Of a stretch of 64,000 nt of DNA, positions 1 to 64,000 are shown piece after piece; positions within the stretch are counted from its first letter, which is position 1, and each line of letters begins with the position of its first letter. The stretch is from Mesostigma viride (Eukaryota; Streptophyta; Mesostigmatophyceae; Mesostigmatales; Mesostigmataceae). Under the pieces are notes generated by a model. That model saw nothing but the letters and a program-made list of their open reading frames with translations, was not told the origin of the DNA and did no database searches. A program made the translations under genes and the position numbers. Location of the stretch: contig RPFO01001355.1 of assembly GCA_009746045.1 (NCBI GenBank), positions 84,065 through 148,064 on the forward strand, given 5' to 3'.

Positions 1-337
1 TCCGGGCTCCCTTGTTGGTTGGTACCAGTTGACCACTATAAACTGCCGTAATGGGCATGCATCCGGGCCAGTGCAAGCATGGTTATTAAACTGGGTTGTG
101 GGAAGTGCAATGTTTGCACCATATATCAAGTATGATGACAGTGTTTATGCAGCAATGTGGTGTGTTTAGAGACCAAATAATGTCGTAGCCTTTTTGGTCC
201 TGCATGAGCGCAAAGTTCCGAACACTATTTTCCCGAGGTTAGCCACTCCTCGGCATCCTAAATTGAGACCACGCATGCGCAGGATGACACAGAGTGCACT
301 ACATTTGGTGGGAGGATATTGACGTGTGCACGTCCAG

Positions 338-1063
338 CACGCTTGGATGGATCTAGTATTGTATATTGATGACAATCCTATAGTATTTGCCCGCCGTCAT
401 GATGCCTGCAGGTTCTTCTACCGCGCAAGGGATTGTCCGGGGGGGACCGTACCGCGGGATGCCGATCGTGTCAGTGAGGTCTTCTGGACGAAGCATGAGC
501 AGGAGATCTCTTTACTGAACTACGGGGGTCACATTGACGTGGTTGGCGTCCGTAAGTGGAGGAAATTTGCCGAGGCTGACCGAGAGGGCGGGCGAGTGTT
601 CTTCATGCGCAGGTCGTACAACCTGTCCCCGGACAAGCCTCGGTACAAGAGGCTGAGATTCTCTAGATGGGAAGCCGAATTCCGCTGTTACCGCCCTTCT
701 AAGTCTGGTCTACCCATCCTATATTTGGTAGTGGCGTTGTGGGATGACTCATTTGAGGAGTATCTCCATCGGCATGGGACGCTGGAAGCGCATTTGTTCA
801 CTGTTCTGAACATCGAGCGCGCCGACAACAAGTCAAGAGACATGATCTTCCCCATCACCGTGAGAGATACACATGTGCCACGAGAGGCAGTCCTTGAGTG
901 TCTTGTGGAGGACATGGATGCGATGGCAGAGGGCGTGCCCATGCTTGTGAAGTTTCCCAAAACGCCAATGGAGCGGTGGGAAATCCGTGTCGCGAACCTG
1001 AACGTGATGGATTCGGCCGCCCGCAACGGCGCGATGGGGCACAAGGGTTGCACCGGCGACAAA
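338..1063 (+). CDS. Transposase-like gene, first visible exon
   Basis: This open exon begins after a CAG acceptor at 335-337 and ends before the donor GTGAGTG at 1064, in phase 0. No convincing ATG precedes LVLYIDD, so an upstream exon is expected before the window or within 1-337. The encoded part includes a W-D-x-FEEYL segment and a D-x-AARNGAMGHKGC stretch that leads into the zinc-binding-type CPFC of the next exon. Positions 1-337 hold nothing else that I recognise. Confidence 0.6.
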
Positions 1064-1221
1064 GTGAGTGATGTTGTCACGTAGCTTGGTTCGGGGTGCT
1101 GCCCATGTGACCTTGATTATTGGGAAGCTGTGTTGGTTTGTTATCACCGTAACCATCAGGCCTTCTTTTATTTCTGCGTACCTTGGTGTGCGGCGCATTG
1201 TGGGTGTGTGCGCCACTGCAG

Positions 1222-2409
1222 GGATGCCCCTTTTGCAACGTTCACCACGACGACTGGGCGGATGCGACGGTGGACGTGGCGGAGTACATGCGCAGTGAGA
1301 AGCAAACGGCGGAAATATTGGAGGAGATGGAGGGCATGGCGACGGCCACGGCACGGAAAGAGAAGGCGAAGGAGACCGGGGTGATGTATCAGCCGCTGTG
1401 GCCTTGGCGGGATCTTCGATTCTTTGACCGCTACCGGCAGTATCCGATGGATATCTTTCACAATCTGACGTTGGGTCTATGTAAGCAGGTGGCTCGCTAC
1501 CTCGAGGAGGATGGAATTCCCACTCGCCAGCACCCGGAGTTGGATGCTTGGGTAAGCGCACACCCCACGCGCGTCGGGAGCCGGCTGCCGCAGGGGAAAG
1601 CTTTTACCTTGTATCCACATTACAAGGGAATGGAGCTGCTGACCCTGCTGTTCCAAATGCCTTTTGCACTTCCCATGCTGCTGCTGAGGAGGCGGAATGA
1701 GGGAGATGATAAGGAGAAAAGGAAGGCCCGGCGGATCAGCAAGATGGTGATGCACCTCGCCAAGTGGGCGCAGATGATGCTTGGTCCCGTTACGTCTCCA
1801 ATCTACAACTTGGCTGCTGACAACGTCTACGCCACTTTTCAAGAGTGTTTCGGCACCTTGTGGCCGCGTGGCAGCCTTGCAGGAAAGGGTCCTGGGGCAA
1901 TGGCTGAGGCAGCGGATGGCGACGAAAAGAAGAAAAACGCGGAGAAGAAGAAGAAGAACGCGGAGAAGAAGAAGAAGAGGATGGCACGCCAAGACAATGC
2001 CGCCAGCCATAACGTCCACATACCGCGCCATGCTTTGGCACAGACTGACGATGTGGGTCGTATCTGGTCCTTGGGCCCGCATGAATTTGAGGGGTACCAC
2101 TTATTCCTGAAATCTCTCATGGAGTCGATGGCCAAATGCCACAGCAAGGAGCCGGGGCGTTACTTGCTGCAGAAACTACAGGGCTACTTGGCGTGGCAGT
2201 CCATGCTGGTTAAGGAGACATCCCAGCTCGATGAACGCGTGCTGCAAACCTTGCAGGAAAGCAGGATGTTCAACAAGCTGTATCCCAAAGCGTCCGCGAC
2301 TGGTAGTGGCGCGAGTGGCGGTCCTTCTGGGCGGGAGGTGTGGGTGCGGCAAGGGGCGACTTTTCCAACGGTCATACACGAGCGCTGCGCGTTGGGGCGC
2401 ATCGAGCAG
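1222..2409 (+). CDS. Transposase-like gene, middle exon with CPFC and MDIFH motifs
   Basis: The acceptor is TGCAG at 1217-1221 and the donor is CAG/GTGAGG at 2409/2410. The exon starts with GCPFC, completing the cysteine cluster begun upstream. It continues with a W-P-W-R-D-L segment and PMDIFHNLTLGL, which in tnp2/Plavaka proteins corresponds to the catalytic-domain D..H region. A repeated K-K-K-N-A-E tract (about 1925-1980) is a low-complexity insertion. Downstream the protein is leucine- and charge-rich without recognisable motifs. Confidence 0.62.
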
Positions 2410-2561
2410 GTGAGGAAACGCATGGGCGCTGTTGCTATGGCTGCGCTGGCGCTAGGGCTAGGGCATTCCTTGGTGTGCTGGGCCGACCCAGCATTTCCGT
2501 TCATATGCCCAGGCTAACAACGGCACTTGTGTGTTTTGCATGTGGTGCTGTGTGTGTGCAG

Positions 2562-2978
2562 GTCATGGGGGGCATGCCTTGCGGCCGTAACCCTAAGTCA
2601 ACACCTACGTTGGCGGAAATTGGCGCTGACAAGCAGACGGTGGACGAGCTTCTCGCCCCGCTGGGCTGTCCACCCTGGGATGAAGCAACTGGCAGCGTGA
2701 AGGTTTATGCTAGTGCAGTAGTCGGTGCCAGGACCATTACGACTGGGGAGGTCAGGTGCTTCCACACTGATGCATACCCGGAAGGTCAAGTGGCGACGGC
2801 AGACTCATTGGCATACCAGGCGGCGGACAATGTGGACGCTGAATTTTGGTTTGCTGAGGTTGGCACCATCTTCATGCTGACGCCTGCTGAGGGGGCCATG
2901 GGGAGCATGTGGTTTGTCCCGATTTGGTTTGAGTCAGGGAATGCAGAGGACGTTCAGGGCAAGCCCATGTTCAACATG
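2562..2978 (+). CDS. Transposase-like gene, last exon, part before FB1
   Basis: The acceptor is a T/G-rich tract ending TGTGCAG at 2561, phase 0. The exon encodes VMGGMPCGRNPK onwards and is open up to codon ATG at 2976-2978. FB1 begins at the next base. Reading on into FB1 gives PQTPVGLV and then low-complexity sequence, which is FB1 terminal repeat and not gene. Confidence 0.6.
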
Positions 2979-3006
2979 CCCCAAACACCCGTAGGTTTGG
3001 TAAATT
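2979..3006 (+). repeat. FB1 left terminal inverted repeat
   Basis: These 28 bases are perfectly inverted at 21244-21271. Immediately inside, left (3007-3127) and right (21128-21243) diverge before the mirrored satellite starts. Confidence 0.8.
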
Positions 3007-3127
3007 TGCATTTACCAAAACCAAATTTTTTGAGATATGCGTTTTTTGGTCTTCAATGACGCATATGGTTGGAAAAAACACCAAAACAATGTTCTGACAA
3101 AAAAAATTTCATGGCTTGTGTCAGAAA

Positions 3128-4729
3128 ATTGACGTGAAGGTGCTTTTCAAGGCATTTTGTGCCAAATATGACATGTCAATTTTTCCTGACTGCAGTTTTG
3201 CTCATACATAGGCCCACATGTGGTGGTTAAGGTCTATCTAGTGCCCCAAGAGGGATTGCAAAGTTGCACACTTTTTGGATACCTGCAGGGGTCCCAACGG
3301 TGACGTCAAGTAGCATAAAAACCGCGATGTGGCACGATTTTAGCCCATTTAGGCACCCTAGACCATGCAAATGAGCTCAGATTGCAGCCAAACTTGGCAG
3401 CTGCCCTTGCCATGCTAAAAATGGAACATGAGCAAAGTTGCACATTTTTTGGATACCTGCAGGGCACCCTGGGTGACGTCAAATAGCATAAAAACCGCAT
3501 TTTTGCTCGGTTTTAGCCTGTTTAGGCACCCTAGACCATGCAAATGAGCTCAGATTGCAGCCAAACTTGGCAGCTGCCCTTGCAATGCTGGACAACGAAC
3601 ATGTGCAAAGTTGCACATTTTTTGGATGCCTGCAGGGCACCCTGGGTGACGTCAAATAGCATAAAAACCGCATTTTTGCTCGGTTTCAGCCCATTTAGGC
3701 ACCCTAGACCATGCAAATGAGCTCAGATTGCAACCAAACTTGGCAGCTGCTCTTGCCATGCTGCAAAACGAACATGTGCAAAGTTGCACATGTTTTGGAT
3801 ACCTGCAGGGCACCCTGGGTGACGCCAAGTAGCATAAAATTAATTGACGTGAAGGCGCAAATACGACATGTCAATTTTTCCTGGCTGCAGTTTTGCTCTA
3901 AATATGACTCATATGTGGTGGTTAAGGTCTATATAGTACCCAAGAGGGATTGCAAAGTTGCACACTTTTTGGATACCTGCAGGGGTCCCAACGGTGACGT
4001 CAAGTAGCATAAAAACCGCGATGTGGCACGATTTTAGCCTGTTTAGGCACCCTAGACCATGCAAATGAGCTCAGATTGCAGCCAAACTTGGCAGCTGCCC
4101 TTGCCATGCTAAAGAAAGAACATGAGCAAAGTTGCACATTTTTTGGATGCCTGCAGGGCACCCTGGGTGACGTCAAATAGCATAAAAACCGCATTTTTGC
4201 TCGGTTTTAGCCTGTTTAGGCACCCTAGACCATGCAAATGAGCTCAGATTGCAGCCAAACTTGGCAGCTGCCCTTGCAATGCTGGACAACGAACATGTGC
4301 AAAGTTGCACATTTTTTGGATGCCTGCAGGGCACCCTGGGTGACGTCAAATAGCATAAAAACCGCATTTTTGCTCGGTTTCAGCCCATTTAGGCACCCTA
4401 GACCATGCAAATGAGCTCAGATTGCAACCAAACTTGGCAGCTGCTCTTGCCATGCTGCAAAACGAACATGTGCAAAGTTGCACATGTTTTGGATACCTGC
4501 AGGGCACCCTGGGTGACGCCAAGTAGCATAAAATTAATTGACGTGAAGGCGCAAATACGACATGTCAATTTTTCCTGGCTGCAGTTTTGCTCTAAATATG
4601 ACTCATATGTGGTGGTTAAGGTCTATATAGTACCCCAAGAGGGATTGCAAAGTTGCACATTTTTTGGATACCTGCAGGGGTCCCAACGGTGACGTCAAGT
4701 AGCATAAAAACCGCGATGTGGCACGATTA
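3128..4729 (+). repeat. 173-bp satellite, FB1 left arm, outer block
   Basis: Units repeat every 173 bp. Every fourth unit is a different variant containing TTAATTGACGTGAAGG and TATGTGGTGGTTAAGG, giving a higher-order period of about 694 bp (compare 3306 with 4000). Standard units contain TGACGTCA, ATGCAAATGAGCTCAG, GGCAGCTGCC and CTGCAGG. Because 173 is not a multiple of three, the frequent 60-64-codon open frames cannot run on and are not considered genes. Confidence 0.9.
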
Positions 4730-6629
4730 ATTAATTAATTAATTAATAGACACGTGACTGCGTCACGTGAGCATAAGTCCTCAGTGGGAGGGGAACATGG
4801 GATGGAATGGATGGTATAAGCTATCTAGGTCCTAGTTACAGGGGTGTGGGCACCGCGGCCCGAATCGCTATGAATGCCATACTTGGTCACACGCGGAGCC
4901 CCCACAGGCTTGGGGGTGGTCTCCTTCATCACTACTTGCCATCTATCCTTGCGCACCATCTGCCTCCATATTACAGACAAACCAGGAGGCTGCCCGGGGG
5001 TGAGCCCGTCACGTCTAGTGTAGCACATGTCCATGCCGAGTCTATCACGAAAAGTCCACGGGTGGCGGCCCTGCCGCGCGCGGCCGGGGGCACGCCAGGT
5101 GAGGACATATCGCCCAGGCTGGGCGGGCTTGGTGCCAGCTAGTCTATCTGATGTATCTACCTGATCTGTGCGGGCCAGGTGCCCGGCTAGGCCCAGGCGC
5201 CTGTGCCTAATAATGTGGGAAACATAGGGCAAATCAGCGTACAAATCCTCATTACTAACGTGCAAACCAAAGGGGATGTTAAGGGCCTTGCGCAGCATCT
5301 TGGTGACGGCGCCGTCGAGTCGTTGCTCCAGCTCCTGCATCAGTGTCCACGTCTCGGCGCCGTAGGTCAGGATCGTCAGAATGACGACCTTGAAGAGGTC
5401 ACGCTTGACGATCCGGGGTAGGGCGGGGTTGCTCCACCAGCGGCGGTGGTCATGGAGGTGCGCCCACGCCATGCCGATCCGTGTCGTCATGTCGTCCTCG
5501 CAGTCAGGAAGCCAACTGCCGAGCAGCTTGAAGCGGCCTGAAGTAGGGTAGTTGACCTCGGCATCGTCTAAGAGGCGGAGTGTGGGTGGGGGCCCTGCCA
5601 TGCCGAGGGCCAGGGCCTCCGTTTTGGGGCTGATTTCTAGACCAACCGCCCGAGCCTCGAGCGCCAGGCAGTCCAGCCAAAGTTGGGCAGACTCCGGCTT
5701 CTCGATGAGCGTGATGTCGTCGGCATAAATGAGGTCAGCTAGTAAATTCTGCTTGTTAGTCGGCCCCCCTTCCCCAAGCTCGTTCGTGATCGCTAGGCCA
5801 GGGGCACGGCCTGCAATGCTAGCAAAGCGAGCACGTGCCTGGCGCATAACATAATCCACTACAATAATAAACAGGTACGGCGACAGGACGCAACCCTGCC
5901 AGACGCCGGTCTGCAGTGGGCAGGGCGGGGTTATGCCGTGCTGAGTGCGCACCGAAGTGGTGGACCCCTCATACAGCGTGCGGATGACGGTAATCAGGGG
6001 AGTGGGGACGCGAGCGCGAGCAAGTACAGCCCATAGAGCGTCCCAGAGGACAGAATCAAAAGCCTTGATGAAGTCGACGAAGATCAGGATGGCGGGAAAC
6101 TCACCAGGTTGCAGGAGAGCGATTTCCTCGAAGAGGCGACGCGCGACGAAGATGGCCATGACGGTGTTGCGCCCAGGACGGAAGCCCATTTGACTTTCCC
6201 CAAGGTGACAGTCGAGAGCAGAACGAAGGCGGTTGAGGATCATGCGCATGAACAACTTAAGTGCGGCGCTCTGGATGCAGACTCCTCTGTAGTTGGCGGG
6301 GTCGTCAGGGGAACCTTTGTTTTTGTACAGCATAATACGGTAGCTGTGCTGCCACTCAGGAATCCGCGGCGCGTCGGCAAGCAGGATCCGGTTGCAGACG
6401 TCAAGCAGGAACCCCGTGAGCGCCGTCAGCTTAATCACCGGGGCTGGGAGCTGGTCAGGTCCAACGGCAGCATAGAAACGAGCCACGAGCCACGAGGTAG
6501 CCATGGCTGACGGCGGAGCTCATAACTTTCACGTTTGAGCACCGAATTTAGCCGTGAATATCACAATCGACGCGTCTTTCTACGACGCACATGCTGATAT
6601 AATTTTCCGACGCTATTACGCAATATACG

Positions 6630-8014
6630 ATGAGCAAACGCCCATCGACGCAACGCAGCCTGACGGCTGCGCTCGGCAATGAAAATACGTCTGCAGCTCC
6701 GGCTGCAGCTTCGCCATCAGGGCCGGAAGGCGGTGGTGACCCTAGTCGCGCACTGGTTGTCGCCCAGCACCCTCCCGGGCTTCCTGCCTCGCCCTCAGCC
6801 TCGCCCGAGCCAAAACGCAGCCGCCCAACCGAACCAAGCTGGTCTGAGCGCGACTTTGACGTTGACGGGTTATTTTCCACCTTCGACGGTGCCAGACCCG
6901 GCTTTTTCGACATGCCACCCATCAAGATACTGGAGCTCGTGTTTTATGGGTCATACGCCTCCATTCTCGACCTGTGCCAGCGCCTTCACAGCCATTACCG
7001 CCTCCGCCCTGGACCTGACGGCCGGTTTACTCACCGACCTGAGAACCTGGCCCGCTGGTCTCGCCCCCGTCTTCAGCTCGCCGCCCTCTTTTCCATCCTT
7101 GACCGCTCTGTCACGGACCTCTGGACCCCCTCCCCCTTGACCGAATCCACCTTCCTCCTCCACCTCCAAGAAACCATCTCACAGCACGTGACGCCCCTAG
7201 CTGCAGATGTGGCAGCTGTGGGTCGCACGCTGGCTGCTGAGCTCCCCACCATCCCCACCGCCACCGCCACCCTCCTCGCCTCCACCCCCCCCCCTCCGCC
7301 TCCACCGACTCCATCACCGCCCAGCTCCGCGACATTGACCAACGTCTTAAGGATAATGCCATCGCTATCGAGGTCCTGCAGAACACCGCGGGCCTCACCG
7401 CCCAGGCGGTGAAGGACATTGCCGCCAAGCCAACCTCTGCTGGCCTGGCCGGCGATGCTCCTCCCATCACGACCTGGGCGGACATGCTTAAGCAGCACAC
7501 CACCTCCACCACCTCCGCCGTCGCAGCCCAGCTCCAGCGGCAGACGCTTGACCTCCGCGAGGAGGCCGAGCTTGCCAAGCGCAGCCTTAACGTCATTGTC
7601 AAGAACCTCGACATGGAGGAAGGTGAGAATTCCGAGAAGCTTGCACGTGCGTTTGAGAGAGAAATTCTTAGTCGCATGGGCCTTACTGGTGAGATCGACC
7701 TGGTCGCCCACCGCCTTCCCCGCGCGCGGGGTAAGGCAGGGCCGCCCCCGCTCCTTCTCACCTTTAAGACCCCGGCGGACAAGATTTCTTTTCTCCGACG
7801 CCGCAAGCGGCTCGAGAAGACTCTCTTCACCCTTGACGACGACTTGACCCTGGCGCAGCAACAACGGCGACGGGAGCTATGGCCCACCTACCTCCAGCTC
7901 CGGAAGACCAAGGCGGGGCAGCCGGTGTACTGGAAGGGGGCGGCCATCTACGTCGGCCACAAGCCCTGGCAGGCGACCCCCGCGGCCCCAACGACTCCAG
8001 ACGCCCCAGCTTAG
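6630..8014 (+). pseudogene. LINE ORF1 (RNA-binding type) with a frameshift in a C10 tract, copy 1
   Basis: ATG at 6630 opens a serine/proline/alanine-rich N-terminus. Past the C10 run at about 7275-7284 the homologous frame is a different one, and it runs to the stop at 8014. The intact relative at 26461-27337 (minus) shows that the two parts are one protein. The C-terminal half (VIVKNLDMEEGEN..., AHRLPRARGK, RRRKRLEKTLF) looks like the RRM plus C-terminal domain layout of L1-type ORF1 nucleic-acid chaperones. The shift could be real, a slippage site or an assembly error; the identical C10 run in copy 2 argues for real. Confidence 0.75.
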
Positions 8015-8418
8015 GGGAATACAGCAGTAGTAGTGTAGAATAGATAGACCGTGGCCATGTACATGTACGCCTCCTAGAGGCACTATCCTAGCTAAGCCAC
8101 ACGCTTTATTTAATCATGTACATGTGTGCCTATGATGTGCCACACTCCAGATGATGCCTAGCTTTATTTAGCTATGTTGTGCCCATGCAGGGAGTAACTC
8201 TCTGCTGAGACGCCATGCCCTAGCCTTTTTGTATAGCTCTGCTGATCTTCCCCCCCATGACAGGCTCCCCCTTCGCTGGGCATAGCTTGAAGATCATGGG
8301 GATGCAAGTGCCCTGGTGCACCTAGAGCAAGGGTCCTTTACATCCCCACCCTTGCAGGAAGTAGCTTAGGATGTATGATAGGCCATATGCCCCCTCTCAA
8401 GGGCTATGTGCTACATAT

Positions 8419-8432
8419 ACTCCCAACGGAGT
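8419..8432 (+). promoter_or_regulatory. 3'-terminal stem-loop of the ORF1-only LINE
   Basis: ACTCC-CAAC-GGAGT forms a 5-bp stem with a 4-base loop, followed by TATGTTAC and the (AATTC)n tail. Equivalent hairpins with different but complementary stems end other LINE families in this window, so it is probably the RT recognition element. Confidence 0.6.
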
Positions 8433-8824
8433 TATGTTACAATTCAATTCAATTCAATTCAATAGAAGCGGAGTTGCTTGGCGGCGGTGCTCAGCTCGAG
8501 CTCGGTGAACGGCGGGAGCTCGTTGGGGTGGGCCAGGGGTTCCGTCAGGGCTGGGTACGTGTAGTCCTGCTCAGCGGCGGGCGGCGTGGGCGGCGCAGGG
8601 ACGTCCGCCGGTGCTACTGCCAGGCGTGCGGCCGCCAGAGGGCCAAGCGGCGGAGGCGGCGGGGGGGCGCCGAGCAGCCGGGACTGGGAGGAATACCACT
8701 GGTTGAGCTGCTGCTGCGGTGAGCCAGAGAGCGTCCGCGGCGCCGGCTGCGCGCCGCCGGCGGGCCGTTGGGCGTGACGCAGGCGGGTCCAGGCGTACTT
8801 GCCGTGCTGGTCCTTGAGGTGGGC

Positions 8825-10945
8825 GAAGTACTCGCGTGGCACGATTATAGCCTGTTTAGGCACCCTAGACCATGCAAATGAGCTCAGATTGCAGCCAAAC
8901 TTGGCAGCTGCCCTTGCCATGCTAAAAATGGAACATGAGCAAAGTTGCACATTTTTTGGATGCCTGCAGGGCACCCTGGGTGACGTCAAATAGCATAAAA
9001 ACCGCATTTTTGCTTGGGTTTAGCCTGTTTAGGCACCCTAGACCATGCAAATGAGCTCAGATTGCAGCCAAACTTGGCAGCTGCCCTTGCAATGCTGGAC
9101 AACGAACATGTGCAAAGTTGCACATTTTTTGGATGCCTGCAGGGCACCCTGGGTGACGTCAAATAGCATAAAAACCGCATTTTTGCTCGGTTTCAGCCCA
9201 TTTAGGCACCCTAGACCATGCAAATGAGCTCAGATTGCAACCAAACTTGGCAGCTGCTCTTGCCATGCTGCAAAACGAACATGTGCAAAGTTGCACATGT
9301 TTTGGATACCTGCAGGGCACCCTGGGTGACGCCAAGTAGCATAAAATTAATTGACGTGAAGGCGCAAATATACGACATGTCAATTTTTCCTGGCTGCAGT
9401 TTTGCTCTAAATATGACTCATATGTGGTGGTTAAGGTCTATATAGTACCCCAAGAGGGATTGCAAAGTTGCACATTTTTTGGATACCTGCAGGGGTCCCA
9501 ACGGTGACGTCAAGTAGCATAAAAACCGCGATGTGGCACGATTATAGCCTGTTTAGGCACCCTAGACCATGCAAATGAGCTCAGATTGCAGCCAAACTTG
9601 GCAGCTGCCCTTGCCATGCTAAAAATGGAACATGAGCAAAGTTGCACATTTTTTGGATGCCTGCAGGGCACCCTGGGTGACGTCAAATAGCATAAAAACC
9701 GCATTTTTGCTCGGTTTTAGCCTGTTTAGGCACCCTAGACCATGCAAATGAGCTCAGATTGCAGCCAAACTTGGCAGCTGCCCTTGCCATGCTAAAGAAA
9801 GTACATGAGCAAAGTTGCACATGTTTTGGATGCCTGCAGGGCGCCCTGGGTGACGTCAAATAGCATAAAAACCGCATTTTTGCTCGGTTTTAGCCCATTT
9901 AGGCACCCTAGACCATGCAAATGAGCTCAGATTGCAGCCAAACTTGGCAGCTGCTCTTGCCATGCTGGAACAAGAACATGTGCAAGGTTGCACATGTTTT
10001 GGATACCTGCAGGGCACCCTGGGCGACGCCAAGTAGCATAAAATTAATTGACGCGAAGGCGCAAATACGACATGTCAATTTTTCCTGGCTGCAGTTTTGC
10101 TCTAAATATGACTCATATGTGGTGGTTAAGGTCTATATAGTACCCCAAGAGGGATTGCAAAGTTGCACATTTTTTGGATACCTGCAGGGGTCCCAACAGT
10201 GACGTCAAGTAGCATAAAAACCGCGATGTGGCACGATTTTAGCCTGTTTAGGCACCCTAGACCATGAAAATGAGCTCAGATTGCAGCCAAACTTGGCAGC
10301 TGCCCTTGCCATGCTAAAGACAGAACATGAGCAAAGTTGCACATTTTTTGGATGCCTGCAGGGCACCCTGGGTGACGTCAAATAGCATAAAAACCGCATT
10401 TTTGCTCGGTTTTAGCCTGTTTAGGCACCCTAGACCATGCAAATGAGCTCAGATTGCAGCCAAACTTGGCAGCTGCCCTTGCCATGCTAAAGAAAGTACA
10501 TGTGCAAGGTTGCACATGTTTTGGATACCTGCAGGGCACCCTGGGTGACGCCAAGTAGCATAAAATTAATTGACGCGAAGGCGCAAATACGACATGTCAA
10601 TTTTTCCTGGCTGCAGTTTTGCTCTAAATATGACTCATATGTGGTGGTTAAGGTCCATATAGTACCCCAAGAGGGATTGCAAAGTTGCACATTTTTTGGA
10701 TACCTGCAGGGGTCCCAACGGTGACGTTTAGTAGCATAAAAACCACGATGTCGCACGATTTTAGCCCGCTTAGGCACCCTAGACCATGCAAATGATCTCC
10801 TGAAGATTGCAGCCAAACTTGGCAGCTGCCCTTGGTATGCTGCAAAAAGCACATTTGCAACGTTGCACATTTTTGGATACCTGCAGGGCACCCTGGCTGA
10901 TGCCAAGTAGCATAAGATTATTTGACGTGAAGGCGCGAATACGAC
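8825..10945 (+). repeat. 173-bp satellite, FB1 left arm, inner block
   Basis: The same satellite resumes after the RT LINE insertion, beginning with the LINE's target duplication GTGGCACGATTA. About twelve units follow, including the fourth-unit variant at about 9330-9510, 10030-10200 and 10560-10730. The last units (10735-10945) are more divergent and run into the G-rich microsatellite. Confidence 0.88.
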
Positions 10946-10949
10946 ATTT

Positions 10950-11513
10950 CAAATGGGTGGGTGGGTGGGTGGTACGTGGTTGGCCCGTGGGTAGGTGCAG
11001 GTGGGTAGGTGCAGGTGGGTGGGTGGGTGGGTGGGTGGGTGGGTGGGTGGGCGGGTGCGTGGGTGGGCGGGTGGGTGGGTGGGTGGGCGGGTGGGTGGGT
11101 GGGTGGGTGGGTGGGTGGGTGGGTGGCGGGCGGGCGGGCGGGCGGGCGGGCGGCGGGCGGGCGGGCGGGCGGGCGGGCAGGCGGGCGGGCGGGCGGGCGG
11201 GCGGGCGGCGGGCGGGCGGGCGGCGGGCGGGCGGGCGGGCGGGCGGGCGGGCGGGCGGGCGGCGGGCGGGCGGGCGGGCGGCGGGCGGCGGGCGGGCGGC
11301 GGGCGGGCGGGCGGGCGGGCGGCGGGCGGGCGGGCGGCGGGCGGGCGGGCGGGCGGGCGGGCGGGCGGGCGGGCGGGCGGGCGGGCGGCGGGCGGGCGGG
11401 CGGGCGGCGGGCGGGCGGCGGGCGGGCGGACGGGCGGGCGGGTGGGCGGGTGGGTGGGTGGGTGGGTGGGTGGGTGGGTGGGTGGGTGGGTGGGTGGGTG
11501 GGTGGGTGGGTGG
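10950..11513 (+). repeat. (GGGT)n/(GGGC)n microsatellite, strongly G4-prone
   Basis: GGGT repeats grade into a long core of GGGC with GGC interruptions and back to GGGT. All 564 bases are G-tracts of three or more separated by one or two bases on the plus strand. The frames read as WVGG or AGGR repeats and are artefacts. Confidence 0.95.
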
Positions 11514-12905
11514 TGCCGTGGGGAGGCCTGCCTCTGTTAGTACTTAGTCTACGCATTACCCAATCGAGCATATGTGCTCGCATGAGTGAGTCTCACACAG
11601 CTGGATGGCCGATACAGTTGTGGACAGGGATTGGTGTGCCTCACACAACGATAAATCTATAGATAGGCCCTAGTAAGATGTTGCAATGTACTATCACCTA
11701 AAAATGCTTCCCCACATCAATTAACATGTTCATCATTGCAAATAAAGCGAATTTCTTCCTGCCACTGTGGTAAGCAACAGACTGTGGTAACGGCCACTCG
11801 GCCAGCCCAATGCTTAACCAAAAGTACGCCAAGAAAGTGCAAGGCTAAGTTTGATTTCCTCCTCAGGGTCCACGCCTGGTCATGCTGCATGCGCACTTAA
11901 GCCCATATTTTTTAACAGCTTCAGCCTCGAAAACACCCGCCCTTCTTACCTTTTGATTGCCTCGATCGCGTGTCACAATAGGACAACTGGTCATCACCGC
12001 CATCGGGGTCAAGGTTCGACCACTTCCGGTCCAGTCTGCAATCCCATTGCCCGAAACTTCATTTCACCAGGAATAGGTTCCGCGACTGCACATTTCCAAT
12101 GGATGGTGCCGAGAATGCCAACATAGCCGTTCTCGTGAGCATCACCAGCAGCTTGCAGTATTCAGCTGCTCAAGTTCGATTCATCAAGGGCCTGCACGAG
12201 TTGCAAAATTGATCAGCAGCCAGTCCTCGTGCTCGCACGGGAAAAAAAGAATTTCCCCTTGAGAAAATGCCAAAACATTCATTATTATTATAACAGCAGA
12301 TCTGTAAATATACTCGAACTCTCGGTTGGTCAGCGCGCTACCTTTCACCGTACTTCCGCGGTGTGGTATTAGCCAAGCCAGCAACCGGACTTTCTCCCGT
12401 CATGCAGTGTCTCTAGATGTTTAATAGCAACATTCCAGGACGCAAGAGAACCCATTACCCCAGGACCTCCGAAGTATGTCATTCTGCCAGCTGCCTATAA
12501 ATAAAACCTCTTCGAAACGACTGAGCAACGAAAACTAAACCGTTGACCAATGACCAATTCGGCATTACTCATTGATGGCAAATAAAATAGACATGGTTTG
12601 AGCCGGAATGGGTAGTCCTCTGCCGAATTCGCATGTTGCCGTCTATACGACTACACAGATTCATAGCATTGCGACGAACAATCCTTCGACGTTGCTTGGC
12701 AGTTGGCTGCTTGTGAAATGGCGGCTTTTGGGCAGGGGCCACTGCGACCACGTGCATGTCCTGTCCAGTTTACTGTGTCCTCGTGTCGCATCACGAGTCT
12801 GTCAATTATTTGTTTGTACAGTCTGTCATTATTAGGTATCGTACAATGCTGGCTATATTTTGTCTCGACTCACCAGGCCGAGGCCTGGCCTCGTCCTCGT
12901 CCGAC
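11514..12905. other. FB1 central region, no gene recognised
   Basis: Moderate-complexity DNA without a convincing coding frame, splice-supported exon or repeat. Short open frames (for example 11851-12126) have no recognisable composition or motif. Confidence 0.5.
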
Positions 12906-13164
12906 CTGTCAATTATGTCAATTATGTCAATTATGTCAATTATTTGTTTGCGTAAACTTTTGCTAGACTTTCAATATTAAAGTTTTATTTTCCAAGGAAA
13001 ATCACTAAAATCTGCACTTTCTAAGGGCTTTGATACCAAGACCTAGTAATTTTGACTATGTAGTTTTGACCATGTAACTACGTAAGATTCTAATACTTTA
13101 CAAATGCTCCCAAACAAATAATTGACATAATTGACATAATTGACATAATTGACATAATTGACAG
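12906..13164. mobile_element. Small foldback/MITE-like element with 9-bp-repeat arms
   Basis: The left arm (12906-12950) is CTG followed by TCAATTATG repeated and ends TTTGTTTG. The right arm (13111-13164) is its reverse complement with one more 9-bp unit. About 160 bp of AT-rich sequence separates them. No clear target duplication was found. A partial match (CTGTCAATTATTTGTTTG) lies just upstream at about 12804-12822. Confidence 0.65.
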
Positions 13165-13741
13165 GCTGGCCAACCAGGCGGTGCGTGCCAGCGTGCACGG
13201 GCACTGCGTATGCAGAAGGTGCCGGGGCTGGTGTGAATTATGCAGCCTGCAATACCATCCCAGCACTCGGGCAGCAATTTTCTCGCATAGCCGTCGTAAG
13301 TTAAAGGTGCTCTATAAGCGACACGCGAGGCTGAGCGAGAATGCTAGACATTCGATTAATATTGATGGCGGTTGCCTTGCTGACAGAAGGCGTACGATGC
13401 GCGCGATCGGTCGAATTCTCCGAATGGCCGCAGTCACCGAAACCTTGGGTGATAGCGGTCTTGCCGGCCGCTGTCGTCGCAGTATTTCTGTTGTGATCAT
13501 AATACTTAATTAGGCCCCACCGTCTAGGTAATCTAGTCGCTCTACACGTAAGCCAGCCTTTATTTCAATGCACAAGGCAACACATTTCCATCACCATTCA
13601 TCTTCATCATCCTGAACGACTCGAACACGCGGACAAGATAACGGCAGGCTCGAGCTACCATGGTCCGGATTCTCCCGATTTCTGGCCTGCGCTGGTTGTC
13701 TCCTTGATAATACTTAATATTGCTTTTGGTGGGATTTTGCG
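13165..13741. other. FB1 central region, non-coding
   Basis: No supported gene. It contains the dispersed 19-mer GCTGGTTGTCTCCTTGATA at 13691-13709, also present at 54783-54801 and 62300-62318. Confidence 0.5.
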
Positions 13742-14535
13742 ATGCACGTGTTTTGGATGGGCCACATGTTGGCGCAGGTTATTGACTTGGATGGGCCAAC
13801 CCCAGATTCCATCGTGGTTGCGCCATATCACGCCAGCTCGTGGACCGGGCAGTTCAATAAGGTGCACCTGGGGGCAGGGTCGGCCAGTGGGCAAAGCAAC
13901 CAGGGGTTAGTTGTTCCATATAACGACATTGTTTTGCAACACTGGACCGTTGGAAATGGGGCGGTAGTCCATACGCCAAAGCTGACGGGGGCAAGGAAGC
14001 TCAACCAAGGGACGCTAGATGCCTTGAAGCTTCATCCTGACATTGACTTTGAGGGGTACAAGACAGTGCAAGCCTCAGAACGTACGACCCAGGTGGCATG
14101 TGAATCTTACTTCCGTGAGAGAGGGAGTGCTGCATTGCTATAGGCATGCGGACATGCGCACTCTTTTTAGCGGGCAAGCCAAGAAGGCAAAAGAGGTTCC
14201 ATGGGTGGGTTACAAAGGTGGGCCATGCTTTCAAACTTGTATGGAGTGATGGGCAGTATGAGGAGTATAGCAAGCTAGAGGACGTGCTGAAATTTGTGTG
14301 TGGGTGCCCTTACGGTGTAAATGCTTTTGGCCGTGAGCAAGTCTTGCAGCAGTACCAAGTTGACAATGGTGCTGGCAGTTCTACGGGAGCTCCTGCTGTG
14401 CCTCCGGTGTGTAATGCCACCACAGTCGACATCCACCACGATGTCCACTCAAGTGACGATGAATCGGATATGGAAAACATTGATGACATTAGTGTAGACA
14501 GTGATGATGAGGCGGATGAGGCGGAGCGCGATTGA
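13742..14535 (+). pseudogene. Hypothetical protein gene inside FB1, two apparent frameshifts
   Basis: ATG at 13742 opens a frame (MGHMLAQVIDLDG, VVAPYHASSWTGQF) to about 14110. The sense then continues in another frame (YRHADMRTLFSGQAKKAKEVPWVGY) to about 14205. It then shifts to a third frame (VTKVGHAFKLVWSDGQYEEYSKLEDV) ending in a serine/aspartate/glutamate-rich acidic tail with the stop at 14533-14535. The WSDGQYEEYS stretch faintly resembles a Tudor/Agenet-type barrel, but I do not assign a function. It is the only gene-like sequence in FB1's core, so it is the best candidate for FB1's own protein. It could be a relic, or the shifts may be single-base assembly errors. Confidence 0.45.
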
Positions 14536-14656
14536 TCATAATAGGCTGGTGGCGCAGCATGCGCACGCCTTGGTAATGGTGTCGTCATGATTCCCTGCCT
14601 ATCCATGTTTTTAATGTGCCTATACCTCATGCACACACGTTTTTGATTTATTGATT

Positions 14657-14683
14657 TCATGTCATGTCATGTCATGTCATGTC
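14657..14683 (+). repeat. (CATGT)n short tandem repeat
   Basis: Five CATGT units follow the hypothetical gene. The pentanucleotide form is like the LINE tails in this window, but no LINE 3' end precedes it. Confidence 0.7.
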
Positions 14684-14816
14684 AATATATCAATTTATGG
14701 TGGGCACGGGGCCATGTGTCAATTACGCAAAGATAACTAATATGTGAAATCCATTGATTGGCCAGTACTGAGCATGCATGGACTTGTGTTCTTTTTGCAA
14801 TATGGAAAGTTAGGGT

Positions 14817-17800
14817 GCAATCTGAGCTCATTTGCATGGTCTAGGGTGCCTAAACGGGCTAAAACCGAGCAAAAATGCGGTTTTTATGCTATTTGACGTC
14901 ACCCAGGGTGCCCTGCAGGCATCCAAAAAATGTGCAACTTTGCACATGTTCTATTTTCATCATGGCAAGGGCAGCTGCCAAGTTTGGCTGCAATCTGAGC
15001 TCATTTGCATGGTCTAGGGTGCCTAAATGGGCTAAAACCGAGCAAAACCGCGGTTTTTATGCTACTTGACGTCACCCAGGGTGCCCTGCAGGTATCCAAA
15101 ACATGTGCAACTTTGCACACGTGCTTTTTGCAGCATGTCAAGAGCAGCTGCCAAGTTTGGCTGCAATCTGAGCTCATTTGCATGGTCTAGGGTGCCTAAA
15201 TGGGCTAAAACCGAGCAAAAATGCGGTTTTTATGCTACTTGGCGTCACCCAGGGTGCCCTGCAGGCATCCAAAAAATGTGCAACTTCGCACATGTTCGTT
15301 TTGCAGCATGGCAAGGGCAGCTGCCAAGTTTGGCTGCAATCTGAGCCCATTTGCATGGTCTAGGGTGCCTAAACAGGCTAAAACCGAGCAAAAATGCGGT
15401 TTTTATGCTATTTGACGTCACCCAGGGTGCCCTGCAGGCATCCAAAAAATGTGCAACTTTGCAATCCCTCTTGGGGTACTATATAGACCTTAACCACCAC
15501 ATATGAGTCATATTTAGAGCAAAACTGCAGCCAGGAAAAATTGACATGTCGTATTTGCGCCTTCACGTCAATTAATTTCATGCTACTTGGCGTCACCCAG
15601 GGTGCCCTGCAGGTATCCAAAACATGTGCAACTTTGCACATGTTCGTTTTGCAGCATGGCAAGAGCAGCTGCCAAGTTTGGTTGCAATCTGAGCTCATTT
15701 GCATGGTCTAGGGTGCCTAAATGGGCTAAAACCGAGCAAAAATGCGGTTTTTATGCTATTTGACGTCACCCAGGGTGCCCTGCAGGTATCCAAAAAATGT
15801 GAAACTTTGCTCATGTTCCATTTTTAGCATGGCAAGGGCAGCTGCCAAGTTTGGCTGCAATCTGAGCTCATTTGCATGGTCTACCTAGGGTGCCTAAACA
15901 GGCTAAAATTGTGCCACATCGCGGTTTTTATGCTACTTAACGTCACCGTTGGGACCCCTGCAGGTATCCAAAAAATGTGCAACTTTGCAATCCCTCTTGG
16001 GGTACTATATGGACCTTAACCACCACAATGAGTCATATTTAGAGCAAAACTGCAGCCAGGAAAAATTGACATGTCGTGTTTGCGCCTTCACGTCAATTAA
16101 TTTCATGCTACTTGGCGTCACCCAGGGTGCCCTGCAGGTATCCAAAACATGTGCAACTTTGCACATGTTCGTTTTGCAGCATGGCAAGAGCAGCTGCCAA
16201 GTTTGGTTGCAATCTGAGCTCATTTGCATGGTCTAGGGTGCCTAAATGGGCTAAAACTGAGCAAAAATGCGGTTTGTATGCTATTTGACGTCACCCAGGG
16301 TGCCCTGCAGGTATCCAAAAAATGTGCAACTTTGCTCATGTTCTTTCGTTAGCATGGCAAGGGCAGCTGCCAAGTTTGGCTGCAATCTGAGCTCATTTGC
16401 ATGGTCTAGGGTGCCTAAATGGGCTAAAACCGAGCAAAAACGCGGTTTTTATGCTATTTGACGTCACCCAGGGTGCCCTGCAGGTATCCAAAAAATGTGC
16501 AACTTTGCTCATGTTCTGTCTTTAGCATGGCAAGGGCAGCTGCCAAGTTTGGCTGCAATCTGAGCTCATTTGCATGGTCTAGGGTGCCTAAACAGGCTAA
16601 AATCGTGCCACATCGCGGTTTTTATGCTACTTGACGTCACTGTTGGGACCCCTGCAGGTATCCAAAAAATGTGCAACTTTGCAATCCCTCTTGGGGTACT
16701 ATATAGACCTTAACCACCACATATGAGTCATATTTAGAGCAAAGCTGCAGCCAGGAAAAATTGACATGTCGTATTTGCGCCTTCACGTCAATTAATTTTA
16801 TGCTACTTGGCGTCACCCAGGGTGCCCTGCAGGTATCCAAAACATGTGCAACCTTGCACATGTTCGTTTTGCAGCATGGCAAGAGCAGCTGCCAAGTTTG
16901 GTTGCAATCTGAGCTCATTTGCATGGTCTAGGGTGCCTAAATGGGCTGAAACCGAGCAAAAATGCGGTTTTTATGCTATTTGACGTCACCCAGGGTGCCC
17001 TGCAGGTATCCAAAAAATGTGCAACTTTGCTCATGTTCTTTCGTTAGCATGGCAAGGGCAGCTGCCAAGTTTGGCTGCAATCTGAGCTCATTTGCATGGT
17101 CTAGGGTGCCTAAATGGGCTAAAACCGAGCAAAAACGCGGTTTTTATGCTATTTGACGTCACCCAGGGTGCCCTGCAGGTATCCAAAAAATGTGCAACTT
17201 TGCTCATGTTCTTTCGTTAGCATGGCAAGGGCAGCTGCCAAGTTTGGCTGCAATCTGAGCTCATTTGCATGGTCTAGGGTGCCTAAACAGGCTAAAATCG
17301 TGCCACATCGCGGTTTTTATGCTACTTGACGTCACTGTTGGGACCCCTGCAGGTATCCAAAAAATGTGCAACTTTGCAATCCCTCTTGGGGTACTATATA
17401 GACCTTAACCACCACATATGAGTCATATTTAGAGCAAAGCTGCAGCCAGGAAAAATTGACATGTCGTATTTGCGCCTTCACGTCAATTAATTTTATGCTA
17501 CTTGGCGTCACCCAGGGTGCCCTGCAGGTATCCAAAACATGTGCAACCTTGCACATGTTCGTTTTGCAGCATGGCAAGAGCAGCTGCCAAGTTTGGTTGC
17601 AATCTGAGCTCATTTGCATGGTCTAGGGTGCCTAAATGGGCTGAAACCGAGCAAAAATGCGGTTTTTATGCTATTTGACGTCACCCAGGGTGCCCTGCAG
17701 GTATCCAAAAAATGTGCAACTTTGCTCATGTTCTTTCGTTAGCATGGCAAGGGCAGCTGCCAAGTTTGGCTGCAATCTGAGCTCATTTGCATGGTCTAGG

Positions 17801-19514
17801 GTGCCTAAATGGGCTAAAACCGAGCAAAAACGCGGTTTTTATGCTATTTGACGTCACCCAGGGTGCCCTGCAGGTATCCAAAAAATGTGCAACTTTGCAC
17901 ATGTTCCATTTTTAGCATGGCAAGGGCAGCTGCCAAGTTTGGCTGCAATCTGAGCTCATTTGCATGGTCTACCTAGGGTGCCTAAACAGGCTAAAATTGT
18001 GCCACATCGCGGTTTTTATGCTACTTAACGTCACCGTTGGGACCCCTGCAGGTATCCAAAAAATGTGCAACTTTGCAATCCCTCTTGGGGTACTATATGG
18101 ACCTTAACCACCACAAATGAGTCATATTTAGAGCAAAACTGCAGCCAGGAAAAATTGACATGTCGTGTTTGCGCCTTCACGTCAATTAATTTCATGCTAC
18201 TTGGCGTCACCCAGGGTGCCCTGCAGGTATCCAAAACATGTGCAACTTTGCACATGTTCGTTTTGCAGCATGGCAAGAGCAGCTGCCAAGTTTGGTTGCA
18301 ATCTGAGCTCATTTGCATGGTCTAGGGTGCCTAAATGGGCTAAAACTGAGCAAAAATGCGGTTTGTATGCTATTTGACGTCACCCAGGGTGCCCTGCAGG
18401 TATCCAAAAAATGTGCAACTTTGCTCATGTTCTTTCGTTAGCATGGCAAGGGCAGCTGCCAAGTTTGGCTGCAATCTGAGCTCATTTGCATGGTCTAGGG
18501 TGCCTAAATGGGCTAAAACCGAGCAAAAACGCGGTTTTTATGCTATTTGACGTCACCCAGGGTGCCCTGCAGGTATCCAAAAAATGTGCAACTTTGCTCA
18601 TGTTCTGTCTTTAGCATGGCAAGGGCAGCTGCCAAGTTTGGCTGCAATCTGAGCTCATTTGCATGGTCTAGGGTGCCTAAACAGGCTAAAATCGTGCCAC
18701 ATCGCGGTTTTTATGCTACTTGACGTCACTGTTGGGACCCCTGCAGGTATCCAAAAAATGTGCAACTTTGCAATCCCTCTTGGGGTACTATATAGACCTT
18801 AACCACCACATATGAGTCATATTTAGAGCAAAGCTGCAGCCAGGAAAAATTGACATGTCGTATTTGCGCCTTCACGTCAATTAATTTTATGCTACTTGGC
18901 GTCACCCAGGGTGCCCTGCAGGTATCCAAAACATGTGCAACCTTGCACATGTTCGTTTTGCAGCATGGCAAGAGCAGCTGCCAAGTTTGGTTGCAATCTG
19001 AGCTCATTTGCATGGTCTAGGGTGCCTAAATGGGCTGAAACCGAGCAAAAATGCGGTTTTTATGCTATTTGACGTCACCCAGGGTGCCCTGCAGGTATCC
19101 AAAAAATGTGCAACTTTGCTCATGTTCTTTCGTTAGCATGGCAAGGGCAGCTGCCAAGTTTGGCTGCAATCTGAGCTCATTTGCATGGTCTAGGGTGCCT
19201 AAATGGGCTAAAACCGAGCAAAAACGCGGTTTTTATGCTATTTGACGTCACCCAGGGTGCCCTGCAGGTATCCAAAAAATGTGCAACTTTGCTCATGTTC
19301 TTTCGTTAGCATGGCAAGGGCAGCTGCCAAGTTTGGCTGCAATCTGAGCTCATTTGCATGGTCTAGGGTGCCTAAACAGGCTAAAATCGTGCCACATCGC
19401 GGTTTTTATGCTACTTGACGTCACTGTTGGGACCCCTGCAGGTATCCAAAAAATGTGCAACTTTGCAATCCCTCTTGGGGTACTATATAGACCTTAACCA
19501 CCACATATGAGTCA
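14817..19514 (-). repeat. 173-bp satellite, FB1 right arm, inner block
   Basis: This is the inverted orientation of the left-arm satellite. A higher-order period of about 695 bp is clear from the fourth-unit variant near 15940, 16640, 17330, 18030, 18725 and 19420. Neighbouring higher-order units differ by only a few bases, which indicates recent amplification or homogenisation. Confidence 0.9.
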
Positions 19515-20340
19515 GCCCAGTTTGAGTACCGCATGTACATGTGTGCCACGAGCCACGAGCCACGAGATAGCCATGGCTGACGGCGGAGCTCATAACTTTC
19601 ACGTTTGAGCACCGAATTTAGCCGTGAATATCACAATCGACGCGTCTTTTTACGACGCACATGCTGATATAATTTTCCGCAGCTCTTACGCAATATACGA
19701 TGAGCAAACGCCTCTCGACGCAACGCAGCCTGGCGGCTGCGCTCAGCAATGAAAATACGTCTGCAGCTCCGGTTGCAGCTTCGCCCACCGGCCCAGAAGG
19801 CAACGGCGCCACTAGCCAAGCTCTAGTGGTCGTCCAGCCCCCTGCTGCGCCCCCCTCGCCCGCAGCGTCGCCTGAACCCAAGCGCAGTCGCCCTGCCGAG
19901 CCGAGTTGGACAGAGCTCGACTTTGTCGCCGAAGCCAGCAAGCCCGGCTTCCTTGACACGCTTACCAAGCTAAGCCACGCGCTTTCCTTAATCATGTACA
20001 TGTGTGCCTATGATGAGCCACACCCCAGATGATGCCTAGCTTTATTTAGTTATGTTGTGCCCATGCAGGGAGTAACTCTCTGCTGAGACGCCATGCCCTA
20101 GCTTCTTTGCATAGCTATGCTGATCTTCCCCCCCATGACAGGCTCCCCCTTCGCTGGGCATAGCTTGAAGATCATGGGGATGCACGTGCCCTGGTGCACC
20201 TAGAGCAAGGGTCCTTTACATCCCCACCCTTGCAGGAAGTAGCTTAGGATGTATGATAGGCCATATGCCCCCCTCTCAAGGGCTGTGTGCTACATATACT
20301 CCCAACGGAGTTATGTTACAATTCAATTCAATTCAATTCA
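19515..20340 (+). mobile_element. ORF1-only LINE copy 3, internally deleted and 5' chimeric
   Basis: Inserted in satellite with ATGAGTCA on both sides. It keeps the 5' block and the first 90 or so codons of ORF1 (ATG at 19700), then jumps at about 19970 directly to the 3' untranslated region, terminal hairpin and (AATTC)n tail. Its first 25 bases (GCCCAGTTTGAG onward) match the end of LINE ORF2 (about 33951-33975) instead of the usual 5' start. Coding differences show that it is an older or different subfamily from copies 1 and 2. Confidence 0.75.
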
Positions 20341-21127
20341 ATGAGTCATATTTAGAGCAAAGCTGCAGCCAGGAAAAATTGACATGTCGTATTTGCGCCT
20401 TCACGTCAATTAATTTTATGCTACTTGGCGTCACCCAGGGTGCCCTGCAGGTATCCAAAACATGTGCAACCTTGCACATGTTCGTTTTGCAGCATGGCAA
20501 GAGCAGCTGCCAAGTTTGGTTGCAATCTGAGCTCATTTGCATGGTCTAGGGTGCCTAAATGGGCTGAAACCGAGCAAAAATGCGGTTTTTATGCTATTTG
20601 ACGTCACCCAGGGTGCCCTGCAGGTATCCAAAAAATGTGAAACTTTGCTCATGTTCCATTTTTAGCATGGCAAGGGCAGCTGCCAAGTTTGGCTGCAATC
20701 TGAGCTCATTTGCATGGTCTAGGGTGCCTAAATGGGCTAAAACCGAGCAAAAACGCGGTTTTTATGCTATTTGACGTCACCCAGGGTGCCCTGCAGGTAT
20801 CCAAAAAATGTGCAACTTTGCACATGTTCCATTTTTAGCATGGCAAGGGCAGCTGCCAAGTTTGGCTGCAATCTGAGCTCATTTGCATGGTCTAGGGTGC
20901 CTAAACAGGCTAAAATCGTGCCACATCGCGGTTTTTATGCTACTTGACGTCACTGTTGGGACCCCTGCAGGTATCCAAAAAATGTGCAACTTTGCAATCC
21001 CTCTTGGGGCACTAGATAGACCTTAACCACCACATATGGGCCTATGTATGAGCAAAACTGCAGTCAGGAAAAATTGACATGTCATATTTGGCACAAAATG
21101 CCCTGAAAAGCACCTTCACGTCAATTT
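20341..21127 (-). repeat. 173-bp satellite, FB1 right arm, outer block
   Basis: The array continues after the deleted LINE copy, with ATGAGTCA duplicated on both sides. The outermost unit (about 21000-21127) carries the same terminal-specific changes (GGCACTAGATAGACC, GGCCTATGTATGAGC) as its mirror at 3128-3240. Confidence 0.88.
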
Positions 21128-21243
21128 CGTCGGGGGGGGGGTAAGGTTTTTTGGTCCAAATACATTTCTCGAGGCATCCTGCACCAAGTATGAGTCAGAC
21201 AAGCAAAAATATTCAGTTTTTAAAATTTTACCAAAAATGTGGT

Positions 21244-21271
21244 AATTTACCAAACCTACGGGTGTTTGGGG
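21244..21271 (-). repeat. FB1 right terminal inverted repeat
   Basis: Perfect inverse of 2979-3006. The adjacent 21128-21243 stretch is unique to the right end and contains a run of nine or more G. Confidence 0.8.
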
Positions 21272-21274
21272 ATG

Positions 21275-21605
21275 GACGAAACTTGGACGGACTGTCCTGT
21301 GTTCACCAAAGACATGACACTGTCCTCGCAGTGGAAAGCCAACGGGAAGTATCCACAGCCTCTGTCCTACCTGGGGTCACAGGTCCGACTGTTGCATCAG
21401 TGCTGGCGGCGTGGTTGCGAAACCAAATGCAAAGTAAAGCATGTGGCGGCACGTGTAGGTGACACCACATCAGAACCAGTCCTACAGGTGAAGCACGACC
21501 ACCTTGGGAACAACCACTATGTGCTGGATGCGTTTGATTGGGCGTGCCCAGCGTACTATCGTGACCTGCACATGGGGGGCGTGACGGACCAGCATGGGAA
21601 ACGAT
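21275..21605 (+). CDS. Transposase-like gene, last exon resumed after FB1
   Basis: After the second ATG copy (21272-21274) the frame continues as DETWTDCPVFTKDM and stays open to CGA T at 21602-21605. Joining 2978 to 21275 keeps the frame with no extra base. The LINE target duplication TGGGAAACGAT (21595-21605) recurs at 27512-27522. Joining across it makes TGA directly after the codons for HGKR, which is the natural stop. Confidence 0.6.
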
Positions 21606-21670
21606 TGAATTGAATTGAATTGAATTGTAACATAACTCCGTTGGGAGTATATGTAGCACATAGCCCTTGA

Positions 21671-23644
21671 GCCACGAGCCACGAGGTAGCCATGGCTGAC
21701 GGCGGAGCTCATAACTTTCACGTTTGAGCACCGAATTTAGCCGTGAATATCACAATCGACGCGTCTTTCTACGACGCACATGCTGATATAATTTTCCGAC
21801 GCTATTACGCAATATACGATGAGCAAACGCCCATCGACGCAACGCAGCCTGACGGCTGCGCTCGGCAATGAAAATACGTCTGCAGCTCCGGCTGCAGCTT
21901 CGCCATCAGGGCCGGAAGGCGGTGGTGACCCTAGTCGCGCACTGGTTGTCGCCCAGCACCCTCCCGGGCTTCCTGCCTCGCCCTCAGCCTCGCCCGAGCC
22001 AAAACGCAGCCGCCCAACCGAACCAAGCTGGTCTGAGCGCGACTTTGACGTTGACGGGTTATTTTCCACCTTCGACGGTGCCAGACCCGGCTTTTTCGAC
22101 ATGCCACCCATCAAGATACTGGAGCTCGTGTTTTATGGGTCATACGCCTCCATTCTCGACCTGTGCCAGCGCCTTCACAGCCATTACCGCCTCCGCCCTG
22201 GACCTGACGGCCGGTTTACTCACCGACCTGAGAACCTGGCCCGCTGGTCTCGCCCCCGTCTTCAGCTCGCCGCCCTCTTTTCCATCCTTGACCGCTCTGT
22301 CACGGACCTCTGGACCCCCTCCCCCTTGACCGAATCCACCTTCCTCCTCCACCTCCAAGAAACCATCTCACAGCACGTGACGCCCCTAGCTGCAGATGTG
22401 GCAGCTGTGGGTCGCACGCTGGCTGCTGAGCTCCCCACCATCCCCACCGCCACCGCCACCCTCCTCGCCTCCACCCCCCCCCCTCCGCCTCCACCGACTC
22501 CATCACCGCCCAGCTCCGCGACATTGACCAACGTCTTAAGGATAATGCCATCGCTATCGAGGTCCTGCAGAACACCGCGGGCCTCACCGCCCAGGCGGTG
22601 AAGGACATTGCCGCCAAGCCAACCTCTGCTGGCCTGGCCGGCGATGCTCCTCCCATCACGACCTGGGCGGACATGCTTAAGCAGCACACCACCTCCACCA
22701 CCTCCGCCGTCGCAGCCCAGCTCCAGCGGCAGACGCTTGACCTCCGCGAGGAGGCCGAGCTTGCCAAGCGCAGCCTTAACGTCATTGTCAAGAACCTCGA
22801 CATGGAGGAAGGTGAGAATTCCGAGAAGCTTGCACGTGCGTTTGAGAGAGAAATTCTTAGTCGCATGGGCCTTACTGGTGAGATCGACCTGGTCGCCCAC
22901 CGCCTTCCCCGCGCGCGGGGTAAGGCAGGGCCGCCCCCGCTCCTTCTCACCTTTAAGACCCCGGCGGACAAGATTTCTTTTCTCCGACGCCGCAAGCGGC
23001 TCGAGAAGACTCTCTTCACCCTTGACGACGACTTGACCCTGGCGCAGCAACAACGGCGACGGGAGCTATGGCCCACCTACCTCCAGCTCCGGAAGACCAA
23101 GGCGGGGCAGCCGGTGTACTGGAAGGGGGCGGCCATCTACGTCGGCCACAAGCCCTGGCAGGCGACCCCCGCGGCCCCAACGACTCCAGACGCCCCAGCT
23201 TAGGGGAATACAGCAGTAGTAGTGTAGAATAGATAGACCGTGGCCATGTACATGTACGCCTCCTAGAGGCACTATCCTAGCTAAGCCACACGCTTTATTT
23301 AATCATGTACATGTGTGCCTATGATGTGCCACACTCCAGATGATGCCTAGCTTTATTTAGCTATGTTGTGCCCATGCAGGGAGTAACTCTCTGCTGAGAC
23401 GCCATGCCCTAGCCTTTTTGTATAGCTCTGCTGATCTTCCCCCCATGACAGGCTCCCCCTTCGCTGGGCATAGCTTGAAGATCATGGGGATGCAAGTGCC
23501 CTGGTGCACCTAGAGCAAGGGTCCTTTACATCCCCACCCTTGCAGGAAGTAGCTTAGGATGTATGATAGGCCATATGCCCCCTCTCAAGGGCTATGTGCT
23601 ACATATACTCCCAACGGAGTTATGTTACAATTCAATTCAATTCA
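21671..23644 (+). mobile_element. ORF1-only LINE copy 2, near-identical to copy 1
   Basis: The TSD ATAGCCCTTGA flanks it (21660-21670, 23645-23655), and the target is the 3' untranslated region of the minus-strand copy. Sequence, frames and the C10 tract equal copy 1. I noticed a one-base difference in a C run of the 3' untranslated region and a shorter (AATTC)n tail. Confidence 0.85.
21819..23203 (+). pseudogene. LINE ORF1 with the C10 frameshift, copy 2
   Basis: Same start, same C10 break (about 22474-22483) and same C-terminal RNA-binding-like half as copy 1; the predicted parts are identical residue for residue. Shared identity of a broken ORF shows transposition after the break, so its machinery must have been supplied in trans or by frameshifting. 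Confidence 0.75.
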
Positions 23645-24027
23645 ATAGCCCTTGAGAGGGGGCGTATGGCCTATCATACATCCTAAGCTACTTCCTGCAA
23701 GGGTGGGGATGTAAAGGACCCTTGCTCTAGGTGCACCAGGGCACTGGCAGCCCCATGATCTTCAAGCTATGCCCAGCGAAGGGGGAGCCTGTCATGGGGG
23801 GGAAGATCAGCATAGCTATACAAAGAAGCTAGGGCATGGCGTCTCAGCAGAGAGTTATTCCCTGCATAGGCACAACAGAACTAAATAAAGCTAGGCATCA
23901 TCTGGGGTGTGGCTCATAATAGGCACACATGTACATGATTAAGTAAAGCGCGTGGCTTAGCTGAGATAGTGCCTCTAGGAGGCGTACATGTACATGGCCA
24001 CGGTCTATCTATTCTACACTACTACTG

Positions 24028-24572
24028 CTATATTCCCCTAAGCTGGGGCGTCTGGAGTCGCTGGGGCCGCGGGGGGGAGGGGGTCGCCTGCCAGGGCTTA
24101 TGGCCGACGTAGATGGCCGCCCCCTTCCAGTACACCGGCTGTCCCGCCTTGGTCTGCCGGAGCTGGAGGTAGGTCGGCCATAGCTCCCGTCGCCGTTGTT
24201 GCTGCGCCAGGGTCAAGTCGTCATCAAGGGTGAAGAGAGTCTTCTCGAGCCGCTTGCGGCGTCTGAGAAAAGAAATCTTGTCCGCCGGGGTCTTAAAGGT
24301 GAGAAGGAGCGGGGGCGGCCCTGCCTTACCCCGCGCGCGGGGAAGGCGGTGGGCGGCCAGCTCGATCTCACCGTTAAGGCCCATGCGACCAAGGATTTCT
24401 CTCTCAAACGCATGCAAAAGCTTCTCGGAATTCTCACCTTCCTCCATCTTGAAGTTCTTGACAATGACGTTGAGGCTGCGCTTGGCGAGCTCGGCCTCCT
24501 CGCGGAGGTCAAGCGTCTGCTGTTGAAGCTGGGCTGCGACGGCGGAGGTGGTGGAGGTGGTATGTTGCTTAA
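24028..24572 (-). pseudogene. ORF1 3' half of the minus-strand LINE
   Basis: Encodes the C-terminal half from LKQHTTSTTSAVAAQLQ to the stop at 24028, homologous to 7493-8014. The C-terminus is frame-shifted slightly (TPSPPRPQRL) after a C run compared with copies 1 and 2. It is separated from its 5' half by the TTAA element. Confidence 0.8.
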
Positions 24573-26456
24573 GGGGACGTGGCGCGCCGAATATTTTCCG
24601 CGCCAAAAATTCGCGGTACCGTCCGTACGGTGTATAATGTGTGCCCGGACCGCTCAACCCTCGCGGAGGTGGCCATGGCGGCATGCCTTTATGCAATATT
24701 AATCGATATGGCACGTAAACAGCTAGAAAAAATGCTTGAATTTCGCAGAAGATTAGTTGATGACCTCATGTCATGGCGGAAAGTTTACGGTTTGCAATAT
24801 CGCTAATTTCTCGAACGGCTACGGGCGCGGGGGTCCAGGATATAATTTCTCTTGCGGATCATGAAATTTAATGCAGGTTTACGGCAGCTATTGTGAGGCA
24901 ACGTAGGCTCTAAAGAGCGATTATGAAGCTAACTTAATGGTGTTGTCGAGTTTGTGCCGAAGCTTCCCGGTTTCTTTTACATTTCCGGCATTCAAGGTAA
25001 GAACCTACGCAGGCCTGCGCATGTCGCCTTCGACGTATTCACGGAAGGCGCACCTTCCTTGTTCGCCTGATCAATGGATGATGTCCTTTATTGTTCGAGC
25101 TTGCGTGCCAGTTTATGCATGAAACATTTCCACGCAGGCAGGTGCAATAACGTCGGCCTTTCGCCTTTTTTTCGGGCAGTTTCCCTGCGGGAAGCGCTCC
25201 ATTCCTTTCGGTTGCATCGTCAGATTCCTAGCAATTTCGTACAATTTCGTGTAGTTTGTGGCTGGCATGCTTAAGGCGCCGAGGTCAAGTTGTTGGTAAT
25301 GTGTTGACATTTGTTTTCCATAATCCTTTGGACATGAGCTTGCTCAGACGCTTTGTTATGTGCCGGATCTGACACGCCTGTTTTAGTAAAGACATCCGGC
25401 ATGTGCCTAGAGGCTAACAAGCTGGCATCAGCTTCTTAGCAAATTGCCATATTGGAAAGGAAGGTGAGAGTGGTTCTTTTGCTGGCCATACTGCATGAGT
25501 GGCATTGCATTAGATAGGTGTTTTTATTGCTTTCCTTGAGCTATAACCATTAAGACTTCCCTGCTATGTGTGCAGCAAGGCAAGCTGGATAGGATGTGAA
25601 TGCATGGCAGACAGCATGTATGATTTGCTGCCAAGTTTGCAGGCTGCAGTTGCCTCTATTGCTTGGGCAGTCTTTCTAAGGTTTTTACACGTATACTTGC
25701 TGAGTTCTTGGCATAAATTTACATGGTAACCTTGGGCTGAGCATAGTGTATGCTCTCTTGGTGCGTGTATGCCTAGCGAAGGTGTTGCTATGCGCACGCT
25801 GGCAAGGCTGGCCATGCTGAGGGCAGGGGAGGGCAGATGAGGTGCCTAGCCTTTTCTTGTGTTGTGTGATCGAGTTGGGCATGTTTTTTGGCTTCTTGGA
25901 TGGAAAACATGCTGTCTAGGTGGCCTTATACACAGAAAAACCTCATTTAGCGTATGTTCAGGTTTTAGCACGCAAAACCTTATAACTTGAGCTAGACTTG
26001 TCGGAATGACCTGGGACTTGGACCACTGCTGTCCCCCTGTTAGCCGGATTTTCGCTTGATTTTGTGGCCTTATCTGAAGTGTTTATGATATGTTTATTCC
26101 CAATGTCCGGTAAAAAAAGACCTGTTTTGCGGGAAAATTAATAACTGTTCAAGGTTTTGCCATTTCCATGATGTAAATAGCTCAGCAAGCTACACACTCA
26201 GGGAACTACAAATGGTTGATTTTTGGTTGCCAACAAATGTGTGCATTGGCTGGGGCATACCCAGCCCTAATTAGCGTCTTTTTCTATTTATAGCGCAATA
26301 TTGGCGTATACTTGGGGGTAGTACCCCCAACAAGTGCATGGACAAGTCACAAGAGATGTTATTTAGTGCCCGCAATCATATTTCAGCATTGTGCAAATGA
26401 ATTTCAAGTGTTATTACCATAGTTCAATTTTTAGGGTTTTGGGGTGCCACCTCCCC
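24573..26456. mobile_element. Non-autonomous TTAA-flanked DNA element (piggyBac-type target)
   Basis: TTAA flanks both ends (24569-24572, 26457-26460). The ends read inward GGGGACGTGGCGCGCC and GGGGAGGTGGCACCCC, 13 of 16 identical. It splits an ORF1 whose halves join cleanly at CTTAAG. No transposase frame was found. A 43-codon frame at 24675-24806 (MAACLYAILIDMARKQ, then an arginine-rich stretch) could be a remnant exon. The rest (24807-26440) holds no recognisable gene. Confidence 0.75.
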
Positions 26457-26460
26457 TTAA

Positions 26461-27337
26461 GCATGTCCGCCCATGTGGTGATGGGAGGAGCATCGCCGGC
26501 CAGGCCAGCCGGGGCTGGCTTGGCGGCAATGTCCTTCACCGCCTGGGCGGTGAGGCCTGCGGTGTTCTGCAGAACCTCGATAGCGATGGCGTTGTCCTTA
26601 AGACGCTGGTCGATGTCACGGAGCTGGGCGGTGATGGCGTCGGAGGTGGGGGTGGTGGCGGTGGAGGAGGCGAGGAGGCTGGAAGTGGCGGTGGAGATGG
26701 TGGGGAGCTCAGCAGCCAGCGTGCCGCCCATTGCCGCCACATCTGCGGCTAGGGGCGTCACGTGCTGTGAGATGGTTGCTTGGAGGTGGAAGAGGAAGGT
26801 GGATTCGGTCAAGGGGGAGGGGGTCCAGAGGTCCGTGACAGAGCGGTCAAGGATGGAAAAGAGGGCGCCGATCTGAAGACGGGGGCGAGACCAGCTGGCC
26901 AGGTTCTCAGATTGTTGTCGCATTGTGAACCGGCCGTCAGGTCCATTGCGGAAGCGGTAGCATTGTTGAAGGCGTTGGCACAGGTCGAGAAGGGAGGCGT
27001 GTGACCCATAAAACACGAACTCCAGTAGCTTGAGGGGTGGCATGTCGAAATAGCTGGGTCTGTGATCGTTGAAGGTTTTGAAGGTGGAAAATATCCCGTC
27101 AACGTCAAAATCGCGCTCAGACCAGCTCGGTTCGGCTGGGCGGCTGCGTTTTGGCTCAGGCGAGGCTGAAGGCGAGGCAGGAAGCCCGGGGGGGTGCTGG
27201 ACGACCACCAGTGCGCGACTAGTGGCAGCACTGCCTTCCGGCCCTGATGGCGAAGCTGCAGCCGGAGCTGCAGACGTATTTTCATTGCCGAGCGCAGCCG
27301 CCAGGCTGCGTTGCGTCGAGGCGCGTTTATTCGCCAT
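26461..27337 (-). pseudogene. ORF1 5' half of the minus-strand LINE
   Basis: ATG at 27337 (MANKRASTQRSL). The frame is continuous through the region corresponding to the C10 tract of copies 1 and 2, where it instead reads LLASSTATTPTSDAI. It ends at the TTAA element in the codons for MLK. It shows the ancestral unbroken ORF1. Confidence 0.8.
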
Positions 27338-27574
27338 ATAGTGCGTTATAGCTTTGGAAAATTATATCAGCATGTGCGTCTAAGAAAGACGAAGCGATTG
27401 TGATATTCACAGCTGAATTCGGGGCTCAAACGTGAAAGTTATGAGCTCCGACAGCCATGGCTACCTCGTGGCTCGTAGGCGTTGTCCCACCTGGGGTCTG
27501 GTTGTCCTACCTGGGAAACGATGACCTGCATAGGATGGCCGTGTCAGATAATCACGGCATTTTGTAACGGTGGG

Positions 27575-28520
27575 AGCCAGTGTATTTATATTGTTGGCCA
27601 TGGGGCTGAGGTTGTGAGCATCCCATTCGTCATGCTCGTGCCCAGTTTGCGTGTGCCCAGTTTTGGGGACATTGTATTTATATTGTTGGCCATGGGGCTG
27701 AGCTAGGTTGTGAGCATCCCATTCGTCATGCGAGGGCCCAGTTTGCGTGTGCCCAGTTTTGGGGACATTGCTTTTATATTGTTGGCCATGGGGCTGAGCT
27801 AGGTTGTGAGCATCCCATTCGTCATGCTCGTTCCCAGTTTGCGTGTGCCCAGTTTTGGGGACATTGTATTTATATTGTTGGCCATGGGGCTGAGCTAGGT
27901 TGTGAGCATCCCATTCGTCATGCGAGGGCCCAGTTTGCGTGTGCCCAGTTTAGGGGACATTGTTTTTATATTGTTGGCCATGGGGCTGAGGTTGTGAGCA
28001 TCCCATTCGTCATGCTCGTGCCCAGTTTGCGTGTGCCCAGTTTTGGGGACATTGTATTTATATTGTTGGCCATGGGGCTGAGCTAGGTTGTGAGCATCCC
28101 ATTCGTCATGCGAGGGCCCAGTTTGCGGTGCCCAGTTTTGGGGACATTGTATTTATATTGTTGGCCATGGGGCTGAGGTTGTTCAAGCATCCCATTCGTC
28201 ATGCTCGTGCCCAGTTTGCGTGTGCCCAGTTTTGGGGACATTGTATTTATATTGTTGGCCATGGGGCTGAGCTAGGTTGTGAGCATCCCATTCGTCATGC
28301 GAGGGCCCAGTTTGCGGTGCCCAGTTTTGGGGACATTGTATTTATATTGTTGGCCATGGGGCTGAGGTTGTGAGCATCCCATTCGTCGTGCTCGTGCCCA
28401 GTTTGCGTGTGCCCAGTTTTGGGGACATTGTATTTATATTGTCATGGCCATGGGGCTGAGGTTGTGAGCATCCCATTCGTCATGCTCGTGCCCAGTTTGC
28501 GTGTGCCCAGTTTTTGGGAC
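27575..28520 (+). repeat. 92-96-bp tandem repeat
   Basis: About ten units contain TATTTATATTGTTGGCCATG, GGGGCTGAG, CATCCCATTCGTCATG and GTGCCCAGTTTTGGGGACAT. Two alternating sub-variants differ by AGCTAGG and CGAGGG versus CTCGTG. The array lies immediately downstream of the transposase stop codon. Beyond it, 28521-28872 shows no gene. Confidence 0.88.
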
Positions 28521-28872
28521 ATCCTATTGTGATGTTTTTCTGTATTCATATACGTGGTAAGGGAACGACCCATTCGGAAATTATCTGAGACTTTGCAATT
28601 GAAGTCGGACAAGTTCTATGCTCCATGTACACTGCATGATACACCTGGATATAAAATATTACATAACTTGGTTAAGGTTTCTTTCCATCACTCCGAGGGC
28701 TCCTGATCTGTGGCTCGCCAATGGGAGCACGAGTTTAAGTAACTGATGTGACCTTTTGTGGATGCCCTACCTGACGCGAAGGCATGATCATCTTCCCATG
28801 CAGTGAGCAGTTTAATTGAACCTGGGGCCAGTCTTTTTAAGGCAACGAGACAAGTGGGGCGTCATATTAATA

Positions 28873-29032
28873 GGTACATGAATTAATTAGTTGTTGAGGA
28901 ACATCACTCCGTTGGGAGTCAATGGAGCACATATCCCTGAGAAGGGGCATATGGCTTTAAAGACATCCTGGGCTACTTCATGCAAGGGTGGTTACTTCAT
29001 GCAAGGTTAAACTCGTGCTCCCTTTCTGCTTG
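28873..29032 (-). mobile_element. LINE 3'-end fragments (minus)
   Basis: The reverse complement shows CATATGCCCCTTCTCAGG, then ACTCCCAACGGAGT, as in the ORF1-only LINE 3' end, with a short ATTAATTC tail. A second partial hairpin end (TAAACTCGTGCTCCC) at about 29007-29021 abuts the GGAT microsatellite. Confidence 0.6.
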
Positions 29033-29076
29033 ATGGATGGATGGATGGATGGATGGATGGATGGATGGATGGATGG
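29033..29076 (+). repeat. (GGAT)n microsatellite
   Basis: About eleven GATG units directly precede the full-length LINE; a much longer GGAT/GGGT block follows the LINE. The LINE probably inserted into a tetranucleotide array. Confidence 0.9.
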
Positions 29077-29342
29077 ACGGTGTGCCGAGCTATGGCTGCC
29101 GAGAATGCTCATAACTTTTGACTCCGGGCATGAAATTTGGTCGGGTAAATTCCAACAGACTCGCTTTTTGATGACGAACACGCTGATCTAATTTTTGGCC
29201 GCCATCGCCCAGGATTTCGCAAGTTATCGCCAGCGGCCTGCCCAGCAGATATCGCTATTTTTCTGCACGTTATGGCGGCACCACGCCCGTGAGCCGTGTA
29301 CCTGCGCCCCCTGCCATCGTCTAGGAGTGATTAAACGTAGAT

Positions 29343-30557
29343 ATGGAGGCCCCCGCATCGCCTTCAGCTTCTGTCGCCGAGTCTACTGATGCCCAGCTTG
29401 CTGCAAACAAAATCGCCAACGACAGCCATGTCGCCGCCGAGAACGCCGCTCAAAAGCGGCCCAAGACTTCGGAAGCAACTCCGATAGATACTGAAACCTC
29501 CTTGCCGGAAGCCATCCCCTCAGCATTCTACATTCCCGAACAGCGTTTGAGCCTGGCCAACCTCGCTACCCTTCTCGCCTACAACGACGCCGCCGTATTC
29601 AACGTGCTGAAGCTCCGCAGCGACCACGAAGCCCCGATTCGCCACCCTTACACAGGCATGATTTTGGAAGCTTTTTCGGATGAGTGGCGTGATTGGGAGG
29701 CGGACCAGCGTCAGCTTGCCTGTCTTATTTCGTGCTGCCCTACGCTTGTCGAGCTGCCGGCGACAGCCATCGCCGGGACAGCCCCCGCGTCCGATATTAC
29801 CGGGCAACTGCAGGACCTCGCACAGTCTTTTACGACCGTGCAGGGCGAAATCAAGGTCCTGACGGAGGCGTCTGCAGCTGCAACAGCACAATTGCTGGAG
29901 CTGAAGAAAGCCCTGGCAGCCCCCGCCAAAACAACCACGTTTGCCGACGTTACCGGCAAGCAGCTGACCACCATTGTTCAACAGGCGGCCAAGTCTGCCG
30001 CTACCGCTGCGGTCACCCAGAATGCAATGCAGCAACGCCAACGCAATATGGTAATCAAGAAATTCCAGAAAGGCGAGGCCCAGGAGACAGCCCACTCACT
30101 TACCGAGGCGCTGCGAGGCCCGGCGTTTCTGGGGAAGCTGCAGCTCCAGAACCGTGTTAGCATTGAACGAGCCATTCGGCTGCCCGGCCCACTGGGCCTG
30201 GTCGTCGTCACCATGGCCTCCATGCATGACAAACGCCTCGTGCTGGGAGCACGTCGTCTCCTCCAGCCTAACGACAAGTCTATTAACGACAAGCCTAACG
30301 AAAGTTTCAGCATCGACGAGGACTACACGCCGGCCCAACTGAAGGCGAGGAGCGCGGTGTGGGACAGCCCTGCAGTCCTGGAGGCTCGGAAGCACCAGGC
30401 ACCGGGTAAGCGCGTTAAGATGCGTCTGCTTCCGGATGGCTGCTTTGCCGCATTCTTTGATGGAAAGCAGATTAAAGGTGTTCAGATTAACACCCCCGGA
30501 GCGGAGTCTCGTCAGGTGTCTAGCCAGAAGGGTGCTGCCTCTGTTGGTAGACAGTAG
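29343..30557 (+). CDS. LINE ORF1 nucleic-acid-binding protein (404 codons)
   Basis: ATG at 29343 follows the untranslated leader. The N-terminus (residues 1-60) is low-complexity and charged. Residues about 140-220 are alanine/leucine/glutamine-rich with heptad-like spacing, consistent with a coiled coil. The following RERNMVIKKFQ-like and RAIRLPGPLGLVVVTM segments fit the RRM-type core of L1-like ORF1 proteins, and a basic C-terminal domain follows. Such proteins trimerise and coat LINE RNA in the ribonucleoprotein particle. The stop at 30555-30557 lies 74 bases before the ORF2 frame. It is intact, unlike the ORF1 of copies 1 and 2. Confidence 0.8.
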   Translation: MEAPASPSASVAESTDAQLAANKIANDSHVAAENAAQKRPKTSEATPIDTETSLPEAIPSAFYIPEQRLSLANLATLLAYNDAAVFNVLKLRSDHEAPIRHPYTGMILEAFSDEWRDWEADQRQLACLISCCPTLVELPATAIAGTAPASDITGQLQDLAQSFTTVQGEIKVLTEASAAATAQLLELKKALAAPAKTTTFADVTGKQLTTIVQQAAKSAATAAVTQNAMQQRQRNMVIKKFQKGEAQETAHSLTEALRGPAFLGKLQLQNRVSIERAIRLPGPLGLVVVTMASMHDKRLVLGARRLLQPNDKSINDKPNESFSIDEDYTPAQLKARSAVWDSPAVLEARKHQAPGKRVKMRLLPDGCFAAFFDGKQIKGVQINTPGAESRQVSSQKGAASVGRQ

Positions 30558-30631
30558 GTAGACAACCTTCCTCGTCGGCTCGCGGCTAACAGGCTTCGGG
30601 GACAGCCTCTAAACAGTCCCGTTCCACCCCC

Positions 30632-33600
30632 ATGCATCGACCTAACAGTCGACTGAGACACATGGTGGTGCCGGTATCTCGGGCTAGAACGACAGCTCTC
30701 AGCAGCAAGATTAGCAACACCCAACGCATGCTAGATTTCCTACGCCTCTGCGTTGCGCAAGCATCCCCGAATACCCAGAGCAGGCGGCAGGCTCGCATCC
30801 TACGCCTGCAGGACAAAATAAATGCGATGAAAAGCACTATTTCCACCGCTTCCCTTCCCCCCTCCGTTCCACCCCCACCTCCATTCCCCGCCGCACCCAC
30901 CCCCATCACCCATCGTCGTTCTCCCCTGGTGGGCCAGCAGGCATCCTTGGCCCTTGCCACTTTTAACACCCGCACATTGCTAGATGACGACCATAGCTGC
31001 CGGATCGAGGAGCTAGTCGCATTTTGCATCGAGCATCGTGTATCTATATTAGGCGTCCAGGAACACCGCCGCACGGTGCCACTTGGCCTGGTGAGCACTG
31101 CTCGCTTGGCGGGTGGCTGGCGGTTTTACTTCGCTGGCAGCGGTACGTCTGGCCAAGGTGGTGTTGGTCTTTTGTGTTCGCCGCTGGCAGTTGCTAGCCT
31201 CAGCACGCTTAAGTTTCTAACCCCACGCCTTATGGTAGCACATTTCACCTCTGTCGAGGGGCGGTCTAAACACCACCTCACGGTGGGGGTGGGCTACGCA
31301 CCCCACAGTGGTCTACCTGATTCGGCCCGTGAGGAGTTCTTCGAATCTTTGCATGACCTTGAGAGGGTCACTCCGGCCCGCCACTTTTTGGTTATGCTGC
31401 TCGACGCCAATGCCACGCTCCCCGTGGGCACTGCTGGCAGTCGCTTTGCGCCTGCTGACACGGAAGCTAACGCCAATACTCCCCTTTTCTCTGCCTTTTT
31501 GCGGGATAGCGGGATGGTTGCTGTCAACTGTCAATTCCAACGTCCCTCACAGGACTTGGTCACTTTTCGTGGCCCTAACGGCCGTCAGGCCTGTCTGGAC
31601 TATGTGGTGGTACGGCAGCCCAGGTGCACCTCGGTTCTGGACGCCCGAGTGTTTGACACGCCCACGGTGTGCTCTGACCACCGGTTGGTGCGCGCGACCC
31701 TTCGGCTCCGGTTCCACGTCCCCGCGCGCCGCGCCCCAGTGGTCCGCCCTGACTGGTCTGCTCTACGTCCGGTCAAGGGAGATCCTGAGGACTGGACGGA
31801 CGCCGAGCACGAGCGGAACTGGTGCCGACGGAAGTACCTGTCGGCCTGGACGCCCGGGCGGACGTCGACAAGCTGGACAATGGTGCCCCCAACGCAGCCA
31901 TTTTTGCGGGCTTTGCGGCCCGTGCCCCGTTGCTGGCGGCCCGGCACCTGCCGGTCATGCCCCGCCGCCGCCCCGGCCCGCTCTACCGCCAGGACCCCAA
32001 GGTCTTGGCCGCCCGGCACCGCCTCAAGCGTAACCGGGACCCGCTGCAGAAACCATTGCTCAAGGCCGCCCTTGTGGAGGCCTACGAGCACGCTCAGGAC
32101 GCGGAGGCGGCCCAGTGCATCGCGGATGCCAAGGCCTGCCAGGCCCGCAACCAGGGCAAGGACATGTGGTACCACCTCGACCGGCTCGGCGGCCGGCGGC
32201 AGCGCACCCCGGTGGAGCATACGGGGGACGGCACGGCGCCGGTAAGCCTTGACCGCTGGTTGGCCCACAATGTTTCCTTGACCGGTGGGGCTCGCGCCCC
32301 CCCCCGCCGCTGCACCCCGAGACGGCCGCCCGCCTCGGGGTCGCCGGACCCCCGCCGCCACCGGCGCCCCCCTCCTCGGCCGCGGACTACCAAGTCCCCG
32401 CCTTGCAGGAGGGCCGCCTTGCCACTGACGACGTTGTCCCCCCTTCACTTTGGAGGAATTGGACGGCGCCCTTGCTCGCCTGCGGTACGATGCAGCGGTC
32501 GGTGCCGACCACCTTTCTGCTGAGCTGCTGAAGACCCCTGATCTGGCGGTTAGGGATCTTCTGCTGGCGTTCTGCAACCGTGTCCTGCTCTCTGACGAGC
32601 CTCCGCCTGCTGAGTGGCAGACGGCCATCCGCGTCATGCTGTACAAGAAGGGCTCTGCTGCTGACCCCGGCAACTACCGGGGTGTCTGCCTCCAGAGCGC
32701 CGCGCTGAAGGTCTTCATGCGCATGATGCTGCACAGGCTCCGCGCCGCGCTGGACCCACACCTGGGTGAGTCTCAGATGGGTTTCCGTAGTGGTCGTAAC
32801 ACTGTCATGGCTGTGTTTGTCGCGCGCCGGTTGATGGAGGAGGTGCGTCGACTTCCCCCTGACAGTTTGCCGCTGGTCTTCATTTTTGTTGACTATATCA
32901 AGGCCTTTGACACGGTTCTCTGGGAGGCTCTTTGGGCCATCCTAGCTCTGGATCGGGTACCACCTGCGTTTATTGCTGCCATTCGCCGACTGTATGAGGG
33001 CTCACAGGCAGTAGTGCGGACTGCGGAGGGCACCACTCCACCATTCCCCCTTCACCACGGGGTGTGGCAAGGTTGTGTCCTGTCCCCATACCTGTTCATT
33101 ATTGTCGTGGATCACGTCATGCGCCGGGCACGTGCGCGCTTTACTGCTCTTAAGGGGTTCGAGCCAGGCTTGGACATCCTTAACGTGAAAGAGCACGGCG
33201 GGGTTAGACCGGGGTACCGCCTTGCCGACCTGATTTATGCGGATGACACCACCCTCATCGAGCGCCCCGAGCACATTCAGACCTGGCTGGACTGCCTGGG
33301 CCTGGAGGCGCGGGCGGTGGGGTTGGAGATTAGTGTCAAGACTGAGGCGATGGTGATAGGGGCCTCCAGTAAACCACCGCTGCCGCGCCTGCTCGACGGG
33401 ACGGAGGTCCCGTTCCGCGACCGCTTCAAGCTGTTGGGGAGCTGGCTTCCTGACACCGACGACGATGTGGACACCCGCATCGCCCTCGCCTGGGCCAAGC
33501 TCCGTTCGCTCACACCTTACTGGCGCTCGAAGGGCCTGGACGGGCACCGCAAACGCATGCTCTTCAAGGTCCTCGTCCTCACGGTGCTCACGTATGGCGC

Positions 33601-34099
33601 CGAGGCGTGGACACTCACACCCAAACTGGCAGCTCGGCTCGACGGCACAGTTTACAGGATGCTCCGGCAGGTCCTTAACGTAGGTTTTTCCGAGCGTCCG
33701 TCATCAGAGTCTTTGTATCATGGCATGCCTCGTGTTTCGGACGAGATTAGGCAGCGTAGGATAGCATTTGTAGGACACCTTGCCCGCACTAGCCAGGTCG
33801 ACACCACCCTTGGTCTGGCCGGCCCCCAGCGGCTTGGCCAGCCAGGGCGGCATATTCTGACCTGGCCTGGCCCCGCGGACATTCCCAAAAGGGTAGGGAA
33901 ACCTGTCACCAACTACGTTCAGATGTTGCTGGACGACCTAGTGGTCCCAGCCCAGTTTGAGCACCGCATACACTCTCTCTCCCGTCTTTGGACTGTCATG
34001 CAGGACAAGACGCGGTGGAAGAAGATTGTCAAGGCGCACACGCCCGACCCTGTGGGCAAGCCACCTCCCCCCAAGCGGAGGAGGCGTTTTGATGAGTAG
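30632..34099 (+). pseudogene. LINE ORF2: APE endonuclease plus reverse transcriptase, two compensating frameshifts
   Basis: APE-type endonuclease motifs occur in order: TFNTRTL, ILGVQEHR, LLDANA, LDYVVV and CSDHRLV (about 30950-31690). The RT part (32450-34099) has MGFRSGRNT, IKAFDTVLWEALW, GVWQGCVLSPYLF, the YADD box in LIYADDTTLIE, and YGAEAWTL in the C-terminal domain. Between them the sense lies in a second frame from about 31830 to 32300 (VDKLDNGAPNAAIF ... LDRLGGRRQRTPV). The exit shift sits at a C9 run at about 32297-32305. Two opposite one-base changes would restore a single ORF of about 1155 codons, so the element is either very recently inactivated or intact with consensus errors. 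Confidence 0.9.
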
Positions 34100-34194
34100 T
34101 GTAGTTAGGATTTTCTAGATAGCCTAGCGTTAGTAGTATAGTTCGATCACGCGGCTTCCTCCACCCCATCCATCATGGAATATGTGCTACATGA

Positions 34195-34208
34195 CCTCCC
34201 CACGGAGG
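34195..34208 (+). promoter_or_regulatory. 3'-terminal stem-loop of the full-length LINE
   Basis: CCTCC-CCAC-GGAGG is a 5-bp stem with a 4-base loop, preceded by ATGTGCTACATGA and followed by CATGTTAT and the AATTT tail. It occupies the same place as 8419-8432 with a changed first base pair (C-G for A-T). Confidence 0.6.
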
Positions 34209-34238
34209 CATGTTATAATTTAATTTAATTTAATTTAA

Positions 34239-34771
34239 TGGATATGGATGGATGGATGGATGGATGGATGGATGGATGGATGGATGGATGGATGGATGGA
34301 TGGATGGATGGATGGATGGATGGATGGATGGATGGATGGATGGATGGATGGATGGATGGATGGATGGATGGATGGATGGATGGATGGATGGATGGATGGA
34401 TGGATGGATGGATGGGTGGGTGGGTGGGTGGGTGGATGGATGGATGGATGGATGGATGGATGGATGGATGGATGGATGGATGGATGGGTGGGTGGGTGGG
34501 TGGGTGGGTGGGTGGGTGGGTGGGTGGGTGGGTGGGTGGGTGGATGGATGGGTGGGTGGGTGGGTGGGTGGGTGGGTGGGTGGGTGGGTGGGTGGGTGGG
34601 TGGGTGGGTGGATGGATGGGTGGGTGGGTGGGTGGGTGGGTGGGTGGGTGGGTGGGTGGGTGGGTGGGTGGGTGGGTGGGTGGGTGGGTGGGTGGGTGGG
34701 TGGGTGGGTGGGTGGGTGGGTGGGTGGGTGGGTGGGTGGGTGGGTGGGAGGGTGGGTGGGTGGGTGGGTGG
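34239..34771 (+). repeat. (GGAT)n/(GGGT)n microsatellite
   Basis: More than 500 bases of GGAT grade into GGGT with short GGAT islands. Open frames reading WMDG or WVGG on the plus strand and HPSI or HPPT on the minus strand are artefacts. 34772-34916 is AT-rich without features, and 34917-34944 is an (ACTT)n run. Confidence 0.95.
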
Positions 34772-34913
34772 TGGACTACTTACACAATACAATAATCTAG
34801 TGCTGAACGGTTGGGGGATGATGCAGACGATATTTGTTTAAACTTTTGTTTAATTATTTTCTAATGAGATTAGCATAGTACTCCGTGGCATGCCTTTGCG
34901 CATGACACGCAAG

Positions 34914-34940
<27 letters not shown>

Positions 34941-34945
<5 letters not shown>

Positions 34946-35943
34946 CAATCACTGGGCAAACGCTATCTGCGAGACCCTGGTTGCCCAATCGCCTTGCCGT
35001 GCTGATGCCCTTGAAAAAAATGCGGCGATTTTCCACCTGGTACGCGGCACCAGCATGCACATGTGCTCCATGCCACAAGACAACATCACCAGGATTGAGC
35101 ATCACCTCAGTTTTTCCCTCCCCCCTCTTGGAGATGTCCCTCTTCCTATAATGTCGGATACTATTGTCGTACGAAACCCAACGTGTGTCGGGTTGTACAG
35201 CGATGATGCAACTTACTGGGAAGTATACCTCCCATGCCAAAACTTCACGTGTAAGATCGGAATGGGGCCCTTGTTCTTTGCAGTTAGCCAGGCTTCGGAG
35301 CACCAGCAACTCACGTGGCTTAGGCACGTAGGACATGTCCAGCGCAGCATGCAGGATCTTGACCGCCAATCCCACGACGAGCTTCCCAAACGGGCTGTCT
35401 TCGTCGATAAGGGCTTGGCTACGTTGCTTTGGAGGGAATGTATACGTCTTGGTGTTCTCGTTGTACTTCCGAAAAATTCTGTCAAATTTAGTATCCGGAA
35501 TGTCTTGCGCAGCATTCAGCATCTGCACGCGTACTTCCTCGCTTACGATGCCTCGTATGACAGTGTATCCCCTCTCCCTGATATCCGCCGCACACTTCTT
35601 TTGTAAAGGGGTTTCGGCAATGTTCCTCTCACGCAATGCCACGTTTTCAATCGCCTTTTCCCCGGCATTCTTCCGGTTGCCCACACGGTGGCTCTCTTCG
35701 GCTTTCAATGCGGCGGGCGTTTTTTTCTTGGCAGGAACCTTCTTGGCCGCCGCCCGCCTTGCTTTTTGCCTTTCCGCCTGCTGCTTCCTATATTCCTTTA
35801 ATCCACCAGCCCTCTGGATTATTAGCAGCTTTCTGGTCGATGTCGCGCCACCTGTTTGCCTTCATAATTTTGGCTTGCATCTTCTTCATGGCTTTGCACG
35901 CCTTGGCGACTTCCTGCTCACTAGCCAAGTCGGATTCCATCAT
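34941..35943 (-). pseudogene. 2-oxoglutarate/Fe(II) dioxygenase-like gene, one apparent frameshift
   Basis: From ATG at 35943 the frame reads MMESDLASEQEVAKACKAM to about 35805. The lysine/arginine-rich continuation (EYRKQQAERQKARRAAAKK) is in another frame and runs to the stop at 34941. In the 255-residue main part, residues 149-151 form H-S-D, residues 216-218 form H-V-H and R228/R229 follow. This is the order of the HxD...H metal ligands and the 2-oxoglutarate-binding arginine of the double-stranded beta-helix dioxygenases (phytanoyl-CoA hydroxylase/TET-JBP-like fold). The substrate is unknown. The stop is embedded in the start of the (ACTT)n run. It is divergent from the large gene at 36568, with a 0.6-kb shared upstream region. 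It could be a host gene or a transposon passenger. Confidence 0.6.
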
Positions 35944-36065
35944 ATAACGGCAAATAAAACAGGGTTTAAAAGCAACCGAGTATATGTAAAGGCTATCGAT
36001 CGTGCTGTTTAGGGTTATACCAACCTTCAGTAAAAAATTAATTGGCGGGCTGCCATGCACAACAT

Positions 36066-36415
36066 CGGGTCGCTGCGTACCTGCCGTGGGAAGGAGGACA
36101 AGTGATACACAAATACCGTACAAGTGATACACAAATACCGTACAAGTGATACACAATTGCAGCCAGGACAACAGCGGGTCGCTGCGTACCTGCCGTGGGA
36201 AGGAGGACAAGTGATACACAAATACCGTACAAGTGATACACAAATACCGTACAAGTGATACACAATTGCAGCCAGGACAACAGCGGGTCGCTGCGTACCT
36301 GCCGTGGGAAGGAGGGGGGTGATACACAAATACCGTACAAGTGATACACAAATGCAGCCAGGACAACAGCGGGTCGCTGCGTACCTGCCGTGGGAAGGAG
36401 GACAAGTGATACAAA
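36066..36415 (+). repeat. 110-bp tandem repeat in the divergent intergenic region
   Basis: Units contain GGTCGCTGCGTACCTGCCGT, GGGAAGGAGGACAAG and two to three copies of GTGATACACAAATACCGTAC. The array lies between the two divergent gene starts, so it may affect their promoter. Confidence 0.85.
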
Positions 36416-36567
36416 AATACGTGTCTGTATTGAGGTAGTGCCACGCGAATGGTTTTACAGTGCAGTGCAGGCAGCGCTATAATGTGTACCCCCGATCACG
36501 TGAGCCTGAGGTAATTATTGGATCACGTTAACGGTAATTACTTTGCAGGCAGTACGCAACCGTAGCA

Positions 36568-36654
36568 ATGGCCGCTAAAGATCGTCGACCCGTCTGGGTG
36601 TCACAAGAGTTTAAAGCCGCGATGGAATATGCGCGCAGGAATTTCCAAGTGGAG
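36568..36654 (+). CDS. Large gene, exon 1
   Basis: ATG at 36568 encodes 29 codons (MAAKDRRPVWVSQEF...). The donor is GAG/GTAAGT at 36655. Intron 1 is 36655-36907. Confidence 0.65.
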
Positions 36655-36907
36655 GTAAGTTCCTTCATGAGTACTCACATTGTAGTCTTGCTTGTGATTC
36701 ATCGGCGGGTATATGTATCTCATGGGTAAGAATGTCCCGTCGGAAGCACCGTTTCGGGTCGCGGGGTATCTGCTGCCGACCAATAAATCGATGGTTACTG
36801 ACTGTCTTTGATGGCAGTGCTAATGATGGCGCGTGACCATCATTACATAACGGTCCTGGGTTTGTCGAGCGGGTGTCTCGCTGTGCGTCTCTGCCCTTGC
36901 ACCGCAG

Positions 36908-37192
36908 GCGCAACAGTATAAGCGGCCCGAGCAATTCGTGCAAGCGTCCAAAGGGTTTGAGAGCGAATCCAAGTGGGAGAGACTGGGGGTATCAAAGTTC
37001 ATGCTAGACGCATTGCAGGGCCGTGGGGCTCATTTTTTTAAGCCTGTCACAGCTGGTAATGAGGCCATGGAGAAGCCCGGAGAGGTGGCGGGGACCGAGG
37101 AGAGTGATGAGGGCGAGGGAGAGGTTGCGCAGGCGGTCAGCGGTGAGAAGAAGAAGAAGAAGAATGTGAAGGAGACACCGTATTTGGTTGCG
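36908..37192 (+). CDS. Large gene, exon 2
   Basis: The acceptor ACCGCAG ends at 36907; 95 codons; donor GCG/GTAAGT at 37193. The exon contains an acidic stretch followed by a KKKKK run. Intron 2 is 37193-37368 and ends TGTGTGCAG. Confidence 0.68.
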
Positions 37193-37368
37193 GTAAGTTC
37201 CCCTTTGCTTCTTCATGTGCTGCACGTGTACATGGATGTTTGTATACTACAACGAAGTTAGAGGAAGCATGAACAGCAATGCTGGACATGTGTGGACTGT
37301 TCTTCTCATGTGTTGTTGCTGTAAACCGTGGCTGTGCTGATTTGTGCATATCCTTGACATGTGTGCAG

Positions 37369-37752
37369 AGGAAGCAACTAACGCGGGCGGTTGATTATTG
37401 GAGCGGCCAGTGTCTGAAGGAGAAGATGGGATGGAAGGATGCCAGGTGCAAAAAGGCCACAGGCACGCCGGTGGTAGAGGGCCCATCGCAGGGAGCCGTC
37501 ACGGGGCACGCCACCGGTGAGCCTATGGAGATGCAGGACCCAGTGGGTGCGTGCTCGCAGGCGGCAGCTGTACCTGGAGAAGGGTTGTCGGGACCGCCGG
37601 GGTATTCACTTGTCAGGGAGGCCGCGGTGTTGTGTCAGATGATGTGCGACCGCGCAGTGGCGTCGTTGCCCCAGCTGGCGGCTCCGTTGCTTAATGCGGG
37701 GGAGGGCTCCTTCGAGCCGCGCACGCTGGCACACATGGCACTGTCTGCTCAG
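37369..37752 (+). CDS. Large gene, exon 3
   Basis: 128 codons starting RKQLTRAVDYWSGQ; donor CAG/GTAGGC at 37753. Intron 3 is 37753-39117 and holds the 30-bp minisatellite. Confidence 0.65.
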
Positions 37753-38247
37753 GTAGGCGACTGTGTGATTGCTTGTTGCATGCAACATGTTGACGACAAT
37801 CTTTATTTGCATATGGGAACAGCGCGTTGATGACTTATTCATATGTGACAGCATTATGTGGCCTGATGTTTCTCTCCGGATGACGTGCAAAAATGTGAGG
37901 CACAGCACACGCATATGCCGCTCCCTGCGTTAGCGGGCGATGACGGCAGTCACGGAGGCGTGTGCGCCTCTGGACATGTGAATATCGGCTGTACTCTTTG
38001 CTGATACTGCATGAATGACTCAATGCGTAACCCGCTTTCTCTCAGCACTCAATCTGTGGCACGAGAGGGGTGAGGGGGGGCGGCATTGGACCAGATGCTG
38101 AAGAGATGTAGAAGCATACAGATGGGAGGGGAAGCCAAAGTTACAGTTGCAAGGAGACGTGTCCAAGGGGGGAGGGGGGCAGAGAATTGGAATTGAGTAG
38201 GATGACAGCCAGATGGTATTGGCAACAGGACGGAAAGAATGTGGGTG

Positions 38248-39031
38248 TAATGGGGTGCTGGCATGCATGGACGAGTGTCATGGGGTGCTGGCATGCGTGG
38301 ATGGGTGTAATGGGGTGCTGGCATGCGTGGATGGGTGTAATGGGGTGCTGGCATGCGTGGATGGGTGTAATGGGGTGCTGGCATGCGTGGATGGGTGTAA
38401 TGGGGTGCTGGCATGCGTGGATGGGTGTAATGGGGTGCTGGCATGCGTGGATGGGTGTAATGGGGTGCTGGCATGCATGGACGAGTGTCATGGGGTGCTG
38501 GCATGCGTGGATGGGTGTAATGGGGTGCTGGCATGCGTGGATGGGTGTAATGGGGTGCTGGCATGCGTGGATGGGTGTAATGGGGTGCTGGCATGCGTGG
38601 ATGGGTGTAATGGGGTGCTGGCATGCGTGGATGGGTGTAATGGGGTGCTGGCATGCGTGGATGGGTGTAATGGGGTGCTGGCATGCGTGGATGGGTGTAA
38701 TGGGGTGCTGGCATGCGTGCACGAGTGTAATGGGGTGCTGGCATGCATGGATGGGTGTAATGGGGTGCTGGCATGCGTGGATGGGTGTAATGGGGTGCTG
38801 GCATGCGTGGATGGGTGTAATGGGGTGCTGGCATGCGTGGATGGGTGTAATGGGGTGCTGGCATGCGTGGATGGGTGTAATGGGGTGCTGGCATGCGTGG
38901 ATGGGTGTAATGGGGTGCTGGCATGCGTGGATGGGTGTAATGGGGTGCTGGCATGCGTGGATGGGTGTAATGGGGTGCTGGCATGCGTGCACGAGTGTAA
39001 TGGGGTGCTGGCATGCATGGATGGGTGTAAT
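38248..39031 (+). repeat. 30-bp minisatellite in intron 3
   Basis: About 26 head-to-tail units contain GGGGTGCTGGCATGCGTGG and ATGGGTGTAA. Two variants recur: ACGAGTGTCATGG at about 38271 and 38481, and GTGCACGAG at about 38718 and 38988. The units are directly contiguous, so this is not a CRISPR array. The unit is 24/30 identical to the minisatellite in FB2. Confidence 0.92.
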
Positions 39032-39117
39032 GGAAGAGAATACGCATCCTTTTTGCCGGGGGCCTTACACCTTTCCCCTAAACTCCTTGTTTTACTTTAT
39101 TCTGTGGGAACATGCAG

Positions 39118-40415
39118 CTGGGCGGCATCCACATGCAGGGAGTAACGGCTCCACTTGGTGGGCAGCCAGGACATGCGAGCACTGGGCAGCCCCCCGAGGG
39201 CCTGGCAACGGCAGGGAGACGGCCGAAGAAGCAGGCAACTGGGCCGCTCCGCGAGGGCCTGGCAACGGCAGGGAGACGGCCGAAGAAGCAGGCCACTGGG
39301 CAGCCGGGGAGGGCGGCACAGGGGCCGGGGGCAGATGTGGAGGTGGCGGGGACGGGGGGGGACGAGGGACATCCAGAGACGATGGCGGAGGAGGGGGAGA
39401 CGGGGGCGGAGGCGGGGAGGAAGGCGGAGGCGGCGGGGACGGGGGGGACGAGGGAGTTCAAGAGACGAGGGGTGCGGAGGTGGGGCCGGTGGCGGATGCG
39501 GCGGGGAGGAAGGCGGAGGCGGCGGGGACGGGGGGGACGAGGGAGTTCCAGAGACGAGGGGTGCGGAGGTGGGGCCGGTGGCGGATGCGGCGGGGAGGAA
39601 GGCGGAGGCGGCGGGGACGGGGGGGACGAGGGAGTTCAAGAGACGATGGCGGAGGAGGGGGAGACGGGGGCGGAGGCGGGGAGGAAGGCGGAGGCGGCGG
39701 GGACGGGGGGGACGAGGGAGTTCCAGAGACGATGGCGGAGGAGGGGGAGACGGGGCGGAGGCGGGGAGGAAGGCGGAGGCGGCGGGGACGGGGGGGACGA
39801 GGGAGTTCAAGAGACGATGGCGGAGGAGGGGGAGACGGGGGCGGAGGCGGGGAGGAAGGCGGAGGCGGCGGGGACGGGGGGGACGAGGGAGTTCCAGAGA
39901 CGAGGGGTGCGGAGGTGGGGCCGGTGGCGGATGCGGCGGGGAGGAAGGCGGAGGCGGCGGGGACGGGGGGGACGAGGGAGTTCCAGAGACGATGGCGGAG
40001 GAGGGGGAGACGGGGCGGAGGCGGGGGGGAAGGCGGAGGCGGCGGGGAGGGGGTACGTGGAGGTGGTTGAGGTAGGGTCCTCCACCGATGAGGAGGACCG
40101 CGGCACGGTCATTGGGAAGCCAAAAAAGAGGAAGAGGAAGGTGGCTGAAAGTCAGGGATCGACGCCGGCGGCGAAGGAGGTAGTGGCGTCGCCAGGGCCG
40201 CAGACGAGGAGGAGGCGGGCTGCACAGCAGGCTGCGGAGACGTCGAACACGGGGGGGAAGGACGGAGATCCAGACTCGAGGGGTGTGGAGGTGGGGACGG
40301 GGGGCAAGGCGGAGGCGGCGGGTACGGGGGGGGACGAGGGACATCCAGAGACGATGGCGGAGGAGGGGGAGACGGGGGGGAAGGCGGAGGCGCTGCAGAA
40401 GGGGAAGCGTGGTGC
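39118..40415 (+). CDS. Large gene, exon 4, part before the transposon
   Basis: The acceptor is a T-rich tract ending AACATGCAG at 39117. The first codons are LGGIHMQGV. Positions 39330-40070 are a GGC/GGA-rich tandem tract encoding repeated AEEGETG, AGRKAEAAGTGG and arginine-rich blocks. A basic PKKRKRK nuclear-localisation-like motif follows at about 40120. The exon is open to the transposon. Confidence 0.6.
39330..40070 (+). repeat. G-rich coding tandem repeat in exon 4
   Basis: Blocks containing GCGGGGACGGGGGGGACGAG, GGAGTTC(A/C)A, GAGACGATGGCGGAGGAGGG and GGTGCGGAGGTGGGGCCGGT repeat in mixed order. All three forward frames and one reverse frame stay open for several hundred codons because of composition. 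Single-base differences between blocks shift the local frame. Confidence 0.8.
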
Positions 40416-40869
40416 ACCGGGAAGGGGGGTGTGACATTTTGTGATATTTTGTGACATATCACGTGACATTTTGTGATGTGGATGTGACAAAATGTGACAC
40501 TTTGTGATTTTTTGTGACAAAACTGTGATATTCTGTGACATTTCGTGATAAATCATGTGATAAAACCAGCATATTCTGTGATTATCTTTGTGACAAAAAC
40601 AAGGAAATTATCACAAAATATCAATGTCACGACTTGACAAAACGCACTGACAAAATCCGTGACATTATCACTGATATATCACGAAAAAAGGGTGACGAAA
40701 TCCGTGACATTGTCACTGATATATCAGGAAAAAAAGGGTGACAAAGCCGTGACAATGTCACTGATAAATCTAGGGAGAAAACAGTGACATAAAACCACGG
40801 GCGATCATGACATATCACACAGATAAATCGTGACATATCACACAGATATATCAGAACACATTCCAAAGC

Positions 40870-41423
40870 AAAACGGATGAAAAGCACACCTCGCGATTTC
40901 TTTATTACAAATATAAAGATAAATGTAACAGATCTTCATTCTTCATTCTTCATTCTTCAACAGTGATTATCGATCAGTGACAATTTGCAAACGCCGGCTT
41001 GGCGCTTGTCGTTGCGTGACAGAAATCTCAGAATGTTCCTGGAATGCAATAAAAAACGCACATGCGCAAGAAACATGAACGGATGGTTGGTGTCAGCTGT
41101 CTCATCTGCCACCGCACCCTAGAAAACCAATTCATGAACAAGAAAGCGCTCGATATAGATCAAGAAAACAAAAACAAACCTGCGCAGCCGTGGCGCCTAG
41201 ATGACGATGTTAAGTGGACGACGACGAGGAGGCCGGCACCTTGTCTCCCTGTGAGCAGAAAAAAAAAGGCAAGTTTGAACACTCAAGATTTGTCATAGCC
41301 TTTCACAGCCTCGATCAATAGAAATGTTGCACATCAAAATCAATGTGTTGCCTAGAACATCCTTGAATGGGTTTCAAGAACAGCAAGGCGGCCTCCCCCG
41401 CCCGCAAACTCATAATCCCAGTG
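40870..41423. other. Interior of the 6.6-kb transposon, left part
   Basis: Holds a short (CATTCTT)n run near 40935-40960 and a 78-codon frame at 41062-41298 (MRKKHERMVGVSCLICHRTL...) with one CxxC and no recognisable family. From 41510 to 41620 the motif CCCAGTTTCCCACA recurs. Confidence 0.4.
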
Positions 41424-41453
41424 TTTACAACCCCCTCATGAGGGGGTTGTAAA
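41424..41453. repeat. 30-bp perfect palindrome
   Basis: TTTACAACCCCCTCA and its reverse complement are joined without spacer (centre CATG). A run of about 15 A begins 16 bases downstream. Confidence 0.85.
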
Positions 41454-41904
41454 ATTGCAATCAGTCATTAAAAAAAAAAAAAAAATCCCAGTTTCACACA
41501 CTGCCCACTCATAAATAATCCCAGTTTCCCACAGCCCCCACTCAGCCCACTCTGACATAAACCACCCCAGTTTAGACACCCCCTCTCATGAATAAGCCCA
41601 GTTTCCCACAGTCACCTGGGAGACCGCGCAACCTGGGGTCAGTCAGGTCAGTCACAGCCGGTGCGGCGCTAGATTACAATACCGGTCCGATGTAGTGTAG
41701 TGGGGTGGGTGGGGTGGGGTGGGGGGGGGAAGGGGGGGGGGGTTCCCCCTCCTTTGGTGGGTGTCAAGGGGGACATTGGTAGGGGTTGATGATTTAGTAG
41801 TTGTGGAACGCAGTTGTAAATGTGGGTAGCTCGTGCGTAGGTCACAGGTTCTTGTGAGGGGTGGGGATGCTTGGGTTGCCGTGGTGGCTTGCCTATGGTA
41901 CGTA

Positions 41905-42085
41905 GGTGCCTGAATACAGTGGTGGGCAGGTGCACTTCGTGCACCCAGAGCAGGTGGCAGTTTACATTCCCCCACCTGCAAGAAGTAGCCAAGAGTGTAT
42001 TAAAGGCCATATGCCCCTTCTCAGGGCTAAGTGCTACATATACTCCCAACGGAGTTATGTTCCTAATTAATTAATTAATTAATGG
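41905..42085 (+). mobile_element. LINE/SINE 3'-end fragment with hairpin and (AATT)n tail
   Basis: GTGCACCCAGAGCAGGTGGC, then CATATGCCCCTTCTCAGG, hairpin ACTCC-CAAC-GGAGT at 42042-42055 and AATTAATT tail. It resembles 52567-52895 and the 3' part of the ORF1-only LINE. Nested in the 6.6-kb element. Confidence 0.7.
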
Positions 42086-45000
42086 TACGTAGGCGGGCTT
42101 GGCGATGGTCTATGCAGCAGGGTCAGTTATGGTTGAGTGGACAAGGGGTTGGTTGCCCCGGAGGCCGGGGTGGGCGGGGTTGGTTATGGTTCACGTGGAT
42201 GGTGGGGTGGAGTCATCGTATATTAGGGCAGCGGGGGGTGGGGTCACTGGGCGGGGTGCAGTGGTGTAGGGGAACCTCGTTGTGGGGCGGTAGGGTGGTT
42301 TAGTGGATGGTTTGCGATGTTGGTGTGGAATGTGGTGGAGGTAATACGGAAGGGTGGTAGTCACATAGGTTGGCTAGGGGGACTCAAGGTGGATGGTCGG
42401 GTGGGTCAGCGTATGGTTTGGGAAGGAGGGCAGTGTATGGTTTGGGGAGGAGGGCGGTGTTACGGTGTTGTGGGGGACCTCAGGGTGGGGGCGAGAGTGG
42501 TCCGTAGTCAGGGGGGGATGGATAGCGGCATGTGGATGTCCGTAATGTATCTTTGTGGGTGGGGTGGGTATGGAACAGGCAGGGGAGTGGGGCGAGTGGG
42601 GGTTAGCAGGGTGGAGGGTGCTGGCATTGTGGCGGGATGGTTGGAGGCACATGGACACACATAATGGCAAGAGTAACTGCATGCATAGCAACATGGGACC
42701 AGCTGTTCCGAGAACATCTGCAACCCTCACCATGCAACAACCAACAGCAACCGGCAACTGCCAACAGTGACAACGTTCGCAAGATGTGACGCCAAGGCCA
42801 TTGGAGATCCTGATGTAATTTCGGGGGGTTCCTAGTCCTGCCGTGTACTTAACTTAATTCAGGGCCGCACACTTCGTGTGGTGCAGTGGTGCAGCGAGGG
42901 CTCATGGCCGGTATGGTGGTAGCCGGTAGGTGAAGACCTTGCTGCGAATCGAGGGCGTGATATTGCATGGGAAAATGATGCCGAGAGTCTCAGGGCGTCT
43001 CGCGTGGTGACAGCTGCAGCGTGTGGGCCGAGGAGCTCGAGATGCAGGTCTCGTCGGTACATGTGGGCCACTGGTGAGGGCGCCAATGTGATGGAGGCCT
43101 TTCCATCGTGCCAGTTGGACATCACTCAACAGCCAAAGGGGCGGCTGCATTGGCGGTGGGGCTAGAATTCTGGTAACTGCACAGAATTGACCCAAGAAAG
43201 CTCGAATCGCGGGCATGGGCAGGCGAGGTAAAAGAGGGAAACATTGCGCCAGCGGTTGAGGAAAGAAGGCCTGTTTACAGTGCTGGGCCTCAGAAGGAGT
43301 CGAGGCGTCGGCTCAGTTGGCAGGGCGACGATAAGTCTGTCAAAGCTGCGCATGGGTGGCGCAATGAGAGCTCATTAGGAAGGTCTCGCGCAGGAGGTTT
43401 CGATAGGCTAAAATTTTTCTCAGTCCTCGAAGATTAGGCGGGTGAAAATCGTAAATCCGCCATAGCCGCCATTTAAAAAATTTTCCCGCTTTCCATGGGA
43501 TATACTGCCTAGCCTTACAGTAGCCAAATGGATTTGCGTGCGCCTCAGTCCATGCACCTAGTCGTTCGCCATCGGTTTCGGCGCAATATTTGAATTTTGC
43601 GCAAGGATCCTGACGGGTTGATTCCAGACTTGCGCTTGTTGCGAAAGATTATTGATTTATTTTGTCCATTCATTCCAGACTCCCAAGCTAGGGGCCGCCG
43701 TCGACTGTAGTCTGAACGGTACGGCTAACAGTTACGATGCCAGGCCAGCAGCAAGCGGTCAAAACCAAGCGATACTAGAGAGTCATGTCAGTCGTCTTTT
43801 TACTGGTTTCGTCAGTCAGTTATTCCTCATGTATGTCAAACTACTTCTACTTCGGAAGATATGTAGTAGCGGCGAATCGGAAGTGGACGTGGGCAGGGGG
43901 GGGCGGGAAGTACGACTGATGCAATATACCGTACGTTAGTTATCGTCACAAAGCGAGTGACTGACGATAGTAAAGGGCCTCTAATGACGACAGTGATGAC
44001 GATAGTATTTGGCACTGATGAGTGATGACAGGAAGAGCGATGACCCCAAGTTACCAGACTTTGCGACGTTGATGAGACTTAGCGAATTGCGAGCCCTCAT
44101 TCCAGTGGTTGCGCGGGTGTTACCGTTGAAGTTGAAGTTAAGAAAAAAAAAAACTTGACTTGAACATCTATCCACGCTGCACAGGTGGGAAAGGTGGAAG
44201 GGAGCTGCGATCGGCTCGCAGCCAAGGCGGGATTATGTGCCTTTTGATTTCCAGCAATGTCGCTTCTGTATGAACGCACGTGGTGGTTGGAATAGGAGCA
44301 TAGGCTCACTGATGACCGTCGTGATTTATGTAGCCATTAGGGCGTCGTCTTAAATGAATTCAGGAGCGAGCTCGGACAAGGCTACAAGCAGCCATCGGGG
44401 GAGAAACATAGGCATGGTCTGGAATAAAGCTTTAATCGATCTGTTCGCTCAGTGGTAGGCACAGCACATTCGGACATCCAGAAGCTGCCCACTCTTTACC
44501 AGTTGAGGTGAGCAAGGAATTCCTCGCCTGAAATTCTAATAAGTTTGCATCGACTTTAACATGCATGCCGTACGCACGTGGCATTCTCACGTATCGCCCT
44601 AGGGCCAAGGCTGCTATGGGCCGCTCGGTTTCATGCCAAGTTAGCCGTGCTTGCCATGAATGCTGCAGCAGTTTCACTATCTCATTCGTACAAGGTCAAT
44701 AGACTATGCAAACGACATCCGATTTAGTTTTCATGAAGGGCATAACCTTGTTCAGATTGAGAGTTGCATGGCATGGGCTGCTCTTGCGCCACTTTCCTTG
44801 TCTTAACCTACTGATTCTCTGTTTATGCTTTCGGTCGTTATACATTCGTATGTGTGCATCTGTGTTGCCATTGTGGTGTCAATTTTGCGCGTGTACTTGT
44901 GATGCCTGATACCGTTGGACTTGCACGCGGCCCCATCGCATGTGGCAGCGACAAGCTCTTGGTCGCCTGTCCAGCGCGGCGAATTCTTGATGGTGAGCAA

Positions 45001-46744
45001 CGGTGATCATTCTTTATGTAGTGCTCATTCCTCAAATTATCAACGTGCTGTGCGTGTCAGCCACCATTGGCCTTGTTCTTCCAGCTTCCGTGCATGATTT
45101 TTTTGTAGCCCGCTGGTGATGCTCTGAGCTACAAATAGTTTGCATTATTTGTCCCAATTCCTTCGCTGTCGGTAGAATCTTCTTTGCAATCCAGTAGCCT
45201 TGGTTGACATTCGTGGCATTGCTGGACTATATCTCGCTTCCTTGCATGGGTAGCATCTTTGCATATTTATCCTTTTTGCTCAGATCACAGCTTTTTGTCA
45301 TTCCCTCCCCCCCGCTCCCCACCCTGAACGACTCCTGCTAGTGTCAACTGCAGACGTAGAGCCTTCAGCCTCGTTAGAGTTCATCCTACCTGTAACGGGG
45401 CATATTGTTGGTTGATTGGCCTTGCATTTTCTTGGCACTATTCAGGCGTTTCTTTCTTATTGCCGTATTAACCATACAGAGATTGCAATGAAGTAGATTG
45501 TGAGGCCTCTTGGCATGTTAGGGAACCTTTGCGACTCCAGGATTTCTGGGTGTGCAGTTCCCTACAACTTGTGAGGCATGTAGATACAATTTAGGTGAAC
45601 ATCTATGGCCAATTTTTTTTCTCGAGCACCCCTGTCTCTCTCTTGGCCCAGTATCTCACCTTTCTTTGTCCTAAAATTAGGCCGGTACTCATAGATAGCC
45701 ACGCAACTGCTGCGATCTCCCCCGCATCCTTACATACAAGTGAACTGAAGTCATGCAAAGTTGTTGGCACGTCCAGCGCGTAGCGTTCATCTCACTAACA
45801 AATTTTTGTGTGTACCGATGCGTGCTTTGCCGGATGATGTATTTTTGTCTTGCATGCAGGCAATATACCTAACACAGTCGGGCCGGGCACATCCGTCAGT
45901 CCAACACGGCGAGAGGCCACATGCGGATGCAGATTTTGTAGGCTCTGAGCCTTCAATGGTCACATTGCCGTAGCACTTGACAGTGTCCTGTGATTGTTTC
46001 TAGAGAGTCATCCAGTTACTTCAGCAATGGTGGCTGGGACAGCCCTCGTGATGGTTTCGGTGATGATGAGGATGATGACTTTGATGACGAGGACTGTTGA
46101 GCCCCGTTGTACTTCTCGGTCAACAGATTTTATATTGCATTTGTGAGATGATTGTGGGTGTCCATTTTGCACACCACCCACAGCCATGCTTGAGTGCACC
46201 GTTCCTTGTGTGTGTATCAATACAGTTTGTGTTCGTATTTGATCAGTTGTGCCATTTCATCGGGTTGTTGCATGCCATCTGAATATGTTCACTCCCCGTT
46301 GCCATTTTATCATACTAGTGTTGTGAGCTCAGAGCAATGGATGCATGATGCAGTGTTGTGATTCAGTGTAGATATTGACGATTTTACCTTTGATCAGCAT
46401 GATGGATGCTTGGCCAGCGATGGGTCGGAGGTTGACACTTGATGACCGTGATGATCATTGCCCTGAATGTTCAATATTGGTGTTTTTCTTAACATCCCAG
46501 TCGATATTTTTGCAATAAACCATGTCTCCCACGGCTCATGACATTGTGGTGCATTTTATCATGCACCTGAGAGTGTTTCCAGCTTGTTTTGTCAGTTCCT
46601 TTCAGTACGCTTGCCCCGTACCGCTGCACACGTGTTGTCTCTCCTGGCATTGCCACCTTGTCGTGTCCCACCTTGGCCTTTTCCTTCTCCGTCTCTGCTG
46701 CGGCACGCACTTCCTTGCTGCGGATGTGCATTATGCGTGCTTTG
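42086..46744. other. Interior of the 6.6-kb transposon, no gene recognised
   Basis: 42086-42660 is G/T-rich low complexity. The remainder is moderate-complexity DNA with only short open frames and no recognisable motif, RNA gene or strong repeat. A spliced gene with short exons cannot be excluded. Confidence 0.4.
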
Positions 46745-47053
46745 TGATATATCACTTCCCCTGAGTGGTTGTGATTTATCACCTTGTCACATTTTGTTTT
46801 TCTGTGGGTTTGTGACATTTTGTGACACTTTGACATTTTGTGATAGTGACGTTATCACAAAATATGCTGGTTTTATCACGTTTGTCACGTTTTGTCACAA
46901 TCATGACATGTCTCGATCACAATTTGTCACAGTTTTATCACATTTTGTCACATTTCGTCACGTTTTATCATTTTTTTATCACAAAATGTCACAAAAGTGA
47001 CATTTTGTGATAAAAAAATATCACAAAATGTCACAGACCCCTTCCCGGTGTGC

Positions 47054-48326
47054 GAGGCAGAGAGCGGAGGCGGCGATGAAGGTAGTGGTGGTGGTCGATC
47101 CTCAGGCGAGTGCGGCGGCAGAGGGGACGGTGGGGAAGCCGCCAGGGCCACAGTCGAGTGAGAAGGCAGCGGGGGTGAAGGCGGGAGACTGCGCCGATCT
47201 TCCCCTCGACCTTGCTCAGGATGATGATGATGCAGGGACTGCCAGCCCTGTGGAGATCGACCTTGCTCAGGATGATGATGATGCAGGGACTGCCAGCCCT
47301 GTGGAGATCGATCGCACCACTGACCCGGCATTTCCGGCAGAGTGTCCTGGTCCCGACGAGGACTGCAGGCACTGCACGAAGAGTGCGGAACTGTTGAGAA
47401 AGCACGGTGAGCACAGGGTGAAGGCTGGCCGGGAGCACACGGGGAGATGGGGGGATTTCAGCTGTGCCCCAGACGCTGCCATCGAGTTTGCCAACGCGGG
47501 AGCTGCGGTGGTGTCTGGTGGCGGGGTCGGGCTAGCACAGCTTCTCACGGGTCGAGCGAGGGGTCGCGCCCATGACCCCCAGCGATGCGAGCTGGGCCTG
47601 GTCATCATCCGGTGGTTTATCGCTATCGATACAGAGCCGCGCAAGCAATACGAGAAGTGGCAGAAGAGGGTGCACACAGCATGCGCTGATTACCAGCAGA
47701 AGAGGTTGGGCGAGTGCCTGTCTGCTGCCAGCTGCTTGACGACTGTGATGTGGCATCTGCAGGGGTGCGACCTCCGCGAAGTAGGCCACACTTGTCGCCC
47801 CACGGAGGAGCTGCTCGTGAAGCTTCCTATCGACTGCCACATGAAGTGCACGCCATCGCGACGCAATGGTGGACACTCCATCCTCGAGGCCATCCAGATG
47901 GCGCTGACCCAAGGGTGCGGCACCAACGGTAAGACGTTGTGCACCCCTGGGTGCGCGGGTTTCCATGAACGCTCTGTACGAGTCTTCAAGACTGTCCCCT
48001 CCATGATCCCGGTGTACGACTTGTTCCAGGGCCCTCTGCCGGCAAAGACTGCGCACCAACTGCCGGAAGAGATCGTGGTACGCATCACGGTGGGGGGCGA
48101 AGAGCGTAAACAGTACGAGGTGACTGCGTGGCTCTGCGCCGTCCTCGTGTATAAACAGGAGAAGCACTGGCAGCTCCTACGGCGCGTTGGCAGGGCCGAG
48201 AAGTGGCGTGAAGTGGACAGTTACTATCACGCCAGGTGCACCGTGCCCTTGGAAGCACCAATTGGCGACAGGGCCAAGGACACGCAAGCCTGCATGTATA
48301 TTGTGGCTGAGGCACACCCTGTTTAG
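47054..48326 (+). CDS. Large gene, exon 4, part after the transposon
   Basis: Resumes in frame as ARQRAEAAMKVVVVVD. It holds a 51-bp exact tandem duplication (about 47210-47311, repeating LAQDDDDAGTASPVEID), a CxxC-type cluster (CPGPDEDCRHC), several further cysteines, and a C-terminus with a possible but unproven peptidase-like histidine region. The stop TAG is at 48324-48326. Confidence 0.65.
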
Positions 48327-48894
48327 GTGTTCACCATGCACGCATGTATCCTGGGGTTCCCGGCTTTGTCTCAATAGCTGCAGCTCCAGTTTCATCCTGT
48401 CATGGCCTGACAGGAGCATAGGTACAAAACTTGAATCCTGGACACATGTATGGAGTGAGAGATGTATTCCTGGACGAATGCATGATGAACAAGGCCCACA
48501 TGGATCGAGCACACTTGTTGCACACATTGCATTAACCCCTCAACCGTCTTTGACTCGTGACTAAAATGAGTCATGAGTTGCACAGTATGCCACAGGTGCC
48601 CCCATTCAGCCTAATTATTTTTTCTAGACCATACTAGGAACCAAGCATAACCATATTAGGGCCCACCTGGGGGTATAGTGGGTGGTCCCAGTGCTAGCCC
48701 CCCCTGCTCTATAAATAGCCCCCCCCTCAGGGGGGTACGGTGAGTGCGCGCGGTGACACCCTTATAATGGATGATAGACCCCTTTCCTCGATGAGTTGAC
48801 CCTGGGGTTGGTTTTGTAGATAGATTTTTTAGTTAGGATGGGATACAAACACTAAAAATTGTAACTCCCCCAGGGACCCATCAGCTGGTGCTAA

Positions 48895-49415
48895 AAATAA
48901 CTGGTGACTATTTTGAGTCGCGAGTTTTTTGGGGGCTAAAATAGGCATCCTAGTGCAGTTTTGAACATGGAAACGATAGGTAAGCATGGAGTATGCATGC
49001 TAACACTTATTCCAACCTGTGTGCCACCAATACCTGCCATAACCACTGCAGGTCCCTGCCGGATATGATTGGAGACGACTACGCGCGGGCCGCGAGTACG
49101 GGGTTCACATCCTTATCATGCATGATGGAGCACGTATACCTTGGATTTCACCCTAGTATTTCAGGGGGGACTGCAACTGTACCCAAGCACTACATCCAAA
49201 CACTTACATGTCTTGTTTCACCCAGGGACCCACAAGATAATGCTAAAAATAGCTGGTGACTATTTTGAGTCACCAGTTTTGGGGGGGCTAGAATAAACAT
49301 CCTAGTGCAGTTTTGAACATGGAAATGATAGGTAAGCATGAAACATGCATGATTATGTTTATTCCAGCCTATGTGGCACAAATATATGCCACAATAAGCG
49401 TAAATGCTTGCAGAC
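48895..49415 (+). repeat. Diverged direct duplication in the piggyBac element
   Basis: Segments 48895-49068 and 49240-49415 share GGTGACTATTTTGAGTC, GCATCCTAGTGCAGTTTTGA and GATAGGTAAGCATG in the same order at a spacing of about 347 bp. Confidence 0.7.
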
Positions 49416-49810
49416 CCGCTGATACTGTGGTAATTATTTTTACATGCATGATGGACCTTGCACACAAAGTCAAAGCATCCCAGCACTCCTAGATAAATTA
49501 GTGACCAAGGGACCATGCATGCAGTAACACTGAAAATTGCCAACTAGAAATAGGTGGCACTGTGACCATCACGGAGCAGATTTTCAAACTGCACAAGTTA
49601 TGCATAAACATGAAAGCTAATAAGACATGACCATGAAACAAGAACCCATGCAGGCTAACAACATGAAACCAAATAACACATGCACAGGTGGGACCATGAA
49701 ACAATAACACACACTTCAAACCATGCCGGCCCATGGTGATACACGGCGCGCATGAGCGCGGGCAGGAAAGGCCAAATGCCATGCCACGTAGGCAACAAAT
49801 GCTAGCATTC

Positions 49811-51074
49811 TTAGTCAGCCTCCGTAGGGCTATATCCCAGGCGGACATGCTCCGCCCTGAGATGGCGGCGCCGCGCCACCCCCTTGAGCTTCCGGGTGGT
49901 GGCTGCTGCCCCCCTCGTGGTAGTAGCGCCCTTGAAATTCTTGGCGCATTCGCCACGCTGGGAGAGGCGCTGCCATACCCGCTGCTTCGTCACGTTGAAG
50001 TCCAGCCCCTCCACCTGCCCGGAGTGGAAGAGGCCGAAGCAGTTCCGCTCGCTGTTGCTGCAGAACGCCATGTCACAGTGCTCGCACATGACCGAGGTCT
50101 TGTGCTTCCTGCCTTGCGCGCAGCACAGTTGGCACAGCACCTGCTCCACCCAGACATTTGCCCATCTCATGCATTGTTAAGGGGTGCCACTCACGCCCAC
50201 CTGGCTTGCCCGCCCCCTTGAGCTCAGCATAGTCGTTGGTCTCCTTGACAATCTTGGCCACGACATCACGTTGGGACCAGAAAAGGGAGAACAGCCCGAG
50301 GGGCCCAAACTTGAGCTGGACAGGGGAAAGGTTTTGATAGCAGGCGGTACCCGTCATCGGCGACAGCACCGGAGTATCGGGAAAAGGAAACACACCTGGC
50401 TTGCCGAAACCAGATTTCCAGACAGTCTCGGCTGGCTCCTCAGTGGCAGGCGTGTCGTTAGGAAAAAGCGAATCATCGAGCTCAGCCTCACCGCTCGGCA
50501 CCGGACCCTCCGCACCCTTCTGGTAAACAAAGTCGTCATCGGAAGCGTCCGAGACAACGCTCTCGCTGGCCGCCACCTTGGTCTGACGGCGCCTTTTCGG
50601 GGCGTGGCTGATGGCTGGGTTCTTCTTCGGGTTGCCGACAGCGCGCTTCCCCGGCTCGCGTCGCTTGACCGGTGTGGGCAGCTCGATATCCTCGGATTTG
50701 TCGTCGTCGTCCTCGCCGGCGTCAGAATCGCTATCCTGGCCCTGCTCGCTATCATCGTCACTGCTACCTGCCGTTGGGACCTTCCTGGCTGCGCATTCTT
50801 TCACTAGAGCTTCGTACTCATCTGAGCTGCACGAATATATGAAAATCTGCTCACGGGTGAATGGGTACGTGAGCTTGTCGTCCGGGAAATAGCACCGTGC
50901 ACCATCTCCGGAACTGTTCACTGTCACTACCTTGCCCGGCAAACGTACCTCGCTGTGTTTTTCCCCATACTGCTCTATCGCTTAGTCTAGTCCGAACTTT
51001 TCCACAGGCACTGCCATGAAAATGCCCTTCTTTACCTTGAAAGTCCGTATATCTGCCTGCATTTCGTCCGCCAT
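49811..51074 (-). pseudogene. piggyBac transposase remnant lacking the catalytic core
   Basis: ATG at 51074 (MADEMQADIRTFKVKKG) is followed by an in-frame TAA near 50985. An acidic linker with DDD/EDDDD runs follows, then WSQRDVVAKIVKETNDYAELKG and REWHPLTMHEMG, the conserved N-terminal side of DDE_Tnp_1_7 proteins. At about 50165 the sense jumps frame directly into CQLC...CEHC...C...CFGLFH, the C-terminal cysteine-histidine ribbon of piggyBac transposases, then a basic tail to 49811. The whole DDD catalytic domain (several hundred residues) is missing, so this copy cannot transpose itself. Confidence 0.85.
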
Positions 51075-51389
51075 GTCTACGTCCGCGCTCCCCCCTTTTT
51101 TCGCATCCTTCGTTTTCGTACGTTTTTGTCAATTTTTTTTACCGCCCAAACCTGCATGCACCAGGGTACCCTGTTGACTTTGACCAGGGTTTCCACCCTG
51201 ATACGGTGGTCAAATACGGTCAGACAAGTGTCCTACGGATAGAGTGAATCTAGATCTTTTCGGTGGTCTAGTTGGTTCCGGCCAAAACCTTCCCGCCAAA
51301 TCCCTACAGGGCGCACAAACTCATGCCGAATGTGAGGCATGAGAAAAACTCGCAGTCGAAAATCGGCACGAGGACGGTTTAGGGGTTAA

Positions 51390-52099
51390 TGCCCATGCAG
51401 CTTTGTCAAGAAGGCTCCACGCCCATGATAATATGTTTTACTACCCAGGGTAAGGATGACCCTGCATGGTGTAAAGGAGGCAGCCTGGTGTGATTGCATC
51501 CCCTATGCATCTGCTGACCTTGGGACTGTTTTAAATGCATTGCACCCACACTGTATAGATGCCAGGCGGTGCTACTGAGCATTTCAGATGGCACCTGTGA
51601 CCTGACTAGATCCTTTATACTGAAAGAAGGACGGGTGTATCAGTTCCCCTGTTGTTGTGTATAGCCATCAAGGATATCATGGTAGCTAGCATTATATTAA
51701 GTGAGACAACTATAATTCTTAGGGTTATTTTGCTCCACGAGGGCCCCAGCAGGAGCGAGGTACTAATTAAGTCTGGGCCGCTGTTTTTAGGCTATATAGT
51801 AGTGGACCTACATGTACATAGCACCGTCTTGGGGAGACATCCACTATCTTTGTTGGGGCACTTCGGTGCTCCGTGACTCCCCAACGGGAGCACGAGTTTA
51901 ATTAATTTAATCTTTGTTGGGGAAAAGAAGTTGTCCGCGACCCCACAACGGCCACACGATACTATTCCATGAATTAATTTGTTATGTTCGAAAGGTACGT
52001 GTTACAAATATAGGAATTAATAACATGAAATCATGTAACACATGTGCAGCTGACTAGGGGCATATTAGTTGTCTCACTTCAAATATGGCGTTGGATCAC
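51390..52099. other. Intergenic region with a partial LINE 3' hairpin
   Basis: No gene recognised. At 51877-51890 CTCCC-CAAC-GGGAG, followed by CACGAGTTTAATTAATTTAAT, is another terminal-hairpin variant with an AT tail; a degenerate relative follows at about 51920-51960. Confidence 0.5.
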
Positions 52100-52144
52100 C
52101 ATGCGTCCATGTCCCAGTTAATAGGGTTTTTACTACATTATGGG

Positions 52145-52312
52145 ATACAACCTGTTGGTGATGGGTGTAAACTGCCACCTACTCGATCTGGGTGCACAAG
52201 TGCACACGCACCTCCATGTATTCCAGGAAGCACGCTAGACAGGACCCCTAGGGTACAGAGCTTAGATACAACAGTGTTGGCTTCATGTTGTAGATAGCTT
52301 TGACCGGTAGGA
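52145..52312 (-). mobile_element. Inverted LINE/SINE 3'-region fragment
   Basis: The reverse complement contains CATGGAGGTGCGTGTGCACT, then GTGCACCCAGATCGAG and TAGGTGGCAGTTTAC, resembling 41930-41975 and 52730-52775. Confidence 0.5.
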
Positions 52313-52566
52313 TTGCGTGTCCCCATCCATCCATCCATCCATCCATCCATCCATCCATCCATCCATCCATCCATCCATCCATCCATCCATCCATCCATCC
52401 ATCCATCCATCCATCCATCCATCCATCCATCCATCCATCCATCCATCCATCCATCCATCCATCCATCCATCCATCCATCCATCCATCCATCCATCCATCC
52501 ATCCATCCATCCATCCATCCATCCATCCATCCATCCATCCATCCATCCATCCATCCATCCATCCAT
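52313..52566 (+). repeat. (CATC)n microsatellite
   Basis: About 62 uninterrupted CATC units; the open frames IHPS and WMDG are artefacts. Confidence 0.95.
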
Positions 52567-52896
52567 GCTTTGCCCATGCAGGGAGTTACTCCCTGCTGAG
52601 AGGCCATGTGTACCCTAGCTATAGCCTAGCCACATACCTTCCACCCCATATGTCATGCAGGCCTTCTAGGCCCTCTCCTCAAGCCCCCCCTGGGTGCCTG
52701 TGCTTGTTTAGGAGGCATGAACCATCATGGAGGTGCAGGTGCACCTAGTGCACCCAGAGCAGGTGATAGTTGTACATCCTACACCTGCAGGTTGTCGCCC
52801 TGATTGTATTACAAACCCATAGATGCCCCTTTCTCAGGGCTATGTGTTACATATGCTCCTCACGGAGCTATGATTTTAATTAATTAATTAATTAAT
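52567..52896 (+). mobile_element. LINE/SINE 3'-end copy with hairpin and (AATT)n tail
   Basis: Starts GCCCATGCAGGGAGTTACTC like the 3' region of the ORF1-only LINE (8190-8210). It continues GTGCACCTAGTGCACCCAGA and TATGTGTTACATAT, and ends with hairpin GCTCC-TCAC-GGAGC at 52855-52868 and the AATT tail. It has no coding part. It lies between two CATC microsatellites. Confidence 0.75.
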
Positions 52897-53046
52897 CCAT
52901 CCATCCATCCATCCATCCATCCATCCATCCATCCATCCATCCATCCATCCATCCATCCATCCATCCATCCATCCATCCATCCATCCATCCATCCATCCAT
53001 CCATCCATCCATACATCCATCCATCCCTCCCTCCATCCATCCATCG
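52897..53046 (+). repeat. (CATC)n microsatellite, second block
   Basis: About 37 units with a few substitutions near the 3' end (ATACATCC, CCTCCCTCC). Confidence 0.93.
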
Positions 53047-53200
53047 GGGTTAATGCTCCGTGACTCCGCGACGCGAGCACGAGTTTAATTATATAATTCA
53101 TTAATGTATTCCAGCAGCAAATTAATTAATTAAATAAACTCGTGCTCGCGTCGCGGAGTCACGGAGCACGTGTCTATTAATTAATTAATTAATGTGCACA
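53047..53200. repeat. Inverted pair of terminal-hairpin repeats
   Basis: GCTCCGTGACTCCGCGACGC with GAGCACGAGTTTA (53053-53085) is inverted at about 53136-53170. AT-rich (TTAA)n runs lie between and beyond the copies. Confidence 0.75.
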
Positions 53201-53255
53201 AAATTAATTAATTCCTTAACTAGCTTATTAATTAATTGGCGTGTCACGAGTTGAA

Positions 53256-53327
53256 GGGTGGTCCCACGCGGAATGGGGTCATTTTTTGCGCATTTTGCAA
53301 GAAAAAAACGCTAGTTTCAATCGTCCG
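53256..53327 (+). repeat. FB2 left terminal inverted repeat
   Basis: Two perfect blocks of 24 and 33 bp separated by 15 bases; the mirror at 63616-63678 has a 6-base separation. Direct repeats of GTCCGATCGCGT follow at about 53324 and 53352. Confidence 0.82.
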
Positions 53328-53409
53328 ATCGCGTTTTTTCGCGCGAATTTGGCGTCCGATCGCGTATTTTCGAGCTAATTTGGTGTCATAATGCTTAATT
53401 CATGTCAAT

Positions 53410-53721
53410 TTGAGCGTACATTCCACATCGAGAGGCTTGAAATTTAGTAAAACATGTCAATCTAAGGGTATATTTCACATGGAGAGACTCGACAACAACC
53501 TAAACTTCGAATCTAAAACAATAGGACGAGCACTGCCAACCACATGGAGCGCTCATCATTTCCCCTCAACTTTTTTCCTGTGGGGGAGGACGGAGTTGTA
53601 CTGGATGCCGCTAGACTACGTGATAAAGGTGGCAGAGCTGACGGACAGCAAGAGGAGGAAGTCGAAAACGCAAGAGCAGATTGCGGAAGCGAAATTACGG
53701 ATAAGGCCCTCAAAAAATTAA
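53410..53721 (+). CDS. Unassigned open frame near the FB2 left end
   Basis: The last part (LYWMPLDYVIKVAELTDSKR, then RKSKTQEQIAEAK) has protein-like composition and ends RPSKN at 53721. No start or family was recognised. It may be a terminal exon or chance. Confidence 0.25.
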   Translation: MSVHSTSRGLKFSKTCQSKGIFHMERLDNNLNFESKTIGRALPTTWSAHHFPSTFFLWGRTELYWMPLDYVIKVAELTDSKRRKSKTQEQIAEAKLRIRPSKN

Positions 53722-54125
53722 GTGCGACTGACGACCCTCCTATTGGTGTCGTATCCAGACATCTGCCCATAAAGCATCACGTCTTCTAACTTTGCATACA
53801 TTGGATTCTCCGGATCCTTGTTCCCTGCCTTCATAACGGCAGAAGTCCACCCATCAGACCAAAAGGCCTCTCGTGCTCCAAAGTCTTTTTCCCCGTCCAT
53901 AGTTGTCTCACTTAATAAGTCTCATTTCCAACGTGGGCTTCTCATCACCCTCATTGCCCGCCCCCTTAGCCTCTCTTCCGCCCCCTTAGCCTTCCCTCCG
54001 GAAGTGTCAGCATGTTGAGCCGCTGGTCCGAAGTCCACCGCCACATTTGCCAAGTGTAGGATCCGCTCCACATCCTCCTTACCTGCGCGCATACCGATCA
54101 ACCCATCAACGAGTGACTAAAATCG
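53718..54125 (-). pseudogene. Hypothetical gene remnant in FB2, minus strand
   Basis: After a TTTTAG acceptor near 54117 the frame reads SLVDGLIGMRAGKEDVERIL, then HLANVAVDFGPAAQHA. From 53900 another frame reads MDGEKDFGAREAFWSDGWTS to a stop at 53718. The two segments look like exons or frame-shifted parts of one protein. No family recognised. Confidence 0.35.
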
Positions 54126-54215
54126 AGTTATTAGAAGAAGAGGGATTGCCAAAGTTTGGATATCAAGTGAGGACACAATCCACTCGCAGAAATTTTAGAT
54201 TACCCTTCTTATAAT

Positions 54216-54521
54216 TTACCCTTGTTGTCTTTGCACATGGTGCGGTTCGTCCTTCAACCTCTCCTCGCAGATAGACCCGGGCTGGCATAATCTTACTACG
54301 TACTCAAGGCACGGAAAGTTGGGGGGGGCAAAAGTGAAAGTTCCTGAGAGCCGACATGAAGATTCAAGGGTCGGCGGAGGAATCGGGAAGTCGTCCGTCA
54401 AATACGGTAAGCAGAGATTCTTAATACCTGGAATCGTCTTTTCGACGCACACCAAACCCGTAAAGGAAGGTTGACCTGCGTTGGATACGTCCGATTTCTG
54501 AAATCCTGGACACGGGGGCAA
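54216..54521 (-). CDS. Possible exons upstream of the FB2 remnant, minus strand
   Basis: A frame containing KSDVSNAGQPSFTGLVCVEK, then LTDDFPIPPPTLESS, runs through a possible donor at about 54425. It may belong with 53718-54125 as one spliced gene. 54600-54615 is a run of T. Confidence 0.25.
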   Translation of the reverse strand: MPPCPGFQKSDVSNAGQPSFTGLVCVEKTIPGIKNLCLPYLTDDFPIPPPTLESSCRLSGTFTFAPPNFPCLEYVVRLCQPGSICEERLKDEPHHVQRQQG

Positions 54522-54782
54522 CTAGCCAACTACACGAAAACTCACGAAAATCGGTGTCAAATGCCTGGGCAGCAACCCAGAATTACTGCTTGATCAGGCA
54601 TTTTTTTTTTTGAGAGTTTTATCGAGACAAATGAAAAAGACAATCCGAGCGTTATCCGTTCCTCGCTGCCAGATTCTACTGGATTCCATGCGCTGACTCG
54701 CGTTGACCAAGCTTTATTCTTTGGGTTATCGGCTTCCCAACTTTCCGTGTACTAGACTGGGCCTAAGCCTAAACATAGTACT

Positions 54783-55268
54783 GCTGGTTGTCTCCTTGAT
54801 AGTACCACCGATACTAAATATATCCGGCCCTCGGCCACTACAGATTCTCTGCTGCCCATGTGCGGCGTGAGACACAACAACAACAACAACAAGCCTAAAC
54901 AGTACGGCGTCCAGGTCCGCGCCGACCCAGGGGCCCGCTAGCCCTCCAGGTCCACGCAGTCCTCCCGGAGCCGCGGGCAACACTCCTTAAAAGAACTTCC
55001 GCAGGTACTTACTTACTCCTTAAAGAAGCCGGCGGTAAGGGTCCCCAAGGCCCCGAACTCCAAGACGAAGGGCACCACACGGTGGTGCCCGACATCGCCT
55101 TAGGCCGTGGGCTTGGCCCGCTCAACCCGATCCGCCGGGTAGCCCGGCCGCCGCCTGGGATGCACCAACTGAACCATGCGCACATGGCTAAGAGCCAAGG
55201 GGCGAGCCACAGAAACGTCAATGAGCAAGTGCCGGCTGTCTTATATATTTGAAACATTAAGGAGACAA
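54783..55268. repeat. Dispersed repeat bounded by inverted GGTTGTCTCCTTRAT
   Basis: The 19-mer GCTGGTTGTCTCCTTGATA at 54783 is present in inverted, slightly changed form at about 55250-55266. Direct copies occur at 13691 and 62300. The block includes a (CAA)n run at 54876-54892 and a LINE-like coding relic. Confidence 0.4.
55013..55210 (-). pseudogene. Possible LINE ORF2 C-terminal relic
   Basis: The minus-strand frame reads GHHRVVPFVLEFGALGTLTA and GFFKE to a stop at 55013, with an in-frame TAA near 55105 and an (AAGT) tail-like stretch after it. The composition resembles C-termini of LINE ORF2 proteins; assignment is tentative. Confidence 0.3.
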
Positions 55269-55432
55269 CCACATGGCAGCAAGTATCACGGTTTTCCATA
55301 TACACCGTTTCCATCCATCCATCGATCCATCGGGGTTAATGCTCCGTGACTCCCCAACGGGAGCACAAGTCTAATTAATTAATTAGTATACATCCTTTCC
55401 CGTTCATCACAACCCTCAAACTTGTACTTCTG

Positions 55433-55689
55433 GACTCGCCAAATCAATCAACGAGCGTCGCCCATAAAAAAGCACGACAAGGTATGACACTCCCAACATC
55501 CGACTTCAACTGTAAAATGCACGATTCGGCAATCTTCAAAACATGAAAAATGTAGTCCTCCTTGACACTGTTCCCGATTAGGGATCACGCTATGGCTTCC
55601 AACATCGCAATGTGGTCCAGCCAGTTATCTGTGTAAGCTACACTCTCGCACAACTTAATTTGCGCGCCGACGGCACCCGCACCCGCCAT
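55433..55689 (-). pseudogene. Hypothetical exon in FB2 with an internal stop
   Basis: ATG at 55689 gives MAGAGAVGAQIKLCESVAYT, then DNWLDHIAMLEAIA, one TGA, and in the same frame SLIGNSVKEDYIFHVLKIAE to about 55433. The protein-like composition on both sides of the stop suggests a once-coding exon, perhaps the first exon of the minus-strand gene continuing at 54521-53718. Confidence 0.35.
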
Positions 55690-55969
55690 CTCAACACATA
55701 GCAAGCACTTAGTATGGCAAGCGGATTATGGCCTTATCCACTTAATAGCCCGCCTCACCCTTCAAAAGTTTCATTACCGTCAATGTCTCGGGCTGCACAT
55801 AACACAACAAAAACACAGTCACGCATACCGTCGTCAAGCACCTGTAGTCTACGACGCGTCGCTCGAAAACATTTACAAAAAATGATGCAAAGCAACGGAG
55901 GCATTTCGAAAGTATTCGACGAATCAAGTACCCCCGCACAAAAGCATGTTTCACAACCTCGAATTGGGG

Positions 55970-56505
55970 AGGGGTCTCGCTGCAGCTAGACCCTTCCGTG
56001 AACGCAAAAAATAAACATCGAATAAGTGGGAGGTCTTCCTGCAACTAGACCCCTCAAATCATACAAAGATGAAACATTGAAGTTGGGAGGGGTCTAGCTG
56101 CAGCTAGACCCTTACAGGAATGCGAAAAAACAACCAATAATTGGGAGGGTCTACCTGCAGCTAGACCCTTACATGCAATCAAAAAGGATGAAACCTTGGA
56201 AGTTGGGTGGGGTCTAGCTGCAGCTAGACCCTTACAGGAATGCGAAAAAACAACCAATAATTGGGAGGGTCTACCTGCAGCTAGACCCTTACATGCAATC
56301 AAAAAGGATGAAACCAGGGAAGTTGGGAGGGGTCTAGCTGCAGCTAGACCCTTACAAGAATGCGAAAAAACAACCAATAATTGGGAGGGTCTACCTGCAG
56401 CTAGACCCTTACATGCAATCAAAAAGGATGAAACCTGGGAAGTTGGGAGGGGTCTAGCTGCAGCTAGACCCTTACAGGAATTCGAGAACTTTATCACAAA
56501 TGAGT
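55970..56505 (+). repeat. FB2 left arm: 120-bp palindrome-rich tandem repeat
   Basis: About four units of 120 bp. Each holds a perfect palindrome around GGTCTAGCTGCAGCTAGACC and a second near-palindrome with one changed base (CTACCTGCAGCTAG), separated by AT-rich spacers (AACAACCAATAATT and CAATCAAAAAGGATGAAA). Confidence 0.92.
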
Positions 56506-56544
56506 AACATCGTCTCTCTGCAAAGAGACCCTTGCCAAACATGC

Positions 56545-57720
56545 AAGGACTGGCGTGGGTGTGCTGGGTGGGATGCGTGGGTGTGGTGGGCATGTGTGCG
56601 TGGGTGTGGTGGTGGGCTAGCATGTGTGCGTGGGTGTGGTGGGTGGCTGGCATGCGTGCGTGGGTGTGGTGGGTGGGTGGCATGCGTGCGTGGGTGTGGT
56701 GGGTGCCTGGCATGCGTGCATGGGTGTGATGGGTGGCTGGCCTGCGTGCGTGGGTGTGGTGGGTGGCTGGCATGCGTGCGTGAATGTGGTGGTGGGCTAG
56801 CATGCGCGCGTGGATGTGGTGGTGGGCTGGCCTGCGTGCGTGGGTGTCTGGGGTGGCTGGCATGCGTGCGTGGGTGTGGTGGGTGGCTGGCATGCGTGCG
56901 TGAATGTGGTGGTGGGCTAGCATGCGTGCGTGGGTGTGGTGGATGGCTGGCATGCGTGCGTGGGTGTGGTGAATGGCTGGCATGCATGTGTGGGTGTGGT
57001 GGTGGGCTAGCATACGTGCGTGGGTGTCGCGGGTGGCTGGCATGCGTGCATGGGTGTGGTGGGTGGCATGCTTGCGTGCGTGGGTGTGGTGGATGGCTGC
57101 CATGCGTGCGTGGGTGTGGTGGATGCGTGCATGGGTGTGGTGGGTGGCTGGCATGCGTGCGTGGGTGTGGTGGATGCGTGGCATGCCTGTGTGGGTGTGG
57201 TGGTGGGCTGGCATGCGTGCGTGTGGTGGTGGGCTGGCATGCATGCGTGGGGTGTGTGTGGTGGCTGGCAGGCCTGTGTGCGTGGGTGTGGTGGTGGATG
57301 CATGGCATGCGTGCGTGGGTGTGGTGGATGGCTGGCATGCGTGCGTGGGTGTGGTGGTGGGCTGGCATGCGTGCGTGGGTGTGTTGGATGGGTAGCATGC
57401 GTGCGTGGGTGTGGTGGGTGGCTGGCCTGCGTGCGTGGGTGTGGTGGATGGCTGGCTTGCGTGCGTGGGTGTGGTGGATGTGTGCGTGGGTGTGGTGGGT
57501 GGCTGGCATACGTGCGTGGGTGTGGTGGGTGGCTGGCATGCGTGCATGGGTGTGGTGGGTGGCTGGCATGCGTGCGTGGGTGTGGTGGGTGGCTGGCATG
57601 CGTGCGTGGGTGTGTTGGATGGGTGGCATGCGTGCGTGGGTGTGTTGGATGGGTGGCATGCGTGCGTGGGTGTGTCGGATGGGTGGCATGTGTGCGTGGG
57701 TGTGGTGGTGGATGCGTGGC
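56545..57720 (+). repeat. FB2 left arm: 30-bp minisatellite
   Basis: About 39 units contain GTGGGTGTGGTGGGTGG and CTGGCATGCGTGC with frequent one- or two-base variants. It is mirrored at 59690-60805. Confidence 0.92.
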
Positions 57721-59335
57721 ATGCGGGAAGTGACGCAACGAATGTTATGGCCGAGCAAACTGGGCCTCCTTGCCCGTGGCTGACGGAAATACAATTCAAA
57801 CAGACGGCCTCAAAGCATAGTAATGAATGCAACGACGTTCAAAAGCGTCCCAGATCGACATGAAAAGAAACCGAGCGCTAAAGCCGGTAGAATACATGCA
57901 TGGCGGGACATGATGTATTGGAAAAGCCTGGTTGCCTCCGTATCCGCTCCTGACGTGAACAAATGGAAAGAGACCGCCTGGAAGCCAACATATGCATGCG
58001 CCACTGTTCCGAAGCCCAGCAAACACGAACAGAGCTTACCCAGGCGTCATTCCGGGTGCCACCATCTTACCCTGACAGTCGTCATCCTAGCAACCTCTAG
58101 CAGAGCTTACGGCCCCCACAGTCCAGGAGTTTCCATGACCCATCATAACGTACCTCAGCATCGGTGACTTTAAAACCACGCTTCTAAGCGTACAAGAATA
58201 CCACTAGCTTTCCTGTAACAAACATGACCAACTGAGCACGTCGCTGTCGACAGCCATACCATTTGTCCAGCGGCCATTTGCGACGCGATGCAATTGATGT
58301 GCATTATTTTGCTGGGCCCGTGGGCCACATCGCCGTCAACGGCTCAACGCTGCGCTCTGGTGGGTCTTCACGTGTGGACGTCAGCCTTCAAGTGTCGTCC
58401 AATCTGCTTTCTCGGTTTCGAAAAATTTGGTCGAGACGATTGCCATCGGCGCCGCGCTTCCACTTTCCGGCGACTGCGAGGATGCCACGTTACCGTTTTC
58501 TACCCTTTTACAGCCGTACGCTTTGCGACCGTTTTCATTACTAGTGTTCCTTTGGAATACGACATTATTAGTAACCGAGCAAGAAGATTGGACGACACTC
58601 GAGGGCTGACGGTTCACACGTAAAAACTCAAAGCGCAGCGTTGAGCCGTTGACGGCGATGATTGTGGCCCACGGGCCCAACAAAATGATGCACATCACAA
58701 TTCTAACAAAAACCAGCAGCCTACCTATTACCTACCCAACCCTAATTGCATCACGCTGCAAATGGCCACGGGATTACGGTATGGCTGTCGATAGGAAAGT
58801 GTTCAGTTCGTCATGCCGTTGGGAAAGCTAGCTCTCTTTTTGTGCGCTTAGGAGCGCGGTTTTAAAATCACCGATGCTTAGGTACGTAATGATGGGTCAT
58901 GCAAGCTCCTGGACTGTGGGGGCCGTAAGCTCTTGGAGAGGTTGCTGGGATGACGACTGTCAGGGTAAGACGGTGGCACCCGGAATGACGCCTGGGTAAG
59001 CTGCATTTTTGTTTTCTGGGCTTTGGAACGGTGTCGCCTGCATATGTTGGCTTCCAGGCGGTCTCTTTCCATTTGTTCACGTCAGGAGCGGATACGAAGG
59101 CAACCAGGCTTTTCCAATACATCATGCCCCGCCATGCATATATTCCGATATGCATATATTCCACTGTATTTTGCGCTCGGTTTCGTTTTATTTCGATTTG
59201 GGACGCTTTTGAACGTCGTTGCATGCATTACCATGCTTCGAGGCCGTCTGTTTGAGGTGTGTTTCCGTCAGCAACGGGAAAGGAGGCCCAGTTTGCTCGG
59301 CCATAACATTCGTTGCGTCACTTCCCGCAAGGCAG
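57721..59335. repeat. FB2 inner inverted repeat and 155-bp loop
   Basis: 57721-58417 is inverted at 58573-59335. Examples: CAGACGGCCT at 57801 against AGGCCGTCTG at 59241, and AGTGTCGTCC at 58391 against GGACGACACT at 58590. The loop is about 58418-58572. Open frames here are mirrored and not considered genes. 59336-59689 has no left-arm partner. Confidence 0.88.
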
Positions 59336-59689
59336 GTATGACTCCCGCTCTTTGTTTATGTATTTCGATTATGGACAACGCCTTTTTATTCTCTTACCAG
59401 CAACCGGGCAGTGTTTTTCCGTTGTGTTTCGGTCAGCAACGCTTACCGAGCATCTCTGGTGCGTTATTCCCTGTCACGCAGATATTCCTTCGTTCTTCTA
59501 ACTGGGGTCTGTTGTATTTCGATTGTAAGTTTTATGAAATTCCCATCAACTGATTTGTTGGCATATTTTGGCTGTTGCACTTACTGCATGCAACTTTGGA
59601 TAGGCAACGATTAATAGCTATTATATATTATGTTTGGTAACTATATGTCCTTTTTAAAACTATATTATTCTCAGTATATAAACGCCAGC

Positions 59690-60805
59690 CCCCCCAACAC
59701 ACCCAGGCACGCATGCCACCCATCCAACACACCCACGCACGCATGCCAGCCACCCACCACACCCACACACGCATGCCAGCCACCCACCACACCCACGCAC
59801 GCATGCCAGCCACCCACCACCCCCACGCACGCATGCCAGCCACCCACCACACCCACGCACGCATGCCAGCCACCCACCACACCCACGCACGCATGCCAGC
59901 CACCCACCACACCCACGCACGCATGCCAGCCCACCACCACACCCACACACGCATGCCAGCCATCCATTACACCCATGCACGCATGCCAGCCATCCAACAC
60001 ACCCACGCGCGCATGCCAGCCCACCACCACACCCACGCACGCATGCCAGCCCAACACCACATCCACGCATGCATGCCAGCCACCCACGCACGCATGCCAG
60101 CCACCCACCACACCCATGCACGCATGCCACCCATCCACCACACCCACGCACGCATGCCAGCCATCCACCACACCCACGCACGCATGCCAGCCCACCACCA
60201 CACCCACGCACGCATGCTAGCCCACCACCACATTCACGCACGCATCCCAGCCACCCACCACAACCAGGCACGCATGCCAGGCACCCAACACACCCACGCA
60301 CACATGCCAGGCACCCAACACATCCACTCACGCATGCCAGCCCACCACCACACTCACGCACGCATGCTAGCCCACCCGCGCACGCATGCCAGCCATCCAC
60401 CGCACCCATGCACGCATGCCACGCATCCACCACACCCACGCACGCATGCCAGCCATCCACCACACCCACGCACGCATGCCAGCCCACCACCACACCCACG
60501 CACGCATGCTAGCCCACCACCACATTCACGCACGCATGCCAGCCACCCACCACAACCAGGCACGCATGCCAGGCACCCACCACACCCACGCACACATGCC
60601 AGGCACCCACCACATCCACGCACGCATGCCAGCCCACCACCACACTCACGCACGCATGCTAGCCCACCCGCGCACGCATGCCAGCCTTCCACCGCACCCA
60701 CGCACGCATGCCACGCATCCACCACACCCACGCACGCCATGGCAGCCACCCACCACACGCACGCATCCACCACACCCACGCACGCATGCGACACACCCAT
60801 GCCAG
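59690..60805 (-). repeat. FB2 right arm: 30-bp minisatellite, inverted
   Basis: CACACCCACGCACGCATGCC and AGCCACCCAC repeat; a higher-order period of about 300 bp is visible between 60150-60370 and 60445-60670. Confidence 0.92.
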
Positions 60806-60874
60806 TCCTCACATGATTGGATTAGGTCTCTCTTCAGATCTGCTCCCATGAATTTGTGATAGAATTCTTGCCTT

Positions 60875-61505
60875 CGTTGAAGGGTCTACCTGCAGAGAGA
60901 CCCCTCCCAACTTCCAAGGTTTCATCCTTTTTGATTGCTTGTAAGGGTCTAGCTGCAGGTAGACCCTCCCAATTATTGGTTGTTTTTTCGCATTCCTGTA
61001 AGGGTCTAGCTGCAGCTAGACCCCACCCAACTTCCAAGGTTTCATCCTTTTTGATTGCATGTAAGGGTCTAGCTGCAGGTAGACCCTCCCAATTATTGGT
61101 TGTTTTTTCGCATTCCTGTAAGGGTCTAGCTGCAGCTAGACCCCTCCCAACTTCCAAGGTTTCATCCTTTTTGATTGCATGTAAGGGTCTAGCTGCAGGT
61201 AGACCCTCCCAATTATTGGTTGTTTTTTCGCATTCCTGTAAGGGTCTAGCTGCAGCTAGACCCCTCCCAACTTCCAAGGTTTCATCCTTTTTGATTGCAT
61301 GTAAGGGTATAGCTGCAGGTAGACCCTCCCAATTATTGGTTGTTTTTTCGCATTCCTGTAAGGGTCTAGCTGCAGCTAGACCCCTCCCAACTTCAATGTT
61401 TCATCTTTGTATGATTTGAGGGGTCTAGCTGCAGGAAGACCTCCCAGTTATTCGATGTTTATTTTTTGCGTTCACGGAAGGGTCTAGCTGCAGCGAGACC
61501 CCTCC
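60875..61505 (-). repeat. FB2 right arm: 120-bp palindrome-rich repeat, inverted
   Basis: Five units mirror 55970-56505. The outer flank to about 61625 keeps weaker inverse similarity to 55850-55960 (TTTCGAAAGTAT motif on both sides). Confidence 0.92.
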
Positions 61506-61625
61506 CAACTTGGAGGTTGCGAAAAAATTGTTTCTCAGGTCTACATGATTCTTACGGATACTTTCGAAATTGCTCCATGGCTTTGTATCATTTGCTGCAG
61601 ATGTCTTGGAACGATGCGTCCTATT

Positions 61626-62034
61626 ATTCAAAGGCCAAGGCCACCAATGTTTCACCGCAAACAGTGAGCCCCCCGGGATCTCCGGATTAGGTGGGGAAGG
61701 TTCCAGAGGACGTTCCAGCCTTGCCTCCTCGTGCGTCCCCTCAGACGCATTAGGGGTCTGTCATGTCCGTTAGGTCTCCAGCTCCGGCCACACTGCCCGC
61801 ATCGTTAATTTTGATTTAGCCGAAAGGCCCTTCGGAATTAGACGATAGCGTTTTATTAGCTGCAAGTGCTACTGTGCCCGTGCAAATAAATAATTAGTAG
61901 CTTGTTTTTTTTGTTAACGAACAACTCTTGAACTTGCTGCGCAACTTAATAATTCTTTGTTTGTTTGGTATAACCCAACGGAAGGGGGAGTTGAGGCACG
62001 CATGTTGAGAACGGGGAGGTTAAGTGTGAAGTTA
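61626..62034. other. FB2 right outer region, no gene recognised
   Basis: Short frames only; it ends with an (AAATT)n run at about 62034-62055, which is the tail of the following inverted LINE fragment. Confidence 0.4.
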
Positions 62035-62155
62035 AAATTAAATTAAATTAAATTATAACATGCCTCCGTGGGGAGGTCATGTAGCACATATTTCATGATG
62101 GATGGGGTGGAGGAAGCCGCGTGATCGAACTATCCTAACTCTATCTAGAAAAGCC
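62035..62155 (-). mobile_element. 3'-end fragment of the full-length LINE family (minus)
   Basis: (AAATT)n tail, inverted hairpin CCTCCGTGGGGAGG and the following ATGATGGATGGGGTGGAGGA match the reverse complement of 34105-34238. Confidence 0.8.
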
Positions 62156-62344
62156 GTGAAGTTGCACACACCATATGGTAGAATCGATGTTGAGCAAGTG
62201 GGCGAGGGTCTAGCTGCAGAGAGTCCTCAATTGCAATTATTTTCGTTTCGCTTTGTGCAAGTATTCCAATTGGAGTTGAATTCGGAAATATATACCTGCG
62301 CTGGTTGTCTCCTTGATAAGCCGACTCAGTACAGTCGAGTGTGA

Positions 62345-62545
62345 TGGGATGGATGGCGCTTATTATCGAAGTCCTAGTGACAGGGGTATGTGGGCACCAC
62401 GGCCCGAATCTGGGGTACTGTGAATGCCTCCCACCGGCTTGGGGGTGTCACACGCGGAGCCCCCACTGGCTTGGGGGTGGTCTCCTTCATTACTAATTGC
62501 CACCTATCCTTGCGAACAATTGGCCCCCAGATTACAGACACATCG
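62345..62545 (-). mobile_element. 3'-end fragment of the RT LINE family (minus)
   Basis: Matches 4800-4985 with differences, including GGGCACC(G/A)CGGCCCGAATC and TTGGGGGTGGTCTCCTTCAT; a 35-bp stretch containing CGGCTTGGGGGTG is partly duplicated here. Confidence 0.75.
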
Positions 62546-62728
62546 ATGGATTACGACACTACTTTGCAATACTCGTCGCAAATGAGGGACGTCTTGAAGT
62601 CACATGTGACGGGATGGGCCGCGGCAACAGGGGTTATAATTTTGCTGCTGTTGTTCGAAGGGGCGCACTTTGACATGTATTTTCTACACTTTGACATGTA
62701 TGCTCGGTTTCTTTCAAAGCACACCTAG
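62546..62728 (+). CDS. Unassigned open frame in FB2 right outer region
   Basis: ATG at 62546 gives MDYDTTLQYSSQMRDVLKSH, then a hydrophobic segment (GVIILLLLF), ending SKHT at 62728. Length is about 60 codons and no family was recognised; it could be an exon. Confidence 0.25.
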   Translation: MDYDTTLQYSSQMRDVLKSHVTGWAAATGVIILLLLFEGAHFDMYFLHFDMYARFLSKHT

Positions 62729-63615
62729 TCAATGTTTGCGGTGCATGGTTCACGCACGAGATGAAGGAGCAAGAGGTGGCCCGGAACGAGGGTGAGTAAA
62801 GGTGAGTCGTTTTTTGTTGAATTGAGGGAATTACTATTCTATGCGGTCAAGATAGAGCCATCAGGTTTCTTCCTAGTATTCTGATCCTAGTATTGTTGGT
62901 GATGGTTGTTGTGAAGCCTCTTTTTGCAGCGCGACCTTGATTTTATTATTTAAGTTATGTAAATGATATAGGCAACGGACGAACTGAAGTGCACGCGATA
63001 GCAGGAACGGTAGTAGTCTGAAAGACTTCGACAATTTCCGTCATCAGGTTGTCCCCGCACCTTTTTGTAGGCACATTGCCTTGTCAATTAGTACATGCAA
63101 ATATATATACGATTCCATCAAACTTTTTTTAGAGTTTGTTGATTCCCTGAATTGATAGTAAAAAGCTGCTAGCAGGCCATGGAGACGAATTGTATTAGTG
63201 CAGGCCACGCACGAATTTTGAAGTGGCCCGCCGAGCGGCTGTACAATTTTTCCCAGTGAGCGCGCTGCCAAGTGTACTTGTGGGCAAATTTTTAAGTGCC
63301 CCGTCACTTCGAGGTATTAAAAATTAGGCTACGGTACGAATTCAGCGAATTTCAGAGAATTTTCAGTCGAACGAAAGGAAGTGACGCCAATTGCCAAAAA
63401 GTTTCTGTTACGAATTTTCTAGTCCAACACTTGGCGCAAAAGGAAGTGACGGCCAAAACGTTTCCGCTACAAAATTTCAGTCCCTGAGGCATGGGACAAA
63501 GTGCACGCGACAGCAGGAAAAGGTCAAGTTAAATAAAACTGGCGCAAAGTCCGGCCGCGGAAAATTCGCTCGCTGCAAAAAATTCGGCAAGAATTTCGGC
63601 GCAATGTCCGGTTTT

Positions 63616-63678
63616 CGGACGATTGAAACTAGCGTTTTTTTCTTGCAAAAATCTACCCCATTCCGCGTGGGACCACCC
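63616..63678 (-). repeat. FB2 right terminal inverted repeat
   Basis: Mirror of the left end. Upstream 62729-63615 has no recognised gene, only a short duplicated AGGAAGTGACG motif. Confidence 0.82.
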
Positions 63679-63839
63679 TGAATACAAATTTAAACTGATG
63701 AATTGGCGTCTCCGCATGTGCAGAGGACATGCATGGGGGGGCTAGTCCTCTTAAAGTGATTTGAGAAAGATGATGGACATGGCCACGTGGGCCCATGTCA
63801 TGAATTTATTGATTAATTAATAGACACGTGACTGTGCAG

Positions 63840-64000
63840 GTCATAGAGGCCAACAAGCCCCATGCAGTGGGGAAGGAACGTGTTTTCAACGAGGGCGGCA
63901 TGCCAACGAAGACCCCTAGGGTCGCGACCATCACAAAAAGAGACATAGAACTGTTTTGCGCAATCTCCTACCGCGTTCAAATGCTATCTACAAAAAAACT
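63840..64000 (+). CDS. Partial exon running off the window end
   Basis: After a GTGACTGTGCAG acceptor at 63828-63839 the frame VIEANKPHAVGKERVFNEGG, then MPTKTPRVATITKRDIELF, stays open to the end. It has no ATG at its start and is clearly protein-like. A TTAATTAATAGACACGTGAC sequence just upstream resembles the inverted 3' end of the RT LINE (4730-4755). Family unknown. Confidence 0.45.

Follow-up and report, generated by a model that had tools for sequence, protein, structure and literature searches.

A foldback element with arms of a 173-bp satellite, and its family, in the genome of Mesostigma viride

In the stretch of DNA analyzed here (64,000 nucleotides, referred to as the window), positions 2979-21271 are occupied by a single element, FB1, which spans 18.3 kb in total and lies within the reading frame of another transposon (Table 1). 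The ends of FB1 form an exact inverted pair of 28 bp, for which 100 shuffles gave a mean expectation of 0.00, and an ATG is found directly outside each of them. The end-specific units on the two sides are 98.6% identical over 140 bp. Tandem arrays of a 173-bp satellite (3257-4533, 8848-10565, 14807-19467, and 20414-20996) read forward in the left arm and in reverse in the right, and, among 604 inverted arm pairs listed, the 25 longest show a complementarity of 94-98%. The perfect terminal repeats, the ATG duplication, the matching end-specific units, and the opposed satellite had all been described in a first-pass annotation of the window, and its observation of FB1 is confirmed.

Table 1. Features of FB1 and its insertion site, in window coordinates
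Feature	Positions	Strand	Remarks
Insertion host, left part	323..2978	+	Plavaka-like transposon gene, seen as open frames (putative introns)
Target-site duplication ATG, left copy	2976..2978	.	Single ATG in empty sites
28-bp terminal inverted repeat, left	2979..3006	+	Exact match to right end
Left subterminal stretch	3007..3125	+	Without clear counterpart at right end (alignment)
End-specific unit, left	3126..3265	+	Shortened copies of it form the internal E segments
Satellite arm, left, outer part (forward)	3257..4728	+	
Later LINE insertion in left arm	4729..8835	-	RVT_1, E=3e-25
Satellite arm, left, inner part (forward)	8836..10950	+	
Core common to the family	10951..14806	+	Opens with a GGGC/TGGG array (10954-11513)
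Two overlapping open frames	13718..14535	+	13718-14143 and 14119-14535; Pfam: none above cut-off
Satellite arm, right, inner part (reverse)	14807..19514	-	
Later LINE-like insertion in right arm	19515..20340 (about)	+	Without reverse transcriptase
Satellite arm, right, outer part (reverse)	20341..20992	-	
End-specific unit, right	20988..21127	-	
Right subterminal stretch	21128..21243	-	Without clear counterpart at left end (alignment)
28-bp terminal inverted repeat, right	21244..21271	-	Exact match to left end
Target-site duplication ATG, right copy	21272..21274	.	
Insertion host, right part	21275..21603	+	Ends at the next retroelement

About 4.9 kb of FB1 is later retroelement DNA. The LINE in the left arm is flanked by an 11-bp duplication, GTGGCACGATT (4718-4728 and 8836-8846), and itself contains another retroelement, with ORF1 only (about 6480-8458); the LINE-like insertion in the right arm is flanked by an 8-bp duplication, ATGAGTCA (19507-19514 and 20341-20348). 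Because both are later insertions, the size of 18.3 kb first assigned to the transposon holds for the span, but the element proper is only about 13.4 kb. The insertion site required similar adjustment. Once FB1 and one ATG are left out, one open frame spans the junction, as had been claimed. With a Pfam match of 21.3 bits (curated cut-off, 26.3), this frame resembles a Plavaka-type transposon, and the host gene has many genomic copies (the flank of the insertion gave 39 further matches), so the exon into which FB1 inserted is that of another transposon. From these 39 matches, seven other host copies were examined; every one has an empty site with a single ATG, and five of them are identical at 1627 of 1630 positions across the junction.

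The 28-bp end has 50 matches in the assembly from which the window was taken (up to two mismatches; control, 0). In FB1 and in these genomic matches, the ends (CCCCAAACACCCGTAGG ends) start with CCCCAAAC. Thirty-eight of the matches pair into 19 convergent elements, while 12 have no partner in that pairing. An exact 3-bp duplication flanks 16 of the 19 pairs, the exceptions being C1421, C1648, and C2111; if triplets are taken as equally likely and pairs as independent, the chance of this is approximately 1e-26. The duplications (ATG, CTC, TTG, GTA, GAC, TAG, AAG, TTG, CAC, TAT, CTG, CTC, GTG, CTG, ATT, and GGG) have no consensus. In all eight copies read end to end, a forward satellite is followed by a core of about 4 kb and then by a reverse satellite, with every forward monomer preceding every reverse one. 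The number of satellite units, and with it arm length, differs from copy to copy, as do the nested insertions. Two longer copies (C1646 and C1757) also have the same core in the middle, over the part read. At least three copies (L038, L051, and C1945) are interrupted near an end, where satellite is absent and the sequence turns into other DNA, which we read as nested insertions. Neither the opening 26 bases of the end nor a monomer motif had a match in viral contigs, a set that may omit records close to the genome of the window.

FB1 and its copies thus have the long inverted repeats built of tandem repeats, the dispersal with duplications and empty sites, and the variable arm length of foldback elements. 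Because opposed satellite arrays make up the arms of FB1 and of its genomic relatives, the satellite travels with the transposon. This supports the suggestion of the first-pass annotation that a satellite is here carried and dispersed by a transposon; the annotation proposed, as a refutation, the absence of any further locus with such ends around satellite, and such loci are present. In our reading, FB1 is very probably a foldback DNA transposon of a family that was moved in trans, with arms that grew from a subterminal unit and satellite monomers.

The four-unit higher-order structure first proposed for the satellite is real. Unit identity is highest at lag 4 in both arms (0.909 left, 0.928 right), above the 0.724-0.781 found at lags 1-3, and in a higher-order test, FB1 monomers were more alike at lag 4 and lag 8 than between neighbors. 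The blocks include E segments, in which the end unit of FB1 itself recurs in shortened form, and, across copies, each arm has 2-8 end-like units when the terminal one is counted. The presence of a shortened end-unit copy in the blocks suggests that the satellite grew out of the transposon end. For 15.8 of 58 internal units, the nearest relative lay in the same arm, where about 4 would be expected from pair counts, but for the majority (37.7 of 58), it lay in other elements. Consequently, recent growth within each copy explains only part of the pattern, and much of the arm was inherited from a common source. The order of events could also be reversed, with the satellite existing first as ordinary genomic arrays that a transposon then captured into both arms. 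A review (PMC12628747) describes how a mobile element can capture a tandem repeat that is already present, and the end unit could itself derive from an older satellite. The internal copies of the element's own end unit speak against such capture, and so does C1324, a relative about 85% identical, in which a related satellite already lies within related ends (related ends are also found at C1468). Since C1324 has this arrangement, the association of satellite and ends is old, and we regard the satellite-first order as unlikely.

FB1 and seven copies share a 1.6-kb unique part of the core at 98.2-99.6% identity; in C446, one of the seven, there is also a separate 95-bp piece at 95.8%. The core gene noted in the first-pass annotation (13742-14535) does recur, with the first frame present in all seven cores compared and the FB1 version of the second in five, but no family or relative was found for it. 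A Pfam scan of three core frames (two from FB1, one from C1579) returned no transposase family, and none of 10 candidates was a protein relative of frame 13742-14140; on these grounds, a known transposase was rejected for the core. The copies could nevertheless represent a decayed autonomous element, with 13718-14535 as its transposase frame, rather than a purely non-autonomous family. The recurrence of the two frames is consistent with this, as is a fragment with DUF7869 (E=2.5e-9) in a diverged relative, which we take to be transposase-derived. However, the FB1 frames are of about 140 aa apiece and match no transposase family, the longest frame in seven cores outside the GGGC array is 176 aa, and the core of the relative with the DUF7869 fragment has no match to the FB1 core among the matches listed. 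The fragment had no relatives among 65 candidates, and a literature search found no mention of DUF7869. Decay from an autonomous element therefore seems improbable to us. The diverged copies C2 and C1468 were considered as autonomous partners and rejected, since 7.8 kb of sequence from either one contained no transposase that we recognized among the open frames. Finally, although long inverted arrays are difficult to assemble and the evidence here is assembled sequence, it is highly improbable that the palindrome is an assembly artefact, or a segmental inversion, in place of a transposon. This reading was rejected, given the 28-bp ends and their 3-bp duplications at numerous unrelated loci, the empty sites, the independent copies with unlike arm lengths and nested insertions, and paired arms in FB1 that differ by 2-6% and each carry their own retroelement.

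FB1 is thus most likely a non-autonomous foldback transposon, and because no transposase family was found in the three core frames scanned, it probably moved in trans. The transposase of another element would recognize its ends and mobilize the unit in a cut-and-paste reaction whose stagger is 3 bp. The arms may have arisen by tandem repetition of the subterminal unit together with about three 173-bp monomers, and unequal exchange or replication slippage would then lengthen or shorten them. Every jump would take a satellite block to a new site.

Membership of known groups was also considered. PIF/Harbinger elements make 3-bp duplications of TWA type and were rejected, as the 16 duplications of the family are of many kinds. 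EnSpm/CACTA elements have duplications of 2-4 bp without consensus, as this family does, but their ends begin with CAC rather than CCCCAAAC, and they were rejected on end sequence. The FB elements of Drosophila melanogaster have inverted arms made of tandem repeats, as in FB1, but with shorter repeat units and longer duplications. MITEs and Helentrons that bear tandem repeats have a single internal array, whereas FB1 has two opposed arms. Like FB1, they are mobile and spread satellite-like arrays (PMC12628747; PMC7492417). The direct precedent is Tetris of Drosophila virilis, described in PMC4079207 as a foldback, apparently non-autonomous element and an apparent source of satellite. As in FB1, tandem repeats (about 220 bp in Tetris) lie inside the terminal inverted repeats, share a stretch with the terminal domain, and form arrays of variable length. 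In that account, Tetris has duplications of 8-10 bp, terminal repeats that reach 1,735 bp, and a middle that varies and has no coding capacity, while FB1 has 3-bp duplications (16 pairs), a 28-bp end, kilobase arms, a four-unit order, and a conserved core of about 4 kb; FB1 is therefore not Tetris itself. Describing FB1 as unusual was consequently an overstatement: with Tetris, a foldback element whose terminal tandem repeats founded a satellite was already known (PMC4079207). Galileo of Drosophila, as presented in the same source, is likewise foldback-like; tandem repeats lie inside its terminal repeats and are reported to hold extra transposase-binding sites. It is assigned to the P superfamily, whereas the FB1 core frames scanned matched no transposase family. 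By analogy with Galileo, we would guess that the repeated subterminal units of FB1 may serve as additional binding sites. More speculatively, and quite doubtful in our estimation, the four-unit satellite might be a self-built platform in an undescribed superfamily of DNA transposons, with a subterminal binding unit that expands by blocks, raises mobility, and seeds arrays at landing sites.

With its empty sites and many insertion sites, FB1 is a clear case of satellite DNA moving within a DNA transposon. Because one genome has copies whose arms range from 2 to 8 in their number of end-like units, the start and expansion of a higher-order satellite could be traced directly there.

FB1, a foldback transposon with two opposed arms of 173-bp satellite around a core of about 4 kb, ends in 28-bp terminal repeats whose two copies are identical, which is not expected by chance. 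One ATG lies directly outside each end, and when FB1 and one ATG are left out, a single open frame runs across the junction, as the first-pass annotation had claimed. Next to the 28 bp, about 115–119 bp on each side align poorly between left and right; after this stretch comes the matching end-specific unit proposed for both sides, with 98.6% identity over 140 bp. The flank of the host gene has at least 40 matches in the genome, FB1 included (40 of 48 candidates scored). Eight of these 40 loci, one being FB1 itself, were used for an empty-site comparison, and all seven others align right through the joined flanks with a single ATG. Five match at 1627/1630 positions and one at 1625/1633, while the seventh matches at 891/893 over the aligned part, which includes the junction. 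Consequently, FB1 inserted into one member of a repeated family of Plavaka-like transposons, a name resting on a Pfam match (Plavaka, E=1.8e-4) that scores 21.3 bits, the cut-off being 26.3. This host seems to carry a tandem array of its own, since the 96/189-bp repeat found in the window also lies closely after the gene in L030, one of the empty-site copies.

In the window's own assembly (440 Mb, 2243 contigs), the first 222 bases of FB1 gave at least 48 matches, at least 26 of them, FB1 included, reaching 95% identity along almost the full query (40 of 233 candidates scored). With up to two mismatches, the 28-bp end occurs at 50 places (22 forward, 28 reverse), and a reversed-pattern control at none. 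By position, 38 of the 50 ends pair into 19 convergent elements spanning 8.4 to 48.4 kb, and 12 are single. The expected 3-bp target-site duplications were borne out, being exact in 16 of the 19 pairs, with no consensus; none was found in the pairs on C1421, C1648 and C2111. The chance of 16 or more is about 1e-26, assuming equally likely triplets and independent pairs. Some contigs may represent two alleles of the same region: 12 flanking bases are common to C655 and C1531, and 30 to C446 and C1945 (C1531 and C1945 are absent from the 19 pairs). The longest pair, C1857:743555-791926, has exact ends 48.4 kb apart and a CTC duplication. In 20 further ends, the 28 bp are exact in 17 cases, carry one mismatch in another and are diverged in the remaining two. 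Within the stretch taken, forward satellite comes after 17 of the 20 and was not found at L038, L051 and L053.

The satellite runs forward from the left end of FB1 and reversed at the right, and its four-unit higher-order structure was confirmed. A conserved motif at which the arms were cut occurs 21 times in the left arm and 31 times in the right, at intervals of 173–178 bp except over two later retroelement insertions (table), without which FB1 measures about 13.4 kb. Identity at lag 4 is 0.909 in the left arm (17 comparisons) and 0.928 in the right (27), versus 0.724–0.781 at lags 1–3. Usually every fourth unit contains a segment, E, that aligns to the end-specific unit at 75.7–79.3% with 20–24 gap positions, mostly one missing 20-base stretch in the one alignment inspected. 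The repeating block thus consists of a shortened end unit and, in most cases, three monomers. The near-identity of two ORF1-only LINE-like elements in the window (table) suggests recent activity, and a second palindrome there resembles a further foldback element whose arms are satellite.

Features of the window, with positions in the window
Feature	Position	Strand	Observation
Later retroelement insertion in FB1	4729-8835		Bounded by an 11-bp duplication of satellite sequence
Later retroelement insertion in FB1	about 19515-20340		Bounded by an 8-bp duplication of satellite sequence
ORF1-only LINE-like elements	6480-8458 and 21669-23646		99.9% identity over 1979 bp; AATTC-type tails
Tandem array	27571-28522		96/189-bp units
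LINE frames, side by side	29331-34099		Endonuclease (Exo_endo_phos, E=5.6e-6); reverse transcriptase (RVT_1, E=9.8e-24)
306-aa frame	34944-35861	-	PhyH dioxygenase match, E=6.7e-5
302-aa frame	50076-50981	-	Start of a DDE_Tnp_1_7 match at its end, E=2.2e-5; perhaps a piggyBac-like transposase fragment
Second, nearly complete palindrome	55850-61623		Centre near 58427-58563; from outside inward, about 100 bp inverted sequence, opposed 120-bp and 30-bp repeat arrays, inverted unique arms; TA or CTA duplication possible

Eight copies, namely FB1, two on C335, and one each on C446, C655, C1421, C1579 and C1793, were read from one end to the other; in all eight, no reverse monomer comes before the last forward one. 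The FB1 core is 81–99.7% identical to the other seven in pieces longer than 150 bases, and 98.2–99.6% over a 1.6-kb unique part; C446 has an extra, separate 95-bp piece at 95.8%. Arms hold 2 to 8 E units, the terminal one counted in (those of C1793 were counted from positions), each followed by 1 to 4 monomers as counted with a motif that fails to detect some altered monomers. The 8.4-kb C1793 copy contains 6 forward monomers and 10 reverse ones, and the left arm of C1646 may reach about 9.5 kb, judged from the parts read.

More diverged relatives also occur. For example, C1324 carries an element that is nearly a palindrome and shows about 85% identity; its ends are CCCCTTGCACCC and its satellite is related, and no target-site duplication was seen in the flanks inspected. 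Ends of the CCCCTTGCACCC type are also present at C2 and C1468. The C1324 core includes a fragment matching Pfam DUF7869 (E=2.5e-9), which we take to be a transposase remnant; the name DUF7869 did not occur in the literature searched. At C1324:4274232-4285656 (L019, L020), a second end, with two mismatches to the 28 bp, lies inside the relative, and the copies of the DUF7869 gene fragment are inverted.

In the part of the literature searched, judged by titles and the starts of abstracts, no earlier description of FB1 itself was found. Tetris, a foldback element of Drosophila virilis, has tandem repeats of about 220 bp within its terminal repeats; these have a stretch in common with the terminal domain and are the apparent source of a satellite (PMC4079207). 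FB1 works on a similar principle; what sets it apart is the length of its duplications, the sequence of its ends, the size of its arms, the four-unit order and the conserved core.

That the ends are inverted, the target sites duplicated and the empty sites intact points to cut-and-paste movement, which would involve a 3-bp stagger. FB1 would probably have moved in trans, because no transposase family was found among the three core frames scanned, no frame longer than 176 aa outside the GGGC array appears in the seven cores listed, and an FB1-type core also lies in the centre of the copies on C1646 and C1757, in the parts covered. E units would, as a guess modelled on Galileo, a foldback-like Drosophila element cited in the Tetris paper (PMC4079207), serve as binding sites. 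For 37.7 of 58 internal units the nearest relative lies in other elements, on the same side for 30.2 of these. Each arm was therefore in large part inherited from a common source, which counts against a purely local origin. The arms would also gain and lose blocks, given that block number varies and, in part, that 15.8 of 58 units have their nearest relative within their own arm, versus about 4 expected by random pairing.
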